Assembly (NCBI GenBank): GCA_012103535.1
Contig: WLWQ01000001.1
Span: forward strand, 1,618,280 to 1,682,279
Direction: 5' to 3'
Length of the DNA stretch: 64,000 nucleotides
DNA from: Pseudomonadales bacterium
GTDB taxonomy: Bacteria > Pseudomonadota > Gammaproteobacteria > Pseudomonadales > Pseudohongiellaceae
Shown: positions 1 to 64,000 of the stretch, one piece after another
Numbering within the stretch: the first letter of the stretch is position 1
Layout: each line of letters begins with the position of its first letter
The notes under the pieces: generated by a model
Told to the model about the DNA's origin: nothing
The model's database searches: none
The model's input: only the letters and a program-made list of their open reading frames with translations
Position numbers and translations under genes: made by a program

Positions 1-2222
1 TGAATCGAAGCAGTTCCTAACCAACGTTTTAAGGTTCTCCCCATTGTTTCTGACTCAATAGGTTTTGCCAGGTAGTCATCCATTCCCGCACTTAAACAAC
101 GTTGCTCATCTTCTTCCATAGCATTGGCGGTCAATGCGACGATAGGAGTGTGTTTAGCTCCCGTTTTCTTCTGATACTCGCGTATCTGAGTCGTTGCCTC
201 GAATCCATCCATGCGAGGCATCTGGCAGTCCATAAAAATCAGATCAAAGTTTTCTTCAGTAATTTTTTGTAACGCTTGCAATCCATCTTCGGCTTTATCA
301 CAGATGATTCCGAATTTTTTTAACATGCGTGCCGCAACCATTTGATTTACAACATTGTCTTCCACCAGCAAGACTTTAGCATTGCTTGTAGAAGTAAATC
401 GCGCAGCACTTTGTTTTCTTACCGTTTCCTGTTCCTCAAGTAAGGCATTTCGCAATAATGCCATGCGCAAAGGCAATATTATTTCGGTTATATTGTCTTC
501 CTTCTTATTTTTTGAATAACGCGGTACCAGATGTATAGCACGACCGCTCATTGGGATTAAATTTCGATTATCGGTGATTGTCACATCGGGAATTGTCGCA
601 TTGTCGCCTTCTTCCAGTAGTGGAATCCCCAATCGATTCAATAATTTCTGCACGGAAAGGTTCATGCAATCAGAACTTAAACTTGACGCTACTTTAAGTC
701 TACTTAATTCCGCGTTTGGTAAATCATATTTCTGATGCTGAGCCAGCTCTAATGGAGTAGAGAATTTGAAAATCGAGCCTTTGTCTGCTTCGCTTTCGAA
801 ACTAATTTCGCCTCCCATCAACTTAACGACTTGCTTACAGATCGTTAGGCCGAGGCCAGTGCCACCATACTTTCTGGTTGTGCTCCCGTCTGCCTGACCA
901 AAAGCTTCAAATAGACTCGCTTGATTTTTTTTGCTCACTCCGATGCCAGTGTCTTCGATGCGAACAAGCAATGTTGATTGGTCCATTTGAGTTTCTACAT
1001 CGCAATGTATTAACACATGACCGGTATGCGTGAACTTAACAGCGTTACCAATTAAATTGAGAAGTACCTGACGAAGACGGGTGGGATCCACCATGAACGA
1101 ATCGAAAGCATTTGGCTCAATAACACTATAGAGTTCAACTTCTTTACGTACCGCTACCTGATACATGATGCTAGCGACTTCTTCAACAACATCCCCCGGC
1201 GCTGTAGGGATAGGTGATATATTCATCTTGCCGGCTTCAATCTTGGAAAGATCAAGAATGTCATTGATAACCGATACTAGCCCCGTCGCTGAGCGACTGG
1301 CTATTTCCACATAATCACGTTGTTCAGAAGACAAGGTGCAATCCCTAAGAAGATCAAGCATGCCCACCACGCCATTCATTGGCGTGCGAATCTCATGACT
1401 CATATTCGCCAGAAACTGGCTCTTTATTACCGACGCATGCACTGCCGCTTCTTTCGCATCTTCCAATTCAACAATAGTGCCTTCCAAATCGGTACTGTAC
1501 TTGGATAACTGCTGATCTCTCTGTTCGATCTGTTCCAGCATCGTGTTGAATTGTTCAACCAGAAATCCAGTTTCGTCATCGGCGAGCTTGGTGGCTCGAA
1601 TACTGAAATCGTTTTCTTTCGCCACATGGGCTGCTGTACTTTTCAGCGATTCAATCGGGCGCGAAATTGAACGTGCCAATATCCGGGAAATTGGCACAAC
1701 TAAAACCATCATTACAGCGAGGATTATTATTGTCGCAAATATCTGGTTTAGGAGACTGTCGATTAAATCCACATGGGCGGCCCTAACCAACAAGTATCCT
1801 ACGATGTTCTGTCCTTGTTGAACCGGCTGTAAAATCCAGGACTCACGCCAGGTTGATAGGTTTTCTATGGTGTCAAGATTATCGCTGTTTCGAGCTGCAT
1901 CGACTAATAAACTGGAGTCACCTATTGCGGCAAAAATCTGCTGTTCTGTGTCCAGCAACAATGCACCGACGACGCGATCATCATTGTCCATCGTACTCAA
2001 GACATCCTGCGCGCCGCTTTCATCTTGAAACGCAAGAGCCGCAGTTACGTTGTTTGCGATGACACGAGCTTGATTTCTAGAAAGACTGACACTCGATAAA
2101 TAGGAATCATAAGTAACATAGATAATGGAGCTGGCCGCACTGATAAGCAGTAACGCACCAACTACAGATACGATAATCAAACGTAATTTAGTAGCCAGGG
2201 GAAGATCGGCAAGTCGCTGCAT
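1..2222 (-). CDS. hybrid sensor histidine kinase with CHASE8-like periplasmic domain (3' end outside window)
   Basis: Open frame from ATG at 2220-2222 to the left edge, 740 codons without a stop. In order: TM1 (about 13-36), a periplasmic region (40-145) resembling the CHASE8 domain of YfiN, TM2 (159-180), HAMP (181-235), HisKA with MSHEIRTPMNG and phospho-acceptor His276, an HATPase with N box (LLNLIGNAVKFT) and G boxes (DTGIGV, GGTGLGLTI), a degenerate receiver-like stretch, then a canonical receiver (LLVEDN, FMDCQMPRMDG with Asp665, LAKPI). An Hpt or output domain may lie beyond the edge. The start is 2 bases after the yfiR-like stop, so the two are probably translationally coupled. Periplasmic sensing through YfiR is inferred by analogy with YfiBNR, where YfiR holds the CHASE8-type sensor of YfiN inactive. 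The histidine kinase assignment is firm; the ligand is unknown. Confidence 0.93.
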   Translation of the reverse strand, partial: MQRLADLPLATKLRLIIVSVVGALLLISAASSIIYVTYDSYLSSVSLSRNQARVIANNVTAALAFQDESGAQDVLSTMDNDDRVVGALLLDTEQQIFAAIGDSSLLVDAARNSDNLDTIENLSTWRESWILQPVQQGQNIVGYLLVRAAHVDLIDSLLNQIFATIIILAVMMVLVVPISRILARSISRPIESLKSTAAHVAKENDFSIRATKLADDETGFLVEQFNTMLEQIEQRDQQLSKYSTDLEGTIVELEDAKEAAVHASVIKSQFLANMSHEIRTPMNGVVGMLDLLRDCTLSSEQRDYVEIASRSATGLVSVINDILDLSKIEAGKMNISPIPTAPGDVVEEVASIMYQVAVRKEVELYSVIEPNAFDSFMVDPTRLRQVLLNLIGNAVKFTHTGHVLIHCDVETQMDQSTLLVRIEDTGIGVSKKNQASLFEAFGQADGSTTRKYGGTGLGLTICKQVVKLMGGEISFESEADKGSIFKFSTPLELAQHQKYDLPNAELSRLKVASSLSSDCMNLSVQKLLNRLGIPLLEEGDNATIPDVTITDNRNLIPMSGRAIHLVPRYSKNKKEDNITEIILPLRMALLRNALLEEQETVRKQSAARFTSTSNAKVLLVEDNVVNQMVAARMLKKFGIICDKAEDGLQALQKITEENFDLIFMDCQMPRMDGFEATTQIREYQKKTGAKHTPIVALTANAMEEDEQRCLSAGMDDYLAKPIESETMGRTLKRWLGTASI

Positions 2223-2224
2223 AC

Positions 2225-2770
2225 TTATCTCCTGACCGTTCGTGTCTGGACGATATCCGCCAGATCGAGTAACTGAAAACTTAATTGAAGGTTTGCGGCA
2301 TCCGCTTCATCTTTATTGATCCTAAATCTTACGCGTCGATTCTCAAATCTCAGATTTATCATGCCTCCACTTAAGGCGAATCTAGGCATGTCGCTAATGG
2401 TGAGAATCGGTTGATCAGCTAAAAGGTCCAAAACTGATTCGAAATTTCTAATTTCCGAATCACTGATGAAAACCGCATCACAATCTTGCACGAAACTGAA
2501 TTGGTTGCCTAGCTGTTCGATCTCTATTTCCGATTCGGCGAAAACTGTTTTCAGCTCATTGCCGAATGGATTTTGCCCAATTACACAAAATCTTGAAGGC
2601 CCTTCGCTTGCATCCGGCCAGGTTATAAAATTCATCAAACGACTAAGGAGAACAGCCTTTAGTTGGTATTCTTCCGTGCGATCCTGAGCAACAAGATCAA
2701 CACTGGCCACTGACAACAATGTCAATGCCAACACTAATCTCCTTGTAAATTGCTCAATTCGCCTTTTCAT
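2225..2770 (-). CDS. YfiR family (DUF4154) periplasmic protein
   Basis: 181 aa with a signal peptide (hydrophobic 11-28, cleavage probably near VAQ-D). The mature part keeps YfiR-family hallmarks: YQLKAVLLSRLMNFITWP at the N-terminus, CVIGQNPFG, then CDAVFIS, LTISDM, a GGMINL segment and NRRVRFRIN near the C-terminus. Cys62 and Cys97 fit a structural disulfide. In Pseudomonas aeruginosa YfiR is a periplasmic inhibitor of the CHASE8-HAMP-GGDEF protein YfiN. Here the downstream partner is a CHASE8-like histidine kinase and the upstream genes are TonB-dependent receptors, so this protein probably carries a signal from outer-membrane receptor to inner-membrane kinase. That role is inferred from gene order; the family call is solid. 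Confidence 0.9.
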   Translation of the reverse strand: MKRRIEQFTRRLVLALTLLSVASVDLVAQDRTEEYQLKAVLLSRLMNFITWPDASEGPSRFCVIGQNPFGNELKTVFAESEIEIEQLGNQFSFVQDCDAVFISDSEIRNFESVLDLLADQPILTISDMPRFALSGGMINLRFENRRVRFRINKDEADAANLQLSFQLLDLADIVQTRTVRR

Positions 2771-2796
2771 TTTTTTAACTCAAGTACTGTCTATCC

Positions 2797-4917
2797 TTAA
2801 GGTGCCCAGGTAATTCTTGCGATAACTCCGCTAAATACTTTCGAAGGCAAAGCATCCAATAACCTGGATCCGTATTCTGTGTGACCTCGGTCTAAAAGAT
2901 TTTGTCCGATTAACTCAAATCTAAGATCTGCCCTGGGTTTCCATTCCAAGCGAAGATCCGCGGTCGTGTAACTTTCTATTGCAAAAATTTCAGACTCATC
3001 GACAGCTCGCACTGTTAAATCTAATTCCAATGCATTGTTTATTGTCCATTCACTGCGGACATAACTAATCCACTCTGGTTCATCCAGGGCGTCGGTGTTT
3101 GTGTCGCTGTAGTTTGCTGGATTGGGAGAAGTAGGAACCTCATCCAGGTCGTAATTGAACCATGAGAAGGAACCCTTTAATCGCCAGTTATCAGTTACAT
3201 TCCAATTAACGGCAAGTTCTGCGCCTTTGGAAGATCCTGACGGTTTGTTTACGACGTTGGTATCTACAATCAGATGGGTGCTTTCAAATATGCAAGATAG
3301 GTTGCTGAAAATTTCATCCATAGAAGGCTGGCAAAACACGCCTGAGTCCTTCCCCGAAAGTAAATCTTTATAAGAAAAATCAAAAAGCGCTAGATCGAAT
3401 TCGAATCTATCGGTCAACGAGCCCTTAATGCCCCCCTCGATAGCTACTAGGTGCTCTGATTCGAAATCTCGATTGCCATTAAATACAACTCCAACTGGAA
3501 TCGGACCTGGATTAATTTCTGATTGCGAGGGAATAATGAAACTAGGTCGAATTTTTAAACCGCGTTCGCCACTAGAAGGAGTCCGCGCCGCTCTCGATAC
3601 CGAAGCCCACAATGTGGTTTTTTCATAAGGCTGCCAAGAGACACGAATATTAGGTTGAAATTCCCAATCTACATACTCACTTCTTTCGATCTTGGCACCT
3701 ACGGTAAGCGCAAGTGAATTACTGAGCTTTACTTCATCTTGAATAAAGAATTCTTGAAGTTTAAAAAAATCTTCATAGTTTGGGAGTGCTTCGACCAGAG
3801 AAGTGCGTTCCTCGAAAGGTAAATCTATGATTCTCGATCCAAATCCCCAGCTTACGTCATGGTTTTTACCATAAAGTTGTCTGCGTTGAATCTAAAAACT
3901 AAAAGTACTCTGGGTAAATTCACCTAAGCTAAAATCTCGGGCTTTATGTTCAATATAAGATGAAACATTCCAGTGAGATGATTCGCTGTCCTCCAGGCGC
4001 CAGTCTGCCATCAACCAGGCTCCATCTGAAGCTACGCTATGCATCGATGGTGCTAACATCAATGTCCCATCAGGAAATGTCTGAGTTTGAACAACCTCTT
4101 TAGAGTCACCCTGGTAGAAAGAGCCTTCGAATCTTAAAAACTGGCTATCAGCAGGAGATCCATCAATTCGAAAACTCGCCCTTTGATGTTCGAGAAAATC
4201 CGCGTTACCTGCATCCAATGGGGAGTCTGTCAGATTTTCTTCGACGCTGTGAAAATCCATCCGATAGAACCAGCCGCTATCGGTAACGTCACCGTAGCGC
4301 ATGGTCATGCCAACCATATCTCGAGTACCGCCTCTAGCCTGAATTAGCAAGCCCTGAGTGTCTCTGGCACTGCGAGAGATAATATTTATGACACCATTAA
4401 CAGCATTCGAACCCCAGATAGTGGCACCAGGCCCACGGATGACTTCGATACGTTCAACGTTATCGATGAGGGGCATATGGTCACTCCAGAATACGCCGGC
4501 AAAGTCAGGCGTATAGATATGACGTCCATCCATCATGACCAGGAGTTTGTTACTTAATTGATCATTAAATCCTCTAGCAGTTACTGCCCAACGAGTATCG
4601 TCAATACGCCCGACATGAACGCCTGGCACCATCCGCAGCGCCTCCGCTACGGAGGTGACACCACTACGACGAATATCTTCCGCTGAAATGACAAATATTG
4701 CTCCCGCTACTTCACCCAAGGATTGTTCTTTGCGGGCAGCCGAAGTAACTTCCACGCCCAGAAGTTGTTCGAGTGATAGCGTGTCTAATTCCTGAGGTGC
4801 GGCGTGGGAAATTGAGTTTAGAACAGACAAAGCAATCCCGAGAACTAAACCAACATAATGTTTTTGTCCGAGGAGTCTGAAATAAATTCTATGGTTTCTA
4901 AATTTCATGTATTTCAA
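2797..4917 (-). pseudogene. TonB-dependent receptor interrupted by one in-frame TAG
   Basis: A single reading frame from ATG at 4917 to TAA at 2797, 706 positions, broken only by TAG at 3892-3894 (codon 342). The 5' part has a signal peptide, an LSLEQLLGVEVTSA segment and a plug domain (RRSGVTSVAEAL, GFNDQLSNKLLVMMDGR, ERIEVIRGPGATIWGSNAVNG). The 3' part is the beta-barrel (WASVSRAARTPSSGER, GAELAVNW, terminal ARITWAP). Alignment to the upstream paralogue at 4973-7027 runs straight through the TAG, opposite an Asp codon, with no frameshift or gap. Alone the first part would give a plug plus a partial barrel, not a working receptor. It is a recent nonsense allele, a base-call error, or a readthrough site; TAG is an ordinary stop elsewhere here, so the first two are likelier. 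It sits 26 bases upstream of the yfiR-like gene. Confidence 0.85.
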
Positions 4918-4972
4918 TTTTCTATCTGTAACTATTAATAACTAGCGCACTACGCCGCTGTCTTCACTGCTG

Positions 4973-7027
4973 TTATGGTGCCCAGGTAATTCTAAGAAAA
5001 AGTGCACGGTTTATCATGGAAGGCAACACTTCGTTAGAAACAGAGCCATGCTCTAAATGCTCATGATCTAGATAGTTTTGAGCAATGAATTCCACATTAA
5101 CCGCAGGAGAAGGTCGCCACCCCACACGCATATCCGCGGTGACGTAACTATCGATTCCATAATTTCTGACTTCGTCTGCACCGCGAACCGTTACATCCAA
5201 ATTCCACTTTTCCGATATTTTCCAGTGGGCATTGACATGGGCTAACCAGCCAGGCTCGTCATAAGCAGCAATTCCCGGCGAAACCATATTTTCAAGGTCG
5301 TAGTCAAACCAGGACAACGCACTGTTAATTTGCAGGTAATCAGAAACATTCCACTGTAATGCCAACTCGGCACCTCTGGATGAGCCTTCCACATCATTAG
5401 TCATTAAAGTATTTACAGCCAGGTGAGACGAGGAGAAAACACAAGATAGATTTTGCGACACATCGAGTCCGGAAGGCTCACAGACCACATCTTCTAAGAT
5501 AGCGTTTCTCAAATCATCGTAGTGGAAATCAAATAGCGCCAGATCAAACTCCATCGAATCACTTAATTTTCCGCGTAACCCCATCTCATAAGCTGTTAAC
5601 CATTCTGAACCGAAACCAGCGTTTCCTATGGCCCTTACTACGACCGGTGTAGTAAATCCAGGCGGTATCACTCCCTCTGTAGGGTTATAGTCAACAGAAA
5701 TAGCTACTTGCCTCTCCCCCAGTGATGGAGTCCTTGCCGCTCGAGATACGGACGCCCAAAATGACAAGCCCGGATTAAATTGATGGTTTAGGCGGATATT
5801 GGGCTGCGTTTCCCAACTGACGTATTCGCTTTTTTCGAATTTAGAGCCAAGTATTAGAGAAGTAGAATCTGATAGTTTGTACTCGTCTTGGAGAAAAATT
5901 TCGACCAAACTAAGATCATCGTTTGAATCAAGTATGGAAAGGGAGTCTACATTGGAGTTAAAGGGAACTTCGAGTGCTCTTGCACCAACTCCCCAGATTA
6001 CATCGTGCCGGTCACCTAATAAGTGACGACTTTGAAAATCTACACCGAAAGTCTGTTGTTTTAATTCCGCCAGCAAGTAATCGCGAGAGACTTTGTCGTA
6101 ATAGGCTTTTGCCTGCCAACTTTCTCCGGATTCCGACTGGTGAGACCAATCGAGTGACAACCAACCACCGTGAACATCAATGTCCTTTCTCGCAGATTGA
6201 ATGCTTGCAGTAAATGTAGATAAATCCAAAAATTTTGAGACATCTCTAGAGGAGCCGTCGAAATAGGAACCTTCAAGGATTACTTCATGATTTTCTAAGG
6301 GTTCGCCTTCGAGGCGAAAGCTCGATTTGTGTTGACGCCAGAAATCATTGTTTCTCTGATCCAACGGTGAATCACTGACATTTTCATCGATTGCATTAAA
6401 CCCAAATCGATAATACCAACCGTTATCCGTTACATTCCCGTAGCGAGCATTAAAACCTTGGTTATTTGAATCTCCCAAACTTAATTGCGTAAAGAAACCT
6501 TGAGTATCTCGCGCGCTACGGGAAATGATGTTGATAACCTCGTTCACCGCGTTGGAGCCCCATAAGGTTGCGCCAGGACCTCGAATCACTTCGATACGCT
6601 CTATGTTATCTATAGAAAGCGTGTGATGATCCCAGAACACTCCAGCGAAATAAGGTGTATAAAGCGGCCTGCCATCCATCATCACCAGTAATTTGTTACT
6701 GTATTGGTCATTAAATCCTCTGGCACTCACGGCCCAACGATTGTCATCGATTCGCGCCACATGGATTCCCGGCGCCATACGTAATGCTTCGGGAATAGAC
6801 GTTACGCCACTGCGCCTAATGTCTTCAGCGCTGATTACAAAAATTGCACCAGCTACATCATTAACAGTTTGTGCTTTTTTAGAGGCAGAAGTTACTTCGA
6901 GATTTAGCAGTTCTTCCAGTGACATCTCGGTAAGCTCTGATTGAGCAGAAGCAAACTGTATAACAACCAACATTTGGAGAAATGCAATACAGATTATTTT
7001 ACTACTAGCTGATACTGCCGCTGACAT
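4973..7027 (-). CDS. TonB-dependent outer-membrane receptor (intact paralogue)
   Basis: 684 aa. Signal peptide (about 1-28, cleaved after ASA), then the LEELLNLEVTSASKK segment, a plug domain (GAIFVISAEDIRRSGVTS, LLVMMDGRPLYTP, IEVIRGPGATLWGSNAVN) and a 22-strand-type barrel with SFWASVSRAARTPSLGER and GSSRGAELALQW. The protein ends RITWAP, so the last residue is not the usual aromatic, although Trp is third from the end; the broken paralogue shares this. It is the first gene of the operon leading to the yfiR-like gene and the hybrid kinase. Receptors of this type take up or sense chelates and organic ligands. The gene order favours sensing, but the substrate cannot be read from sequence. A TATATA-rich stretch about 7052-7060 could be its -10 region; no convincing -35 was seen. 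Confidence 0.93.
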   Translation of the reverse strand: MSAAVSASSKIICIAFLQMLVVIQFASAQSELTEMSLEELLNLEVTSASKKAQTVNDVAGAIFVISAEDIRRSGVTSIPEALRMAPGIHVARIDDNRWAVSARGFNDQYSNKLLVMMDGRPLYTPYFAGVFWDHHTLSIDNIERIEVIRGPGATLWGSNAVNEVINIISRSARDTQGFFTQLSLGDSNNQGFNARYGNVTDNGWYYRFGFNAIDENVSDSPLDQRNNDFWRQHKSSFRLEGEPLENHEVILEGSYFDGSSRDVSKFLDLSTFTASIQSARKDIDVHGGWLSLDWSHQSESGESWQAKAYYDKVSRDYLLAELKQQTFGVDFQSRHLLGDRHDVIWGVGARALEVPFNSNVDSLSILDSNDDLSLVEIFLQDEYKLSDSTSLILGSKFEKSEYVSWETQPNIRLNHQFNPGLSFWASVSRAARTPSLGERQVAISVDYNPTEGVIPPGFTTPVVVRAIGNAGFGSEWLTAYEMGLRGKLSDSMEFDLALFDFHYDDLRNAILEDVVCEPSGLDVSQNLSCVFSSSHLAVNTLMTNDVEGSSRGAELALQWNVSDYLQINSALSWFDYDLENMVSPGIAAYDEPGWLAHVNAHWKISEKWNLDVTVRGADEVRNYGIDSYVTADMRVGWRPSPAVNVEFIAQNYLDHEHLEHGSVSNEVLPSMINRALFLRITWAP

Positions 7028-7274
7028 CGATTAATCTACTAAGAAATTCCCTTATATATAGTGTAGTAGAGAAGAGAGATATTGCTCTTAGTACATAGTG
7101 CCGAATTTGACGTTAACCCCTGTTTTTACTGGGATTTTGGGTTATCTCAGTCTTTCTGGGCTATTTTTGCGTTATTTGCGGTCGAATACTTGAGAAAACC
7201 TAAGGATATTCACTGAGTATGATTCTTGCCCTCCCCCTTGAAATGGTGCGATTCCAGAGGTATTGGCACTGTTT

Positions 7275-9659
7275 ATGAGAATTCTCAAATTCGGAACAAT
7301 TGCTCTGGTCATGGTGATTCTGGGTTTTTCTGCCCTGTTATTTTTGGCCCCTGCTATAGCGGTTGTGCCTCTAACAAATTTCGCGTTAGGGAGTCAGGGA
7401 CTGAAGATCAGAGAAGTTACCGGACTCAATCTCGGTGCGAGCAGGATTAGTTTGGAATCGGCAGTTCTTGAAGGAATAGATTACGAAGCCGAGCTGTCTT
7501 CACTGAACGCGGAATACGCTCTGTTTGAACTATTGGCGGGAAGAGCAAAATCTTTGGAAATTGAAAATCTGCTTATTACAACTGGTAAAAGCGAGTCAGC
7601 CAGCGACAATTCCGATCCAATAGATCTTGAGGAGCTCAGAGCACAATTCCGTGATATTCCAGTAGAGCTAATCAACGTAGCTTCTATCAACTTACAATCC
7701 CCGGGACTGACGATTGATGGCAATGTCTCAATTACTGGAGATGAAATCGATTTAGAAAGTGTTATTCAATTAGATAGCTTTAGCGATTGGCAATTCAGCA
7801 TTGCACTTAATTCCGAAAATCTGGAGCAATTTACTGGCAATCTAAAGCTGTTTGAATTTTCCAACTTAGATCAGGAATTATTGGATTCAGAATTTAGCGG
7901 CGCATTCGTGAGTGACGGTCTGTTGCTAACTGCTAACTCCAGAATAGGAGTTGCAGAGCTAAGCGCGCTTACTGATCAATTCGAGTTTGTATCGGGCCTT
8001 GCCTCTGCTAGTAACGAACTTCAGGTGGCAACTGAATTGCAGGTGTCTGGGCTAAGTAGCAGTCCTAATATGGATTTACTCAGTAACCGTATTGATAGCG
8101 AATCCGAAGAGATTTCAATTCAATGGCAATTTGATCCCCCTTTATCAGGAGCGCTATCGATTTCGCTGCCAATTAGCATCGCGATTAATCATCAAGCAAA
8201 CGAAAACTATCGTATCAGTCTGACAGATACCGCTCATAGACTAGCGATTGAATCTTCTACGCCCTTATCGATAAATGGCAACTTGCAAGAAACTTCGTTG
8301 ACTTGCGAATCTTTTCGTTTTTGCAGAGCCGAAGGAAAAATTACAGCAACCGCTGCAGCTGCAGAAATTGCTCAATTAGTGTTGGAACAGACTTCAATAA
8401 CTGGAGACTTTTCCCTGGCAATCAGTGAATCAGGTATTAGATTGGCGCCATCGCAATTTGAAGCCAATATTGAAAACATCAATTACCCTCCAATCAATTC
8501 TTCTGTCTCTCTAACCTTAAACAATGTCGTTGCTGCATTTACAGATGACTTTAGAGCAAGTGCTTCCATAGTATCTGATTCACTTTCTCTTAACGGCGAC
8601 GGAATTGCGCTGATTAATCCTGATATGATCGGCAGTATCGAATTTGAAAACAATCAAGTCGATGCTTCACTCATTCTGGGTATCAACAATCAGGTGGATA
8701 CCGGGATTCTCCTGACTCACAATTTAGACTCTAATCAAGGCGGATTGGGGATCGAGTTGCGCTCTTTTCAGTTAAGCAATCTGGTTCCACTAAGTTCTTT
8801 AATCTCTCAATCCTATTACCCAGGCGATCTAGTACAAGGACAGATCAGCGGGGGTGCTTCGCTAGAATGGCAGTTGGGTGAGGAAGCGAGTCAATTTGCG
8901 GGCCCACTGAATTTGGAGCTACAGAGTTTAAGCGGTTTTGTTAACGAGACATTCTTCGTCGACTTAAATGCGGCCATAGATGCACAATTTACCAGCCCTT
9001 TTGGCGTAAGGTCATCCGGAGAACAAAGTGCAACAATAGCTACCGTGGACACGGGGCTGCCTATAGAAGAAATTTCCTGGAACTTTGATTTTGATACTGC
9101 CAACAGCAATTACAATTTGAGTAATTTGGATTCCCAAGTGTTAGGTGGAAAGATTGGCGTCTCAGAATTCAACTACGATATCGAAGAACAAGAGCAGGAA
9201 CTTGAAATAGTCCTAACCAGCCTCGATTTAGAAACTATTGTCGCGCTGGCCGACTACCCAGGAATCGATGTAAACGGATTAATCAGCGGCTACCTACCCA
9301 TAAGTATTTCTGGGAATTCCCTGACTATCGAACAGGGCTTAGTAGGCGCCTTAAATCCTGGTGGCATCATTCGTTATTCCCCCGCAAATCCTGTCCCCAG
9401 TTCCAACCCTAGTGTGCAACTGGTTAACGATGCGCTTTCAAACTACAACTATGAGACTATGAACACAGAAGTGTACTACGATGAAAATGGCGACCTGCGC
9501 ATGGAAGTTCAGCTGCAAGGAATCAATCCAGATATGAATAGCGGTCAGCCGATTAATCTTAATGTAAACATTACCGATAATATTCCAACACTGTTAAGGA
9601 GTTTACGCGCAAGCCGCGTAATAACAGACGCTTTAGAGGAATCTCTAACTGAGCAGTAA
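7275..9659 (+). CDS. ydbH: YdbH family AsmA-like intermembrane phospholipid transport protein
   Basis: Long beta-rich protein, about 794 aa from ATG 7275, with an N-terminal membrane anchor (residues 5-30) followed by repetitive periplasmic strands and a C-terminal DctA-YdbH-type region (LVNDALSNYNYETMNTEVYYDENGDLRMEVQLQG, described in short motifs such as VQLVNDAL and MEVQLQGINP). In E. coli, YdbH is one of three AsmA-like proteins, with TamB and YhdP, that move phospholipid to the outer membrane, and it forms a bridge with the lipoprotein YnbE. The identity is strongly supported by the next two genes, which are ynbE- and ydbL-like. An in-frame TTG at 7263 is an alternative start, but the AGAGG at about 7255 is too close to it; the ATG gives the expected anchor. 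Confidence 0.88.
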   Translation: MRILKFGTIALVMVILGFSALLFLAPAIAVVPLTNFALGSQGLKIREVTGLNLGASRISLESAVLEGIDYEAELSSLNAEYALFELLAGRAKSLEIENLLITTGKSESASDNSDPIDLEELRAQFRDIPVELINVASINLQSPGLTIDGNVSITGDEIDLESVIQLDSFSDWQFSIALNSENLEQFTGNLKLFEFSNLDQELLDSEFSGAFVSDGLLLTANSRIGVAELSALTDQFEFVSGLASASNELQVATELQVSGLSSSPNMDLLSNRIDSESEEISIQWQFDPPLSGALSISLPISIAINHQANENYRISLTDTAHRLAIESSTPLSINGNLQETSLTCESFRFCRAEGKITATAAAAEIAQLVLEQTSITGDFSLAISESGIRLAPSQFEANIENINYPPINSSVSLTLNNVVAAFTDDFRASASIVSDSLSLNGDGIALINPDMIGSIEFENNQVDASLILGINNQVDTGILLTHNLDSNQGGLGIELRSFQLSNLVPLSSLISQSYYPGDLVQGQISGGASLEWQLGEEASQFAGPLNLELQSLSGFVNETFFVDLNAAIDAQFTSPFGVRSSGEQSATIATVDTGLPIEEISWNFDFDTANSNYNLSNLDSQVLGGKIGVSEFNYDIEEQEQELEIVLTSLDLETIVALADYPGIDVNGLISGYLPISISGNSLTIEQGLVGALNPGGIIRYSPANPVPSSNPSVQLVNDALSNYNYETMNTEVYYDENGDLRMEVQLQGINPDMNSGQPINLNVNITDNIPTLLRSLRASRVITDALEESLTEQ

Positions 9660-9762
9660 CTTTCTCCTACAGTAGCGGTCTAATTAGAAGACATTCAGGA
9701 TTTGTTAATGAAGAATCTTGAATACTGTAGATAATTTATGAGCATTACATGAGGCATCGAAT

Positions 9763-9954
9763 ATGCCAAGAAATCTAAGCTTAATCGCACTATGCGCTTT
9801 TTCTACACTCGTGGCCTGCACGCCTACCGTGCAAGTCGCGGTGCCGAATGAGCCTATTACTATAAATCTCAATGTTCGCATCGAGCATGAAATACGTGTG
9901 CAAGTAGAAGAAGGACTTGACGACATTTTTTCAGCCGATAGCGGCCTGTTTTAG
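9763..9954 (+). CDS. ynbE: YnbE-like outer-membrane lipoprotein
   Basis: 63 aa. A lipoprotein signal peptide with lipobox LVAC places Cys at residue 19. The short mature chain (TPTVQVAVPNEPITINLNVRIEHE) matches the YnbE family, whose conserved PxxPIxINLNVxI segment forms strands that stack on YdbH. GAGG lies 8 bases before the ATG at 9763. In E. coli, YnbE multimers extend the YdbH bridge at the outer membrane. The next gene starts 12 bases after the TAG stop. Small size and the exact ydbH-ynbE-ydbL order make the call reliable. Confidence 0.88.
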   Translation: MPRNLSLIALCAFSTLVACTPTVQVAVPNEPITINLNVRIEHEIRVQVEEGLDDIFSADSGLF

Positions 9955-9966
9955 TGGAGGAGCATG

Positions 9967-10302
9967 ATGAAGAAATTTAGCAAAATATTTTCTGCAATAA
10001 CTTTTTTTCTTTTAGTTATATCGAGCTCATATGCCCTCACATTGCAAGAAGCAAAAGCTGACGGGCTTGTGGGTGAACAGAGAGATGGTTTCGTAGGTTT
10101 AGTAGTCAGCAATGCCTCGCCCGAAGTGCAAGTAATAGTCCGCGATGTCAACGCACAACGTAGACAACGCTATCAAGAAATTGCGCAAGAAAATGGTATC
10201 TCCGTAGAACAAGTCGCTGCGGTTGCTTACGAACGAGCAGTTCAGGCAACTCAATCCGGTCACTACATCCAGAACGCTAGTGGTGCCTGGGTTAGAAAAT
10301 AA
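9967..10302 (+). CDS. ydbL: YdbL family (DUF1318) periplasmic protein
   Basis: About 111 aa with a signal peptide (hydrophobic 8-22, cleaved near SYA-L). The mature part has the DUF1318 features LQEAKADGLVGEQRDGFVGLV, NAQRRQRYQEIA and a C-terminal GHYIQNASGAWVRK. In E. coli, YdbL assists assembly of the YdbH-YnbE bridge. GGAGG at 9956-9960 stands 6 bases before the ATG at 9967 and only 3 before the ATG at 9964, so 9967 is preferred. The last codons (GAWVRK and stop) fall inside an 82-bp unit that is tandemly duplicated downstream. Confidence 0.88.
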   Translation: MKKFSKIFSAITFFLLVISSSYALTLQEAKADGLVGEQRDGFVGLVVSNASPEVQVIVRDVNAQRRQRYQEIAQENGISVEQVAAVAYERAVQATQSGHYIQNASGAWVRK

Positions 10303-10335
10303 GGCACGCCCTTAACTCATCACAATTCTTTAATT

Positions 10336-10363
10336 GGCAGTCAGTAAAAAACTGACTGCCTTT
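10336..10363 (+). terminator. hairpin terminator after ydbL, first copy
   Basis: A perfect 10-bp stem (GGCAGTCAGT / ACTGACTGCC) around an AAAAA loop, followed by only three T. Placed 33 bases after the ydbL stop. The short T-run suggests a weak terminator or an mRNA-stabilising hairpin. Confidence 0.7.
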
Positions 10364-10417
10364 GGTGCCTGGGTTAGAAAATAAGGCACGCCCTTAACTC
10401 ATCACAATTCTTTAATT

Positions 10418-10445
10418 GGCAGTCAGTAAAAAACTGACTGCCTTT
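10418..10445 (+). terminator. hairpin terminator after ydbL, second copy
   Basis: Identical 10-bp stem, loop and TTT tail, 82 bases after the first copy and part of the tandem duplication. It stands 31 bases from the end of the convergent transporter gene. Confidence 0.65.
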
Positions 10446-10475
10446 GGCGCCTAGATCAGGAATTAGAGCAATTGT

Positions 10476-11834
10476 CTATATATCAGACAAACTTGTCTTG
10501 TAAGTCTCAGTTAGCATGGCGACTGAAACAATCGACACCACCGATGCGAATGCCATGTAGGCGGATACCCAGATGATTGAATATTCTGCCCAGAGAATTG
10601 TGGCTATGGTAGGCGCGAAAGCACCGCCTATGATTGCACCAAGTTGATATCCAAGAGAGGCACCCGAATACCTTACTTCTGTTGAAAACAATTCTGTAAA
10701 AAATGCCGCTTGGGGACCGTACATCATTCCCAGGAAGCAGAGTCCCGCCGTTATACCCAGTACGCTTAACCAGAAATTTCCTGTATCTACTAATGGAAAG
10801 AGTGCAAATGCTGCCACTCCAGTTAGCGCGGCACCTAACATAAAGATACCTCTTCGCCCATGACGGTCGGAATATGAAGAGGACCAGAATTGAGTTGGTA
10901 TTTGTAGTGCAGAAGCAACAAGCACTGCCATCAGCACTGTGTCTCGACTCATACCTCCGCCATTAGGGTCACTGCCATAGGCGAGAATAAAGCCGATTAA
11001 TATATAGAAATTCACCTGTACTGAAACAAAAGCACCGGCGGCAAGAGCAATGCGCTTTGGGTATTTGACTAGTGCTTCAATCACTGGGGAACGGCGTATC
11101 GGTGCGTGGGTTCCAGCTTCATCCAGTCTTTTTTGTTTCAGCTCTTCTAATTCCTTAAACGCATCAGTTTCTTCCATGTTTAATTGAACATACATGGAAA
11201 TTCCGATCAGAAGCACACTGGATATGAAAGGAATGCGCCAACCCCAGGCCTGGAAAAATTCTTCCGATACCGTGGCACTGATAATAATAAATGCCAGATT
11301 AGCCAGGATCACACCTACCGGAGCGCCAGCTTGTGCATAGGCACCGTAGTAACCACGTTTGTCTGCCGGTGCGCTCTCCGTAACTAAGAGCATTGCACCA
11401 CCCCACTGCCCACCGACCGCCAGGCCTTGAGCGAAACGCAACAGAGTTAATAGAATTGGCGCCGCAATTCCAATTGTTGCATAGGTTGGCAACAAACCAA
11501 TCATGGTCGATGCCACACCCATCAACACTAAGGCAATAACCAGAGTTCGCTTGCGTCCTACTCGGTCACCAAAATGACCAAATAAAATTCCTCCTACGGG
11601 TCGAGCAATAAAACCAAAAGCAAATGTTCCAAAGGAAAGAATCAGGCCCATAGTGGGAGTTGCTTCAGGAAAAAATGCAGCCGGAAAAACTAATGCCGCC
11701 GCGGTGGCATATAAGAAGAAGTCATACCATTCAATACTGGTTCCTGCCAAAGCTGTAAGCGCTACTTTGCGCATATTAGCTTTTAGATGGGCTGCTTCCG
11801 CTGGCGATTCATTAGCTGTGGTTGTTTCTGTCAT
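10476..11834 (-). CDS. MFS transporter, metabolite:H+ symporter (MHS) type
   Basis: 452 aa with about 12 membrane segments. MHS-family signatures are GTSIEWYDFFLYATAAALVF in TM1, FGFIARPVGGILFGHFGDRVGRK in the TM2-TM3 loop, RFAQGLAVGGQWGGA in TM4 and SDRHGRR in the middle loop. Relatives (ProP, ShiA, KgtP) import compatible solutes, shikimate or dicarboxylates in symport with protons; the substrate here cannot be told. It stands alone, convergent with ydbL and divergent from the DUF2214 gene. Its stop is TAG, which matters for judging the in-frame TAG codons elsewhere in the window. Confidence 0.9.
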   Translation of the reverse strand: MTETTTANESPAEAAHLKANMRKVALTALAGTSIEWYDFFLYATAAALVFPAAFFPEATPTMGLILSFGTFAFGFIARPVGGILFGHFGDRVGRKRTLVIALVLMGVASTMIGLLPTYATIGIAAPILLTLLRFAQGLAVGGQWGGAMLLVTESAPADKRGYYGAYAQAGAPVGVILANLAFIIISATVSEEFFQAWGWRIPFISSVLLIGISMYVQLNMEETDAFKELEELKQKRLDEAGTHAPIRRSPVIEALVKYPKRIALAAGAFVSVQVNFYILIGFILAYGSDPNGGGMSRDTVLMAVLVASALQIPTQFWSSSYSDRHGRRGIFMLGAALTGVAAFALFPLVDTGNFWLSVLGITAGLCFLGMMYGPQAAFFTELFSTEVRYSGASLGYQLGAIIGGAFAPTIATILWAEYSIIWVSAYMAFASVVSIVSVAMLTETYKTSLSDI

Positions 11835-11946
11835 TATCTCCCCCGATACCTGGCTGCTGATGTTATTTTTTCAGGTGCCCGAAGCATAACAAGAATTTGA
11901 CTGAATCATCATCTATTTGGGATGAATTTCCAGTATCATCGGCCGC

Positions 11947-12384
11947 ATGCTTTACATTGTGTTCAGGTATCTACACTTTCTCGCGATTATTGCTTTCGCA
12001 GGTGCAATAATCATTGAGAACATGGCGATCAAACCCACCATTAACGGGGAGGATGCGCGCAATTTGGCAAAGGTAGATACTGTTTATGGGATCTCTGCTT
12101 TTTCCGTACTCGCTTTTGGCTTAATTCTCTGGTTCATGGTTGGTAAACCAAGTGAATTTTATACTGGCAATTTATTGTTTCAGTTAAAGCTGTTTCTGTT
12201 CATAGTTCTTGCATTGATAGCAGCATATCCAACAGCGTTTTTCGCTAAACATCGAAATTCGGAAGCCGATTCGATAGCGGTGCCTGGCATAATTCCTCTT
12301 TTGTTAAAAATTGAGATGTTTTTATTGCTGCTAATACCAATATTGGCCTATCTGATGGCTCGCGGAATTGGAATTCCTTCCTAA
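11947..12384 (+). CDS. DUF2214 family membrane protein
   Basis: 145 aa, four predicted membrane helices (about 5-25, 48-68, 77-98, 120-140). The pattern of RYLHFLAIIAFAGAIIIE, a short loop, then VYGISAFSVLAFGLILW and FQLKLFLFIVLALIAAYPT fits DUF2214-like small membrane proteins with a conserved His in TM1. Function is unknown. The methyltransferase-like gene follows closely on the same strand and may be cotranscribed. Confidence 0.75.
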   Translation: MLYIVFRYLHFLAIIAFAGAIIIENMAIKPTINGEDARNLAKVDTVYGISAFSVLAFGLILWFMVGKPSEFYTGNLLFQLKLFLFIVLALIAAYPTAFFAKHRNSEADSIAVPGIIPLLLKIEMFLLLLIPILAYLMARGIGIPS

Positions 12385-12408
12385 TTTTTTTTGTTTGATT
12401 TATTTACC

Positions 12409-13182
12409 ATGAATTCGAAATTCAATTTGAAACACTTCACAAGCTGCCTACTACTATCTTGTTGCGCTATCGCGAGTGCAGTAGCAAATGCCGCGCTTGA
12501 TAAAGAAGAGCTGCAGCGGGAACTGTCTGGGCCTGACCGCGATGTTTCTGACTTTATGCGCGACGCATCTCGAAAACCTGTTGAGGTACTAGAGTTTGCA
12601 GGCATCGATGAAAGTATGGCCGTACTGGATATGTATGCCGCTGGTGGTTACTACACTTTTATTTTGTCCAAAGTAGTTGGTGAAGCAGGAACAGTCTATG
12701 CACAAAACACGGAACGGGGATTGCGCTTCGTCGAAGATCGTCAAAATAGAACCCAAGGTGAAGCACTAGCCGCCAAAATAGAACAGGGAAATCTGACCAA
12801 TGTAACTCAGCTTGTTCGTCCACTTAGGGAGCTTGGATTAGCCAATGAGTCGCTGGATGCGGTAATGCTGACACAGACCTTACACGATTCTTATAACTCA
12901 AATCCTGACAGAGCATTAAGCATACTATTACAGCTAAAGACATTACTTAGATCTCAAGGCGTAATAGTCATTACCGATCATGTTGGAATTCCTGGATCCA
13001 ATAACCGGGATTTGCATAGAATGGAACCAGCTCAAGCTATCGAATTGGCTGAAGAAGCAGGATTTATTGTTGATTCCAGCAATCTATTGAGAAATCCTGA
13101 TGATGATCATAGGCGCAGTATTTTCGATCCACGACTGGCCAGAAATACCGACCGATTTTTGCTAAAACTAACCAAGCCTTAA
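12409..13182 (+). CDS. exported class I methyltransferase-like protein (COG4798 type)
   Basis: 257 aa from ATG 12409 (an upstream TTG at 12391 is less likely). It begins with a signal peptide (hydrophobic 10-27, cleaved near ANA-A). The mature part has a Rossmann-like methyltransferase fold: motif I as AVLDMYAAGGYYTFILS, then VYAQN, an LDAVMLTQTLHDSY segment and GVIVITDH. It resembles the COG4798 predicted methyltransferases, which often carry export signals. No substrate is known, and a periplasmic SAM-dependent enzyme is biochemically odd, so it may have another ligand. Neighbours give no clear pathway. Confidence 0.78.
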   Translation: MNSKFNLKHFTSCLLLSCCAIASAVANAALDKEELQRELSGPDRDVSDFMRDASRKPVEVLEFAGIDESMAVLDMYAAGGYYTFILSKVVGEAGTVYAQNTERGLRFVEDRQNRTQGEALAAKIEQGNLTNVTQLVRPLRELGLANESLDAVMLTQTLHDSYNSNPDRALSILLQLKTLLRSQGVIVITDHVGIPGSNNRDLHRMEPAQAIELAEEAGFIVDSSNLLRNPDDDHRRSIFDPRLARNTDRFLLKLTKP

Positions 13183-13263
13183 TGCTGCTCGGTTCTGGTT
13201 TTGGACCTTTAAATACTATGGTAATCTCAGCCTCTGCTGTACTGCCTATCACGAGAATTACCC

Positions 13264-14577
13264 ATGACAAGTAAAAAAATCGTTCGGCTCAACAAAATTT
13301 ATCAGCAGGATCCAATTGCTGCAGACAAGCTTTTATGGAATCGAGAATCTAACGCGGTTACTAGGCGTGGTTTTCTAAAACGTTCTGGCTTAGTGGCACT
13401 ATCCACAGCTTTGGGAATGACGGTCCCCTTTGCTCGCTTTATGCCCGCCGGCCTTATTCCCGCCGCCTACGCCGCTGATAATGCACCGAGCAACATCGAA
13501 GGCAAAGAAGGCCTGATCATATTGAATGATCGACCGGTCAATGCAGAAACTCCTGCGCACTTATTAGATGACGACGTAACGCCGAATAGATACATGTTTA
13601 TTCGAAACAACGGAAATCCACCAGAAAATATAGATCCAGATAACTGGCAACTAGAGATTGGCGGAGAATCCTGTGTAACTCCAACCACGTTTTCAATTGC
13701 TGATCTCAAATCTCGCTTCGAAGAAGTCACCCTACAATTGCAGCTGGAGTGTGGAGGTAATGGCCGCAGTGAATTCGTACCTGCTGCAAGCGGAAATCAA
13801 TGGACAACTGGAGCAGTAGGCTGTCCAACATTTACCGGTGTACGCTTAAGGGATGTGTTGAACTTTTGTGGCGTGGCGAGAGATGCTGTCTATGTAGGTT
13901 ATTACGGCGCCGATACTCATACCAGCGGTGATCCGAATCTGGATCCAATTTCTCGTGGCGTTCCAGTTAGCAAAGCAATGGAACGAGAATCGATGATTGC
14001 ATGGGCAATGAATGGCGAAGACATTCCACTACAGAACGGTTATCCACTGCGCATGGTGTGTGCAGGCTGGCCGGGGTCGGTGTCAGGCAAATGGTTAAAT
14101 CGCATTGTAATTCGAGATCGAGTGCATGATGGCGAAAAAATGTCTCCGCCTTCCTATACCGTTCCCGCTGAAAAAGTAGCGCCTGGAAGCAGAGTTCCGA
14201 ATGAAGAAATGCGCATTATCGAATCGATGCCCGTTAAGTCACTGCTTACTTTTCCGCAGTCTGGAATTAGCCATGACTATCGACAACGTCTCACTGTGAA
14301 AGGCCACGCCTGGGCTGGGGATGATCAGATCAGTGGCGTATTTTTATCAATCGATTTCGGAGCAACCTGGCTACCTACCGCCGTGGGCCCTGCGGCAAAC
14401 AGACTTGCCTGGCAAAATTTCCAGTCCTGGGTACAGTTTCCAGAGCCGGGATACTACGAAGTATGGGCAAGAGCCATGGATAATCGAGGTCGTTCACAAC
14501 CCATGGTGGTGCCCGGTTGGAATCCAAGAGGTTATCTAAATAACGCAAGTCATCGAATAGCGGTTCAGGCAGTTTAA
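13264..14577 (+). CDS. sulfite dehydrogenase, molybdopterin subunit (SorA/SoxC-like)
   Basis: 437 aa. A Tat signal (TRRGFLKRSG, Arg34-Arg35; cleavage near Ala70) directs the folded protein to the periplasm. The sulfite oxidase fold follows: QLQLECGGNGR with the molybdenum-ligand Cys163, PLQNGYPLRMVCAGWPG, GKWLNRIVIRD, then a C-terminal Mo-cofactor dimerisation domain (LTVKGHAWAGDDQISGVFLSIDFG, given here as segments). The family oxidises sulfite to sulfate and passes electrons to a c-type cytochrome. Its stop overlaps the ATG of the cytochrome gene (TAATG), as in sorAB-like operons. No haem motif is present in this subunit, so it depends on the next gene. Confidence 0.87.
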   Translation: MTSKKIVRLNKIYQQDPIAADKLLWNRESNAVTRRGFLKRSGLVALSTALGMTVPFARFMPAGLIPAAYAADNAPSNIEGKEGLIILNDRPVNAETPAHLLDDDVTPNRYMFIRNNGNPPENIDPDNWQLEIGGESCVTPTTFSIADLKSRFEEVTLQLQLECGGNGRSEFVPAASGNQWTTGAVGCPTFTGVRLRDVLNFCGVARDAVYVGYYGADTHTSGDPNLDPISRGVPVSKAMERESMIAWAMNGEDIPLQNGYPLRMVCAGWPGSVSGKWLNRIVIRDRVHDGEKMSPPSYTVPAEKVAPGSRVPNEEMRIIESMPVKSLLTFPQSGISHDYRQRLTVKGHAWAGDDQISGVFLSIDFGATWLPTAVGPAANRLAWQNFQSWVQFPEPGYYEVWARAMDNRGRSQPMVVPGWNPRGYLNNASHRIAVQAV

Positions 14578-14951
14578 TGAATATTAAGAGACCACTCTTG
14601 TTTCTATTTACAGGGCTTTCTTTTTCAATCCTGCAATTGGGCCCACTGTCTGCCCAGGAAACTGATCGAGTGACTGGGCTCGTGGTATCAGAGGGATGGC
14701 AAGATGTGTAGGCTAACTGTACTGAATGCCATTCATCCCTGCTAATTACCCAAAACTCTGGTTCAAGAGCCGTATGGGAAAGCCGCATTCGTTGGATGCA
14801 AGATACTCAAGGTTTGCAAGAATTAGCCCCGGCAATAGAAACATCGATTCTTAACTATCTTGCGGAACATTATGGTCAAAAGGATGCTAGCCGTAGAGCT
14901 CCCCTTGCCCAAATCTTCATGCCATCCAATCCTTACGAGACTAACGACTAA
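14577..14951 (+). pseudogene. SorB-like cytochrome c subunit interrupted by one in-frame TAG
   Basis: Reading frame from ATG 14577 (in TAATG with the molybdopterin gene) to TAA 14949-14951, 124 positions, broken by TAG at 14709-14711 (codon 45). The first 26 residues are a signal peptide ending LSAQ. After the TAG the frame continues intact with the haem-binding CTECH (codons 48-52), TQNSG, IRWMQDTQGL and a C-terminal MPSNPY, all typical of the small monohaem cytochromes paired with SorA-like enzymes. Because the haem motif lies after the TAG, the truncated product would be useless. No other damage is visible. Most likely a recent nonsense mutation (for example CAG to TAG) or a base error. 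Confidence 0.85.
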
Positions 14952-15460
14952 TGAGCTCAGACCAGCTTTCATTCTTCGATAGGAACGATCGTGAACGGGG
15001 ATTGTTTGAGCCGAATCCAACAGCTAATAAACCAAGTAGCTTTTCACTTACTAAAACTATTAACGCTCCATCTCAGCAAGTGTTTGATCAATGGTTAATT
15101 CCAGTTTTCATTGGCGACTGGATGTTTGGACCTAATGTACAGCGAGAACAGGTAATCAGCCTTGAAAATAAAGTGCGCAAGGGTGGAGATTACAAATTTC
15201 TCGTAAATAGGAAAGGTCAGGAAATTGAGGTTTGCGGTGAAATTCAGGAACTCGACATTCCAAAAAAATTAGTGCTTTCCTGGGTCGAAAACACTCATCC
15301 CAACGAAATCAGCCAGATTACTGCGCAATTTGAATCACACAATGAGAAAACTAAACTGAAACTAGGAGTAAAGCTTCCTGCTGAACTTAGCCCACAAAAA
15401 GACGCGATAAAAAAACTTTGGTCAACACGCCTTTCCGCACTCGCAAAAAAATTGAAGTAG
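14951..15460 (+). CDS. SRPBCC/AHSA1-like domain protein
   Basis: 169 aa, cytoplasmic. After a 35-residue lead the START/AHSA1-type fold appears: FSLTKTINAPSQQVFDQW, a GGDYKFLV strand, ELDIPKKLVLSWVE and a long C-terminal helix (LWSTRLSALAKKLK). Such proteins form a hydrophobic ligand pocket; the ligand is unknown. Its ATG overlaps the cytochrome frame stop (TAATG), so the three genes 13264-15460 form a coupled operon. The link between this protein and sulfite oxidation is unclear. Confidence 0.8.
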   Translation: MSSDQLSFFDRNDRERGLFEPNPTANKPSSFSLTKTINAPSQQVFDQWLIPVFIGDWMFGPNVQREQVISLENKVRKGGDYKFLVNRKGQEIEVCGEIQELDIPKKLVLSWVENTHPNEISQITAQFESHNEKTKLKLGVKLPAELSPQKDAIKKLWSTRLSALAKKLK

Positions 15461-15462
15461 TA

Positions 15463-15554
15463 ACGGCCATCCTATGGATGGCTCTACGGTCTTCCTTCGG
15501 ATGATTCTACCGCTATTCTTTGGATGACTTTAACGCCTTCCAATCGAAGATGCT
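15463..15554. repeat. four imperfect 23-bp tandem repeats
   Basis: Units at 15463-15485, 15486-15508, 15509-15531 and 15532-15554, each opening with a form of ACGGCC/AACGCC and holding a YYTTCC...GGATGA-type core. The first unit contains a perfect small palindrome, CCATCC-TAT-GGATGG. The array lies between convergent genes and its last unit encodes the C-terminal residues of the hydrolase. No terminator was recognised here otherwise. Confidence 0.5.
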
Positions 15555-16930
15555 TCCGCTTCCCTGATTGTTCTTTCCGCTGCATAAGGAAGTATGTAGC
15601 CATCTTCCAAATTTTTACGAACAACTTCTGTCACTGCTTCTACATAGGCTTCGTGACTCGGGTATAGATTGTCCAGCACTTCCGCATTGAAGGGCTCATG
15701 AGACCCATAGAGAAAACAAAAACGATTAGTTACCCCGCTGTTCATGCCGGTATTTTTTGCCGTGGCAATCGCATGCTCTGCCAGTCTTATTCCGCCTAGA
15801 ATATTGCCATTTTCATCCCGTGCGAATTCTAGTTCAGGCATCATCCGCGCTACCTGTAATGGTTCAGCGCTCGGTGGTCGCACATCATCTTTAATCCATT
15901 TAACCAAGTGCTCAAATGCGGCATTAAATGGATCGCGAAAGGGAATGCGGCTGTGAGTTGGAAGTTCACAACCTGCGTCTCTGGCCTGAGCCTGAGAAAG
16001 TGGCAAACCATCGCGTAGAAGACGCAACTTTGAATACTCTATCTCAAAGTCATAGTCTGCACGGGAAGTACCTGCTACTTCCCATTGCACAAACGTATCC
16101 GTGTTGGGCTGGGGAGTGGCAGCACGACGAACCATGTCAGTCTCCGCCATTACCTTAAAAATCTTGGTGCTCTGGTCGTCACGAATTCGACCACCACCAC
16201 CGTGCACCATTACCCCATCATAAATTGGATCCAATGGATGAATATTATTTAAATAGAGGGCCAAGCGGCTTGCCGACTGAGAATGGCCAGTAGCGATTAT
16301 GATGTCTGCTTTTAAGCCATCGAGGATGTCGACTCCACCTGCAGGGGTCGATTCTCCAACACGGTTTATCGCCTTTCCTACCGAAGAGAAAATGTCATAG
16401 GAAAGTCCGTCACCGCCCACCATGCCATCATGGGTAATGTCTAAACTTCCATATCTTTCAGGACTCCATTCCTTCATTGTATCGATTCCCATCTGCTGCG
16501 CCGAAACTGCAACATAGGCATAACCGTTACGCACGAAATGTGAGCCGGAATACCACCAGTCGATGTCTTTATCGGGACCACCTGTAACATTGATCCATTC
16601 CACGATGACAATGCCGTTAAAATCTTCTTCTTGCGGACGGCGAACGATTAATCGAGTTCGATAGCGATGATTGCTGCCAATTATTGTTCCGGATTCTAAC
16701 TCCGGATTAGAATATTGATTCCCGTCTCCTTCAATAAAGAATTCTTCTTCGATATAGCCATTCGCTGTCAGCTCGATGGCTGAAGCAGCATAGATAGAAT
16801 TGCGCGATGGATCGCCAGGAGGATCGGCTTCGATTGGACCGATAATTTCAGCATCTGGCACAGCTGCAAGAGAACTCTTTACTAGAGCCATACCAAGCAA
16901 CAGTGAAACCGACAAATTAGTTTTCTGCAT
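15530..16930 (-). CDS. exported alpha/beta-hydrolase domain protein
   Basis: About 466 aa from the preferred ATG at 16930, with a signal peptide ending near SSLAA. The body matches the alpha/beta-hydrolase-domain family of secreted proteins of unknown substrate: GIVIVEWINVTGG, YVAVSAQQMGID, YDIFSSVGKAI and the nucleophile elbow IIATGHSQSASR, with a late HEPFNAEVL segment. Upstream in-frame starts exist (TTG 16969, ATG 16936), but GGAG stands 6 bases before 16930. Divergent from nhaC. It probably hydrolyses an ester or amide in the periplasm; this is family-level only. Confidence 0.8.
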   Translation of the reverse strand: MQKTNLSVSLLLGMALVKSSLAAVPDAEIIGPIEADPPGDPSRNSIYAASAIELTANGYIEEEFFIEGDGNQYSNPELESGTIIGSNHRYRTRLIVRRPQEEDFNGIVIVEWINVTGGPDKDIDWWYSGSHFVRNGYAYVAVSAQQMGIDTMKEWSPERYGSLDITHDGMVGGDGLSYDIFSSVGKAINRVGESTPAGGVDILDGLKADIIIATGHSQSASRLALYLNNIHPLDPIYDGVMVHGGGGRIRDDQSTKIFKVMAETDMVRRAATPQPNTDTFVQWEVAGTSRADYDFEIEYSKLRLLRDGLPLSQAQARDAGCELPTHSRIPFRDPFNAAFEHLVKWIKDDVRPPSAEPLQVARMMPELEFARDENGNILGGIRLAEHAIATAKNTGMNSGVTNRFCFLYGSHEPFNAEVLDNLYPSHEAYVEAVTEVVRKNLEDGYILPYAAERTIREAEASSIGRR

Positions 16931-17031
16931 CTTCATCTCCGATTCAAATATCAGCCACATTCCCAGCAAAATTCGCGATCCAGCTTAGCAAAATTTTACT
17001 CCTGTCCCAATTGTTTATATGCTCAATAACC

Positions 17032-18438
17032 ATGAATTCAGGACCACTCGATTCACCTCGAGCACCAAATTTCGTTGAAGCCCTAATTTGTTTTAGCGGA
17101 GTTATTGCCACCATAGCTGTTGGACTTTTTAGTCTGGCAATAGACCTTCATGTTCTCATGTTTGTCTGCCTGATTTGGGTTGGGCTCAACGCATACCGTC
17201 TAGGCTATCCCTATAAAGATATACGAGAGCTAATGAGTTCCGCTATCACCAGGGCGCTTCCCGCAATCTACATCTTTATTCTGATCGGCATGGTGATCGC
17301 CAGCTTCATGCATAGCGGAACCATAGCCGCTCTGATGTACTACGGACTGAACTGGATTACCCCTTCTCTCTTCCTGGCAGTAGGACTGATTTTGTGTGCA
17401 CTTATGTCAGTGGCGACAGGCACATCATGGGGCACAGTGGGTACTTTAGGGATTGTGTTTATTGGCATTGGAAGTGCACTAAACATTCCAGCACCAATTG
17501 TCGCCGGCATGGTGGTTTGCGGCGCAACCTTTGGCGATAAGATGTCGCCAATCTCGGATACGACAAACCTGGCTGCCATGAGTGCGGAGACGAATCTTTA
17601 TCGTCACATCTACTCGATGTTTTTTACTACGGCACCGAGTTTCATGTTGGCATTTGTAATATTTTTGGTAATTGGATTCGGCTTTGGCAGTGATGAAATT
17701 ACTAATCAAGAAATAGATACTCTGCGCAATGTTTTGAATTCAGAGTTTGCCCTCAATCCTCTTATAACCTTGCTACCAATAATCGTGCTCGCCACTCTAA
17801 GCATTCGGCGGGTACCAGCGGAAGTTACAATGTCGGCGAGTGTAGTAGTGGCTGTTCTAATTGCAGTGTTTTACCAACAACACCCATTTGTGCAGGTAAT
17901 GAATGCCCTATGGTCGAATTCACCAGGAGAAACTGAATTACAAAGTCTGAATGATCTATTAGGCAGAGGTGGCATATTGAGTATGGCCTGGACTTTGATT
18001 CTTGCCTTGATGGCTTTGGCCCTCGGCGGGATATTGCACGGCTCAGGCATACTGTCCGCTCTACTAAGCGGTCTGATTGCACGAGTTAAAAATATTGCGA
18101 TGCTTATTGCCACGACTATCTGTTCAGGATTTGTTGGCAATTTGGCAATGGGAGAAGCTTATATTTCTATCATTCTGAATTGCCAGTTATTTAGAGACAA
18201 GTATCATGACAAAAATCTGGATAAGGCAATACTCTCTCGCTCGGTTGAAGAGGGTTCAACTTTAACCACAGGATTAATTCCCTGGACAACGGCAGGTGCC
18301 TTCTACGCCGCAACCTTGGGAGTTCCGGTATTGGATTATGCGCCCTACGCATTTTTCAATTATTTAAATGCAGTAGTCTCAGTTTCAATGGCTGCACTGG
18401 GCATAGGATTGCTGCGCAAGAAAATCGGAAGCTCCTAG
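17032..18438 (+). CDS. nhaC: Na+/H+ antiporter, NhaC family
   Basis: About 468 aa and 11-12 membrane helices. The family signature GATFGDKMSPISDTTNLAA is intact near the middle, along with VATGTSWGTVGTLG and, late in the protein, LSRSVEEGSTLTTGLIPWTTAGAFYAATLGV (given as segments). Members exchange Na+ for H+ or substrate pairs such as malate/lactate, so the substrate is likely but not certain. A TTG at 17011 is an alternative start; the ATG at 17032 gives a normal N-terminus. Its TAG stop overlaps the convergent neighbour's stop through a shared CTAG. Confidence 0.85.
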   Translation: MNSGPLDSPRAPNFVEALICFSGVIATIAVGLFSLAIDLHVLMFVCLIWVGLNAYRLGYPYKDIRELMSSAITRALPAIYIFILIGMVIASFMHSGTIAALMYYGLNWITPSLFLAVGLILCALMSVATGTSWGTVGTLGIVFIGIGSALNIPAPIVAGMVVCGATFGDKMSPISDTTNLAAMSAETNLYRHIYSMFFTTAPSFMLAFVIFLVIGFGFGSDEITNQEIDTLRNVLNSEFALNPLITLLPIIVLATLSIRRVPAEVTMSASVVVAVLIAVFYQQHPFVQVMNALWSNSPGETELQSLNDLLGRGGILSMAWTLILALMALALGGILHGSGILSALLSGLIARVKNIAMLIATTICSGFVGNLAMGEAYISIILNCQLFRDKYHDKNLDKAILSRSVEEGSTLTTGLIPWTTAGAFYAATLGVPVLDYAPYAFFNYLNAVVSVSMAALGIGLLRKKIGSS

Positions 18439-20984
18439 TTAAGCTTGTTGCGATATACCCTGCGCGCCTCGTCGAACTGACCGTAAACATGATCTTTTTC
18501 ACGTTGCGAACGCCATCCTGGCCAGGCCTCGGCTAAATCTTGTAATTTGTCGATCCACGCTAATGCGTAGCGGGCAGACTCGGCATCCTGAATTGCTTGA
18601 TTGCCGACCTGAATCCAAATGGGATTGGTAAATGCCTGGGCATAAATTACATCCAAAACTCCACGCTCACTTGGATCGCCTTCGGCTCGAAGATGGCACC
18701 AACCTGAATCGCTAACTTCATACTCATAACTTATATCCAGGCTCGTTCCGTCGCCGCGTATAGGAAACCTTTCTATCTCTTCACCATTGCAATAGAGAGC
18801 CACATCATCGAGCTCAGTTATAGAACGCAATTGGCCGTTAATATTTACCCTACCGCCTGAAGCCGGAAGCTCTACCGTGTCGCCAGGCAGGGCAGTGCCG
18901 ATAGTCATTTCCAGCAGCGGTCCTGAACTCACCATGGCTCGACCGCGTGTCAGCCCATCAAACCACGCCTCCATGCTGAGTCCTTGATTACCGGTATAAA
19001 CATAAGTTCGATATGACCCTACCAACTTACTCCGGTGCAGGGAGCTAATAGAATCCTCTCCCCCTGTTGCAGTCACCCTAAGACCATTGTTCCAAACAGC
19101 GTATAGAGGAAAAAAGCCAGCCCGATTGGAATCTGACCACTCCAGCGCATCAGTGGTTCCTAAAGCTGCATCTACAATAAATCCTTTGCCACCACCCAAG
19201 GTGCCGGCTAAGGGATCATTTTCACCGAGGAAAGGATGTACATAACCGGTTACCGCTCCCTGGGCTTTCGCCTTTAAAAACATATCTGTATTACTGGGAT
19301 ACAGGCTTTCTATTGCTGTTCCTTCATACCCTGTTACAAATGGAGAAATTAAATGCTCACGCATTCCAAACATAAACACATGGCCGTAAAAAGGTGGTCT
19401 ATATTCTTGTCCTACAACCACAATCTGATCTTCTTCGGAAATGGAATGAGAACCCCCGCCTTCTTCAAAATAGTGATAGTCCAGAATGCGGTTATCTTTA
19501 TTCGCAACCTGTTCTAATACCAGGTCCTGATCTTCCGCACGGGACATCATCATCAGATTCTCGAGAGTGTTGTGCAAATTGCCACCGTAGTTGGCGTGGA
19601 CGTGAGTCGAGGCACTGTACCAACCCTTGGCCGCCATATCTGTCATGCGCCTTAGCTCAATATTGAGTTCGCTTACTTCGCCCTCAACTATTTCTATTTC
19701 ATGTTCTGACGGAAAGAACTCGAATCCTTTTACAGCAGTTACGTTTGCACGACCCACGGGAAGTGAGATTGAGAACTCACCCTTGTTGTGAAAGATCTGT
19801 GCACCTCTGGTTCCTGCCCTGGCATAGGCATTATTCGGCGCGTAAAACTTGCCATCACTGGCAGTGAGGTGAATTCTGTTTGGAGTTAGTTGTTGACGAG
19901 TTGCATCCAAGACTCTTACAAATAGAGTTCCCATGGGACGCTTGTAATGTAATTCCGTAATATTTCGATCGATCAATTTGCCGCCGTAAGTTTCCAATAG
20001 TTGCAATTGCGACAAGCCTGGCTCATTCGAAACAAATGCAATCCATTCCCCATCAGGAGACCAACGAGGATGAAAGGCATCGTGTTGGTAAAAAGTGATT
20101 TTATAAGGTTCACCGCCCACGGTAGGCTGTACATAAAGATTGTTGTACTGATCGGCAGAACCAGAAGTAGACGCATAAACGAAAAGTTTGCCATCAATAG
20201 ATACGTCAGGTCTTGTTCGGTATAAAGATTGTTCCGCGAGTACAGTTTGAGCTTGACTAATACCACCGGAGATCGCTGGCACTCTCAATACATTGCCGGA
20301 GCCCAACGGTACATCGCGATTTGATACGACTAATAATTCCTCACTATTTGGTAACCAGGACGGGGCGATATGCATATCCCAGCGACCAAAATAGAGCCGG
20401 CTTCTGCCGAAATCGTTGTCGCTCGATACTGCTATTGGTTCCCCGGCCCATTGTCCTTCCGCGATAGGTCTAACATACAAATTAAAGTAGCCGTTTGGAT
20501 TCGTTGATACATACGCAATCTTTGATCCATCTGGCGAAAATACCGGGTCGGTATATACAGATTGATCATCGGTAAGTTTAGTAACCTCACCAGTTTCGGT
20601 ATCTAGAATTTCCAATTGAATACGCTGGTGCTCATAGTCTGCGGTAAAAACCAGCCAGCGCCCATCCGGCGAATAGTCCGGAGAAGAATGATAAGCATCT
20701 TCGCTGTAAGTTATTTCGTATGCGACGCCAGTTTCAGGATCGACCTGCCAAATTGAGCCCTGCATTGCTACCGCTATCCACTCACTGTTGGGAGACCAAT
20801 CCGGCGCCCAGGGAGTAGAACTTGGCGATGGCGGAAAATAAAAGTTATGCATGTAGTTTCCACCACTGCGAGCATCTGGATAAAAACGACTCTGAGCCAG
20901 TAATTCGATGGTTAATACACTTGTTATTACTGCCAGAAGTAATCCGGCCAAATGTTTTGCGCGTAAAAAATTCATCGCTTGCAT
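18435..20984 (-). CDS. exported WD40/TolB-like beta-propeller fused to a CehA/McbA-type PHP metallohydrolase
   Basis: 849 aa. Signal peptide (1-31), then PD40-type propeller blades (about 55-385) marked by WAPDWSPNSEWIAVA, DYSPDGRWLVFTAD, PVFSPDGSKIAYVS and PRWSPDGEWIAFVS. A linker beta-domain follows, then a PHP-like metallohydrolase half (about 460-730) with metal-ligand candidates THVHANYGGN, DYHYFEEGG, GHVFMFG, GYVHPF and ATGGEDS. CehA-type proteins include carbaryl hydrolases, but most are uncharacterised. The propeller may recognise the substrate or a partner. It stands alone and converges on nhaC. Confidence 0.82.
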   Translation of the reverse strand: MQAMNFLRAKHLAGLLLAVITSVLTIELLAQSRFYPDARSGGNYMHNFYFPPSPSSTPWAPDWSPNSEWIAVAMQGSIWQVDPETGVAYEITYSEDAYHSSPDYSPDGRWLVFTADYEHQRIQLEILDTETGEVTKLTDDQSVYTDPVFSPDGSKIAYVSTNPNGYFNLYVRPIAEGQWAGEPIAVSSDNDFGRSRLYFGRWDMHIAPSWLPNSEELLVVSNRDVPLGSGNVLRVPAISGGISQAQTVLAEQSLYRTRPDVSIDGKLFVYASTSGSADQYNNLYVQPTVGGEPYKITFYQHDAFHPRWSPDGEWIAFVSNEPGLSQLQLLETYGGKLIDRNITELHYKRPMGTLFVRVLDATRQQLTPNRIHLTASDGKFYAPNNAYARAGTRGAQIFHNKGEFSISLPVGRANVTAVKGFEFFPSEHEIEIVEGEVSELNIELRRMTDMAAKGWYSASTHVHANYGGNLHNTLENLMMMSRAEDQDLVLEQVANKDNRILDYHYFEEGGGSHSISEEDQIVVVGQEYRPPFYGHVFMFGMREHLISPFVTGYEGTAIESLYPSNTDMFLKAKAQGAVTGYVHPFLGENDPLAGTLGGGKGFIVDAALGTTDALEWSDSNRAGFFPLYAVWNNGLRVTATGGEDSISSLHRSKLVGSYRTYVYTGNQGLSMEAWFDGLTRGRAMVSSGPLLEMTIGTALPGDTVELPASGGRVNINGQLRSITELDDVALYCNGEEIERFPIRGDGTSLDISYEYEVSDSGWCHLRAEGDPSERGVLDVIYAQAFTNPIWIQVGNQAIQDAESARYALAWIDKLQDLAEAWPGWRSQREKDHVYGQFDEARRVYRNKLN

Positions 20985-21091
20985 ACCTGTAGTGAGCTGT
21001 TAGGTGGCATTGTATCTCTTAGCTGAGGATACACACAGTGGAAGATAAGGTCGAAGTATTGAAAATACTGCTGTGCTAAGAATTAGAATTT

Positions 21092-22579
21092 TTACGGATA
21101 GGATTGCTTAATATAGTTAGACAATGACTGTTTTTCCGACTCGCTCAATAGATAGCCTAATTTTGTGCGCCGCCAAAGGATGTCTTCTGCTGTGCGGGCC
21201 CATTCCTCGGTACACAAATAGTCTACTTCTCGCTGGTACAAATTAGCGCCAAACTTAACGCCTAAATCACTTATGGCTCGCGCTTTACCTAAAATCTCGA
21301 AGCTCAGAGTCCCATAGCTGCTAAGCCATCGGCTAATCAAATCAGGCCCGAGCCAGGCGTATTTTAACGCGAATTCGTGGAATAGATTTTCAGGAATATC
21401 GAAATCGCCCCCCGGCAGTGGCAGTTTCTTCGTTGTGGAACTGCGCATTCTTGGAAAATAGCGACCCAGGCTACTCACTGCCTGTTCTGCCAGCACCCGA
21501 TAAGTCGTTACTTTGCCACCATAAATACTGAGCAATGGATGAGGATTTGCGGAAAGTTCCAAGCGATAATCACGAGATACGCTGCTGGAACCCTTCCCAA
21601 CTTCATCAATCAATGGACGAACCCCGGAATAGGTATGCACGATGTCTGAACGATTGACGCCTTTTTTAAAATAAAGATTAACTATAGATACAAGATAATC
21701 TATTTCACTGTTGGAGATTTCAACTTGATCTAAATCCGCTTCGAATTCTTCTTCGGTTGTCCCTATTAAGGAAAAATCCGACAGATAGGGGATGACAAAA
21801 ACGATCCTCCCATCGTGATGTTGTAGCAGAAACGCCTGATCACCACCATGGATTTTAGGAACGACAATATGGCTTCCCTTTACCATTCGTAGTTGATGGG
21901 GTGCAGGCTGCTGGGTCAGGTCTTCCAGGAGTGAAGTCACCCAAGGACCACTGGCATTCACAACGGCTTTGAACACTTGGGTTGTTGATTGATTAAGACG
22001 ATGATCTTGAAAAGTTGCCCGCCATCCTTCTTCAATTGACTCTAGACTTACACATTCAGTGCAAGTATTTATTGTTGCTCCATGGCGTTGGGCTTGTAGT
22101 GCATTAAGGACTACGAGGCGGGCGTCATCTACTTGTGCATCCCAATATTCGAATACTCTTTTGATGGCATCGTTGAGAACGCCATCCGCCGTGTAAGAAA
22201 TCATAGTAGATGATTTGAATCGATTTCTTTTCGCTAGATTGTCATAAAGGAATAGGCCAGCTTTTATTAACCAGGAGTTTCTTGAATGGGCGAGTTGAGG
22301 AATATGGAATGCCAGGGGCCTAATTATATGGGGGGCAACTGCTGCGAGAATCTCTCTTTCCTGCAGGGATTTACGTACTAGTCCAAATTCGTAGTGTTCG
22401 AGATAGCGCAGGCCGCCATGAATTAACTTACTACTGTTGCTGGAGGTCGCACCGGCCAGATCTCCTTTTTCGCATAGCACAACATCCAGGCCACGAGTCG
22501 CTGCATCTGCCGCGATGCCTGCCCCATTTACGCCACCGCCGATTACTAGCAGATCATGAACAGAATTTGTTTGATTCAC
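21092..22579 (-). CDS. glpD: aerobic glycerol-3-phosphate dehydrogenase
   Basis: 495 aa from GTG 22579 (the frame opens upstream at TTG 22600). The FAD-binding motif LLVIGGGVNGAGIA sits at the very N-terminus, followed by EKGDLAGATSSNSSKLIHGG, a family hallmark, and later YSGVRPLIDE and GGKVTTYR. The enzyme oxidises glycerol-3-phosphate to dihydroxyacetone phosphate at the inner membrane and feeds electrons to quinone. It is divergent from glpK, so the two steps of glycerol use share one 150-bp control region. No GlpF-like channel gene is adjacent. Confidence 0.95.
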   Translation of the reverse strand: MNQTNSVHDLLVIGGGVNGAGIAADAATRGLDVVLCEKGDLAGATSSNSSKLIHGGLRYLEHYEFGLVRKSLQEREILAAVAPHIIRPLAFHIPQLAHSRNSWLIKAGLFLYDNLAKRNRFKSSTMISYTADGVLNDAIKRVFEYWDAQVDDARLVVLNALQAQRHGATINTCTECVSLESIEEGWRATFQDHRLNQSTTQVFKAVVNASGPWVTSLLEDLTQQPAPHQLRMVKGSHIVVPKIHGGDQAFLLQHHDGRIVFVIPYLSDFSLIGTTEEEFEADLDQVEISNSEIDYLVSIVNLYFKKGVNRSDIVHTYSGVRPLIDEVGKGSSSVSRDYRLELSANPHPLLSIYGGKVTTYRVLAEQAVSSLGRYFPRMRSSTTKKLPLPGGDFDIPENLFHEFALKYAWLGPDLISRWLSSYGTLSFEILGKARAISDLGVKFGANLYQREVDYLCTEEWARTAEDILWRRTKLGYLLSESEKQSLSNYIKQSYP

Positions 22580-22731
22580 AGAAACTTCTTCAAAGAGCAA
22601 AACATGTCATACACGGCAAAACTTAGTGTAACATGGCTGCCTTATCGACCGCCTATATTCGTAGTTTAGAGAGGGGTAGACACCTTATCTAATTCTAGAC
22701 ATTTATTTCGTGAGCTAGAGCAAAAAATAAC

Positions 22732-24216
22732 ATGAGCAAATACATACTGGCCATTGATCAAGGCACCACAAGTAGTCGGGCTTTGATATTTGATAATAAA
22801 GGCACACCAATAGCAGTGGGCCAACAAGAATTTACCCAGCATTTTCCGGCAGACGGCTGGGTTGAGCATGATGCCAATGAAATTTGGCAAACGACATTAA
22901 GTAGCTGTAAAAGTGCAATGTCGGAAGCCGGTGCTAATGCCAATGACATTATTTGTATTGGCATTACCAACCAGCGAGAAACTACAATCGTGTGGGATCG
23001 TAAAACAGGCGAACCGATATCCAATGCCATCGTCTGGCAAGATCGACGAACTAGTGACTATTGCGAAGAACTTAGACAGCAGGGTCATTCCCAATCTGTA
23101 CAGGATAAAACCGGACTTCTGCTCGATCCCTATTTCTCTGCAACGAAACTGCGTTGGATATTGGAAAATGTACCCGATGCAAGAACCCGTGCAGAAAATG
23201 GCGAATTAGCGTTTGGTACAGTAGACAGTTTTTTGCTTTGGAAACTAAGCAATGGCAAAAGCCATTGTACAGATGCAACCAATGCTTCTCGAACAATGAT
23301 ATTTAACATCGTCGAACAAAAGTGGGATGAAGAATTGCTCGGCTTGATGAATATTCCAGATTCTGTACTGCCTGAAGTAAAAGACTGTGCGGCAGATTAT
23401 GGAAGCAGTGATGCAGATATTTTTGGAGCCGCTATACCAATTACAGGCATGATTGGCGACCAGCAATCTGCAGCCTTTGGTCAGGGTTGCTTCTCTCCAG
23501 GTTCTGCGAAAAGCACCTATGGAACCGGCTGCTTTCTCTTGCTCAATACTGGAACAGACCTTGTTAAATCTTCCAACCGACTCTTATCCACAGTCGCTTA
23601 TCGTCTGGGCAATGAAACATCTTATGCCATTGAAGGCAGCATCTTTATGGCGGGTGCAACCATGCAATGGATACGGGACAAACTAAAACTGATAAGCGAC
23701 GCTGCCGAATCTGAAAAAATAGCGCGAGAAACACCGGATGATTTAAGCGTTTATTTAGTACCCGCTTTTACCGGGCTTGGAGCACCTTACTGGGATCCAC
23801 ATGCCAGAGGTTCGATTTATGGCATGACGCGGGATACAGGCATTAATGAAATCGTAACTGCAGGGCTAATGTCAGTTTGCTACCAGACCAAAGACCTGGT
23901 TGAAGCGATTGTAGCTGACGGCGCAAGTTTAAATACTCTAAAAGTTGATGGTGGCATGGCCAACAACAACTATGTCACTCAAAAACTGGCTGACATGCTG
24001 AATTGTGAAGTGCATCGTCCTGTGATTACCGAAACAACCGCCCTGGGTGCTGCGTATGTTGCCGGACTGCAGGCAGGAGTTTTTTCCTCTATCGAAGAAA
24101 TAAGCCAGAAATGGCAGTTAGACCAAGCCTTTAAACCAGCCAAAGATGATGACTGGAGAAACAAGCAATACAGCGGCTGGAAAACAGCCGTTGAGAGAAC
24201 GAGAACACAGGAGTAG
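22732..24216 (+). CDS. glpK: glycerol kinase
   Basis: 494 aa, full length for the FGGY family. It has the N-terminal phosphate loop [15 protein letters not shown], glycerol contacts [13 protein letters not shown] and GMIGDQQSA, and late ATP-site motifs [11 protein letters not shown] and ALGAAYVAG. It phosphorylates glycerol to glycerol-3-phosphate in the cytoplasm, the substrate of the divergent glpD. TATATTCG (about 22653) and TTATTTCG (about 22708) in the shared upstream region resemble GlpR half-sites but do not form a clear operator. Its TAG stop is 8 bases before the histidine phosphatase gene, so they are probably cotranscribed. Confidence 0.96.
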
Positions 24217-24224
24217 TTTCAAAA

Positions 24225-24842
24225 ATGGATTTACATTTGATTCGTCATGGACAGACTGATTGGAACGAGGAAAGACGTGTTCAAGGCCAAAGTGAATCGC
24301 GCTTGACCCCATTAGGGGAAGAACAAGCAATTGACCTTGGCAAACGCATTCAATCGATAGAATTCACAAAAGTCTTCTGCAGTAGTTCACTGCGTACTCG
24401 CCAGACCGCGGATAACCTCTTTCAAGAAACCAATACAGACATCGAATACATCGACTCCCTGCGCGAAATATTTTTGGGTCCCTGGGAAGGCACCCTCTAC
24501 GATGAGATTGAACAAGACGAACCAGATTCTTTTCGGCATTTTTGGCAGGAACCTCATTTATTCAACGTAGATGGAGCAGAAACTTTTTTCCAACTACAGG
24601 AAAGAGCAATAAGCACCGTGGAAAATATTTCCAAACAGCATCATGGGGATGATATTGCTGTTGTGAGTCATGGTGCCCTGATCAAAACTATTCTCTGTCA
24701 TATGGAAAGCCGCCCTATGCACGAACTTTGGACCCCACCTCACATGCACAATTGTGCACATAGTATTGTTCGATTTAGCGCAGACGGAACTCGCGAAATA
24801 ATTCAATACGCCGATGTGCCTTTCGCAGAACTGGACAGATAA
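24225..24842 (+). CDS. histidine phosphatase family protein (phosphoglycerate mutase-like)
   Basis: 205 aa. The catalytic LIRHGQTDWN (His8) is at the N-terminus, with CSSSLRTRQTA, LREIFLGPWEG and the second catalytic His in AVVSHGALIK. The size and motifs fit the GpmB/CobC branch of small-molecule phosphatases. It lies 8 bases after glpK, hinting at a role in sugar- or glycerol-phosphate metabolism, but the substrate is unknown. Confidence 0.85.
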   Translation: MDLHLIRHGQTDWNEERRVQGQSESRLTPLGEEQAIDLGKRIQSIEFTKVFCSSSLRTRQTADNLFQETNTDIEYIDSLREIFLGPWEGTLYDEIEQDEPDSFRHFWQEPHLFNVDGAETFFQLQERAISTVENISKQHHGDDIAVVSHGALIKTILCHMESRPMHELWTPPHMHNCAHSIVRFSADGTREIIQYADVPFAELDR

Positions 24843-24849
24843 TAGTTCG

Positions 24850-25146
24850 CTAAGTGTTTCGGCGAGCACTATGCAATTTTTTTCTAAACCATCTTGCAAT
24901 TGGCGGAATATCGGTTGCTAACAAGCCAATTCCTAAAGGGATCATCCAAAATCCCAGAATCGGAAGAAAGCCTAGTAAGCCCAAGAAGATAAACAGGATT
25001 CCCAACAGAGCACGAACGATCGGAGGCAGGTGGCGCCTACCCTTTTTAAACCATACATAAGCACTTAGTACTAACAGCCTTTTCCGACTAGTACCGTTCT
25101 TGGATTCAGTACGATCTTGTTCCTGTCGATCCATAGAATGAACCAT
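24850..25146 (-). CDS. small membrane protein, PGPGW-like
   Basis: About 98 aa; start taken at ATG 25146 (GTG 25155 and ATG 25134 also possible). A basic N-terminus precedes a hydrophobic stretch LLGILFIFLGLLGFLPILGFWMIPLGIGLLA that folds as a hairpin of two helices, with the FLP-GFWMIPLG turn typical of PGPGW-type proteins. No function is known. It converges on the phosphatase with 7 bases between the stops. Confidence 0.65.
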   Translation of the reverse strand: MVHSMDRQEQDRTESKNGTSRKRLLVLSAYVWFKKGRRHLPPIVRALLGILFIFLGLLGFLPILGFWMIPLGIGLLATDIPPIARWFRKKLHSARRNT

Positions 25147-25221
25147 TAATAGCACAGCTAAATGACTATGATATGCTCTGGTTTCGCTGAAATTCTGATC
25201 GAAATTAAGTAATTCGATTTT

Positions 25222-25710
25222 ATGAATATAAAAACACTCAATATGATTCTATACGGCAGCATCGCGATTGCCGTGCTATTGCTCTCTCAGCTCATCGGTT
25301 ACTGGGTAAACAACAATATTGCCCTAAATACCACCTGGGAAATAAATAGCCTCATCCACTTCACGCATATTCGTAATTTCGGCGGCACCTTTGGTCTGGC
25401 GCAGGGCATGGGCTGGCTGTTTGCACTAATCTCAATAGCATTGCTCTCTGCCGTTACAGCCTATCTTTGGTTTGGCAAAGAGGTCAGGCGATACGAATAC
25501 ATTTGTTTTGGTTTTGTCGTGGGCGGTGGCGCGAGCAATATACTAGATCGACTCATACATGGCAGCGTCATCGACTTTATCGATATTCAGCATATTCCTT
25601 ATTGGAACTATATTTTTAATACTGCCGATGTCATGGTTCATGTTGGAATCTGGCCAATGCTGATAATAAGCATCTTCTTCGCCACTTCTGAATCGAAGGA
25701 ATTGGATTGA
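25222..25710 (+). CDS. lspA: signal peptidase II-like protein
   Basis: 162 aa with four membrane helices. LspA landmarks are present: a YWVNNNI entry, HIRNFGGTFGLA (usually N-x-G-x-A-F), ASNILDRLIHGSVIDFID and IFNTADVMVHVG. The two catalytic aspartates correspond to Asp118 and Asp136, 18 residues apart against 19 in P. aeruginosa LspA. The enzyme cleaves prolipoprotein signal peptides in the inner membrane. It is not beside ileS, where gammaproteobacterial lspA normally lies, so it may be a second, divergent copy. Confidence 0.8.
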   Translation: MNIKTLNMILYGSIAIAVLLLSQLIGYWVNNNIALNTTWEINSLIHFTHIRNFGGTFGLAQGMGWLFALISIALLSAVTAYLWFGKEVRRYEYICFGFVVGGGASNILDRLIHGSVIDFIDIQHIPYWNYIFNTADVMVHVGIWPMLIISIFFATSESKELD

Positions 25711-25757
25711 TTGATTCACAATTTTGAAAAATACTGTGAGTGAGTCAGGGAAGACGA

Positions 25758-25860
25758 CATTTGCGCAAGCAAATGCGAGGAGCTAAGTCACCAGGAAAAT
25801 CGAATTTTTCGCCAGTGACTTAGCGACGAAGACAGGAAAAATTCAGGGAAGAATTTTTCC
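25758..25860. repeat. cluster of three perfect inverted repeats (extragenic palindrome block)
   Basis: Stem 1 CATTTGC/GCAAATG (25758-25775, loop GCAA), stem 2 GCTAAGTCAC/GTGACTTAGC (25782-25824) and stem 3 GGAAAAATTC/GAATTTTTCC (25835-25860). The stems are separated by short spacers GCGAGGAG and GACGAAGACA. The block sits between the convergent ends of lspA and the pilin gene, as REP-like elements often do. A second block with the same GAGGAGC spacer is at 45730-45833. Confidence 0.6.
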
Positions 25861-25870
25861 GAATAAAAAA

Positions 25871-25897
25871 ACGGGAGCAAAAGCTCCCGTTTTTTTT
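25871..25897 (-). terminator. rho-independent terminator after the pilin gene
   Basis: Stem ACGGGAGC/GCTCCCGT with a 4-base loop and T-runs on both sides, so it can work in both directions: for the pilin gene on the minus strand and for lspA on the plus strand. Confidence 0.88.
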
Positions 25898-25913
25898 AAA
25901 CAAAAAGTACTTT

Positions 25914-26582
25914 CTACATGCGATAGCAAATTGTGTATACGTTATCTTCTGAATACACACCACCACCACCGAGAACAGCATTAGATGGGTTAGTGTTTAC
26001 ACCACTCGTACCTTGAGTAGCTCGAACACGACCGGTTGCACCGGAACCGTCATCCAGTTCTCCATCGATTGCAATAGAAGCCGAACCAGGAACCTGGCTT
26101 AAGCAAACTTTATTACCGCCAAGGTTGCCGCCCATGTTGGCAGTAGTGATTCCAACTAATCCACCCCATGAGTTCGTAGGCAATGCCGCAATTGCGGTAT
26201 CCGCTGGATCACCAGCAATAAAACCAGCAGCTTTCAATTGACGCCAGAAAGTGCCGCTTTCACCGGCGCCATTAAACGCTTGATTGTTGTTCACCTGAAG
26301 CCGGCCGTTTGCGTTACCTCCAATGTTGGCACTGCTCCAGCTTGTACCACGACCTTGAATAGTTGCGGTTGGACCATCATCACCAGGCACGCGGCCATAG
26401 CGATCTTGATAGGCAAATACTGCTGCAGCTGTTCCGTTCATGTCTTTGGTAGCTTGCTTAACGCGAGAGTTCTCAATCAATTCTTGCCCTTGTAATACAC
26501 CACCAACAAGCAAACCGATAATAACCAGAACGATCGCAATTTCGATCAGGGTAAAACCCTTTTGGTTCTGTATGTTTTTCAT
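25914..26582 (-). CDS. type IV prepilin, MshA-like
   Basis: 222 aa. The class III signal is textbook: a short basic leader ending in Gly9, then FTLIEIAIVLVIIGLLVGGVL, with Glu at +5 (residue 14). The C-terminal domain is rich in Gly, Asn and Ala, and contains two Cys (KVCLSQ and TICYRM) that could form the usual disulfide loop. It is longer than most major pilins. A strong ribosome site (CCGGAGGGA, 8 bases before the ATG) and a 116-base gap from the kinase gene suggest separate, high expression. It is the last gene of the pilus locus and is followed by a strong terminator, as expected for the main pilin, though it could be a minor one. Confidence 0.85.
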   Translation of the reverse strand: MKNIQNQKGFTLIEIAIVLVIIGLLVGGVLQGQELIENSRVKQATKDMNGTAAAVFAYQDRYGRVPGDDGPTATIQGRGTSWSSANIGGNANGRLQVNNNQAFNGAGESGTFWRQLKAAGFIAGDPADTAIAALPTNSWGGLVGITTANMGGNLGGNKVCLSQVPGSASIAIDGELDDGSGATGRVRATQGTSGVNTNPSNAVLGGGGVYSEDNVYTICYRM

Positions 26583-26698
26583 TAGTTTATCCCTCCGGAA
26601 TAAAAACTTTATTTTTTATAACTAGCCTAATTCTGGGCTCCAGAAAACTGGCGCCACTATAGCCACAGGTATTTCCTCAGGCAATATGTAGGTTTTTT

Positions 26699-27757
26699 TT
26701 ACAATGGTTTCGGCAGATTTACCACGAATGTCATAGCATCGTCGCTAGGTGTGAGTGCTCTCAAGTTTCCTCCAGCTCCCGTAACTAGCTGCCTTGCGTG
26801 ATATAACCCTATGCCTAAACCATCTCCTTTTTCGCTCCAGAATGGCTCAAAAAGCCGTTCCGGCCATAAACAGGGTCGACCATTTTCGTCCCTAATTTTC
26901 ACTTCGAGATCATTCTCATTATCTTCGATAACGATTTGGATAATCGGCTGAGAGCCAGGGTTTCTGCGGGTTTCGTCAATATAGTTCCCAAACAAATTGT
27001 CACAAATACTGTTTAGAGACTGTTGATTGACTAATACCTGCCCTTCTCCGCTGATTTCGATCTCTAGGTCATGTATATCTGCAGTTTTGTGAAATGCTTC
27101 ACAAAGATTTACTGGTTGAACCGGATCCGTTGGAGTCTGGGTGGATAAGGTATTCAGGAATCTTTCAGATCTTTCGCGTAATGTGGGCATGACTGTTCTG
27201 AGGCTGCTCAGCAATTTTTCCTCTTTTCCAGCTGGCGTCGACTCAAGTTGCTCCGCTACCAGGCTGATAAGCTGCACGATGTTTTTCATATCGTGCTGCA
27301 AGAAAACATTCATCTTGGCGGTTTGTGCGAATGCACCTTGCACCGTGCCAAGCTTTACCCACATATCTGTATAGAGGAGTAAAAAGAAACTTTCCGATAA
27401 GACATTACTAAAGTAACGCTGCTCGAAACGCCGTTTGCCGTCATAGAGATGAACAGAAAGTGAGATGTCATCAATATCAAGAGATCGATCAATGAATACT
27501 TCGCCCTTGGTTCCTTCGCTGTGTGAAATAGTTGATCCGAACCAATCTAACTGCCAACTAATTCCTTTGAAACCAGCTTTCTGCAACGGCGCCCAACAAT
27601 GTCTTAAGAAATCCGGTAAATCGAAACCGAGCTCCTCATTTAAACTCACTAACTCATTTGTTATTCGAGCGCGACGTCTGGCCTGACCCAGCAACCAGGA
27701 TGTAGCAAGAATAATGCTAATGCCAATAAGAATTAAATAAGGATAGAGATTAGCCAT
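26699..27757 (-). CDS. membrane sensor histidine kinase in the pilus locus
   Basis: 352 aa. One N-terminal membrane helix (residues 5-22), then a cytoplasmic sensing region without recognised folds, a dimerisation helix carrying HDMKN (His155) and an HATPase domain with IRDENGRP, LFEPFWSEKGDGLGIGLYHARQL (given as segments) and a Gly-rich lid. The HDMKN box and short architecture recall PrsK-type kinases. It is 19 bases after the response regulator gene, its likely partner. Signal unknown; since the next gene is the pilin, pilus expression is the likely target. Confidence 0.87.
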   Translation of the reverse strand: MANLYPYLILIGISIILATSWLLGQARRRARITNELVSLNEELGFDLPDFLRHCWAPLQKAGFKGISWQLDWFGSTISHSEGTKGEVFIDRSLDIDDISLSVHLYDGKRRFEQRYFSNVLSESFFLLLYTDMWVKLGTVQGAFAQTAKMNVFLQHDMKNIVQLISLVAEQLESTPAGKEEKLLSSLRTVMPTLRERSERFLNTLSTQTPTDPVQPVNLCEAFHKTADIHDLEIEISGEGQVLVNQQSLNSICDNLFGNYIDETRRNPGSQPIIQIVIEDNENDLEVKIRDENGRPCLWPERLFEPFWSEKGDGLGIGLYHARQLVTGAGGNLRALTPSDDAMTFVVNLPKPL

Positions 27758-27776
27758 CGTCGCGTTTTATACCAAA

Positions 27777-28421
27777 CTATTTTAGAAAATAATAAATACT
27801 TTCACGTTTAAGTCCAAGCCTGGCCGCAGATTGATACACATTGAATTTCGTATCTTTTAATACATGTCTTACCAACTTTTCTTCAGCGTCTTCACGAACT
27901 GCTTTTAATCCGTCGGCGACTTTTGCATTTATCTGCAAACGTGTTAAGCCTTCTTCCTCCGACAATGTTCGTTCTTTTCGGTAAAACAATACTGCTCTTT
28001 GCACGGCGTTCAAAATATCTTCCGACTTCGAAGGCTTTGACAGGAAGTCGAAAGCCCCTTCTTTGATTGCAGCGAGCGCAGAACTCTCTTCGTCTTGTCC
28101 GGTAAGCACTACGATCTTTGCTGGATAGAGTTTCTCGACGACTGAACGGATAACTGCGAGTCCTTCCGCGGTGGTATGAGGGGAAGGTGGTAGTCCCAGA
28201 TCCAAAACGATAGCTGCAATGGATGTGTCGTCTTTTAGTATTGCTTCGGCAACTACTCGGCTATCCGCTTCCTGCACATGATAGTCATGGTTTTCCAGAA
28301 CATTGCGCATTACCAAGCGCAATGCAGGATCGTCTTCAACTAAGAGAATACGGATTGGCTCTTCTGATCCGATATCACTCGAATCTTCAGTTGCGCTGTT
28401 TTCTAATTCTTTTTCGTTCAA
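27777..28421 (-). CDS. response regulator with receiver and Fis-type helix-turn-helix
   Basis: 214 aa. The receiver domain (about 23-145) has the acidic pair in LLVEDD, phospho-acceptor Asp74 in IVLDLGLPP, Thr in VLTGQDE and Lys in FLSKPSKSE. The C-terminus is a Fis/NtrC-like DNA-binding helix pair (VYQSAARLGLKRESIYYFLK). No AAA+ domain lies between, so it should not activate sigma54 promoters in the NtrC manner. It lies between a pseudopilin gene and the kinase gene and is probably the output of that kinase. Confidence 0.88.
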   Translation of the reverse strand: MNEKELENSATEDSSDIGSEEPIRILLVEDDPALRLVMRNVLENHDYHVQEADSRVVAEAILKDDTSIAAIVLDLGLPPSPHTTAEGLAVIRSVVEKLYPAKIVVLTGQDEESSALAAIKEGAFDFLSKPSKSEDILNAVQRAVLFYRKERTLSEEEGLTRLQINAKVADGLKAVREDAEEKLVRHVLKDTKFNVYQSAARLGLKRESIYYFLK

Positions 28422-28456
28422 GCGACAACTCTTAATGGTTTATGATATTTAATGGT

Positions 28457-29179
28457 TTAGGGGAGCTGACCTGCAGAAATCATTCTAGTGTAGAGAATGT
28501 TTGGAGACATCCAGGTGAGTAAATCATCGAACACATCTTCAATGTAGGTGCTTACTACGAAATTATTATCATTAGGTAGCCGGTAACCATTGATTGTTGC
28601 TTCACCGGAGTTTTCAGTTTCATCCACATCAGCAGCGGTGAACTCGTCCCAATCAGCTCCCAATGACATTATTACAACCGGCAAGGTATTTGCTACGACA
28701 GTACCGCAGGCCGCAGCATCACAGATTCGTAAGTCTGGAGTCAAGGCCGCAATTCCCGTTGTGCGCATACCATTGACAGTAGTAAAAGCATTACCGTTTG
28801 CCGAGGACACTGAATAACGATAGGCGCTTAGCCAATCATCCATAAGCAAGCTGTCAGTATTGATTGGGCCAGCCAGACCCAGAGTGGCAGACGGAATAAA
28901 TCCATGCTGTTGCGTACAAGCACCACCCCCCGGCGGATCTTCTGCACCGTTAGTAGTCGCCGTAGCTGGACATGGCAATCTTCCATTGGCTTGGGCAAAA
29001 CCATAGAGAGACTCAAGCATTTCCTCCAGCTTCATCTCGGCGTCTGTTCGATAATTCATCTCCTGAGTGGTGCTAACTGACATCAACAAGCCACCCATTA
29101 ACAGGGAGACGATGAGGAGTACGATAGCCATTTCCAGTAGACTGAAACCTTCGGTTTTAAAAATTTTATTCATGTTCAT
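28457..29179 (-). CDS. type IV pilin-like protein (pseudopilin)
   Basis: 240 aa from ATG 29179 (AAAGG 8 bases upstream; the frame opens at GTG 29188). The prepilin peptidase site is KTEG-FSLLEMAIVLLIVSLLMGG, with Glu at +5. The soluble part has paired Cys (RLPCPAT and GGGACTQQ; LRICDAAACG) and a conserved NGRLPCP element shared with the next pseudopilin upstream. It probably forms part of the pilus tip or initiation complex, processed by a PilD/MshA-type peptidase encoded elsewhere. Confidence 0.82.
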   Translation of the reverse strand: MNMNKIFKTEGFSLLEMAIVLLIVSLLMGGLLMSVSTTQEMNYRTDAEMKLEEMLESLYGFAQANGRLPCPATATTNGAEDPPGGGACTQQHGFIPSATLGLAGPINTDSLLMDDWLSAYRYSVSSANGNAFTTVNGMRTTGIAALTPDLRICDAAACGTVVANTLPVVIMSLGADWDEFTAADVDETENSGEATINGYRLPNDNNFVVSTYIEDVFDDLLTWMSPNILYTRMISAGQLP

Positions 29180-29215
29180 CGTTTGCACCTTTGACGAAAC
29201 GAATCATTTGCCCAA

Positions 29216-30139
29216 TCAACAAAACGAACTAGTTTTTGCAACGCTGATTACCGCCACGTCTAATGTATAGGTAATATTACAACCGGTAAACAATACGCTT
29301 CCAGTGTCTGGGGTCAACTGTGTGTAGGTAGTATTTGCCGCCCAATTATTGCTTGCGAACCATGCCGGCGCACCGCCCATTGCAGTATTAAATTCTGTTT
29401 GGTCTGGAGGGTAGTTTCCATTTACCCCGTGATAGATATCGAGCTGTATTTTAATCGTCTCTGCAATACGCGCTGTGACCGGGGACATGATTTCGTTTAT
29501 AGAGATTGCCAGCACTTGATCATTGAAATTATCTGGATTAGCGGGATTATTACTTACAAAAGCCGTTCCTACTGCGTTACCTGATTCCAAATAGTTAGCC
29601 ACATTATTGTTAGGTCTTGTTTGTGAAACTAAAGCCTCGTCCGGAAACATGATTACCGCCGCGATACCAGTTTGACCATCTACAGTAATATTGCCTGTTG
29701 TAGTTGTATTAACTACTCCCGTTGGGTTTCGACGAAATGCGTCAGATAAGGCATACCAAATTTGCTGGTCTACGCCACTGTCATAGGCTGAAAGTGGAAA
29801 CATTGCAGCTGATGGAAGTGTAATCGAAATTGGCAGTCGTCCGATTGCAGTAACACAGGGTGAATTTTCTAATCCGTTATTGTTTGTATCGGGACAAGGT
29901 AAATGACCCGGTCCAGCCCCGGCAGCTCCATAATAATCCCCGTGCAGAACTGCGTAGGCGATTAACGCATCTTTGGTATCTCTTAGTGCTTCTATTGTGT
30001 TTGTGCTACCGCGCTGATCAATGACGTTGTTACTGACGATAGTTAAAAAAATACTGGCAGTGGCAAAAAAAACCACGATGAACAAGACCAGCAAAATAAT
30101 TCCTTGCTGTCTGGAGGGTACCGAGACAAGCGAGTTCAT
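29216..30139 (-). CDS. large pseudopilin-like protein lacking Glu+5
   Basis: 307 aa. The leader SRQQG precedes a hydrophobic helix IILLVLFIVVFFATASIF, but position +5 is Val, not Glu, a feature also seen in GspK/PilX-type tip subunits. The soluble region carries LPCPDTNNNG and is about twice the size of a standard pilin domain. The start overlaps the mshK-like stop (ATGA), so the two are coupled. Likely a minor tip pilin; the exact name is uncertain. Confidence 0.75.
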   Translation of the reverse strand: MNSLVSVPSRQQGIILLVLFIVVFFATASIFLTIVSNNVIDQRGSTNTIEALRDTKDALIAYAVLHGDYYGAAGAGPGHLPCPDTNNNGLENSPCVTAIGRLPISITLPSAAMFPLSAYDSGVDQQIWYALSDAFRRNPTGVVNTTTTGNITVDGQTGIAAVIMFPDEALVSQTRPNNNVANYLESGNAVGTAFVSNNPANPDNFNDQVLAISINEIMSPVTARIAETIKIQLDIYHGVNGNYPPDQTEFNTAMGGAPAWFASNNWAANTTYTQLTPDTGSVLFTGCNITYTLDVAVISVAKTSSFC

Positions 30140-30864
30140 TGAATTGGATCCTGAAGATCCCTCGCTTGATCGACTAGTTGGTTTGCATTGACAATCACAC
30201 CAGGGGTATTAGCAGTCGCAGGAGAATTTACTTCCGCAGCCGCAGCTTCCGCTGTATCGGGACCTGAAAGGTCAATTGGTTCCACTGTCTCAACCATTGG
30301 GGCTGCCGTAGTTTCGCCTTCCTCAGCAGCATCGATTGCTGGAGGTGGTGGTACATATTCGTAGGATTCTAACAGTACACCAGTAGTAAAATTGAGAACT
30401 TGTCCCGGTTTTACGTCATAAAATACGCCGGATTCCTCATTCGTAATGCGCAATTGCCCTTGGGTATAGGGCTCCAATAACTCCATATTTCCCGGCAGAT
30501 CTTCCTGATATATGGCCTCATTGTTGAGCCAGACTGTGTAGCGCCCATCATTCCTAAACATGGTCCCGCCCAGCCGATAGACTATCTCTACGATTTCCTC
30601 TTCTTCAAATAACGTTGGTAGCTCAATGAACTGAAGTGGTAGTTCTGACACCTCTTCAACTAGATCAGGACGGTTCAAACGCAATCTTTGCAGCTCAAGT
30701 TCAGCTCGCTCTGCAGGCGTCGAGAACAGACGTAGAATTGATTGGGCCGAAACTTCGGAGACCCAGGTAATTCCAAGCACCATGCTTAGAAGAACTAAAC
30801 ATCGCCCTAAAGAATGGATTCTATTGTGAAATAGACTGTTTCGCATATTCTCTTTTGTTTTCAA
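30136..30864 (-). CDS. MshK-like pilus assembly protein
   Basis: 242 aa with a signal peptide (cleavage near VSAQS). LRLFSTPAERAELELQRLR is a motif common in MshK-like and PilP-like proteins, followed by a beta-domain (LGGTMFRNDGRYTVWLNNE, VKPGQVLNF) and an Ala/Pro/Glu-rich C-terminal tail. Placement directly after the MshJ-like gene fits the mshI-J-K order. Probably periplasmic, linking the inner-membrane platform to the secretin. Confidence 0.72.
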   Translation of the reverse strand: MKTKENMRNSLFHNRIHSLGRCLVLLSMVLGITWVSEVSAQSILRLFSTPAERAELELQRLRLNRPDLVEEVSELPLQFIELPTLFEEEEIVEIVYRLGGTMFRNDGRYTVWLNNEAIYQEDLPGNMELLEPYTQGQLRITNEESGVFYDVKPGQVLNFTTGVLLESYEYVPPPPAIDAAEEGETTAAPMVETVEPIDLSGPDTAEAAAAEVNSPATANTPGVIVNANQLVDQARDLQDPIQ

Positions 30865-30868
30865 TGGC

Positions 30869-31507
30869 TTAAAAGCCTATAAAGGGTTCTCTTCGAAGCG
30901 TATACCAATGGAATCCACAACTAGCTATCTGCCTTTGTGAAAGCTGATTCGGAATTTCTTCAAGCTGAGGTGCCTGGGCAATAGCACAGCTATTGTTTAC
31001 CATCATGCGCCCACTACTCATAAAGTCTGCCAGGAACCGCGTTAAATCTTCCTCGTGCAATAAGGGTATCTGTACTGAGACCTGACTATTGCGTAATGAA
31101 ATTTGCTCATCGGGATTTTCTACATCGAATGGATACTCAAGCAGAACACGGTCCTGTTCTTGAATCTCGACAGCGATAGGAAATAGTTGATATCTATCTC
31201 TAATGACGCTGATCTCTTCGAGCAGACTAACTCGGTCTTCTTCTTCGAGAACTGCATTTGCGATCATGGTGTTATAAGTATCAATATTGTTAATAATGAC
31301 TTGCTCAGCATTTTCAATATCTCGTATCTGCCCATTAACAAAGTCGAGCTCGCTTAGTGCATTGAATTCCTGGTTCTGCATGTCGTCTCGATAAACACTC
31401 GCACTAAAAAACAATCCCAGTGATGCGCCCAGTACGATAACAAGCAACACAATATTCCACTTAAGCCACAGCAAGTCCTCTTTAATATGTCTTCTTTTGA
31501 GTGCCAT
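30869..31507 (-). CDS. MshJ/PilO-like inner-membrane assembly protein
   Basis: 212 aa. One N-terminal membrane helix (about 14-34), a predicted coiled coil (about 45-95, FNALSELDFVNGQIRDIENAE in segments) and a C-terminal ferredoxin-like domain with two Cys. This is the PilO/MshJ architecture: a bitopic partner of the PilN-like half of MshI. It starts 2 bases after the mshI-like stop. Confidence 0.75.
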   Translation of the reverse strand: MALKRRHIKEDLLWLKWNIVLLVIVLGASLGLFFSASVYRDDMQNQEFNALSELDFVNGQIRDIENAEQVIINNIDTYNTMIANAVLEEEDRVSLLEEISVIRDRYQLFPIAVEIQEQDRVLLEYPFDVENPDEQISLRNSQVSVQIPLLHEEDLTRFLADFMSSGRMMVNNSCAIAQAPQLEEIPNQLSQRQIASCGFHWYTLRREPFIGF

Positions 31508-31509
31508 GC

Positions 31510-33042
31510 TTAACTACCAAGCCTCACAGTTAGTGCAAAATCAGAATTGATTGCCTGACCATCAAGAATTGTTGCCACCTCTCCATCTGGTCCCGATTCT
31601 ATAGGTAGTTCCAACGGCGTAATGGTCGCTCCTTGAATCTGCCCTAATGTGCTCATAAATAGTCGCAACTGGCGATCAGAGTTTTGAATACTCGAGGATC
31701 CCATCAATGTTCCATAAATATTTACGCTCACCTGTGTTGAATTACTCAACAAACCTTCGGTGTAACTCAAGTCAACATTGGCTGGGCTGAGCTGCCATTC
31801 TATTGACGACAGGCTTATTGCAGGAAAGCGCGCTATAACTCGGCTTATATCTGAAAGCACGGATACCGGAGAGCGTATTTGAGAACGGATAAGCTCGTAG
31901 CGACTTACCGCCAGCGCCATTGCATCGGTAGGAATTGGGGTCTCAGGGAACTCAGCCACCAATGCATCATATTGATTCTGCACCGGCAAAACTTGGGCTG
32001 ATAAAGAAGCAATTCGGGAACTCCTATCAATTGCCTCTAGCATGATTGGTGCCGAAATTAATCCGCTAACAATGAGCAAAGCCAGACAAACAAAACCGAT
32101 TAACCTACGGGCCTGAGTCAAATGAAAGAAGCGCATTGCCGAGGAAGGTGCGTATTGATTAGCTAATTTTCCAGTACGCACTCCCCATTCTAAACAGAGT
32201 AGTACGGCTGTTATTGAATTCTGTGGGCCGTTGTATCGATCTATTTGCAACATGTCGATGGAATTATGGTGCTCGATCTTGCGGAAGTTGCGGTTGATAC
32301 TCATGTCAGAAAAAACATGATCTTCCAACAGCGGCGTAATCACATGCACATCCAGGTTTTGATCGAAAGTAAGCAAGCCAATTCTTTCTAGATATTCACG
32401 GGATTGATTGCAGGAATCGAGTATGTATCCAGGTAAATCATCATTCGGATCATGAGGCAGTGGCGTTAACCTGCTAAACATCATTTTTCCATCAACAATA
32501 AACGTTTGCCTAATGCCGGATTCTTCCCAATTCACTAGCAAAACAGTATCGCTTGTTAGCAAGTCATATTCACTGGCAATTTTACAAAGAGCAAAGGCTG
32601 GAGTTGTTATGCTCTTAATCGGGACTTCTTCACTCAATAACACTCTAACCCAGGGGTCGATTATTTCATTCTTGGTTAATGCGCTAAACAAAACACTATC
32701 ATCTCTGCGACTGCTATCGTCCCTACCGAGTATTGACACCGAGCGATACTCAGAACCGCGAAAATGTTGATCGACTTTGCGTCTTAAAAAAGCAGACCTA
32801 TCAAAAATGCTCACGTGAGCAACTGACTCAACAACGAAATCTTCCGCAGCGGAATCGATGAGTAAAGTCACGGGCGAACGCGGATTGTCAATCAAGTAGT
32901 TGCGAAAATTTTCATATCCCACGTCTTCATCAGAAAATTTACCCACATGAACGAGTCGATCTTTCTCTAGTTTAAAGACCGAAAGACCTTCCGCATTTAT
33001 TAGCAATATGCGTTTATGTGAAGATCCAATTAGACTAGCCAT
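31510..33042 (-). CDS. mshI: MshI-like (PilM-PilN/GspL-like) platform protein
   Basis: 510 aa. The N-terminal half (about 1-290) resembles the actin-like PilM/GspL fold (KRILLINAEGLSVF, VTLLIDSAAEDFV, DTVLLVNWEESGIRQTFIVDGK in segments). A single membrane helix (about 305-330) is followed by a periplasmic PilN-like domain with a short helical stretch. This combined layout matches MshI or GspL. It would recruit the ATPase MshE to the inner membrane. It lies between the MshG- and MshJ-like genes. Confidence 0.78.
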   Translation of the reverse strand: MASLIGSSHKRILLINAEGLSVFKLEKDRLVHVGKFSDEDVGYENFRNYLIDNPRSPVTLLIDSAAEDFVVESVAHVSIFDRSAFLRRKVDQHFRGSEYRSVSILGRDDSSRRDDSVLFSALTKNEIIDPWVRVLLSEEVPIKSITTPAFALCKIASEYDLLTSDTVLLVNWEESGIRQTFIVDGKMMFSRLTPLPHDPNDDLPGYILDSCNQSREYLERIGLLTFDQNLDVHVITPLLEDHVFSDMSINRNFRKIEHHNSIDMLQIDRYNGPQNSITAVLLCLEWGVRTGKLANQYAPSSAMRFFHLTQARRLIGFVCLALLIVSGLISAPIMLEAIDRSSRIASLSAQVLPVQNQYDALVAEFPETPIPTDAMALAVSRYELIRSQIRSPVSVLSDISRVIARFPAISLSSIEWQLSPANVDLSYTEGLLSNSTQVSVNIYGTLMGSSSIQNSDRQLRLFMSTLGQIQGATITPLELPIESGPDGEVATILDGQAINSDFALTVRLGS

Positions 33043-33061
33043 GACTTAATGCTTATCCTCT

Positions 33062-34267
33062 TTAAAACTGTAAATTGCTGATAGAATCGTAGACCGGCCC
33101 CATCACCGAAAGCATTACCCATCCCAAAATACTGCCTAAGAATAATGTCATTGTCGGCTGAATAAGTGCCTGCACCTTGTCTATCGAGTCTTTAATATCT
33201 CGATCATAAAAGTAACTTACATTCATCAAGGCTTGATCAAGCTGCCCCGTAGTTTCTCCAACGCGAATCATGCGCACCACTAATGGAGGAAATAATCCGG
33301 TGTTTTGAAAACTAGTAGAAACACCTACTCCTCCCTGAATATCCTCTCTGGCTTTCGATAGTGCATTTCGAATCGCCACATTGCCTGCAATACGTTCCGT
33401 AATCTCTATACATTGCAATACTGGTATACCGGCCTTATACATCATGCCAAAAAAGTTGGCGAAGCGAGAAAGTACTATTTTTTTTAGCACCGGACCGATT
33501 TGCCAGACTCGCAGCTTAAACGAATCCAGTTGATAACGAACATCGAGACTGATCGTCGCAAGCCCTTTTAAAAGTAACGCTAGAAAAACTGGAATTACGG
33601 TAAACAAGTACCAAAAGTTTACAAAGAAATCAGAAGTTGAGATTAACATTCTTGTGTGAAAAGGAAGTGTCGATCCGATACCTTCGATGAAATCAACTAA
33701 CTGAGGAACGAGATAAATCATCAAAAATCCGATTACGAATAATATTACTGTGCCGACGAACGCGGGAAAGATTAGTAGTTTTTTAGTCGTCGTGATTAGT
33801 TCGTCTTGCCACTTAATCATATTATTAAGAGACAAAAACACCTCGGGCAAGGTACCACTCGCTTCTCCTGCAGCGATCAAATTTACAAACATTTCATCGA
33901 ATACTTTAGGATGCTCAGCAAGCGCCTCCGACAATTTCTTGCCACTCTCTATATCTTCGATAACTTTTGCAATGATTGTTCTAAACGATGCCTGCTCGAC
34001 ACTGTCACGTAGATCTACCAGACCGTCAAGAATGGTTACTCCCGAACGAGTGAGCTGCTCCATGTGAAAACAAAAGTTGATTAGATCAATTCGGCGTATT
34101 TGACCGCGACCTGTGACATGTTTTTTGTCTTCAAGAAACTTACATCGAATGAGATCCATGCCCATTCTGTTAACGCGATTCTCGAGATCGGATTCGTTAG
34201 CCGCATCAAGCTTGCCGGTATGATAGCGACCTCGATTGTCTACAGCTTTGTAAGTAAATAGCCCCAT
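33062..34267 (-). CDS. mshG: MshG, PilC/GspF-family inner-membrane platform protein
   Basis: 401 aa with the two-fold GspF-type domain repeat. It starts MGLFTYKAVDNRGRYHTGKLDA, typical for this family, and contains FCFHMEQLTRSGVTI, LPEVFLSLNNMIKWQ, a central membrane pair (about 170-230), RFANFFGMMYKAGIPVLQC and a final helix (about 365-390). It anchors pilus polymerisation in the inner membrane and couples to the ATPase MshE, whose gene is 6 bases upstream. Confidence 0.9.
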   Translation of the reverse strand: MGLFTYKAVDNRGRYHTGKLDAANESDLENRVNRMGMDLIRCKFLEDKKHVTGRGQIRRIDLINFCFHMEQLTRSGVTILDGLVDLRDSVEQASFRTIIAKVIEDIESGKKLSEALAEHPKVFDEMFVNLIAAGEASGTLPEVFLSLNNMIKWQDELITTTKKLLIFPAFVGTVILFVIGFLMIYLVPQLVDFIEGIGSTLPFHTRMLISTSDFFVNFWYLFTVIPVFLALLLKGLATISLDVRYQLDSFKLRVWQIGPVLKKIVLSRFANFFGMMYKAGIPVLQCIEITERIAGNVAIRNALSKAREDIQGGVGVSTSFQNTGLFPPLVVRMIRVGETTGQLDQALMNVSYFYDRDIKDSIDKVQALIQPTMTLFLGSILGWVMLSVMGPVYDSISNLQF

Positions 34268-34273
34268 GCCAGG

Positions 34274-35989
34274 TCAACCTACTCTACCGGTGAGATCAAC
34301 GACACGTGTAATTTCATCCAGGCTTGTTGTTCCCTGTAATACTCGTCGACAAGCATCATCCGCCAGAGTTTTAAATCCGGTTGCAATCGCTGCTTTCAGC
34401 AATTCATGGGCTGAGGTGTTCTGAGAGATTAACTTCTTCAGGTAATCTGATATTTTCATAATCTCAACAATGGATGTTCGCCCCTTATAGCCAGCGTGGT
34501 CGCAGACTTTGCATCCTACAGCCTTGTAAATTTTGACTTGTTCGACAGCGTCGTCGATTGCTAGTAATTTGCGTTCTAACTCCCCAACTTCCTGCGCCTC
34601 TTTGCAACTTTCACACAGTCGCCGCACCAATCTTTGTGCGATGATTCCAATTAAATTGCTGGCCATAATGTCGGGCAAAACACCCAGATCTTGCAATCTC
34701 GGTATCGAACCCACAGCAGAATTCGTGTGGAGGGTTGAAAAAACCTGATGCCCGGTCATGGAGGCTCGAAACGCCATATCTGAAGTTATATCGTCTCGTA
34801 TCTCACCGACAAGAATCACATCTGGATCTTGACGCATCATTGAGCGTATCCCTTCTGCAAAACCCATCTTTGCCGATTCGTTAATAGATGTTTGGCGTAT
34901 CATGGGCATGGGATACTCCACCGGATCTTCCATCGTCATGATATTGATTGCTTCAGTGTTTATGTGATTCAACACTGAGTATAGCGTGGTCGTCTTACCA
35001 CTACCGGTTGGACCAGTTACCAATATTACTCCTTCCGGTTTCGCTAACATCAGTTTAGTTGTATGCAGGTTTTCGTCACTCAATCCCAGAGCATCCAATG
35101 GCACGATACCTTTCCTGCGATCCAGTATCCGCAGCACAACATTTTCACCATAAGAGGTGGGCTGAGAAGCAACACGAAAATCTATCTGGCGCCCGAGCAG
35201 CGACAGTGAGACTCGCCCATCTTGAGGGGCGCGCGCCTCAGCAATATTCATGTCACTAATTACTTTCAAGCGAACTACCATGGCTGGCCAATAACTTTTA
35301 TGCAGACTACGGACTTGTCTTAACACACCATCAATACGATAGCGTATTCTTAAGAAGGCCTCTTCCGGTTCAAAGTGGATATCAGATGCATCTCTTTGTA
35401 CTGCATCGGCTAACAGTGCGTTTACCAGACGCACCATAGGATGATTGTATTGATCCCCGTCTGCCTGTAGCGACTCTAAGTCTACTTCACCTGTTTCTAT
35501 TTCCTGCAAGATACCGTCAATCGAAAGATCGAAACCGTAGGCTTCCTCGAGTACGCGAGTAATTTCAGAATCACTAGCAAGAGTTGGAACAATGTCTAAC
35601 TCTGTGTCTTGAATGGCTCGTACCTGGTCAAGAGCAACGATATTAAACGTATCCGCCATTGCCAGAGTAAGCTCATGTTTGGCTTTGTCATAAGAGAGAG
35701 GAAGAATTTTAAATCGACGTGCAACATCCTGAGGCACCATCTTTATAGCCTCAGCATCCATTACCGTGTTTGCAAGATCGACACTCGAAAAACCAGTATT
35801 TTCGGAAAGAGCGTCACGAATAATAGAGTCAGTAACAAAACCAAGCTCAATCAGCACGGCTCCGATACGCTTGCCAACAACTTTTTGTTCCTGCAAGGCG
35901 ATCTTAAGCTGATCTTCAGTGATCATGCCTTTGTCAATCAGCACCTCACCAATGCGTTTTTTAGGTTGGTTTTGGGCAGGCTCGCTCAT
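34274..35989 (-). CDS. mshE: MshE, pilus extension ATPase with MshEN c-di-GMP domain
   Basis: 571 aa. The N-terminal MshEN domain has two tandem motifs: KRIGEVLIDKGMITEDQLKIALQEQ (about 11-35, in segments) and KRIGAVLIELGFVTDSII (40-57), each with the R-x-G that binds cyclic di-GMP in characterised MshE proteins. The ATPase core follows: ASDIHFEP, Walker A TGPTGSGKTTT (326-335), EDPVEYPMP, Asp box DPDVILVGEIRD, His box STLHTNSAVG and a C-terminal zinc tetra-Cys (CESC and CKVC). The ATP-driven motor polymerises pilin, and extension is probably stimulated by c-di-GMP. Its ATG overlaps the mshN stop (ATGA). Confidence 0.94.
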   Translation of the reverse strand: MSEPAQNQPKKRIGEVLIDKGMITEDQLKIALQEQKVVGKRIGAVLIELGFVTDSIIRDALSENTGFSSVDLANTVMDAEAIKMVPQDVARRFKILPLSYDKAKHELTLAMADTFNIVALDQVRAIQDTELDIVPTLASDSEITRVLEEAYGFDLSIDGILQEIETGEVDLESLQADGDQYNHPMVRLVNALLADAVQRDASDIHFEPEEAFLRIRYRIDGVLRQVRSLHKSYWPAMVVRLKVISDMNIAEARAPQDGRVSLSLLGRQIDFRVASQPTSYGENVVLRILDRRKGIVPLDALGLSDENLHTTKLMLAKPEGVILVTGPTGSGKTTTLYSVLNHINTEAINIMTMEDPVEYPMPMIRQTSINESAKMGFAEGIRSMMRQDPDVILVGEIRDDITSDMAFRASMTGHQVFSTLHTNSAVGSIPRLQDLGVLPDIMASNLIGIIAQRLVRRLCESCKEAQEVGELERKLLAIDDAVEQVKIYKAVGCKVCDHAGYKGRTSIVEIMKISDYLKKLISQNTSAHELLKAAIATGFKTLADDACRRVLQGTTSLDEITRVVDLTGRVG

Positions 35990-38010
35990 TCTGCTTCCAT
36001 CTGGCCGATACTTTCTAGTCTGCTTCGAGCAACACTTAGGTTGAATCCAGCCGGATGGTTACTAGCGAATTCCAATGCCTCTTCGTAATAATTTTGGGCT
36101 GGAATGGATTGACTCAAATGTTCCAAACTTACTGCTAGATTAAAAGCATAGTCCGGATTCACCGGTTGACCCAGTAACGCATCAGATTTCGCAACTTGTA
36201 GCGCTCGAAAGTATTGCTGTTGCGCGCTAGACCACTGATCTTCTGAAGCATAAAAATTACCCAAGGCGTAGAGCAATGGTGCCAGGTTTTCGTGCATGTC
36301 ATTTAGTCTTCTAAGTTCTCGTTCGACTTCCGCTGGATTTCCAGTGGGCTGTAATTCCAGTATTCCGGCTCTAGCAACAGGATCGCTAGGATCTCGGGCA
36401 AGTAATTGCGAATACAATTCCATAGCGCGAATTTGTTCGTTTTCGGAATTCGCAATAGCAGCGAGCCCGAGTAAAGCATCACGATTATGCGGCGCAGAAA
36501 CTAAAGTCTGTTCATATTGGTTTTTCGCGTCAACGAGATTTCCTTGCTGATAAGCAATGTAGGCATTTGCCAAAATAGGATCAATCGTTGATTCTGTTTC
36601 CCGACGAGTAAAGCTAATTAAGTTCACTGGCTCTTCCGGGGTCGAAATTTCACTTTCTGCAGTTTCAGCGGCCAATTCTGCAAGCGCTTCGATTTCAGCT
36701 ACCAAAGCTTCTGCGCCGGCTACTTCATCACTACTTTCAGAAACCTGAACTTCATTTAGCGGTGATTCCTCAACCGCAATTGCAACTGGAGCATCCGCAG
36801 TCTGTTCAGGCGGGGTTAGAACAGGTTCGCCGATTACTTGGGAAATAGTTTGAGAGCTCTCTACTGAAGGTTGCGGAGGACTAAGTCCGATTGCCGCAAA
36901 ATCAATTGTTTCTGGCTCTTCTAATACTTCTGTTTCAACAGCAGTATCAAATATTTCGGTTTCCGCAAGACTGTTTACTGCTTCGGCCAAAGTAGTTTCA
37001 TCCAGCGTATCTAAAGTCGCCTCATCCAGCGCGCTAGAACTTTCTGCAGACAGAGCTTCTTCATTTAGAAAAGTTTGCTGTCCCGCAACGAAATCTACAG
37101 GAACTGTTATGCCGCTATCTGTGCTAGTTGATAAATAAAAGTAAACAAGCCCGACGCCTATTACTAGCACTGCAGCCATGCCTATACCGGCAATCTGTAA
37201 ATTTCGTTTCTGTTTTTGTTTAGCGCGTTTGGCGGCGAACACTGACTTCGCAGAAATTCTATCGTCGCGACCTTTTTCTGAACTCGCATCGACTGATTCC
37301 GCTTTTGGTTGGGGAATCGCGAACAAGGCTGCAGTTTTCTCATCTTCTTCGTCTAGCGGCGGCGCCTCTTCGCCAACGATTGGCTCTGCATGCACAGCGG
37401 ATGTTTCTATCTTGTTTTCTTCAGCCTGTGAGCCTTCCTCTTCCGTATTTCCCTGAATAGTTTCAACACTTGCTTCGACTACTGTTTCCTCGGGAGGAAT
37501 TGTCTCAGCGGTTTCTTGCTCTGCGGTGCTTTCAACACTTTCATCTATCGACAAGTCTGGCGTAACAGTTTCAAGTTCCTGAGAATCAGTGGAATCACTA
37601 CCAGCATCTGAAGTGGAGACTGGCTCAGATTCTAAAGATGCTGCTTCCTCAGCATATGTCTCTATCTGTTCTACTTCTTCACTAACTGAATCTGTTTCTT
37701 CAGTTTCGGTTGATATTTGTGCACGGGTGGGATCTGGCCCTGATTTAGGCTCCAGTTCCAATTCAAGAGAAGAGTCACTGGAGGCTTCAGGCGTTGCGGG
37801 AACTTCTGTTTCTTCAAACTCGATTTCTGGATCGGGAATGCTAGAAGTTTCTGGTTGGCTTGATTCTGCGAGTTGGGTTTCGGCGGACGCAGTATCACTC
37901 GATTCCGCATCGGCGGATTGAGTATCAGATTCTGGTTCGGGCTTTTTCCCTTGCTCGGCCTGCTTTTTCTCTTCCTCGGCCTTGCGCAGTGCGTCCATTA
38001 ATAGACTCAT
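35986..38010 (-). CDS. mshN: MshN-like TPR protein with acidic linker
   Basis: 674 aa. It begins MSLLMDALRKAEEEKKQAEQ, the usual MshN start, continues as a 230-residue Glu/Ser/Thr-rich low-complexity stretch, then one membrane helix (about 268-290), another acidic periplasmic linker and a C-terminal set of TPR repeats (about 470-670; LANAYIAYQQGNLVDAKNQYEQ, ALLGLAAIANS). It probably scaffolds the secretin or platform in the periplasm. The Glu-rich part is unusually long. Together with mshE it shares an ATGA overlap. Confidence 0.82.
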   Translation of the reverse strand: MSLLMDALRKAEEEKKQAEQGKKPEPESDTQSADAESSDTASAETQLAESSQPETSSIPDPEIEFEETEVPATPEASSDSSLELELEPKSGPDPTRAQISTETEETDSVSEEVEQIETYAEEAASLESEPVSTSDAGSDSTDSQELETVTPDLSIDESVESTAEQETAETIPPEETVVEASVETIQGNTEEEGSQAEENKIETSAVHAEPIVGEEAPPLDEEDEKTAALFAIPQPKAESVDASSEKGRDDRISAKSVFAAKRAKQKQKRNLQIAGIGMAAVLVIGVGLVYFYLSTSTDSGITVPVDFVAGQQTFLNEEALSAESSSALDEATLDTLDETTLAEAVNSLAETEIFDTAVETEVLEEPETIDFAAIGLSPPQPSVESSQTISQVIGEPVLTPPEQTADAPVAIAVEESPLNEVQVSESSDEVAGAEALVAEIEALAELAAETAESEISTPEEPVNLISFTRRETESTIDPILANAYIAYQQGNLVDAKNQYEQTLVSAPHNRDALLGLAAIANSENEQIRAMELYSQLLARDPSDPVARAGILELQPTGNPAEVERELRRLNDMHENLAPLLYALGNFYASEDQWSSAQQQYFRALQVAKSDALLGQPVNPDYAFNLAVSLEHLSQSIPAQNYYEEALEFASNHPAGFNLSVARSRLESIGQMEAE

Positions 38011-38038
38011 AGTTGTATCTCTTTAGTCTATAAATCAC

Positions 38039-39676
38039 CTAGAAAGGATTTAGATTCTGCAGCACGTTCGAGCTTGTTGAACTAGTCGGTAGGTACTCCC
38101 GATAATTCTCCAGGTCACCGTTGATACTTGCCTGGTTGTCAACAACTGGCCTGATAAAAATGATCAGCTCAGTCTTGATGGTGTTGTCATCTCGATAGTT
38201 AAACAAATCTCCTACAAGTGGTAGCTGACCTGCAATTGGCACTCCAGCAACTGTAGAGTCAATTGTGTCCTGAATTAGCCTGCCGAGCACTGCAATTTCT
38301 CCGCTATCAACCTTTAGAATGGACTCAATTTCACGAATCTGCAATTCTGGAATGGAGTTTATAACCGAGGCATCAGCCAAAGCGGGATTAGGATCAGTAA
38401 CGAAGCGAACGATGCGGGAAATAGTGGGCCTTACATTTAAGGTAACCTGGTCGTTTTCACTAATTTGGGGCGTGACCGCCATGGTAAATCCTACCGGTAC
38501 AGTATGCACTTCACTGGTAAACGTCGGTGGTATGGCCGGACTGGTTGCAGTAGCTGGAAAGCCAGCTTCTACATCGATGGTAAAATATATTTTATTGTCC
38601 ACTACACGCAACATGGCGGTTTGATTATTCAATGCCATTAGCTTGGGGCTTGAGAGAACCGAGATATCTCCGAACTCGGCCAAGGCCTGAATCGTTGCTC
38701 CGATAGCATCGGGCCCTGAAGTTTTGTCGATGGTTAATATACTGGTAGGCGTATTACTCAGATTCAGACCCAGTAGATCTTGCCCAAAGTTGACTTGACC
38801 ATTGTCTCTAGCTAACACTGCCCAATCTACGCCTAACTGGTAGCGATCATTCAGGTTAACTTCTACTACCGTGGCTTCAATTAGCACTTGGTACAAAGCC
38901 CGAGTGCGAACTGATTCTATAAAGTCGTAGATCTCGAAATGTTGCCGATTTGTGGCGCGCACTGTTACCAGTCCAGATTCGGGGCTGATTACGATGTTGC
39001 TTGGCCCGGTACTCACCTCTTCAGATGCATCTTCACCAAGAATCGTAGTAAGATTGTTTGCTAGGGTAGTCCAAAAAGCATTGGCAGAATTTTGCGTTAG
39101 CAAGGTTGTTGAGTTATTCGATTCCCCCCCACCCCCACTATCTTCACCTATACCTCCGGTTACTGCCGATGAAACACTAACTTCGGACGCCGAGCTTCGA
39201 GTCACATTTACATAATCAATTTGATAACTTCGCAGAACTGGTAAGTCAGGCTGTACGGAAAGATAGTCTGGTCGTTCAAAGGTCCAGAGGATGTCTACCT
39301 GATTAGAGATGCGATTTAGAATTTGTGGCAGGGTTTGATCAATAGCATTTATGCTGATCGTACCTTCCACAGTTGAATGCACATCGATATTTATATTGGC
39401 ATCTCTGGCCATTGCGAACAGTAATTCTCTTACTGGTACGTCTTGCACAACCACGGAATACAAATCCAACGGGGCTTCAACTTGTGGTGCAGTGACAACT
39501 GGCAAGTCCCGAACTATCTCTGGAATTTCAGAAGTATCAACAATGTCTGGGGCCTCAAGATGCCGATTCTCCACCTCCCAATCAGGCTCCATGGTGGCTG
39601 GAGGTAAGGCGTCGCAAGCGACCAATCCTGACAGCGCCAGTATGAGAAAAACGTTCTTCTTATTAATAGACTTCAT
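38039..39676 (-). CDS. mshL: MshL-like secretin (outer-membrane pilus pore)
   Basis: 545 aa. The lipobox LSGLVAC places Cys21 as the lipid-modified residue. An N-terminal secretin/TonB short domain (about 70-140, VPVRELLFAMARDANINIDV in segments) is followed by a Ser/Gly-rich loop, an N1-type domain (VIEATVVEVNLNDRYQLGVDW) and the secretin core with VLSSPKLMALNNQTAMLRV and GEIAVLGRL. The protein forms the outer-membrane channel for the pilus. Gene neighbours support the MSHA assignment over PilQ. Confidence 0.9.
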   Translation of the reverse strand: MKSINKKNVFLILALSGLVACDALPPATMEPDWEVENRHLEAPDIVDTSEIPEIVRDLPVVTAPQVEAPLDLYSVVVQDVPVRELLFAMARDANINIDVHSTVEGTISINAIDQTLPQILNRISNQVDILWTFERPDYLSVQPDLPVLRSYQIDYVNVTRSSASEVSVSSAVTGGIGEDSGGGGESNNSTTLLTQNSANAFWTTLANNLTTILGEDASEEVSTGPSNIVISPESGLVTVRATNRQHFEIYDFIESVRTRALYQVLIEATVVEVNLNDRYQLGVDWAVLARDNGQVNFGQDLLGLNLSNTPTSILTIDKTSGPDAIGATIQALAEFGDISVLSSPKLMALNNQTAMLRVVDNKIYFTIDVEAGFPATATSPAIPPTFTSEVHTVPVGFTMAVTPQISENDQVTLNVRPTISRIVRFVTDPNPALADASVINSIPELQIREIESILKVDSGEIAVLGRLIQDTIDSTVAGVPIAGQLPLVGDLFNYRDDNTIKTELIIFIRPVVDNQASINGDLENYREYLPTSSTSSNVLQNLNPF

Positions 39677-39682
39677 TGAACG

Positions 39683-41389
39683 TTACTCCGAGATCAATCC
39701 AGCAATGGTGAAGTTAGTATTACATTCGACGCTGCTCATGTTTTGTACGAAAGGCTGGGTATTATGCAAATGATTAGGCAGTTCACCGATGAAATCCTGA
39801 CCCACAGAAAGTCCCGGAAAATTCCCGTATTTAATGGTCCAATAATTACTTCCATCAATATTGGACAAACACAAATAGGTTTCTTCAATTAATCCTTCGC
39901 TCTTCAGAATATTGAGAAAAGACTCAGCTGATTCAATGTTCGTCTTAGGGCCCGAAAATAGCTGCACGGTATAACCTTCTCGATCGGCGTTGTTAAGCCA
40001 CTCTATCGACGCAACAATTCGCTGTTGTGATAGATTTGAGTTTTGAAGATATGACAATTCCGGAACAGCGACGGCAAGCTCTGCTGTTGCAGCTTCCAAT
40101 GGAGAGTCGATTGCGAAGCCCTCAATAGTCTCAGCAATCGCAATGTTTTCTAGGTACATTCGAGGTGCCGGGGTTTCTTCCTTCTCTATATAGGATTCCA
40201 GCTCAATAGCTGCGATCGACATTGGCAGCAAATCTATCTCTGTGATTCTAGGTTGGGTTACTGCTAGCAATGGCTGAATAGCTTCCTCTACTGGAACAGC
40301 TTCAATAATAGGTTTGTTTCTCGGGAAGACGCTTGCCTCGGCAAGTGAATCTTTAAGAACTTCAGGTTTACTTATTGACGTGTCTAACAGCTCTGCAGGA
40401 TTTGGTTCGTTGATGAGAGTTCTGGTACTGGCAATTCCTTCTGTGCGCGGCCACAGAAAAAATGTCAGAGCTATGATTACAATAACCATGCTAGCGCTCA
40501 TTATTTTTATAGGCGAAAACATGGACTTAAATACAGATGAAGAATATTCGCTATCTCGCATAGCGGCATATACATGCTTCCAGGTGATTGTCGGCGGGAC
40601 ATCTGGACCTAACTGCTCATAGTCTTGTAATACGTCTTCTGCAAATGCCGAAAGCAATGCCTTGTCGGCAAGAATATTAATTCGACGAGTAAGCCCGCTG
40701 GATGCTTTTGCGATTAACCACTCTGCACCTTTGGTAAACATGTTTGGACAAGGACAACCGGCTGCTTGCAACCGGAAATGTATATAGTCTGCGACTTCGT
40801 GATTTTCCAGAGGATCCAGGGAAAAACTGTGAGTAATTCTTTCTTTCAGTTGTCTGATGTGTTTTACGCTTAGATTTTTATCCAACTCTGGTTGGCCGAA
40901 CAAGATAATCTGCATTAGTTTGTCGCGATGGGTTTCCAGATTGCTGAACAAGCGAATCTCTTCCAGAGTTTCAATAGGCATGCCCTGGGCTTCTTCAATA
41001 ATTACCAACACTCTTCGATTCGCAGAATGTTGCTTTAACAGGTAATTCTGCAACTGCTGCATTACTAATAGTTTTGACGTGTCCCGTCGCACCATGAGTT
41101 TCAGTTCGAAGGCGATGGCGTAGAGGATGTCTTCCGGACTCAGATTGGGATTCGCGATGTAAACGATTTCGGTAGATTCGGGTAAGCGCTCTTCCAGCAT
41201 GCGGCAAAGCATGGTCTTGCCGCTGCCAACTTCCCCAACGACTTTAAGAATGCCTTCGCCAGTTTCAATGGCATAGAGCATGGCATCCAGGACTACACCT
41301 CGACCCTGTCTACCACCGGAAAAAAACAGAGAAGTATCTGGAGTAATTCGAAACGGATGACGTTCCAAAGAAAAATAGTCCAGATACAT
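39683..41389 (-). CDS. mshM: MshM-like AAA ATPase with transmembrane helix and SPOR-like C-terminus
   Basis: 568 aa. The ExeA/MshM-type ATPase begins MYLDYFSLERHPFRITPD and has Walker A GEVGSGKTM (52-60), Walker B VLVIIEEAQ and sensor-like LIQIILFGQPEL region (about 165). A membrane helix lies at about 300-320, followed by a long periplasmic part whose end (about 455-540, EGYTVQLFSG, SNIDGSNYWTIKYG) resembles a SPOR/DamX peptidoglycan-binding domain. It is the first gene of the pilus locus; AGGAG stands 9 bases before the ATG. Confidence 0.85.
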   Translation of the reverse strand: MYLDYFSLERHPFRITPDTSLFFSGGRQGRGVVLDAMLYAIETGEGILKVVGEVGSGKTMLCRMLEERLPESTEIVYIANPNLSPEDILYAIAFELKLMVRRDTSKLLVMQQLQNYLLKQHSANRRVLVIIEEAQGMPIETLEEIRLFSNLETHRDKLMQIILFGQPELDKNLSVKHIRQLKERITHSFSLDPLENHEVADYIHFRLQAAGCPCPNMFTKGAEWLIAKASSGLTRRINILADKALLSAFAEDVLQDYEQLGPDVPPTITWKHVYAAMRDSEYSSSVFKSMFSPIKIMSASMVIVIIALTFFLWPRTEGIASTRTLINEPNPAELLDTSISKPEVLKDSLAEASVFPRNKPIIEAVPVEEAIQPLLAVTQPRITEIDLLPMSIAAIELESYIEKEETPAPRMYLENIAIAETIEGFAIDSPLEAATAELAVAVPELSYLQNSNLSQQRIVASIEWLNNADREGYTVQLFSGPKTNIESAESFLNILKSEGLIEETYLCLSNIDGSNYWTIKYGNFPGLSVGQDFIGELPNHLHNTQPFVQNMSSVECNTNFTIAGLISE

Positions 41390-41649
41390 TATTGGTGGCT
41401 CCTAACTGCTAAACCTTTCGTGTTTCTTCTGAATTTTCTATCAAGCTCCAATGCCTTACTAAATTTACTTGTAATACCGAATTTGCTCGGCTTTTTTAGT
41501 CCAGCACGCAGGCCTGATGAAAACACCAGTTCTAGTCATTCTTATCGGTTGAAAACGCTATATATTGATGAAATACGGTAAATAAAGCGCCGAAATTCGG
41601 GCTTTTCGGCTAGTTTTTGATCAGCCAGGAAGGCAGAGTGAAAGTTGGA

Positions 41650-42303
41650 CTAAATTTCCTGTCCAATTTCAGCTATTTCGATGATTTCTGCTTCGTTTTT
41701 TGCTTCGGAGCACCATTGCTTAATGGCAGCATTTGAAAGCAGAGACTCCAGGTAGGCTTGACTCGAATCTGTGAGGGCAACGCCGTAGGTAACGAAGCGC
41801 ATTGCCACCGGCGCAAACATACAATCAGCAAGAGAGAATTGGCCGAACAAGTACTCGCCGTCAGCGGAATATTGCTTTCTCGCGTTGGCCCATAAGCTAT
41901 CAATTCGCTTACATTCATCGATCACATCGTTAGAAAAATCTAGCTTGCGCTTCGCCTTGATATTCATTGGCAATTCATTGCGAAGTGCAAAGAATCCAGA
42001 ATGCATTTCTGCACAATAAGAACGACACAATGCTTTCGTCTTTATATTCTCTGGCAGGGCGCTACCAGAAAGGAACTTCTCATTAACGTATTCCATTATG
42101 GCCAATGAATCCCAAACCTTGAGTTCATCATCCAGCAAGACTGGCACACGCAGTGTGGGAGAATATTTCGCTAATTCTTCTTGATAGCCATCGACAAACA
42201 AAGGCACGCGAATCTCTTCGAAATCAAGCTCAAAATTTCTTAACAGGATCCAAGGACGCATTGACCACGATGAATAGTTTTTGTTCCCTATTATTAACTG
42301 CAA
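41650..42303 (-). CDS. glutathione S-transferase family protein
   Basis: 217 aa. The thioredoxin-like N-domain (1-80) starts with NKNYSSWSMRPWILLRNFE and carries VPVLLDDELKVWDSLAIMEY, the usual cis-Pro and glutathione-binding Ser. An all-helical C-domain follows (FGQFSLADCMFAPVAMRF). It conjugates or isomerises small electrophiles with glutathione, or acts as a binding protein; no substrate can be assigned. Divergent from the DapA-like gene. Confidence 0.88.
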   Translation of the reverse strand: MQLIIGNKNYSSWSMRPWILLRNFELDFEEIRVPLFVDGYQEELAKYSPTLRVPVLLDDELKVWDSLAIMEYVNEKFLSGSALPENIKTKALCRSYCAEMHSGFFALRNELPMNIKAKRKLDFSNDVIDECKRIDSLWANARKQYSADGEYLFGQFSLADCMFAPVAMRFVTYGVALTDSSQAYLESLLSNAAIKQWCSEAKNEAEIIEIAEIGQEI

Positions 42304-42430
42304 GAATAAATCTCCGGAATTTCTTTGTATTGTCTAGGCTAGCGGGAGTATGGGACTATAACTAAATCGGCTGAACCAGGCTACAGACCTTTAACGAAGA
42401 TGAGCAATTGAAAATACAAAGGGATCAATA

Positions 42431-43342
42431 GTGTCACAAGATCGATTTAGTGGAGTACTAGCTCCAGTAGTAACGCCCTTCAAAACAGACCATTCTCCAG
42501 ACTCTGAACGCTTTGTAGAGCACTGTCGATGGATAGTTTCACAGGGTGCAAGTCTCGCCGTGTTTGGCACTAATAGTGAAGCGAATTCATTGAGTGTTAA
42601 TGAAAAAATGCAGCTGCTAGATAACTTAATTGCTGCAGGTATCGATCCTAAAAAGCTAATGCCGGGTACTGGCAGTTGTGCCATTACTGACAGCATCGTT
42701 TTGACAAAAAAAGCGGTGCAAAGTGGTTGTACTGGTGTCCTCATGCTACCCCCTTTTTATTATAAAGGAGTGTCCGATGAAGGCTTGTTCGATTTTTACA
42801 GTAGCGTCATTGAAGAAGTCGATGATCCCAATCTGAACATTTACCTTTACCACATTCCTCCTATTTCTCAGATTCCATTGTCACTAACTCTAATCGAGAA
42901 TTTGGCGCAAAAATACCCAAACAACATTGCCGGCATAAAAGACAGTTCCGGTGATTGGAATCAAACCCAAGCTTTCAATGATCTAGAGATCGAGAATTTC
43001 TCGGTGTTTTGCGGTTCGGAAAGTTTCCTGCTACAGAACATGCAGGCAGGTGGCGCTGGTTGCATTTCAGCCACCGCCAACGTCAATCCAGCTGCCATCT
43101 TTAAACTGTACGAACGCTGGCAAGATGCAGATGCTGAGCAAAGCCAGGAAGAACTGAACAAAATTAGAAGCATCTTTCAGTCGTATCCGATGATTCCCGC
43201 GCTCAAAGCAGCGACTGCATTTTATAGAAATGATGATCAGTGGCTAAGGGTTCGACCCCCTCTCACTCAGCTCACAAGTAAACAGTATTCAGATCTGAAA
43301 TCTAAGCTATCTACTGCTCAATTTGAGATGCCTGATATTTAG
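42431..43342 (+). CDS. DapA/NanA family aldolase-type lyase
   Basis: 303 aa from a GTG start at 42431 with AAAGGGA 6-7 bases upstream. The class I aldolase barrel is clear: LAPVVTPFKTD, a GTNSEANSLSV turn (family usually GTTGE), catalytic Tyr in YLYHIPPIS and the Schiff-base Lys in IAGIKDSSGDW. The altered GTNSE turn argues against true dihydrodipicolinate synthase; relatives split or join 2-keto acids. Not beside lysine genes. Substrate unknown. Confidence 0.82.
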   Translation: MSQDRFSGVLAPVVTPFKTDHSPDSERFVEHCRWIVSQGASLAVFGTNSEANSLSVNEKMQLLDNLIAAGIDPKKLMPGTGSCAITDSIVLTKKAVQSGCTGVLMLPPFYYKGVSDEGLFDFYSSVIEEVDDPNLNIYLYHIPPISQIPLSLTLIENLAQKYPNNIAGIKDSSGDWNQTQAFNDLEIENFSVFCGSESFLLQNMQAGGAGCISATANVNPAAIFKLYERWQDADAEQSQEELNKIRSIFQSYPMIPALKAATAFYRNDDQWLRVRPPLTQLTSKQYSDLKSKLSTAQFEMPDI

Positions 43343-43573
43343 TAGATTCTTCTAATTTCTGACAAATCTCGTTACTTTTTCGCCGTGGACAATACCCTTA
43401 CCTTCCGGTAGCCTCAAACTTGTATTTAGTGCAGCTACAAAAAAGCAATTGAATAAGGTAAGTGGCTGATTTTACTGAATTAAATTGATTCCAAAATCAA
43501 TGATTATCGAGTGCAAACCCAGAGATTAAATACCCCTGGAAATTGCTACTCATTATTATCAACGAGGCAAAAA

Positions 43574-45595
43574 ATGATAAGAAAAGTAGATATCTGGAAA
43601 CGCTGGCAAGCAGTCGCTCTAGTTGGCTTGTTGCTGGGTGGATCAGGCAATCTTTTCGCAGCTCAAGATGATGTTGAATGGTTTAGTTTGGGTAACGATT
43701 ACGGCAATACCCGATACACCACGTCTAGCGAAATTACGTCTGAAAATTTTGGCGAGATGGAAGTAGTTTGGGAATGGGACGGGGCCAGCCTGGGTGCATC
43801 CAGTGGTCGTTCTACTCCAAGCTACATTAACGGCACCTTATATACAGTTGCCGGTGCTCGCCGTCACGTCGTTGCAATCGATCCGAAAACCGGGGAAACA
43901 CTCTGGAGCTATCGATTACCGAACACTGGTCGCTGGGAGTACTCCATGCGCGCCGACTACGGAAAAGGCATTGGCTATGCGGAAGTTGATGGAAAAGGTG
44001 TGGTGTACATGATTACACCCGGATTCTTCCTGACCGCATTAGATGCCGAAACTGGTGCTCCGTTAGAAGGATTTGGTGGGGCGGTTCCCATTGATGGCTT
44101 CCCTGAAACTGGAGTAGTAGATCTGCTTGCAGACCTTGGCCATCCTTTCGATCCCTATGAAGGGGTTCCATTGGAAACTGGCTATATCACTGCGTCTTCT
44201 CCACCAATTGTCGTCAATGATACTGTTATAGTCGGCAACTCTGCAGAACAAGGCTACAATCAGGCGCGAATTGAAAATATTCCGGGTGACATATTGGGAT
44301 ATGACAAGCGCACCGGTGAATTCAAATGGAAATTCAACGTAATTCCTCAACCGGGTGAGTATGGTCATGAAACTTGGGAAAATGATGCCTGGCAATGGAC
44401 TGGCGATGTTTCTTCCTGGGCTCCAATTTCAGCCGATGTTGAAAACGACCTGGTTTACATTCCTACGAATGGTGCAACCATTGACTATTACGGTGGTTTT
44501 CGCCCGGGTGACAATCTTTACGGCACGAGTCTTATCGCGCTGAATGCCAGCACTGGTGAAAGGGCCTGGCATTTTCAGATGGTGCACCATGATATTTGGA
44601 ACTACGACAATCCGATGGCACCGGTCCTACTGGACTTGAATGTGCCTGGACAGGGTCAAGTACCTGCTGTGATGCAGGTTACCAAGCAAAGTTTCGTCTA
44701 TGCTTTTAATCGCATAACCGGTGAGCCTATTTGGCCTATGGTTGAGCGACCTGTTCCTCAATCCACGGTGCCGGGTGAAGTTCTTTCAGAAACTCAGCCT
44801 TTCCCTACCAGACCTGCACCCTTTGATATACAAGGTGTATCAATCGATGACTTGATTGACTGGACTCCGGAAATCAGACAGCAAGCGATTAACGCCTTCG
44901 CTGATTATCAGATGGGCCCATTATTCAATCCACCTATCCAACGTGGACATGATTCTGGCAAGCGTGCCGCTATGTTCTGCCCAGGCGGTGGTGGTGGAGC
45001 GAACATTACTTCGCCTTCAGTTGCGGATCCCAATAGCGGTTATCTCTTCATTTCATCTCGTTCCGCTTGTAGCCCGGTAGTTTTGGTTCCGGGAGAAGAA
45101 GCGGATCTTCAGTATGAGAAGCCCACTGGAACCACCTATGCGCAGTACGCATCAGGTCCCGGCGCAGGTGCTCCGCGTCATCCTCAAGGAATTCCATTAT
45201 TTAAACCACCGTTTAGCCGAATTACAGCTATCGACATGAACACCGGTGAGCATGCATGGGTTATTCCAACGGGCGAAACGTCAGCCCGCGTTCAAGAAGT
45301 TATTGACGAGAATAATCTCGATGTCGGTAACACTGGAACCGGAGCCCTGGTACCAATGGTGGTCACACCTAGTATGTTGGTTTATTCCGATACTACTTCT
45401 GATGGTACACCGATGCTTTACTCAGTTGACAAGGCTACCGGTGAAACTCTCGGTGCAATCGAAGTTCCTGATCGCAGCCGTTATGGCATGAGCTCTTGGA
45501 CTCATGATGGTCATCAATACATCATGCTTCAAACTGGTTCAAAGCTTACTGCAGTTGCACTACCAGCCGCTGCTCCGGCAGACTCTGGCTACTAA
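43574..45595 (+). CDS. exported PQQ-dependent dehydrogenase (quinoprotein)
   Basis: 673 aa from ATG 43574 (AGG 7 bases upstream; the frame opens at 43511 without a ribosome site). Signal peptide about 1-28, then an eight-bladed quinoprotein propeller: WFSLGNDYGNTRYT, repeated AIDPKTGETLWSYRL, GYDKRTGEFKWKFNV and ALNASTGERAWHFQMVHHDIWNYD (in segments), the last a family hallmark. Such enzymes oxidise alcohols or sugars in the periplasm and pass electrons onward. No haem motif is present, so a separate acceptor is needed. The substrate is not readable; pqq biosynthesis genes are not in this window. Confidence 0.87.
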   Translation: MIRKVDIWKRWQAVALVGLLLGGSGNLFAAQDDVEWFSLGNDYGNTRYTTSSEITSENFGEMEVVWEWDGASLGASSGRSTPSYINGTLYTVAGARRHVVAIDPKTGETLWSYRLPNTGRWEYSMRADYGKGIGYAEVDGKGVVYMITPGFFLTALDAETGAPLEGFGGAVPIDGFPETGVVDLLADLGHPFDPYEGVPLETGYITASSPPIVVNDTVIVGNSAEQGYNQARIENIPGDILGYDKRTGEFKWKFNVIPQPGEYGHETWENDAWQWTGDVSSWAPISADVENDLVYIPTNGATIDYYGGFRPGDNLYGTSLIALNASTGERAWHFQMVHHDIWNYDNPMAPVLLDLNVPGQGQVPAVMQVTKQSFVYAFNRITGEPIWPMVERPVPQSTVPGEVLSETQPFPTRPAPFDIQGVSIDDLIDWTPEIRQQAINAFADYQMGPLFNPPIQRGHDSGKRAAMFCPGGGGGANITSPSVADPNSGYLFISSRSACSPVVLVPGEEADLQYEKPTGTTYAQYASGPGAGAPRHPQGIPLFKPPFSRITAIDMNTGEHAWVIPTGETSARVQEVIDENNLDVGNTGTGALVPMVVTPSMLVYSDTTSDGTPMLYSVDKATGETLGAIEVPDRSRYGMSSWTHDGHQYIMLQTGSKLTAVALPAAAPADSGY

Positions 45596-45617
45596 GTAAG
45601 TTTTAATACTTAGTTAC

Positions 45618-45653
45618 AAAAAACCCGATCACCTCACAGTGATCGGGTTTTTT
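45618..45653 (+). terminator. rho-independent terminator after the quinoprotein gene
   Basis: Stem AAACCCGATCAC/GTGATCGGGTTT around CTCACA with A- and T-runs outside, so it is bidirectional in form. Almost the same hairpin occurs after rplQ at 49531-49566. Confidence 0.92.
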
Positions 45654-45729
45654 ATTGTTTGAAATAGTTGTCCCTTCGATACGTCGGGTGACAAATGGTT
45701 TTGTTAGTAAAACTTACTCAAGCAGCTAG

Positions 45730-45833
45730 CGTAAGCGTGAAGGTCGAGGCAAAAATATTTTTTGTGTGAGGAGCATATATGCAATATGTGACTCGCACAA
45801 AAAATGTTTTTAACGAAGAGATTCGCGCTTACG
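45730..45833. repeat. nested long inverted repeat between convergent genes
   Basis: Outer stem CGTAAGCG (45730-45737) pairs with CGCTTACG (45826-45833). Inside, ATTTTTTGTG (45757-45766) pairs perfectly with CACAAAAAAT (45796-45805), flanked by AAAAA/TTTTT, and the core holds GAGGAGCATAT/ATATGTGACTC. The layout and the GAGGAGC element resemble the block at 25758-25860. It ends 9 bases before the stop of the solitary ATPase gene. Confidence 0.55.
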
Positions 45834-45842
45834 ATAGTTGCG

Positions 45843-48335
45843 TTAGATAGTTCGGACTTGAGTGTAATCGGTGTAGCCCATCAAGATCTTTTCAATTCCG
45901 TCCTGCTTTCGAGTCCGCATACCAGAGCGCACTGCCTCAAAATGCATTTCTGCTGCCGGCGCCTGCCTTAGAATCATCTTCTTAATTTCCGGCGTACTCA
46001 TTAACAGTTCGTGCACACCCATTCGGCCACGATACCCTGTATCCAGGCAGTCCATGCATCCGGGCGCTTTGTAGAGTGTGAATTCTCCCTTTAGGGCGAA
46101 TTCCTCGGACCACTTCTCTAGCTGATTTTCAATTTCTTTTTTATCAGGTGTCGCTCTTTTACCATCATCAATTTCTTCACTGCAGTACTCGGTTGCGAGG
46201 AATTCCAGTTCAGATTTTTCAGGTTTGTAAGGTTTTTTGCAGGAAGTACACAGAGTTTTAGTCAATCTCTGAGAAAGGATCCCAATCATGGCGTCAGCAA
46301 AATTAAAGGGATCCATGTCCATGTCCAGGAGACGAATAACAGTCTCAGCCGCACTGTTCGTATGCAAGGTGGACAATACAAGGTGGCCAGTAAGAGAAGC
46401 TTCGATGGCAGTTCCTGCCGTTTCTCCATCACGCATCTCCCCGATCATGATGATATCCGGATCGGCACGAAGGAATGCACGCATGGCTCCGGCGAATGTC
46501 ATGCCTATTTTTTCGTTTACCTCTACCTGGCGTAGGCCAGCCTGGGTAATTTCAACCGGGTCTTCTGCGGTCCAGATTTTTCGTTCAGAGGAGTTCAGAT
46601 AGTTGAGAATGGAGTGAAGCGTCGTGCTTTTTCCTGAACCAGTGGGTCCACAAACCAGAAATAATCCATAGGGATTACTAACTCCACTCAGCAAATTATC
46701 CAGATTTCGGCTACTCAGACCGATGGCATTGACTGGCATACACTTGCCGCTGGCAAGAATACGAATTACTACGTCTTCAATACCGCCTGATGTAGGTATT
46801 GTGGCAACACGCAATTCAACATCAACAGGAGCGAAATGGCGGAAATTTATTTTCCCATCCTGAGGTTTATTTTTGTTTGAAATATCCAGGTGTGCCATCA
46901 CCTTTATTCGGGAAATGAATACGGCGCGATACTTACTCGGGAATTTATAATAAACGGACATCACACCATCTTTTCTAAACCGAACCAACACTTTCTGCTT
47001 TCCTACACCAGGTTCGATGTGAATGTCTGATACTTTCTGACGGTAACCGTCTTCAATTATTTTGTTTACAATTTTTACGACTGCGTTGTCGGTGACTTGC
47101 TGTGTCTCTACCGCCGAGAAGATAGTTGGATCGTAATCTTCATCTTCTTCCTCATCGTCTTCTAATTCGTCTTCGATATCGGCGATTGAAGACTCTATAT
47201 CTTCGGAGGAATAATAAAACTGAAGGGCCCAATTGATGTCTTCAGGTGATGCCATTACTGGCTCAACATATTTATTAATGTTGAAACTCAATGCATCAGT
47301 AACTTGCCAGTCCATGGGATTTTCAATAGCAACTACAATTTTTCCTTCGTACACGTAAAGCGGAACCACTTTATGCTTAAACGCCATGGCTGCTGTCAGC
47401 ATGCGGATAATATCCGGTTCTACTAAGAATTCACGAAGATTAATGAAGGGAATGCCAAGCTTCTTAGCCAACGCCTGTTGAATTTCGTCTTTATGAATTA
47501 CGCCTCGATCAACAAGTATTTCACCCAATGCCCCTTTTCGTTTCTTCTTTTGTTCCTTTAAGGCTTCATTGAGTTGTGCTTCGGATACTAAGTCTTCGCC
47601 AACCAATATCTCGCCCAATTTCAAGTTGGGCATGTGCTTTTGACGCGAAAGAGCTGATTCTAATTCATTCGCATCAACGATCTTCTGGGTAACTAGATAT
47701 TCACCGAGTAGTCGTGATCGTTCTTCCTGTTGGTCTTGTAATGCAGTATCAAGAGCTTCCTGAGTTACTTTGTTTTCTTCAACCAGCATCTCACCGATCT
47801 GTCCACCGATGATATGGTTTTCGATTGCGACCTTAGCCACAAAAATATGCGAGCAGTAGCGCCACTTGCGACCTACTTTCGTTTGCTCGTATAAATGAAT
47901 GCCGTTTTTATCAGTACGAGATCCGAATGTTTTACCGGTTAGCTCTGTTCTATCTTTGAAATAAACTTGAAAATTACGTGCCTCGGTATCGACGCTGAGT
48001 CCTGGTGTTTCAGGGCTGGCAAGAAGTAGCTGGTAGGGTTTTTCCAGGCGCATATACTTTATGGAATTCATATCGATTTCCGTCGGTAATACTGCGCGAG
48101 ATTCGAGAATGGTAATCAGTTCATTCGTGGCATTGAAAGCGAGCAGCTTGCCCTTGGCGCGAGTCGTATTCAATAGCTCAATGGTAACTGAAGTCTTGTC
48201 GTAATCTGGACCATCATGAACTTCAGAAAAGGGAGGCGCCTGTAAATCGATCGCGACGTCGCTCGACGAGCTGCCATCGGACTCAAATTCTACACTTTCA
48301 ATTTCTTCTGCCGCTTCTGCAGTTTCTGCTTGCAT
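45843..48335 (-). CDS. solitary GspE/PulE-family ATPase with four MshEN-like half-repeats
   Basis: 830 aa, long for the family (about 570). An acidic N-terminus (1-45), then a beta-rich domain of unknown type (about 46-170), four tandem helical half-repeats like MshEN (177-203, 207-232, 237-262, 267-292; each LGE-x-LV then AL-x-x-Q), a second N-domain, an acidic linker (380-402), and the ATPase core with Walker A GPTGSGKST (563-571), DPDIIMIGEMRD, STLHTNSAAET and the CTSC/CMDC zinc site. Most half-repeats lack the Arg of the R-x-G c-di-GMP motif. It lies far from other pilus genes and could drive a type II secretion or pilus machine elsewhere. Confidence 0.87.
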   Translation of the reverse strand: MQAETAEAAEEIESVEFESDGSSSSDVAIDLQAPPFSEVHDGPDYDKTSVTIELLNTTRAKGKLLAFNATNELITILESRAVLPTEIDMNSIKYMRLEKPYQLLLASPETPGLSVDTEARNFQVYFKDRTELTGKTFGSRTDKNGIHLYEQTKVGRKWRYCSHIFVAKVAIENHIIGGQIGEMLVEENKVTQEALDTALQDQQEERSRLLGEYLVTQKIVDANELESALSRQKHMPNLKLGEILVGEDLVSEAQLNEALKEQKKKRKGALGEILVDRGVIHKDEIQQALAKKLGIPFINLREFLVEPDIIRMLTAAMAFKHKVVPLYVYEGKIVVAIENPMDWQVTDALSFNINKYVEPVMASPEDINWALQFYYSSEDIESSIADIEDELEDDEEEDEDYDPTIFSAVETQQVTDNAVVKIVNKIIEDGYRQKVSDIHIEPGVGKQKVLVRFRKDGVMSVYYKFPSKYRAVFISRIKVMAHLDISNKNKPQDGKINFRHFAPVDVELRVATIPTSGGIEDVVIRILASGKCMPVNAIGLSSRNLDNLLSGVSNPYGLFLVCGPTGSGKSTTLHSILNYLNSSERKIWTAEDPVEITQAGLRQVEVNEKIGMTFAGAMRAFLRADPDIIMIGEMRDGETAGTAIEASLTGHLVLSTLHTNSAAETVIRLLDMDMDPFNFADAMIGILSQRLTKTLCTSCKKPYKPEKSELEFLATEYCSEEIDDGKRATPDKKEIENQLEKWSEEFALKGEFTLYKAPGCMDCLDTGYRGRMGVHELLMSTPEIKKMILRQAPAAEMHFEAVRSGMRTRKQDGIEKILMGYTDYTQVRTI

Positions 48336-48599
48336 CTAAAGCCTCTGGCTCTTTTCCTGAAATCTGCTGATCTTTGTTGCGCTTTCTTAATCAGCGAGGA
48401 CAGTACAATGAGCCGCAAAGCCGCGTCATTACAGGCTTCTATCGACTCGCTACTTTAGCAGGATTTAGAAACCTGTACAATTTGTACGTCTATTCGAGGG
48501 GTGCAAGTGATCGTTGCGCAGACCCCATAATATCAGGACTTTTCGATTATTCGACTCTCTATTAAAGAGAGTATCGGCGCCCTTTTTATGTTTTCTTAA

Positions 48600-49496
48600 T
48601 TAAGTTCTATTAGAAAGTATAGCAACTCCCGGGAATTTTCCGGTGGTCATGCCTACTCCCATTAATATCAGGATACCGCCAAACACCATGAATAATGTGA
48701 TGCTCTCCGCAAGAAACAGATTTCCCCATAAGATACTGAAAATTGGGATTAAATAGGTCGTCATGATGGCTTTCTGAGAGCCAATTCTAGCGATTAATCG
48801 ATAGAAAAGAATGTAACCGAAACCAGTGCAAACAATACCGAGAGCGAGTACGCTCAGCCAAACTGATCCCTGCGGCATGACCTCGGGTTGCTCCAAAACG
48901 GAAAACGGAAGTAGCAGCAGGGTGGAAAAAAACAACCCTCCTGTCGTAATAGAAATCCCCGATACACCTTGAAGTTTGTGGGCCACTAAATTCAAAGCAA
49001 TCCCGTATAACACGCAAGCAAATAGCGCCGAGGGAATTGCCAATTGACTAGTTACCCCTGAAGACTCGGAAGGATCAAACACCAGGACAACGACACCAGA
49101 AAATCCAACTAGCAGTCCAATTAGTCCCAGTTTTGATAATCGCTGCTGATAGAAGATAAAGGCGATTGAGGCAGTGAAGAATGGAACCGTGGCATTAACA
49201 ATAGATAATATACCTGCCCCCATGTTCAATGCTGAATAGGCAAAGAAACAAAATGGTATTGCCATATTCGTCAGGCTAACCACAAATATCATCTTCCAGT
49301 TTTGCTGCAGCTCTTTGAATTTGCCCATTAATAGACACATAGGCATTAATATGACCAAGCCACTGGCTACTCGCAATTCGATTAGAAAAACTGGACCAAA
49401 TTCCGGCGAGGCAATTCTTAAGAAAAGAAAAGATGATCCCCAAATCGCTGACAGAACGAGCAGCTCGACGTAGTCTCTGAGAGTTACTTTATACAT
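48600..49496 (-). CDS. EamA/DMT family transporter
   Basis: 298 aa and ten membrane helices in two EamA repeats. The first opens LLVLSAIWGSSFLFLRIASPEFGPV, the common drug/metabolite transporter start. The second contains a shorter echo (ALNLVAHKLQGV) and IMTTYLIPIFSILWG, another family hallmark. It likely exports amino acids or related metabolites. It is 34 bases below the alpha-operon terminator, on the same strand, so it should need its own promoter or readthrough. Confidence 0.88.
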   Translation of the reverse strand: MYKVTLRDYVELLVLSAIWGSSFLFLRIASPEFGPVFLIELRVASGLVILMPMCLLMGKFKELQQNWKMIFVVSLTNMAIPFCFFAYSALNMGAGILSIVNATVPFFTASIAFIFYQQRLSKLGLIGLLVGFSGVVVLVFDPSESSGVTSQLAIPSALFACVLYGIALNLVAHKLQGVSGISITTGGLFFSTLLLLPFSVLEQPEVMPQGSVWLSVLALGIVCTGFGYILFYRLIARIGSQKAIMTTYLIPIFSILWGNLFLAESITLFMVFGGILILMGVGMTTGKFPGVAILSNRT

Positions 49497-49530
49497 GACA
49501 CTATGTTTCTAATTTTTTTATCCAGAAATA

Positions 49531-49566
49531 AAAAACCCGACCACTCTGCAGTGGTCGGGTTTTTTT
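49531..49566 (-). terminator. rho-independent terminator of the alpha operon
   Basis: Stem AAACCCGACCAC/GTGGTCGGGTTT with a TCTGCA-type loop and A/T-runs on both sides. It lies 22 bases after the rplQ stop in the direction of transcription. Confidence 0.92.
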
Positions 49567-49588
49567 GACTTATTGAAGAAGGAATCTA

Positions 49589-49999
49589 CTACTCTTCTTC
49601 TACCGCTTCCACTTCGTCGTCGAAATCATCTTCGCTATGCAGCGGACGATCAACTAATTCAACATAAGCCATCGGCGCTTTGTCACCGGTACGCTCACCA
49701 CATTTAAGAATGCGAATGTACCCACCCGGACGATCTGAGTAGCGAGGACCAAGCTCGGTGAATAACTTACCCACGGTTGCCTTACTACGAGTGCGATCGA
49801 AAGCCAATCGTCGATTTGCGACTGAATCTTTCTTGGCAAGTGTAATCAATGGTTCAGCTACAGAACGTAATTCCTTCGCTTTAATCAAAGTAGTTTTGAT
49901 AATTTCATGCTCCACTAATGACGAAGTCATATTGCGAAACATTGCTTTTCGGTGCGGACTGTTCCGATTTAGTTGTCGACCGCTATGTCTATGACGCAT
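49589..49999 (-). CDS. rplQ: 50S ribosomal protein L17
   Basis: 136 aa. [24 protein letters not shown] is the canonical start, with [14 protein letters not shown] later. Core length is normal; the last about 14 residues are nearly all acidic ([13 protein letters not shown]). It binds near the peptide exit tunnel of the large subunit. Last gene of the alpha operon, 26 bases after rpoA. Confidence 0.97.
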
Positions 50000-50025
50000 A
50001 GTCCTATACCCTTAACTTTCTCTTC

Positions 50026-51024
50026 CTAAGCTGCTCGATCGTCAGATTTAAGGCTCGAAGGAGGCCAGTTCTCTAAGCGTAATCCTAGAGATAAACCACG
50101 CGTAGCCAATACATCCTTGATCTCAGTTAGAGACTTCTTACCTAAATTTGGAGTCTTGAGTAACTCAACTTCAGTACGTTGAATAAGATCTCCAATGTAG
50201 TAAATATCTTCTGCCTTCAGACAGTTAGCTGATCGAACTGTTAGCTCTAAATCATCAACTGGCCGTAACAGGATAGGATCGATTTCATCTTCGTGCTCTT
50301 CAGGTTCAGCAATAATTTCACTCTGAAGATCAACAAATACACTCAACTGATGCTGTAGAATCGTCGCCGCTCTGCGGATAGCTTCTTCTGGATCAATTGT
50401 TCCGTTAGTCTCAAGATCGATAATAAGTTTATCCAGGTCAGTTCGTTGCTCTACTCGAGCATTTTCAACTGAATAGGAAACTCTGATCACTGAACTGTAA
50501 GATGCATCTAAAAGAAGTTTACCTACCGAACGAGTTTCGTCGTCCTCAGCAACTCTGCTGTCTGCAGGAGAGTAACCTCGTCCCTTGCGCACAGTAAGAC
50601 GCATGTTTATTTCACCGTTGGTGTTCAGATTCGCGATGACATGATCTGGATTCACAATTTCAACATCGTGATCTTCAGTAATATCACCCGCAGTCACAGT
50701 TCCGGCGCCTTTTTTGGACAAGGTAAGAACCGCTTCTTCGTTATTATTCAAAACTACTGCAACACCCTTAAGATTCAGCAGTATCTCGATAACGTCTTCA
50801 CGAACACCTTCGATGGTGCTGTATTCATGAACAACACCGTCGATTTCAACTTCTTCAATCGCACAGCCAGGCATTGATGATAGTAAAATTCGACGAAGTG
50901 CGTTTCCTAATGTGTGGCCAAAACCTCGCTCGAGAGGTTCCAAAACCACTTTGGAATGACACTTGTCGTACTCATCAACCTGTATCACTTGTGGTGTTAA
51001 GAAGTCTGATAAAGAAATTTGCAT
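50026..51024 (-). CDS. rpoA: RNA polymerase alpha subunit
   Basis: 332 aa from ATG 51024 (a GTG 9 bases upstream is less likely; GGGTGG precedes). The N-terminal domain has [23 protein letters not shown], needed for dimerisation, and the C-terminal domain has [18 protein letters not shown], which keeps the DNA-contacting Arg, plus [16 protein letters not shown]. Usual place between rpsD and rplQ. Confidence 0.98.
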
Positions 51025-51052
51025 GTAATCCACCCTCTGTGTGATTAAGTCT

Positions 51053-51673
51053 CTACTTGGAATAAAGTTCTACGATTAGGTTTTCGTTAATTTCTGGAGG
51101 TAAGTCCGCTCGATCTGGTTTACGAGTGAACTGTCCTTCCATCTTCGATGTATTAACTGATACCCAATCTACTTCAGAACGTTGAGCTGCTAATTCCATT
51201 GCAGATTTAATTCTTAGCTGTTCCTTGGATTTTTCGCGAATGGAAACTACATCACCTTCAGATATTTGAAAAGAAGGAATGTTTACAACGGTACCGTTAA
51301 CGCAAATAGATTTATGTGAAACCAATTGCCGTGATTCAGCACGGGTTGATCCAAATCCCATACGATAAACAACGTTATCTAATCGACATTCGAGCAACTG
51401 TAATAAGTTTTCACCGGTTGCACCTTTTAGTCTTGCAGCTTCCTTATAGTATCCACGGAATTGCTTCTCTAAGACTCCATAGGTACGACGAACTTTCTGC
51501 TTTTCGCGTAGCTGAACACCGTAATCAGAAAGGCGACCTCGACGCTGACCATGCTGGCCAGGAATAGTGTCGGTCTTGCACTTGCTGTCTATAGGACGAA
51601 CACCGCTCTTTAAGAACAGATCCGTTCCTTCACGACGAGATAGCTTACACTTAGGGCCTAAATAACGGGCCAT
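51053..51673 (-). CDS. rpsD: 30S ribosomal protein S4
   Basis: 206 aa, standard length. [38 protein letters not shown] and the S4 RNA-binding domain ([19 protein letters not shown]). It nucleates 30S assembly and in E. coli also represses the alpha operon; the usual target leader is not present here (see findings). Confidence 0.98.
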
Positions 51674-51688
51674 ATTTTATCTCCTAGT

Positions 51689-52084
51689 TTACACACGCCG
51701 CTTTTTAGGCGGACGGCAACCGTTGTGTGGAATTGGGGTTACATCAGTAATATTGCCAACCCTTAATCCACAAGTGTTTAATGCGCGTACTGCAGACTCG
51801 CGACCCGGACCAGGTCCGTTTACTTTTACATCTAAATTCTTAAGACCATAATTTTCGATTGCCTGTTTGCCAGCTTTCTCAGCAGCAACCTGGGCGGCGA
51901 AAGGAGTACTCTTTCTAGAACCCCTAAAACCAGATCCACCGGCAGTCGCCCATGAAAGTGCGTTTCCCTGTCGATCGGTTATGGTAATGATTGTGTTATT
52001 AAAAGAAGCATGTATAAACGCAATACCATCGATAACGCTAGTTCGTGTCTTCTTCTTTGCTGCTTTAGGTGTGGTAGTGGCCAT
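51689..52084 (-). CDS. rpsK: 30S ribosomal protein S11
   Basis: 131 aa. [34 protein letters not shown]-type core and the C-terminal [18 protein letters not shown] are intact. Platform protein of the small subunit. It lies 12 bases after rpsM. Confidence 0.98.
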
Positions 52085-52096
52085 GTCTTATTCCAA

Positions 52097-52453
52097 TTAC
52101 TTCCTAATCGGTTTACGCGGACCCTTACGAGTACGTGCATTGGTTTTTGTTCTTTGCCCTCTAACAGGTAAAGACCGACGATGACGAATCCCACGATTAC
52201 ATCCGAGATCCATCAAGCGTTTAATATTCATTGAGATCTCGCGACGCAAATCACCTTCAGTTGGAACCTTTGCCACTTCAGCACGAATTCCATCGAGCTG
52301 CTCTGGGCTCAAATCTGAAACTTTTGTAGACGGCTGAATGCCAGTTACGTCACAAATGTTTTTTGCAATAGTTGGACCAATGCCATACACATAGCTCAAC
52401 GAAATTACGATGTGCTTGTTGTCTGGTATGTTAACCCCGGCAATACGTGCCAT
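52097..52453 (-). CDS. rpsM: 30S ribosomal protein S13
   Basis: 118 aa. [30 protein letters not shown] and the basic end [18 protein letters not shown]. First gene of the alpha group. Only 26 bases separate it from the rpmJ stop, much less than in E. coli. Confidence 0.98.
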
Positions 52454-52479
52454 AGATCTACTCCGTTTTCTCTCTCGCT

Positions 52480-52596
52480 TTAACCTTGACGCTGTTTGTG
52501 TCTAGGTTCTGCGCTACAAATAACTCGTACCGAACCATTGCGTCGAATGACCTTACAGTTTCGGCAAATCTTTTTTACTGATGCTCTTACTTTCAT
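52480..52596 (-). CDS. rpmJ: 50S ribosomal protein L36
   Basis: 38 aa, start ATG 52594-52596, stop TAA 52480-52482. [19 protein letters not shown], then [13 protein letters not shown]. The zinc ligands C-x2-C (11, 14), Cys27 and His32 are all present, so it is the zinc-binding form. It sits between secY and rpmJ's usual follower rpsM. Too short to show in a long-frame scan. Confidence 0.97.
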
Positions 52597-52619
52597 CTTC
52601 CTTCTCCTCTAGCAAAAGG

Positions 52620-53945
52620 CTAGATTCCACTCCTGCCGTAACTGCCTAATTTAGATTTCTTCATAAGAGAATCGTATTGATTCGACATCAAATGAGATTG
52701 CACTTGTGACCAGAAATCCATAGTAACTACGACTGAAATAAGCAATGCTGTTCCACCCAGATTGAAAGGCACATTGGCCATCATCTGCATGAAATTTGGT
52801 AATAGGCAAACCAGCGTGATGTAGATGGCACCAAACATAGTCAATCGAGTTATGACTCCATCAATATACTTTGCAGTTTGCTCTCCAGGTCTTATGCCTG
52901 GAATAAATGCACCGGATCGCTTCAAGTTTTCTGCTACATCTCGCGGATTGAAAACCAGCGCGGTATAGAAAAAGCAGAAGAAAATGATCATGGCGCTAAA
53001 AATAATGATGTATAAGGGCTGTCCAGGACCGATTAACAAAGCAATATCTTGCAGCCATTCCGCACCTTCTGATTGGCCAAACCACTGACCAAGCGATGCT
53101 GGAAACAACAAGATTGAACTGGCAAAAATCGCTGGAATAACACCGGCCATGTTTATTTTCAAAGGCAAGTGACTAGACTGTGCCTGGTACATTTTGCGGC
53201 CTTGTTGGCGCTTGGCGTAGTTAACCGTAATTCGGCGCTGAGCTCTTTCTACGTAAACAATGCCTGCCACAACTCCAACGGCAATAATTGCCACTACCAG
53301 TAAAAGCACTCCGCTGATTTGACCTTCATAGGCCTGAGTTAAGGACGTACCCACAGCAGCCGGAAACAGCGCTACGATTCCAGCGAATATCAGCATAGAA
53401 ATACCGTTACCGATTCCTTTCTCGGTAATCTGTTCGCCAAGCCACATCAAAAACATTGCACCGGTAACCAGGGAAATTATGGCAGTCAGGTTAAAGGCAA
53501 GTCCCGGGTTATACGCCATTGGCGATAACAGACCCACAGTCATACCGGTTCCCTGCACTGTAGCCAACACTAAGGCTCCGTAGCGGGTGTATTGCGTAAT
53601 CTTTCTGCGACCAGACTCACCTTCTTTCTTTAGCTGGTCCAATTGTGGGCTCACTGCAGTCAACAATTGCATGATGATAGAAGCAGAGATGTAAGGCATG
53701 ATGCCGAGCGCTACGATACTCATGCGCTCTAATGCACCACCGGAAAACATATTAAATAAGCCGGCAAAGGTACCTTCATTTTGCTCAAAGAATGCAGTTA
53801 ATTGCAGTGGATCGATTCCTGGCACAGGAATATGTGTGCCAACTCGATAGACGAAGATAGCAAACATCAAGAACAGCAGGCGCGCTTTCAGCTCACCGAG
53901 GCCGGCGCCTATATTCTCTGGATTTGCGTTTGGTTTGTTTGCCAT
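52620..53945 (-). CDS. secY: protein translocase subunit SecY
   Basis: 441 aa, ten membrane helices. [24 protein letters not shown] at the start, [13 protein letters not shown], a conserved cytoplasmic loop ([12 protein letters not shown]) and [15 protein letters not shown] late. Core channel of the Sec translocon. Placed as usual after rplO and before rpmJ. Confidence 0.98.
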
Positions 53946-53994
53946 CTTAGTTTCTAATTTCTTTGTATGTGTGATTTAAGTTCGATGTAGTTGC

Positions 53995-54651
53995 TTACTC
54001 TTCAGAACCCTTAGCTTCATCAGCATCTGCAGCTTTTGCTTTCTTTGCCGGAGCTTTTTTGGCTGCAGATTTCTTTGCAGCTGCTTTCTTCTTAGGTTTT
54101 GCTTCTTTTTCCTCTGCCGTTTTCTCTGCCGTTTCTGTCTTTTCTTTCTTCTCTTCTTTTACTTCGGCTTTCGCTTCTTTTGCTGGCTTGGCCGCTGCTT
54201 CAGCGCCTTTCTTTTCTATTTCTACAACTTTGCCGCCAGCTTTCTCGATAGCTTCCTTGGCGCCTTTAGATACTGCAATACCTTCGACGTTCAGTTTTTT
54301 CGTTACTTCACCGGAAAGCATGACCTTTACTCGCTTAATGTTCGCAGAAATAACACCAGCTTTTCTGAGGCTTTCAACAGTTATTGAGTCACCTTCCACC
54401 TTATTCAACTCAGAAGTTCGAACTTCTGCGGTAATACGACCAACCCGTGAGCTAAAGCCATACTTGGGCAAGCGCATCTGCAATGGCATCTGACCGCCTT
54501 CGAAGCCAGGCTTTACAGTTCCGCCACTACGCGACTTTTGACCCTTGTGCCCTGTGCCACAAGTTTTTCCCCATCCACTACCAATTCCGCGACCAACGCG
54601 TTTCTTGGCTTTGGTGCTGCCTTGTGCTGGGCTCAAAGTATTCAATTGCAT
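53995..54651 (-). CDS. rplO: 50S ribosomal protein L15 with a long Lys/Glu/Ala tail
   Basis: 218 aa against about 144 in most bacteria. The normal protein ([40 protein letters not shown]) ends near residue 146, then comes about 70 residues made almost only of K, E, A, P, D ([27 protein letters not shown]). The tail is part of the same frame with a stop after GSEE. Function of the tail is unknown. Confidence 0.95.
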
Positions 54652-54653
54652 GA

Positions 54654-54845
54654 CTATTTCTCACCTTCTACAGCTAACATGTAGTTAACTTTATTGATCA
54701 TGCCGCGCACTGCAGGAGTGTCTTCCACTTCTACAGATTGTTGCACACGGCGAAGTCCAAGCCCTTTTAAACAAAGCTTATGCTTCGGCAAAGTACCAAT
54801 AGGGCTTTTCACTAAAGTAACTTTGACAGTTTTCTTCTTTGCCAT
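54654..54845 (-). CDS. rpmD: 50S ribosomal protein L30
   Basis: 63 aa. [27 protein letters not shown] is the family signature; [12 protein letters not shown] ends the fold. Standard spc position between rpsE and rplO, 2 bases from the rplO start. Confidence 0.97.
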
Positions 54846-54864
54846 CGTTTCAATCCTTCTCTTT

Positions 54865-55374
54865 CTAGCCCAAGACTTCTTCTATAGATTTTCCGCGTTT
54901 GGCTGCTATATCATCCGGAGATCGCATATCTCTTAAACCCTTAAAAGTAGCTTGAACTACGTTAACCGGATTGGTAGAGCCATAGCATTTAGCCAATACG
55001 TTCTGTACACCAGCTAATTCCAGGATGGCGCGCATGGCACCACCAGCAATTACACCGGTACCTTCAGATGCTGGCTGCATATAAACTTTTGAAGCACCGT
55101 GACGAGACTTAATCGGGTACTGCAGGGTGTGACCATCCAAACCAACATTAATCATGTTGCGGCGCGCTGATTCCATCGCTTTCTGAATCGCCAAAGGAAC
55201 TTCACGGGCCTTGCCACGACCGAAGCCCACACGACCATTGCCATCACCAACTGCAGTTAGCGCAGTAAAACCGAAAATACGGCCACCTTTTACAACTTTG
55301 GCAACACGATTAACTTGAATAAGTTTTTCTTGCAGCCCTTCTTCGTTTCTATCTGGCCCGTCTTTAAATGCCAT
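54865..55374 (-). CDS. rpsE: 30S ribosomal protein S5
   Basis: 169 aa from ATG 55374 (TTG 55383 opens the frame; AAAGG is upstream). [53 protein letters not shown]. Needed for decoding accuracy and assembly. Normal length. Confidence 0.97.
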
Positions 55375-55446
55375 ATTTTGCAAACCTTTAATTTATTGGC
55401 TGGCGTCATTTAACGACCAGTCCAAAGTCAGATTCCTAATAGTTCC

Positions 55447-55797
55447 CTAAAATTTCAATCCACCTTCACGGGCCGCATCTGCCAAGGCTTTGACACGACC
55501 GTGATAGGCATAACCAGAGCGATCGAAAGCTACTTCTTCGATGCCAGCTTTCTTGGCACGCTCTGCGATTAATTTACCAACCTTGCCTGCAGCATCGATG
55601 TTGCCTGTGGCACCTTTTCTGTTTTTCTTTTCAACAGTAGACGCACTCGCAACTATCTCATTGCCGGTTGGTGAAATGATTTGCGCGTAGATATGTTTCG
55701 GCGAACGATAAATACTTAGGCGATTCATTCGCAGTTCACTTATCTTTGCTCTAGCACGTTTTGCGCGTCGCAAGCGTGCAGTCTTTTTAACATTCAT
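55447..55797 (-). CDS. rplR: 50S ribosomal protein L18
   Basis: 116 aa. [62 protein letters not shown] in segments. Binds 5S rRNA with L5. Normal length and place. Confidence 0.97.
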
Positions 55798-55807
55798 TGC
55801 TTAAGCC

Positions 55808-56341
55808 CTATTTCTTCTTCGCTTCTTTTCTAAACACACGCTCATCGGCGTAGCGAAAACCTTTACTTTTGTAAGGCTCAGGTGGTCGAAATTTCCTAAT
55901 ATCAGCGGCGACTTGCCCAACCAATTGCTTGTCAGCCCCGGAGATAAGGATTTCAGTTTGAGAAGGAGTTTCAGCGGTTACGCCATCTGGCAATTGATAA
56001 TTGATCGGATGGGAATACCCAACGGTCAAGTTCAAAGTCTTACCAGATGCCTTCGCACGATAACCAACGCCTTGTAATTCCAACTTCTTTTGAAATCCTT
56101 CACTTACGCCAACAACCATATTGCTAATAATTGAGCGAAAAGTACCTGCTAGCGCGCCTGCCTGGCGAGATGTATCTCTGGCAGAAACTTTCAGATTTTC
56201 ACCATCTTGGGCAACGGCTACTAAGTCATGCAGCGAAAGGTTTAGATTTCCCTTCGTTCCTTTGACTGAGATTGCGCCATCGCTCAACGATGCTTCAACA
56301 CCTTTAGGTAGCGTTACTGGTGCATTTGCTATTCTAGACAT
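55808..56341 (-). CDS. rplF: 50S ribosomal protein L6
   Basis: 177 aa, two-domain L6. MSRIANAPVTLPKGVEAS, the C-terminal RRPPEPYKSKGFRY-type motif FRPPEPYKSKGFRYADE and a basic end. Ten bases separate its stop from the rplR start. Confidence 0.97.
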   Translation of the reverse strand: MSRIANAPVTLPKGVEASLSDGAISVKGTKGNLNLSLHDLVAVAQDGENLKVSARDTSRQAGALAGTFRSIISNMVVGVSEGFQKKLELQGVGYRAKASGKTLNLTVGYSHPINYQLPDGVTAETPSQTEILISGADKQLVGQVAADIRKFRPPEPYKSKGFRYADERVFRKEAKKK

Positions 56342-56373
56342 CTTCTCGTTTCTCTTTACTTAATCAGCACTCG

Positions 56374-56769
56374 TTAGAAAACAGTGCAAAGTATCTCACC
56401 ACCAATACCTGCTGCTTCGGCTTGCTTGTCTGTCATCAACCCCTGGTTGGTAGACAGAATAGCTATGCCCAAACCGGCACGATTTTTTGGAATATCTTCT
56501 TTTCCTTTGTAACTACGAAGACCAGGCCGGCTAATACGCTTAATCTCTTCGATTACCGGCTTACCTTGGAAATATTTCAATTCAACATTGATTACAGACT
56601 TGCCGTCTTCATCGTTGACGTTATAGCCGTTTATATAACCTTCGTCTTGTAGCACTCTACTAATAGCAACCTTAATCTTCGAAGAAGGAGAGTTTACATT
56701 CGGCAACTTCGCCATCTGCGCATTGCGAAGGCGAGTTAAGAAATCTGAAATCGGATCTGACATGCTCAT
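56374..56769 (-). CDS. rpsH: 30S ribosomal protein S8
   Basis: 131 aa from ATG 56769, read as [18 protein letters not shown], with GGGAG 7 bases upstream (a longer frame from 56790 overlaps rpsN and lacks a site). Ends [32 protein letters not shown] in segments. In E. coli it also represses the spc operon. Confidence 0.96.
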
Positions 56770-56783
56770 CTTTCTGCTCCCAC

Positions 56784-57089
56784 TTACCAACTTGCCTTAG
56801 TCAAACCAGGCACGTCACCACGCATAGCGGCTTCGCGAAGTTTGTTACGGCATAGACCAAATTTTCGATAAACACCATGAGGACGACCGGTAATACGACA
56901 CCGGCGCTGCTGCCGACTAGGACTCGCGTCTCTAGGAAGTTTTTGCAGCTTTACCTGTGCTGACCACTTATCGTCGTCGGACGCTTTCGGGTCCTGAAGA
57001 ATGGCGCGCAACGCGGCTCGCTTTTCAGCATACTTCGCAACAGTTCGTTCGCGCTTCTTCTCTCTGGCTATCATCGATGCTTTAGCCAT
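56784..57089 (-). CDS. rpsN: 30S ribosomal protein S14 (zinc-free long form)
   Basis: 101 aa, [40 protein letters not shown]. The zinc CxxC pairs of the short form are absent, so this is the usual proteobacterial C-minus type. Confidence 0.97.
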
Positions 57090-57090
57090 A

Positions 57091-57810
57091 TTAAGATTCC
57101 TCTTTGTCTTCTTCTGAAGCGTCTTCGCTACTTTCTGCAGCTGGCGCTTCTTCGGTTTGTTCTGTTTCTGCAGGTGCTTCCTCAGCGACTGCTTCTTCTG
57201 CTGGTGCTTCTTCTGCGACTTCTTCCGCAGGTGCAGCTTTCTCTTCTACTTTCTCTTCAGAGGCAGCCGGCATTCCACGAAATGGAAAGCGCATAGCAGT
57301 TAAAAGGGCCCGGCCTTCATCATCAGTTCTAGCAGTTGTGGTGATAGTGATATCAAGTCCACGTAATGTGTCTATCTTGTCGTAATCAATTTCAGGGAAA
57401 ATGATTTGCTCATTCACGCCCATGGCAAAATTGCCGCGACCATCGAATGATTTAGGACTTAAACCACGAAAATCTCTGATTCTTGGAATAGCAATATCCA
57501 CTAATCTTTCTAAAAATTCGTACATGCGCTCGCCACGTAATGTGACTTTGCATCCTATTGGCCAGCCTTCTCTAATCTTAAAACCAGCAATACTTCTGCG
57601 AGCTTTTGTTACAACAACTTTTTGACCGCTAATTTGCTCAAGGTCACTCGTCGCGTTTTCAAGAATTTTCTTATCCGCAACCGCTTCACCCAGTCCCATG
57701 TTGAGCACAACTTTGCTTATCTTGGGCACACGCATCGTATTCGAAAACCCAAATTCCTTGGCTAACGCTGGTATAACTTCTTTTTGATAATACTCTTTCA
57801 ACTGAGCCAT
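57091..57810 (-). CDS. rplE: 50S ribosomal protein L5 with a long acidic Ala/Glu tail
   Basis: 239 aa against about 179. The core ends at MRFPFRGMP near residue 180, normally close to the C-terminus. Another 58 residues follow, rich in E, A, P, S ([32 protein letters not shown]). L5 binds 5S rRNA in the central protuberance. Stop is 1 base before the rpsN start. Confidence 0.95.
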
Positions 57811-57819
57811 GATCGTCTC

Positions 57820-58131
57820 TTAATCTATAACCTGTCCGTTGGACTTAAAGATGCGCTGCTTATTGCCATCTTCATCAACCTGAATACCGACACGGTCTGC
57901 CGCATTCGTTTCAGGGTTAAAAATCGCGACATTGGAAATATCTAGTGCCGCTTCTCTTTCCACGATACCACCAGGCTGACCTGCGTTTGGGTTAGGCTTG
58001 GTGTGTCGTTTAACCATGTTTACCCCAGCGACAAATACCTTATCGCCAGCGATTTGAGAAATAGTTCCACGCTTACCTTTGTCTTTACCTGTGATTACGA
58101 TGACTTCATCATCGCGCTTGTACTTATTCAT
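57820..58131 (-). CDS. rplX: 50S ribosomal protein L24
   Basis: 103 aa with a KOW motif at the start ([20 protein letters not shown]) and [25 protein letters not shown]. Assembly initiator of the large subunit. Nine bases from rplE. Confidence 0.97.
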
Positions 58132-58206
58132 CTCGTTGTCTCTAAAAAGCCTCTAAACTATCTCTTCAATTAACAGTTTGCGTTTACTAGTTCTCTTTAA
58201 ATTTCT

Positions 58207-58575
58207 TTACAAAACTTCCGGAGCTAATGAAATTATTCGCATAAATTTTTCATTACGAAGTTCGCGTGTAACTGGTCCAAAAACGCGCGTACCAATTGGT
58301 GCTTCCTGGTTGTTCAATAGAATAGCTGCATTGTCATCGAACTTGATCAATGATCCATCGCCACGTCGAACTCCCTTCTTCGTGCGAACTACCAAGGCAG
58401 TCAGTACCTGGCCCTTCTTAACTTTACCGCGGGGAATCGCTTCCTTGACGGATACTTTAATAATGTCACCAATGCGCGCATAACGTCGGTGTGATCCACC
58501 TAGCACCTTGATGCACATTACGCGTCTAGCGCCGCTGTTGTCGGCGACATCTAAGTAAGACTGCACTTGAATCAT
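58207..58575 (-). CDS. rplN: 50S ribosomal protein L14
   Basis: 122 aa. [33 protein letters not shown] and the central [19 protein letters not shown] are canonical (shown in segments). First gene of the spc group in E. coli order. A 75-base gap separates it from rplX. Confidence 0.97.
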
Positions 58576-58625
58576 CGATTCACTCCAACTCGTATTCGCT
58601 ACGCGAATACAAAACCACTTCTAAA

Positions 58626-58928
58626 TTAAACCTGTGTTGCTCGCTCATCTATTGAAACAAGAGCCCAGCTCTTTGTTTTCGAGATTGGTCGAACTTCTTT
58701 AATCGTAACTGCATCACCCATACCGCATTCATTATTCGCATCGTGTGCGTGAATTTTGGTAGAGCGCTTAATAATCTTGCCGTAAACGGGGTGCTTAACA
58801 CGTCGCTCTACAAGCACAACAATGGACTTGTCCATCTTGTTGCTAACAACTCGGCCGGTGGCAGTTCTGGCTCGCTTATTCTGGCCTTCCGCACTTGCCT
58901 GGCTCTCTTGAATCTCAGTGTCCGGCAT
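58626..58928 (-). CDS. rpsQ: 30S ribosomal protein S17
   Basis: 100 aa against about 84. The first about 20 residues ([18 protein letters not shown]) are an extra polar lead. The core is normal: [38 protein letters not shown]. Two bases after rpmC. Confidence 0.96.
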
Positions 58929-58930
58929 AA

Positions 58931-59173
58931 TTAAGCTTCACTCTTCTCTTGTTCAGTTGCTGTGCTTTCTTTTTCACTTCCGTTTTCATTTACTTTTTCA
59001 GTAATAATCGTTTTTACTCGAGAAATATCTTTGCGCACCTCTTTTACCAGGTGAATTTGCCCGAGTTGGCCTGTACTGTTTTGCATACGGTAATTGAATT
59101 GATCTTTGTAAAGTTGCTGCAATTGTTCCTGCAATTCCTCTACTGACTTGTCTCTAAGTTCTTCAGCTTTCAT
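58931..59173 (-). CDS. rpmC: 50S ribosomal protein L29
   Basis: 80 aa against about 63. [26 protein letters not shown] is the core; the last about 18 residues form a Glu/Ser-rich tail. Its ATG overlaps the rplP stop (TAATG). Confidence 0.95.
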
Positions 59174-59586
59174 TACATCACCGTTCTTTTTACAAAAGAT
59201 GTTTCGAAAGGCAATTTGGCGGAAGCTAATGCGAATGCTTCTCTAGCCAGCTCTTCTTCGACACCTTCGATTTCAAACATGATTCGACCTGGTTGAATTT
59301 GAGCCACCCAATATTCAACGTTTCCTTTACCTTTACCTTGCCGAACTTCTAATGGCTTTTGTGTAATCGGCTTGTCAGGAAAAACTCGAATCCATATCTT
59401 TCCGCCACGTTTAATTCGACGAGTCATTGCTCGACGAGCGGCTTCGATTTGACGTGCAGTCAATCGTCCACGTGAAATGGCTTTTAATCCGTACTCACCA
59501 AAATCCACTTTGCTGCCACGATGAGCTAGACCACGATTCCGGCCCTTCATCATTTTGCGAAATTTTGTACGCTTTGGTTGTAACAC
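59173..59586 (-). CDS. rplP: 50S ribosomal protein L16
   Basis: 137 aa. [24 protein letters not shown] is the usual start; [19 protein letters not shown] follows. Near the A-site tRNA elbow. Normal length. Confidence 0.97.
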
Positions 59587-59614
59587 GCCGTTCTTCCTCT
59601 ATTCTTCCTAACGC

Positions 59615-60286
59615 TTAACTTGCCGCTGGTTGCTGCTTTGGAACAATCGCTTCGTCGAGATCCAGGATTTCTCCCTTGAATATCCAAACTTTCACACCAA
59701 TAATTCCGTAAGTAGTACTCGCTTCTGAAGTCGCGTAATCAATGTCTGCTCTAAGTGTATGCAAAGGCACACGTCCTTCTCGGTACCACTCTGAACGAGC
59801 AATCTCAGCTCCACCCAAGCGACCACCCACTTGCACCTTGATGCCTTGTGCGCCTTGTCGCATAGCATTTTGTACCGCACGCTTCATGGCTCTACGGAAC
59901 ATAACGCGACGCTCGAGCTGTGAAGCAACACTGTCAGCAACTAACTGTGCATCTAAATCTGGCTTTCTTATTTCTTCGATATTGATTTGTACGGGAATGC
60001 CCATCTTCTCAGTCAGAATTCCGCGCAGCCTTTCAACATCTTCACCTTTCTTACCAATTACGATTCCTGGTCTCGCTGTATAAATTGTTACCTTCGCCGT
60101 TTGAGCTGGTCGCTCTATATCAACTCGGGAAACAGATGCACTTGCTAAGCGCTTCTTTACAAAGTCACGAACTTGCAAATCAACTAACAGGTTGTCTGCG
60201 TATTCCTGGCCTTCAGCGAACCACACCGAAGTGTGCTTCTTAACTATTCCAAGGCGAATACCAGTTGGATGTACTTTTTGACCCAT
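59615..60286 (-). CDS. rpsC: 30S ribosomal protein S3
   Basis: 223 aa. [24 protein letters not shown], a KH domain ([17 protein letters not shown]) and [29 protein letters not shown] in segments. Helicase-side mRNA-entry protein. Confidence 0.98.
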
Positions 60287-60298
60287 CCGAAGAATCTC

Positions 60299-60631
60299 CT
60301 AGCTATCAGCGACTATAATTGTTATGTGACAGGAACGCTTGAGAATACGATCAGCTCGACCTTTTGCTCTCGGCATTATGCGTTTCATTGTCATCCCTTC
60401 ATCAACACAAATCGTTGATACCTTCAATTCATCCACGTCTGCACCTTCGTTGTGCTCAGCGTTAGCGATCGCGGAATTTAAAACCTTCTTAATAATGTCA
60501 GCACCTTTCTTGGTGCTATAACTGAGAAGCTCCAATGCTTCTTCAACACCTTTGCCTCGAACCTGATCGGCAACCAGTCTGGCCTTTTGTGCTGAAAGAC
60601 GTGCGCCTCTTAATTTTGCCTGGACTTCCAT
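60299..60631 (-). CDS. rplV: 50S ribosomal protein L22
   Basis: 110 aa. [23 protein letters not shown] and [24 protein letters not shown]. Exit-tunnel protein. Starts 9 bases after rpsS. Confidence 0.97.
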
Positions 60632-60640
60632 AATCGTCTC

Positions 60641-60913
60641 CTAACGCACCTTCTTATCTGCGGAATGCCCGCGATAAGTTCGCGTTTGCGCAAATTCACC
60701 TAACTTATGACCAACCATGTCTTCGGTGACAAACACCGGTACATGCTGGCGGCCATTGTGAACTGCTATAGTTAGTCCAAGCATTTCAGGTGAAACCATG
60801 GAACGACGCGACCAGGTTTTAATTGGGCGTTTGTCATTTTTGTCAGCTGCGGTCTGCACCTTCTTCAATAAATGAAGATCGATGAATGGACCTTTTTTAA
60901 GTGAACGTGGCAC
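60641..60913 (-). CDS. rpsS: 30S ribosomal protein S19
   Basis: 90 aa. [62 protein letters not shown]. Head protein binding S13. Normal. Confidence 0.98.
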
Positions 60914-60938
60914 GTATAAAATCCTCTATCACTTGCCG

Positions 60939-61772
60939 CTATTTGCGACTCGCATTTCGACGACGAACTATCATGTTGTCAGTTCGCTTATTAGTTCTAG
61001 TTTTGTATCCCTTAGTAGGAACACCCCAAGGTGATACTGGATGTCGTCCACCTGATGTTCTGCCTTCACCACCACCATGGGGGTGATCAACTGGGTTCAT
61101 AGCAACACCACGAACCGTTGGGCGCACTCCGCGCCATCTTTTAGCACCGGCTTTACCTAGCGACCGAAGAGAGTGTTCTGAATTAGAAACTTCTCCCAAG
61201 GTTGCGCGACACTCACTTAGCACCTTGCGCATTTCGCCAGAGCGTAAGCGTAAAGTTGCATAGTCACCCTCACGCGCTACAAGCTGCAGAGATGTGCCAG
61301 CGCTGCGTGCAATCTGTGCACCTTTTCCTGGTTTCATTTCAACGCAGTGCACAGTGCTACCGAGTGGAATATTGCGCAGTGGCAAACAGTTTCCAACTTT
61401 GATCGGTGCTTCGTCGCCTGACATCAAAACTTCGCCTTTAGCCACATTAGCTGGCGCTACTATGTAACGACGCTCACCATCTGCATACAGCAATAAAGCT
61501 ATGTTCGCAGAGCGATTCGGGTCGTATTCCAATCTTTCTACTTTCGCTTCAATAGCGTCTTTGTTGCGACGGAAGTCGATAATTCGATACTTCTGTTTAT
61601 GACCGCCACCTTGATGACGGCGTGTTATTCGTCCCTTATTGTTGCGACCACCTGATTTCGACTTTGCTGCCGTTAAAGGCGCATAAGGCTCGCCCTTATG
61701 CAAATCGGGGTGCACGACCTTGACGACGAAACGACGTCCTGGTGATGTAGGTTTACACTTAACTACTGGCAT
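60939..61772 (-). CDS. rplB: 50S ribosomal protein L2
   Basis: 277 aa. [65 protein letters not shown] in segments, with the conserved His of DHPHGGG near the peptidyl-transferase centre. Confidence 0.98.
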
Positions 61773-61792
61773 GACTTAACCCTCTACCCCGA

Positions 61793-62092
61793 TTAACCTA
61801 TTTCCGCGAAATCAATTTCGTGACCATCTTCCAAACGTACGTACGCTTTTTTCCAGCTTGGACGTCGTCTGGTTTGTCCACGATTGTTTCTCTTTGTCTT
61901 TCCTTTCACGTTTAGAACCTGAAGCTCTGCAACGACGACATTGAAAAGTCCTTCAACTGCAGCTTTGATTTCTGGTTTAGTAGCGTCTTTGGCTACCTTG
62001 AACGTGTATTGATTATTCAGCTCGCCAGCTATAGTTGATTTCTCTGATACGTGAGGCGCTAAAATGACGGTATACATGCGTTCTGTATTCAT
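61793..62092 (-). CDS. rplW: 50S ribosomal protein L23
   Basis: 99 aa. [12 protein letters not shown] and [27 protein letters not shown]. Tunnel-exit protein and docking site for SRP and trigger factor. Its ATG overlaps the rplD stop (ATGA). Confidence 0.97.
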
Positions 62093-62712
62093 GACAGCAT
62101 CTCCTCCACTTTCTTAAGCGCTGGTACCGTGATCAACACCTTCTCAAAATCAATAAGGCTCACTGGATCCAGTCCGGAGACATCCAATGCATCTACTTTG
62201 TGAAGGTTTCTTGCGGCGAGATAAAGATTTTTTTCGATTTGATCTGAAACAATTAGGACGTTGTCTAGATCGAATTCTTTGAGCTTGCTTACCAAGTCTT
62301 TTGTTTTGTGAGATTCGACTGTGAATTCATTAACGACAATCAGTCGGTCTTGTCGGATAAGTTCGGAGAGAATGCATTGCATCGCTCCGCGGTACATTTT
62401 CTTATTTAGTTTTTTACTATGGTCTTGCGGTTTTGCGGCGAACGTTACACCACCTGAACGCCAAATTGGGCTACGAATGGTGCCTGCACGTGCGCGGCCA
62501 GTTCCCTTTTGACGCCACGGTTTGCGTCCACCACCACGCACTTCAGAACGGGTTTTCTGTTTAACAGAACCCTGGCGTGCGCCAGCTAAATAAGTAACAA
62601 CAGTTTGATGAACCAAAGGTTCGTTATATTCACGACCAAACGATTCATCTGATAAGGAGATTTTTTCTTTGCCGGCTTTTTTCTTTCCAGGTAAGGCTAA
62701 AGCTAATTCCAT
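62089..62712 (-). CDS. rplD: 50S ribosomal protein L4
   Basis: 207 aa. [30 protein letters not shown] is the tunnel loop signature (in segments). In E. coli L4 represses and attenuates the S10 operon; the usual S10 leader target is shortened here. Confidence 0.97.
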
Positions 62713-62714
62713 GC

Positions 62715-63356
62715 TTAGTTACCTCTCACTTTGATTGCCGGCTTAACGATGACGCTTGAACCTGTTGCTCCGGGTACGGCGCCTTTGATAAGTAGTAGAT
62801 TGTTTTCAGTGTCTACTTGTACGACTTCGAGTGACTGGACAGTATTGCGAACATTTCCCATCTGTCCTGCCATCTTCTTGCCTTTCCAAACTTTTCCTGG
62901 AGTCTGACATTGTCCAATGGATCCAGGCGCACGGTGAGAAATGGAGTTACCGTGTGTTGCGTCCTGCATCGTGAAGTTATGACGTTTAACGCCACCCTGA
63001 AATCCCTTACCTTTTGATGTACCAGTTACATCGACTTTTTGCCCAGCTTCAAAGCGATCAACTTTGATCTCGCTGCCTAATTCAATTTCTTCAAGATCAG
63101 TCGTTCGGAATTCCCAAAGACCATCACCTGCTTCAGTCTTAGCTTTGGCAAAATGGCCTGCAGCCGCTTTGCTCACACGAGAAGTTTTACGCGCGCCGGC
63201 AGTTACCTGGATCGCACTGTAACCATCCGATTCTTGTGTTTTGATCTGAGTTACGCGGTTTGGCTGAACTTCGACAACTGTCACAGGGACAGAGTTGCCT
63301 TCTTCAGTGAAAACGCGGGTCATGCCGCTCTTTCGACCGACTAATCCTATAGACAT
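62715..63356 (-). CDS. rplC: 50S ribosomal protein L3
   Basis: 213 aa. [58 protein letters not shown] in segments, with the Gln methylation-loop region. GAGG lies about 10 bases before the ATG. A 169-base spacer separates it from rpsJ. Confidence 0.97.
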
Positions 63357-63525
63357 TTTTTATAAACCTCATCGTGCAAGGGGCTGAAACCCGCTATGGC
63401 CACTGACGTGTTGCACTCATGCTTTCCCGCAATGGGAAATTTGGATATTCCAGTACTCCAAAACTTTGTCAGAAAGGGCAACGAGGACTGAAATGCTCTA
63501 TTGCCTGGCTATATTTTTTATTGAT
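63357..63525 (-). promoter_or_regulatory. long rpsJ-rplC spacer with hairpins
   Basis: Non-coding in all frames and far longer than the usual about 30 bases. It holds a perfect hairpin TTTCCC-GCAAT-GGGAAA (63423-63439) and a smaller GGGCTGAAACCC stem (about 63386). It may be an mRNA leader for the L3-L4 part of the operon, perhaps regulatory. No convincing promoter was found in it. Confidence 0.35.
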
Positions 63526-63837
<312 letters not shown>

Positions 63838-63928
63838 CTACGTAAAACTCCAAAAAAATCGTTATTAAAGAACAAGTTACCGCAATCTTTCCTGGCGCTG
63901 GTTTTTCAAACGCCAAAAAAGGATGCGA

Positions 63929-63957
63929 ATTTTAGTTGTCTTGACCTTTTAAGTCAA
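63929..63957 (-). promoter_or_regulatory. sigma70 promoter of the S10 operon
   Basis: On the minus strand a -35 TTGACT (63957-63952), a 17-base spacer and a -10 TAAAAT (63934-63929). Transcription would start near 63921, giving an untranslated leader of about 84 bases with a TGGCG/CGCCA hairpin. A hairpin at 63969-64000 just upstream may belong to the previous gene. Confidence 0.75.
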
Positions 63958-64000
63958 GCTATTTAGTGCCCTGAAAGCCCCAAAAACACTAGCTTTCGGG

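Follow-up and report, generated by a model that had tools for sequence, protein, structure and literature searches.

A two-component pair inside an MSHA-like pilus locus as a probable switch of the neighbouring pilin gene

Examination of a 64,000-nucleotide stretch of a Pseudomonadales genome of the family Pseudohongiellaceae (hereafter the window) revealed a histidine kinase and a response regulator encoded within an MSHA-like pilus locus, together with a conserved 22-bp element in front of the pilin gene. We consider it likely that this pair serves the pilus system as a pilin switch of its own, a relative of PrsK/PrsR without the sigma54 domain which, judging from sequence comparisons, would directly activate a sigma70 promoter of the pilin gene. 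The element accompanies the pair in a wide range of bacteria, a distribution suggestive of a self-contained control circuit. Local two-component control of a pilin gene is of a known kind; the sigma70 promoter, the kinship with PrsK/PrsR and the frozen element are unusual. A literature search found no description of the pair, the element or the module within its coverage, most subscription journals lying outside it.

Results

The pilus locus

Open reading frames combined with profile searches over the window placed the kinase and regulator genes between the pseudopilin and pilin genes of a minus-strand locus, in which the gene order on that strand is mshM-L-N-E-G-I-J-K-like, pilX-like, pseudopilin, regulator, kinase and pilin. 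The mshM-like ATPase gene (39683..41389), recognised by AAA_22 and position only, is followed by genes for an mshL-like secretin (38039..39676), an mshN-like TPR protein identified by Pfam and NCBIfam profile searches (35986..38010), an mshE-like motor ATPase with T2SSE and MshEN matches (34274..35989) and an mshG-like inner membrane platform with a T2SSF match (33062..34267). Three further genes were named from position alone: the mshI-position gene (31510..33042), used as a marker for the locus sub-type, the mshJ-position gene (30869..31507) and the mshK-position gene (30136..30864). The pilX-like gene (29216..30139) has no Pfam or NCBIfam match; the N-terminus of its product is hydrophobic by eye, and homologues occupy the equivalent place in relatives. 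The pseudopilin gene (28457..29188) lies directly upstream of the regulator gene (27777..28421), after which come the kinase gene (26699..27757) and, with its start 116 bp past the kinase stop, the pilin gene (25914..26582).

The genes mandatory for MSH are mshE, mshG, mshL, mshM and the pilin gene, according to the available part of PMC6668835, and like genes were all found within this one locus, mshM by AAA_22 and position only. The locus is called MSHA-like because its MshL scores 231.1 bits, under the TIGR02519 cut-off of 250.2. An earlier sequence-only reading had described a PrsK-like HDMKN kinase and a receiver-Fis-HTH regulator without AAA+ domain at this place, and a pilin gene with its own leader and strong ribosome site; both descriptions are borne out, the latter by the prepilin leader MKNIQNQKG/FTLIE and a GGAGGG at 26591-26596. 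A search against PHROGs gave no informative lead. On the 3' side of the pilin gene (25865-25897), a stem-loop flanked by T runs was noticed by eye; from its sequence it may be a terminator for transcription from both directions. The source genome also has a second msh-type locus, of L-M-E-G order (G000:C3:263866-264741, L176).

Domains and kinship of the pair

The regulator, of 214 amino acids, matches Response_reg (71.4 bits) and HTH_8 (23.3 bits, cut-off 22), and Pfam detected no AAA+ domain in it; a pattern search for the Walker motif was likewise negative in all 80 of its best 80 relatives. Its best NCBIfam match is PrsR (TIGR02915, 92.5 bits), strongest in the receiver. It falls outside PrsR proper both by score (92.5 against a cut-off of 502.6) and by the missing sigma54-interacting AAA+ domain, and outside RegA/PrrA/ActR (NF033791) by score (61.3 bits against 250). 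In an AlphaFold model of the regulator of a relative (L184; mean pLDDT 87.2), a receiver and a long linker helix are followed by three more helices, which in the model are as would be expected for a Fis-type domain. A solved 184-residue regulator, 3rqi, was matched both by the family profile and by the model.

The kinase has 352 amino acids, with the HDMKN motif beginning at residue 155 and its sole hydrophobic helix at residues 8-26. This single helix, an alpha/beta domain, DHp and HATPase make up the protein, and its AlphaFold model (mean pLDDT 80.5) shows an N-terminal helix, the alpha/beta domain and the kinase core. Pfam recognised HATPase_c alone (35.8 bits); neither Pfam nor NCBIfam names the alpha/beta domain, and a fold search with the kinase returned histidine kinases, leaving that domain unnamed. 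One hydrophobic helix precedes the His in 69 of the 77 kinase relatives counted. The best NCBIfam match, over residues 143-349, is PrsK (TIGR02916), at 70.6 bits well under the cut-off of 300. The phospho-acceptor motif agrees with PrsK, HDxKN reading HDMKN here and HDLKN in two proteins above the PrsK cut-off. Searching the whole genome with the PrsK model gave nothing above cut-off, and other kinases of that genome reached up to 84 bits. Since the score is thus unspecific, we rejected it as sole proof of PrsK kinship and built the case on motif, tree and profile combined.

With the family profile, six PrsR-type regulators scored 78-113 bits, against 62 or less for the other regulators tried; the two of the six that were checked, and their kinases, exceed the NCBIfam PrsR and PrsK cut-offs. 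In a receiver tree, the pilus regulators fall on the same side of a branch as PrsR and the AAA+ msh regulators; the SH-aLRT of this branch, 86, is under the tool's mark of 95, in a tree with long branches. Trees in which pilus regulators and PrsR are held together were not rejected (p-AU 0.55).

Distribution of the pair

Full-length orthologues of both proteins were found in 8 of 60 same-genus genomes, always between pseudopilin and pilin, with identities of 67-81% for the kinase and 78-83% for the regulator. The mshI-position gene occurs in the same eight genomes and in three more (G024, G012 and G031). The locus of G024 is present without the pair, that of G012 (L080) is broken and decayed and holds a kinase remnant, no regulator having been found in it, and the contig of G031 ends short of the pair's position. 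In G022 (L081) the machinery has been lost at the site, and the pilin gene is kept, preceded by what remains of the kinase gene and by a damaged element. Elsewhere in the family, the pair is present in G220, G283 and G303. As a side observation, overlapping repetitive ORFs, by eye short tandem repeats, replace regulator and kinase in G024 (L079:11957-12419).

Among 293 genomes of the order, 143 had an MshL-model match at E 1e-40 or better, 78 of them above cut-off. We fetched 92 of the 99 matches of 199 bits or more, some stretches ending at contig ends; the window, three genomes fetched before (G063, G081, G092), G105 (contig end), G174 and G223 stand outside this count. Only two of the 92 regions carry the pair (L161, L165), so the earlier statement that canonical msh operons lack it holds in this sample. 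The commonest order was mshL-M-E-G, and in 17 of the 92 regions the opposite strand encodes an NtrC-type regulator of a different kind. In two loci of the window's sub-type from other families (L084, L151), a PrsR-like regulator with AAA+ stands before mshM (289-1740 and 189-1619, respectively), and between pseudopilin and pilin the opposite strand encodes an HDxKN kinase that has four or five hydrophobic helices (14897-16660 and 12996-14711). PrsKR-like pairs at this pilus type therefore come in two forms, of which the AAA+ version is possibly the older state. No -24/-12 (sigma54) promoter was found before the pilin gene in the other-family sub-type loci L082, L083, L084 and L151. Two other features were noted. 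In L082 (14121-15631) and L084 (16812-18363), pseudopilin and pilin are separated by two genes, which by eye encode an ABC-type permease and a TPR-like protein. G178:C156 (L085, L162) and G118:C16 (L087, L169) each bear a back-to-back pair of msh loci that differ in order.

When 84,980 species genomes were searched with the regulator profile, 385 relatives were found, of which the best 80 were analysed; this set and the MshL and genus surveys share genomes (for example L183 = G043 and L208 = G220), so that the surveys overlap. Among the best 80 of the 385, a kinase is adjacent in 77, a pilin gene follows the kinase in 68 and an msh machinery gene lies within the stretch examined in 64. Their hosts are Gammaproteobacteria, Betaproteobacteria and some metagenome-assembled genomes labelled Desulfobacterota. 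Pseudohongiella, Undibacterium, Massilia, Polaromonas, Sulfuritalea and Sideroxydans are among the named hosts; the metagenome-assembled ones include Desulfobulbaceae and Syntrophorhabdaceae, some of these labels being perhaps binning errors. Two Thiomicrospira among the 80 have a lone regulator, with no kinase or pilus genes in the stretch listed.

The repetition of the regulator-kinase-pilin order in 8 of 60 same-genus genomes and far beyond argues against chance. Insertion of the pair in one genome was rejected, as these eight genomes and many other lineages carry it. Its position inside the locus, as described in the earlier reading, thus stands; that it is a local anomaly does not, the pair being a recurrent part of a locus sub-type, present in related msh loci of the genus and in wider relatives.

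A conserved element in front of the pilin gene

Alignment of the DNA from kinase stop to pilin start in the window and the eight genus loci revealed one near-invariant block, TGTAAAAAAAACCTACAT(A/C)TTG, amid diverged DNA; L161 and L165 also carry it, L161 with one change. In the window the block corresponds to a 22-bp element, TGTAAAAAAAACCTACATATTG, at 26682..26703 on the minus strand, with a 15-bp G-N13-C core at 26688-26702. The stretch 26583-26698 had earlier been named as the place to look for a regulator site, and the putative site found lies in that stretch plus 5 bp. On the sequence comparisons that follow, the element is probably the binding site of the regulator sought upstream of the pilin gene.

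At one mismatch or fewer, the 22-mer was present in 12 of the 12 known pair-bearers among 71 family genomes and in 0 of the 59 others, 7 of which were searched by motif only and not with the pair's proteins. It was absent from all 368 other genomes of the class, a search that bears on motif specificity alone, as the pair was not sought in them. G303 was found by the motif alone, and its regulator (61% identity), kinase (45%) and pilin (50%) surround a perfect site. The element is absent in G024, whose locus has no pair, and damaged in G012 and G022, which have kinase remnants. Of the best 80 relatives, 76 could be scored, the four left aside being L247 (distance limit; kinase and pilin follow), L248 (contig end), and L251 and L254 (no kinase). 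The 22-mer is perfect in 27 of the 76 and has at most two mismatches in 33, a level never reached when each of the 76 stretches was letter-shuffled 200 times; among the perfect-site loci, regulators are down to 54% identical with each other. The element often starts at the kinase stop codon and elsewhere lies up to 134 bp beyond it.

Binding sites of Fis have 15-bp AT-rich cores with G/C and C/G bounds and T/A favoured just outside, in the excerpted text of PMC4784862. The window element contains a 15-bp AT-rich core bounded by G and C, GTAAAAAAAACCTAC, and by its sequence would fit this frame. In 63 loci, left after 13 more were dropped for want of a recognised prepilin start, GTA-N10-AC was found in 58 and GTAAA-N8-AC in 51, against 6.1 and 1.26 expected from first-order resamples. 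The five GTA-N10-AC misses in the scored stretch are L233, L243, L245, L252 and L255; when the stretch was widened, a site appeared just before the kinase stop in all of them except L233. Outside the 22-mer group, related 15-mers stand at the equivalent place: GTAAATAAATTAGAC in Undibacterium and Janthinobacterium (L209, L214), GTAAAACTTTCTGAC in Sulfuritalea (L227) and GTATATTTATTTTAC in Syntrophorhabdaceae (L228). Site and protein also vary together. At the recognition-helix residue after the conserved Arg-Glu, Ser goes with a TAC half-site in 35 of 35 cases, and Asn or His with a GAC half-site in 27 of 35; this was scored at 70 of 76 loci, the other 6 having no site, and a few sites are perhaps chance matches. 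As the receiver tree implies one or two independent changes and some sites may be chance, we take this covariation as a weak hint.

A second, orthologous copy of the element, with one C to T change, occurs in the source genome (L177:2970-2991; G000:C2:764969-764990) and in its sister G043 (L178:2729-2750; G043:C34:5228-5249), flanked by genes for a Ser/Thr protein kinase and an AI-2E family transporter. The pilin gene is therefore not the sole possible target in these genomes, and the sequence of this copy makes it a possible second target of the regulator. By eye, the Ser/Thr kinase gene is followed by genes resembling those of a PP2C phosphatase and an FHA protein. Weaker 17-bp matches, with two mismatches, turn up at scattered places in pair-bearing genomes and in others alike.

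The pilin promoter

The last three bases of the element are the TTG that opens the -35 hexamer of a sigma70-type pilin promoter on the minus strand (26656..26684), TTGCCT-N17-TATAGT, with the -35 at 26679-26684, a 17-bp spacer and the -10 at 26656-26661. Across 33 loci, a -10 hexamer agreeing with TATAAT at 5 of 6 positions or better, at a distance of 16-18 bp, was found in 16, against 0.83 expected, and in all 16 the distance is 17 bp. A sigma70 consensus scan of the window alone found 6 promoter-like sites against 6.0 in shuffles; as it did no better than the shuffles, the case for the promoter is drawn from conservation. A search of window positions 20001-44000 for -24/-12 sites found none that agreed at 11 or more of the 12 scored positions. 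The promoter has a good -10, and its -35 keeps the consensus only as TTG; the centre of the 15-bp core falls near -46.

Discussion

The sequence-only reading had suggested that the pair controls the pilin gene locally, a proposal that the conserved element, co-occurring with the pair, supports, and from this co-occurrence we infer binding. In the circuit that we propose, the single-helix kinase would pass phosphate to the regulator by way of the invariant His155 and Asp74, and the regulator, once phosphorylated and dimeric by way of its Fis-type domain, would bind one 15-bp G-N13-C site near -46. From there it would aid sigma70 polymerase, the promoter combining a good -10 and a 17-bp spacer with a TTG-only -35. 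The regulator and kinase genes closely follow the pseudopilin gene, and their product would act on the next promoter. As to the signal, the kinase might perhaps gauge the pilin pool of the membrane, by analogy with PilS.

The kinship with PrsK/PrsR leads us to infer an order of losses, in which the regulator would have lost its AAA+ domain and the kinase most of its membrane helices, while the site would have shifted from a distant sigma54 enhancer position to one against the sigma70 -35. A more ambitious account would have a sigma54 enhancer-binding regulator turned into a sigma70 class II activator acting on a 22-bp frozen operator, the whole being a self-regulated MSHA-like module exchanged among Gammaproteobacteria, Betaproteobacteria and Desulfobacterota, with a one-helix kinase watching the pilin pool. 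We offer it tentatively, as a possibility somewhat short of even chances.

Several observations could be read otherwise. In the window genome the circuit might be decaying, with the pair controlling nothing there. The regulator has a premature stop (27777-27779), in frame and near the end of the recognition helix, where full-length relatives are about nine residues longer; all 11 aligned orthologues, and 22 other sequences in a further alignment, extend beyond it. The kinase of the sister genome G043 also has an in-frame stop, and G012 and G022 hold remnants. These stops could be recent, early decay, or assembly errors. We regard decay as rather unlikely, given that the sequence behind the regulator stop still resembles the relatives' tail in the same frame, and that the recognition helix of the L184 model ends one residue past the point at which the window protein stops. 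Moreover, comparison of the window with G043 gives the regulator a pN/pS of 0.156 and the kinase one of 0.150, near that of mshG (0.127), and the pair has therefore been under selection.

The element touches the -35 hexamer, so a regulator bound to it might instead repress the promoter by blocking polymerase there. A TTG-only -35 combined with a good -10 is what would be expected of an activator-dependent promoter, and activators touching sigma usually have their site centred thereabouts, near -46; repression therefore seems unlikely to us, and activation the better reading. It is quite improbable that the element belongs to another, global factor while the pair acts elsewhere, at the mshM promoter, on exopolysaccharide or on the Ser/Thr kinase cluster. 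Such a site would be common, whereas this one tracks the pair in the family (12/12 against 0/59), was found in 0 of 368 class genomes at one mismatch or fewer, and is gone from the pairless locus of G024; what speaks for such a factor is the second copy between two unrelated genes in two genomes, and that Fis itself binds AT-rich cores of this type, in the part of PMC4784862 that was available. The frequent start of the element at the kinase stop codon might suggest that it acts as RNA, for instance where the kinase message ends. This is scarcely credible, since other loci have the element as far as 134 bp beyond the stop and since its TTG holds a 17-bp distance to the -10.

The known control of the MSHA pilus runs through c-di-GMP and MshE. 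Transcriptional control of its pilin is poorly charted, and the binding of the regulator proposed here would provide a concrete candidate regulator, site and promoter. Undibacterium and Massilia, genera with cultured strains, have the pair, so that the circuit is testable at once. The system may also be a case of an enhancer-binding protein that loses its AAA+ domain and whose site moves to fit, the AAA+ loci in two other families being the possible older state. Finally, perfect conservation of 22 bp alongside regulators that have diverged to 54% identity is unusual. The element also makes a useful search key, as the blind discovery of G303 illustrates.

Comparison with known systems

The closest likeness is to PrsK/PrsR of XrtA/PEP-CTERM systems, with which the pair shares the HDxKN kinase core, the DLGLPP receiver, the Fis-type HTH and a branch of the tree. 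PrsR, however, has an AAA+ domain and a sigma54 promoter, whereas the pilus regulator has no AAA+ domain, a sigma70 promoter and the pilin gene as its likely target; similarly, three PrsK proteins have 7-9 hydrophobic helices by the same count that gives the pilus kinase one. The predicted PrsR box is a 17-nt motif with TTTACA at its 3' end and a -24/-12 promoter on average 63 nt downstream (Haft and colleagues, PMC1569441), and a regulator of D. vulgaris predicted for PEP-CTERM genes was found at its predicted targets by DAP-chip, in the portion of PMC3333781 available. The pilus element likewise measures 17 nt, counted from its TGTA through its TACA. When TGTAAA-N5-TTTACA was tried as a guess at the PrsR box, it turned up in 1 of the 6 genomes having PrsR-type pairs and 2 of the 8 other genomes, and was not supported; because this direct check failed, kinship of the element with the PrsR box is put forward only as a suggestion.

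Like PilS/PilR of type IVa pili, the pair would set the transcription of the major pilin. PilR works with sigma54, and PilS has six transmembrane segments and contacts pilin (PMC6058289, as excerpted); the pilus regulator, without AAA+ domain, and the kinase, with one helix rather than six segments, place the pair outside PilSR. EmbRS of Rubrivivax was considered as the same system and rejected, its regulator being LuxR-type in the accessible text of PMC3684757. The architecture of the pilus regulator is the same as in RegA/PrrA/ActR, which is served by another type of kinase. The RegA/PrrA/ActR regulators consist of a receiver and a Fis-type HTH without AAA+ domain, and their gene setting differs from the pilus locus. 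Compared with MSH loci, of which the commoner order in our survey begins with mshL-M, the locus described here combines an M-L-N-E-G-I-J-K order with a built-in two-component pair.
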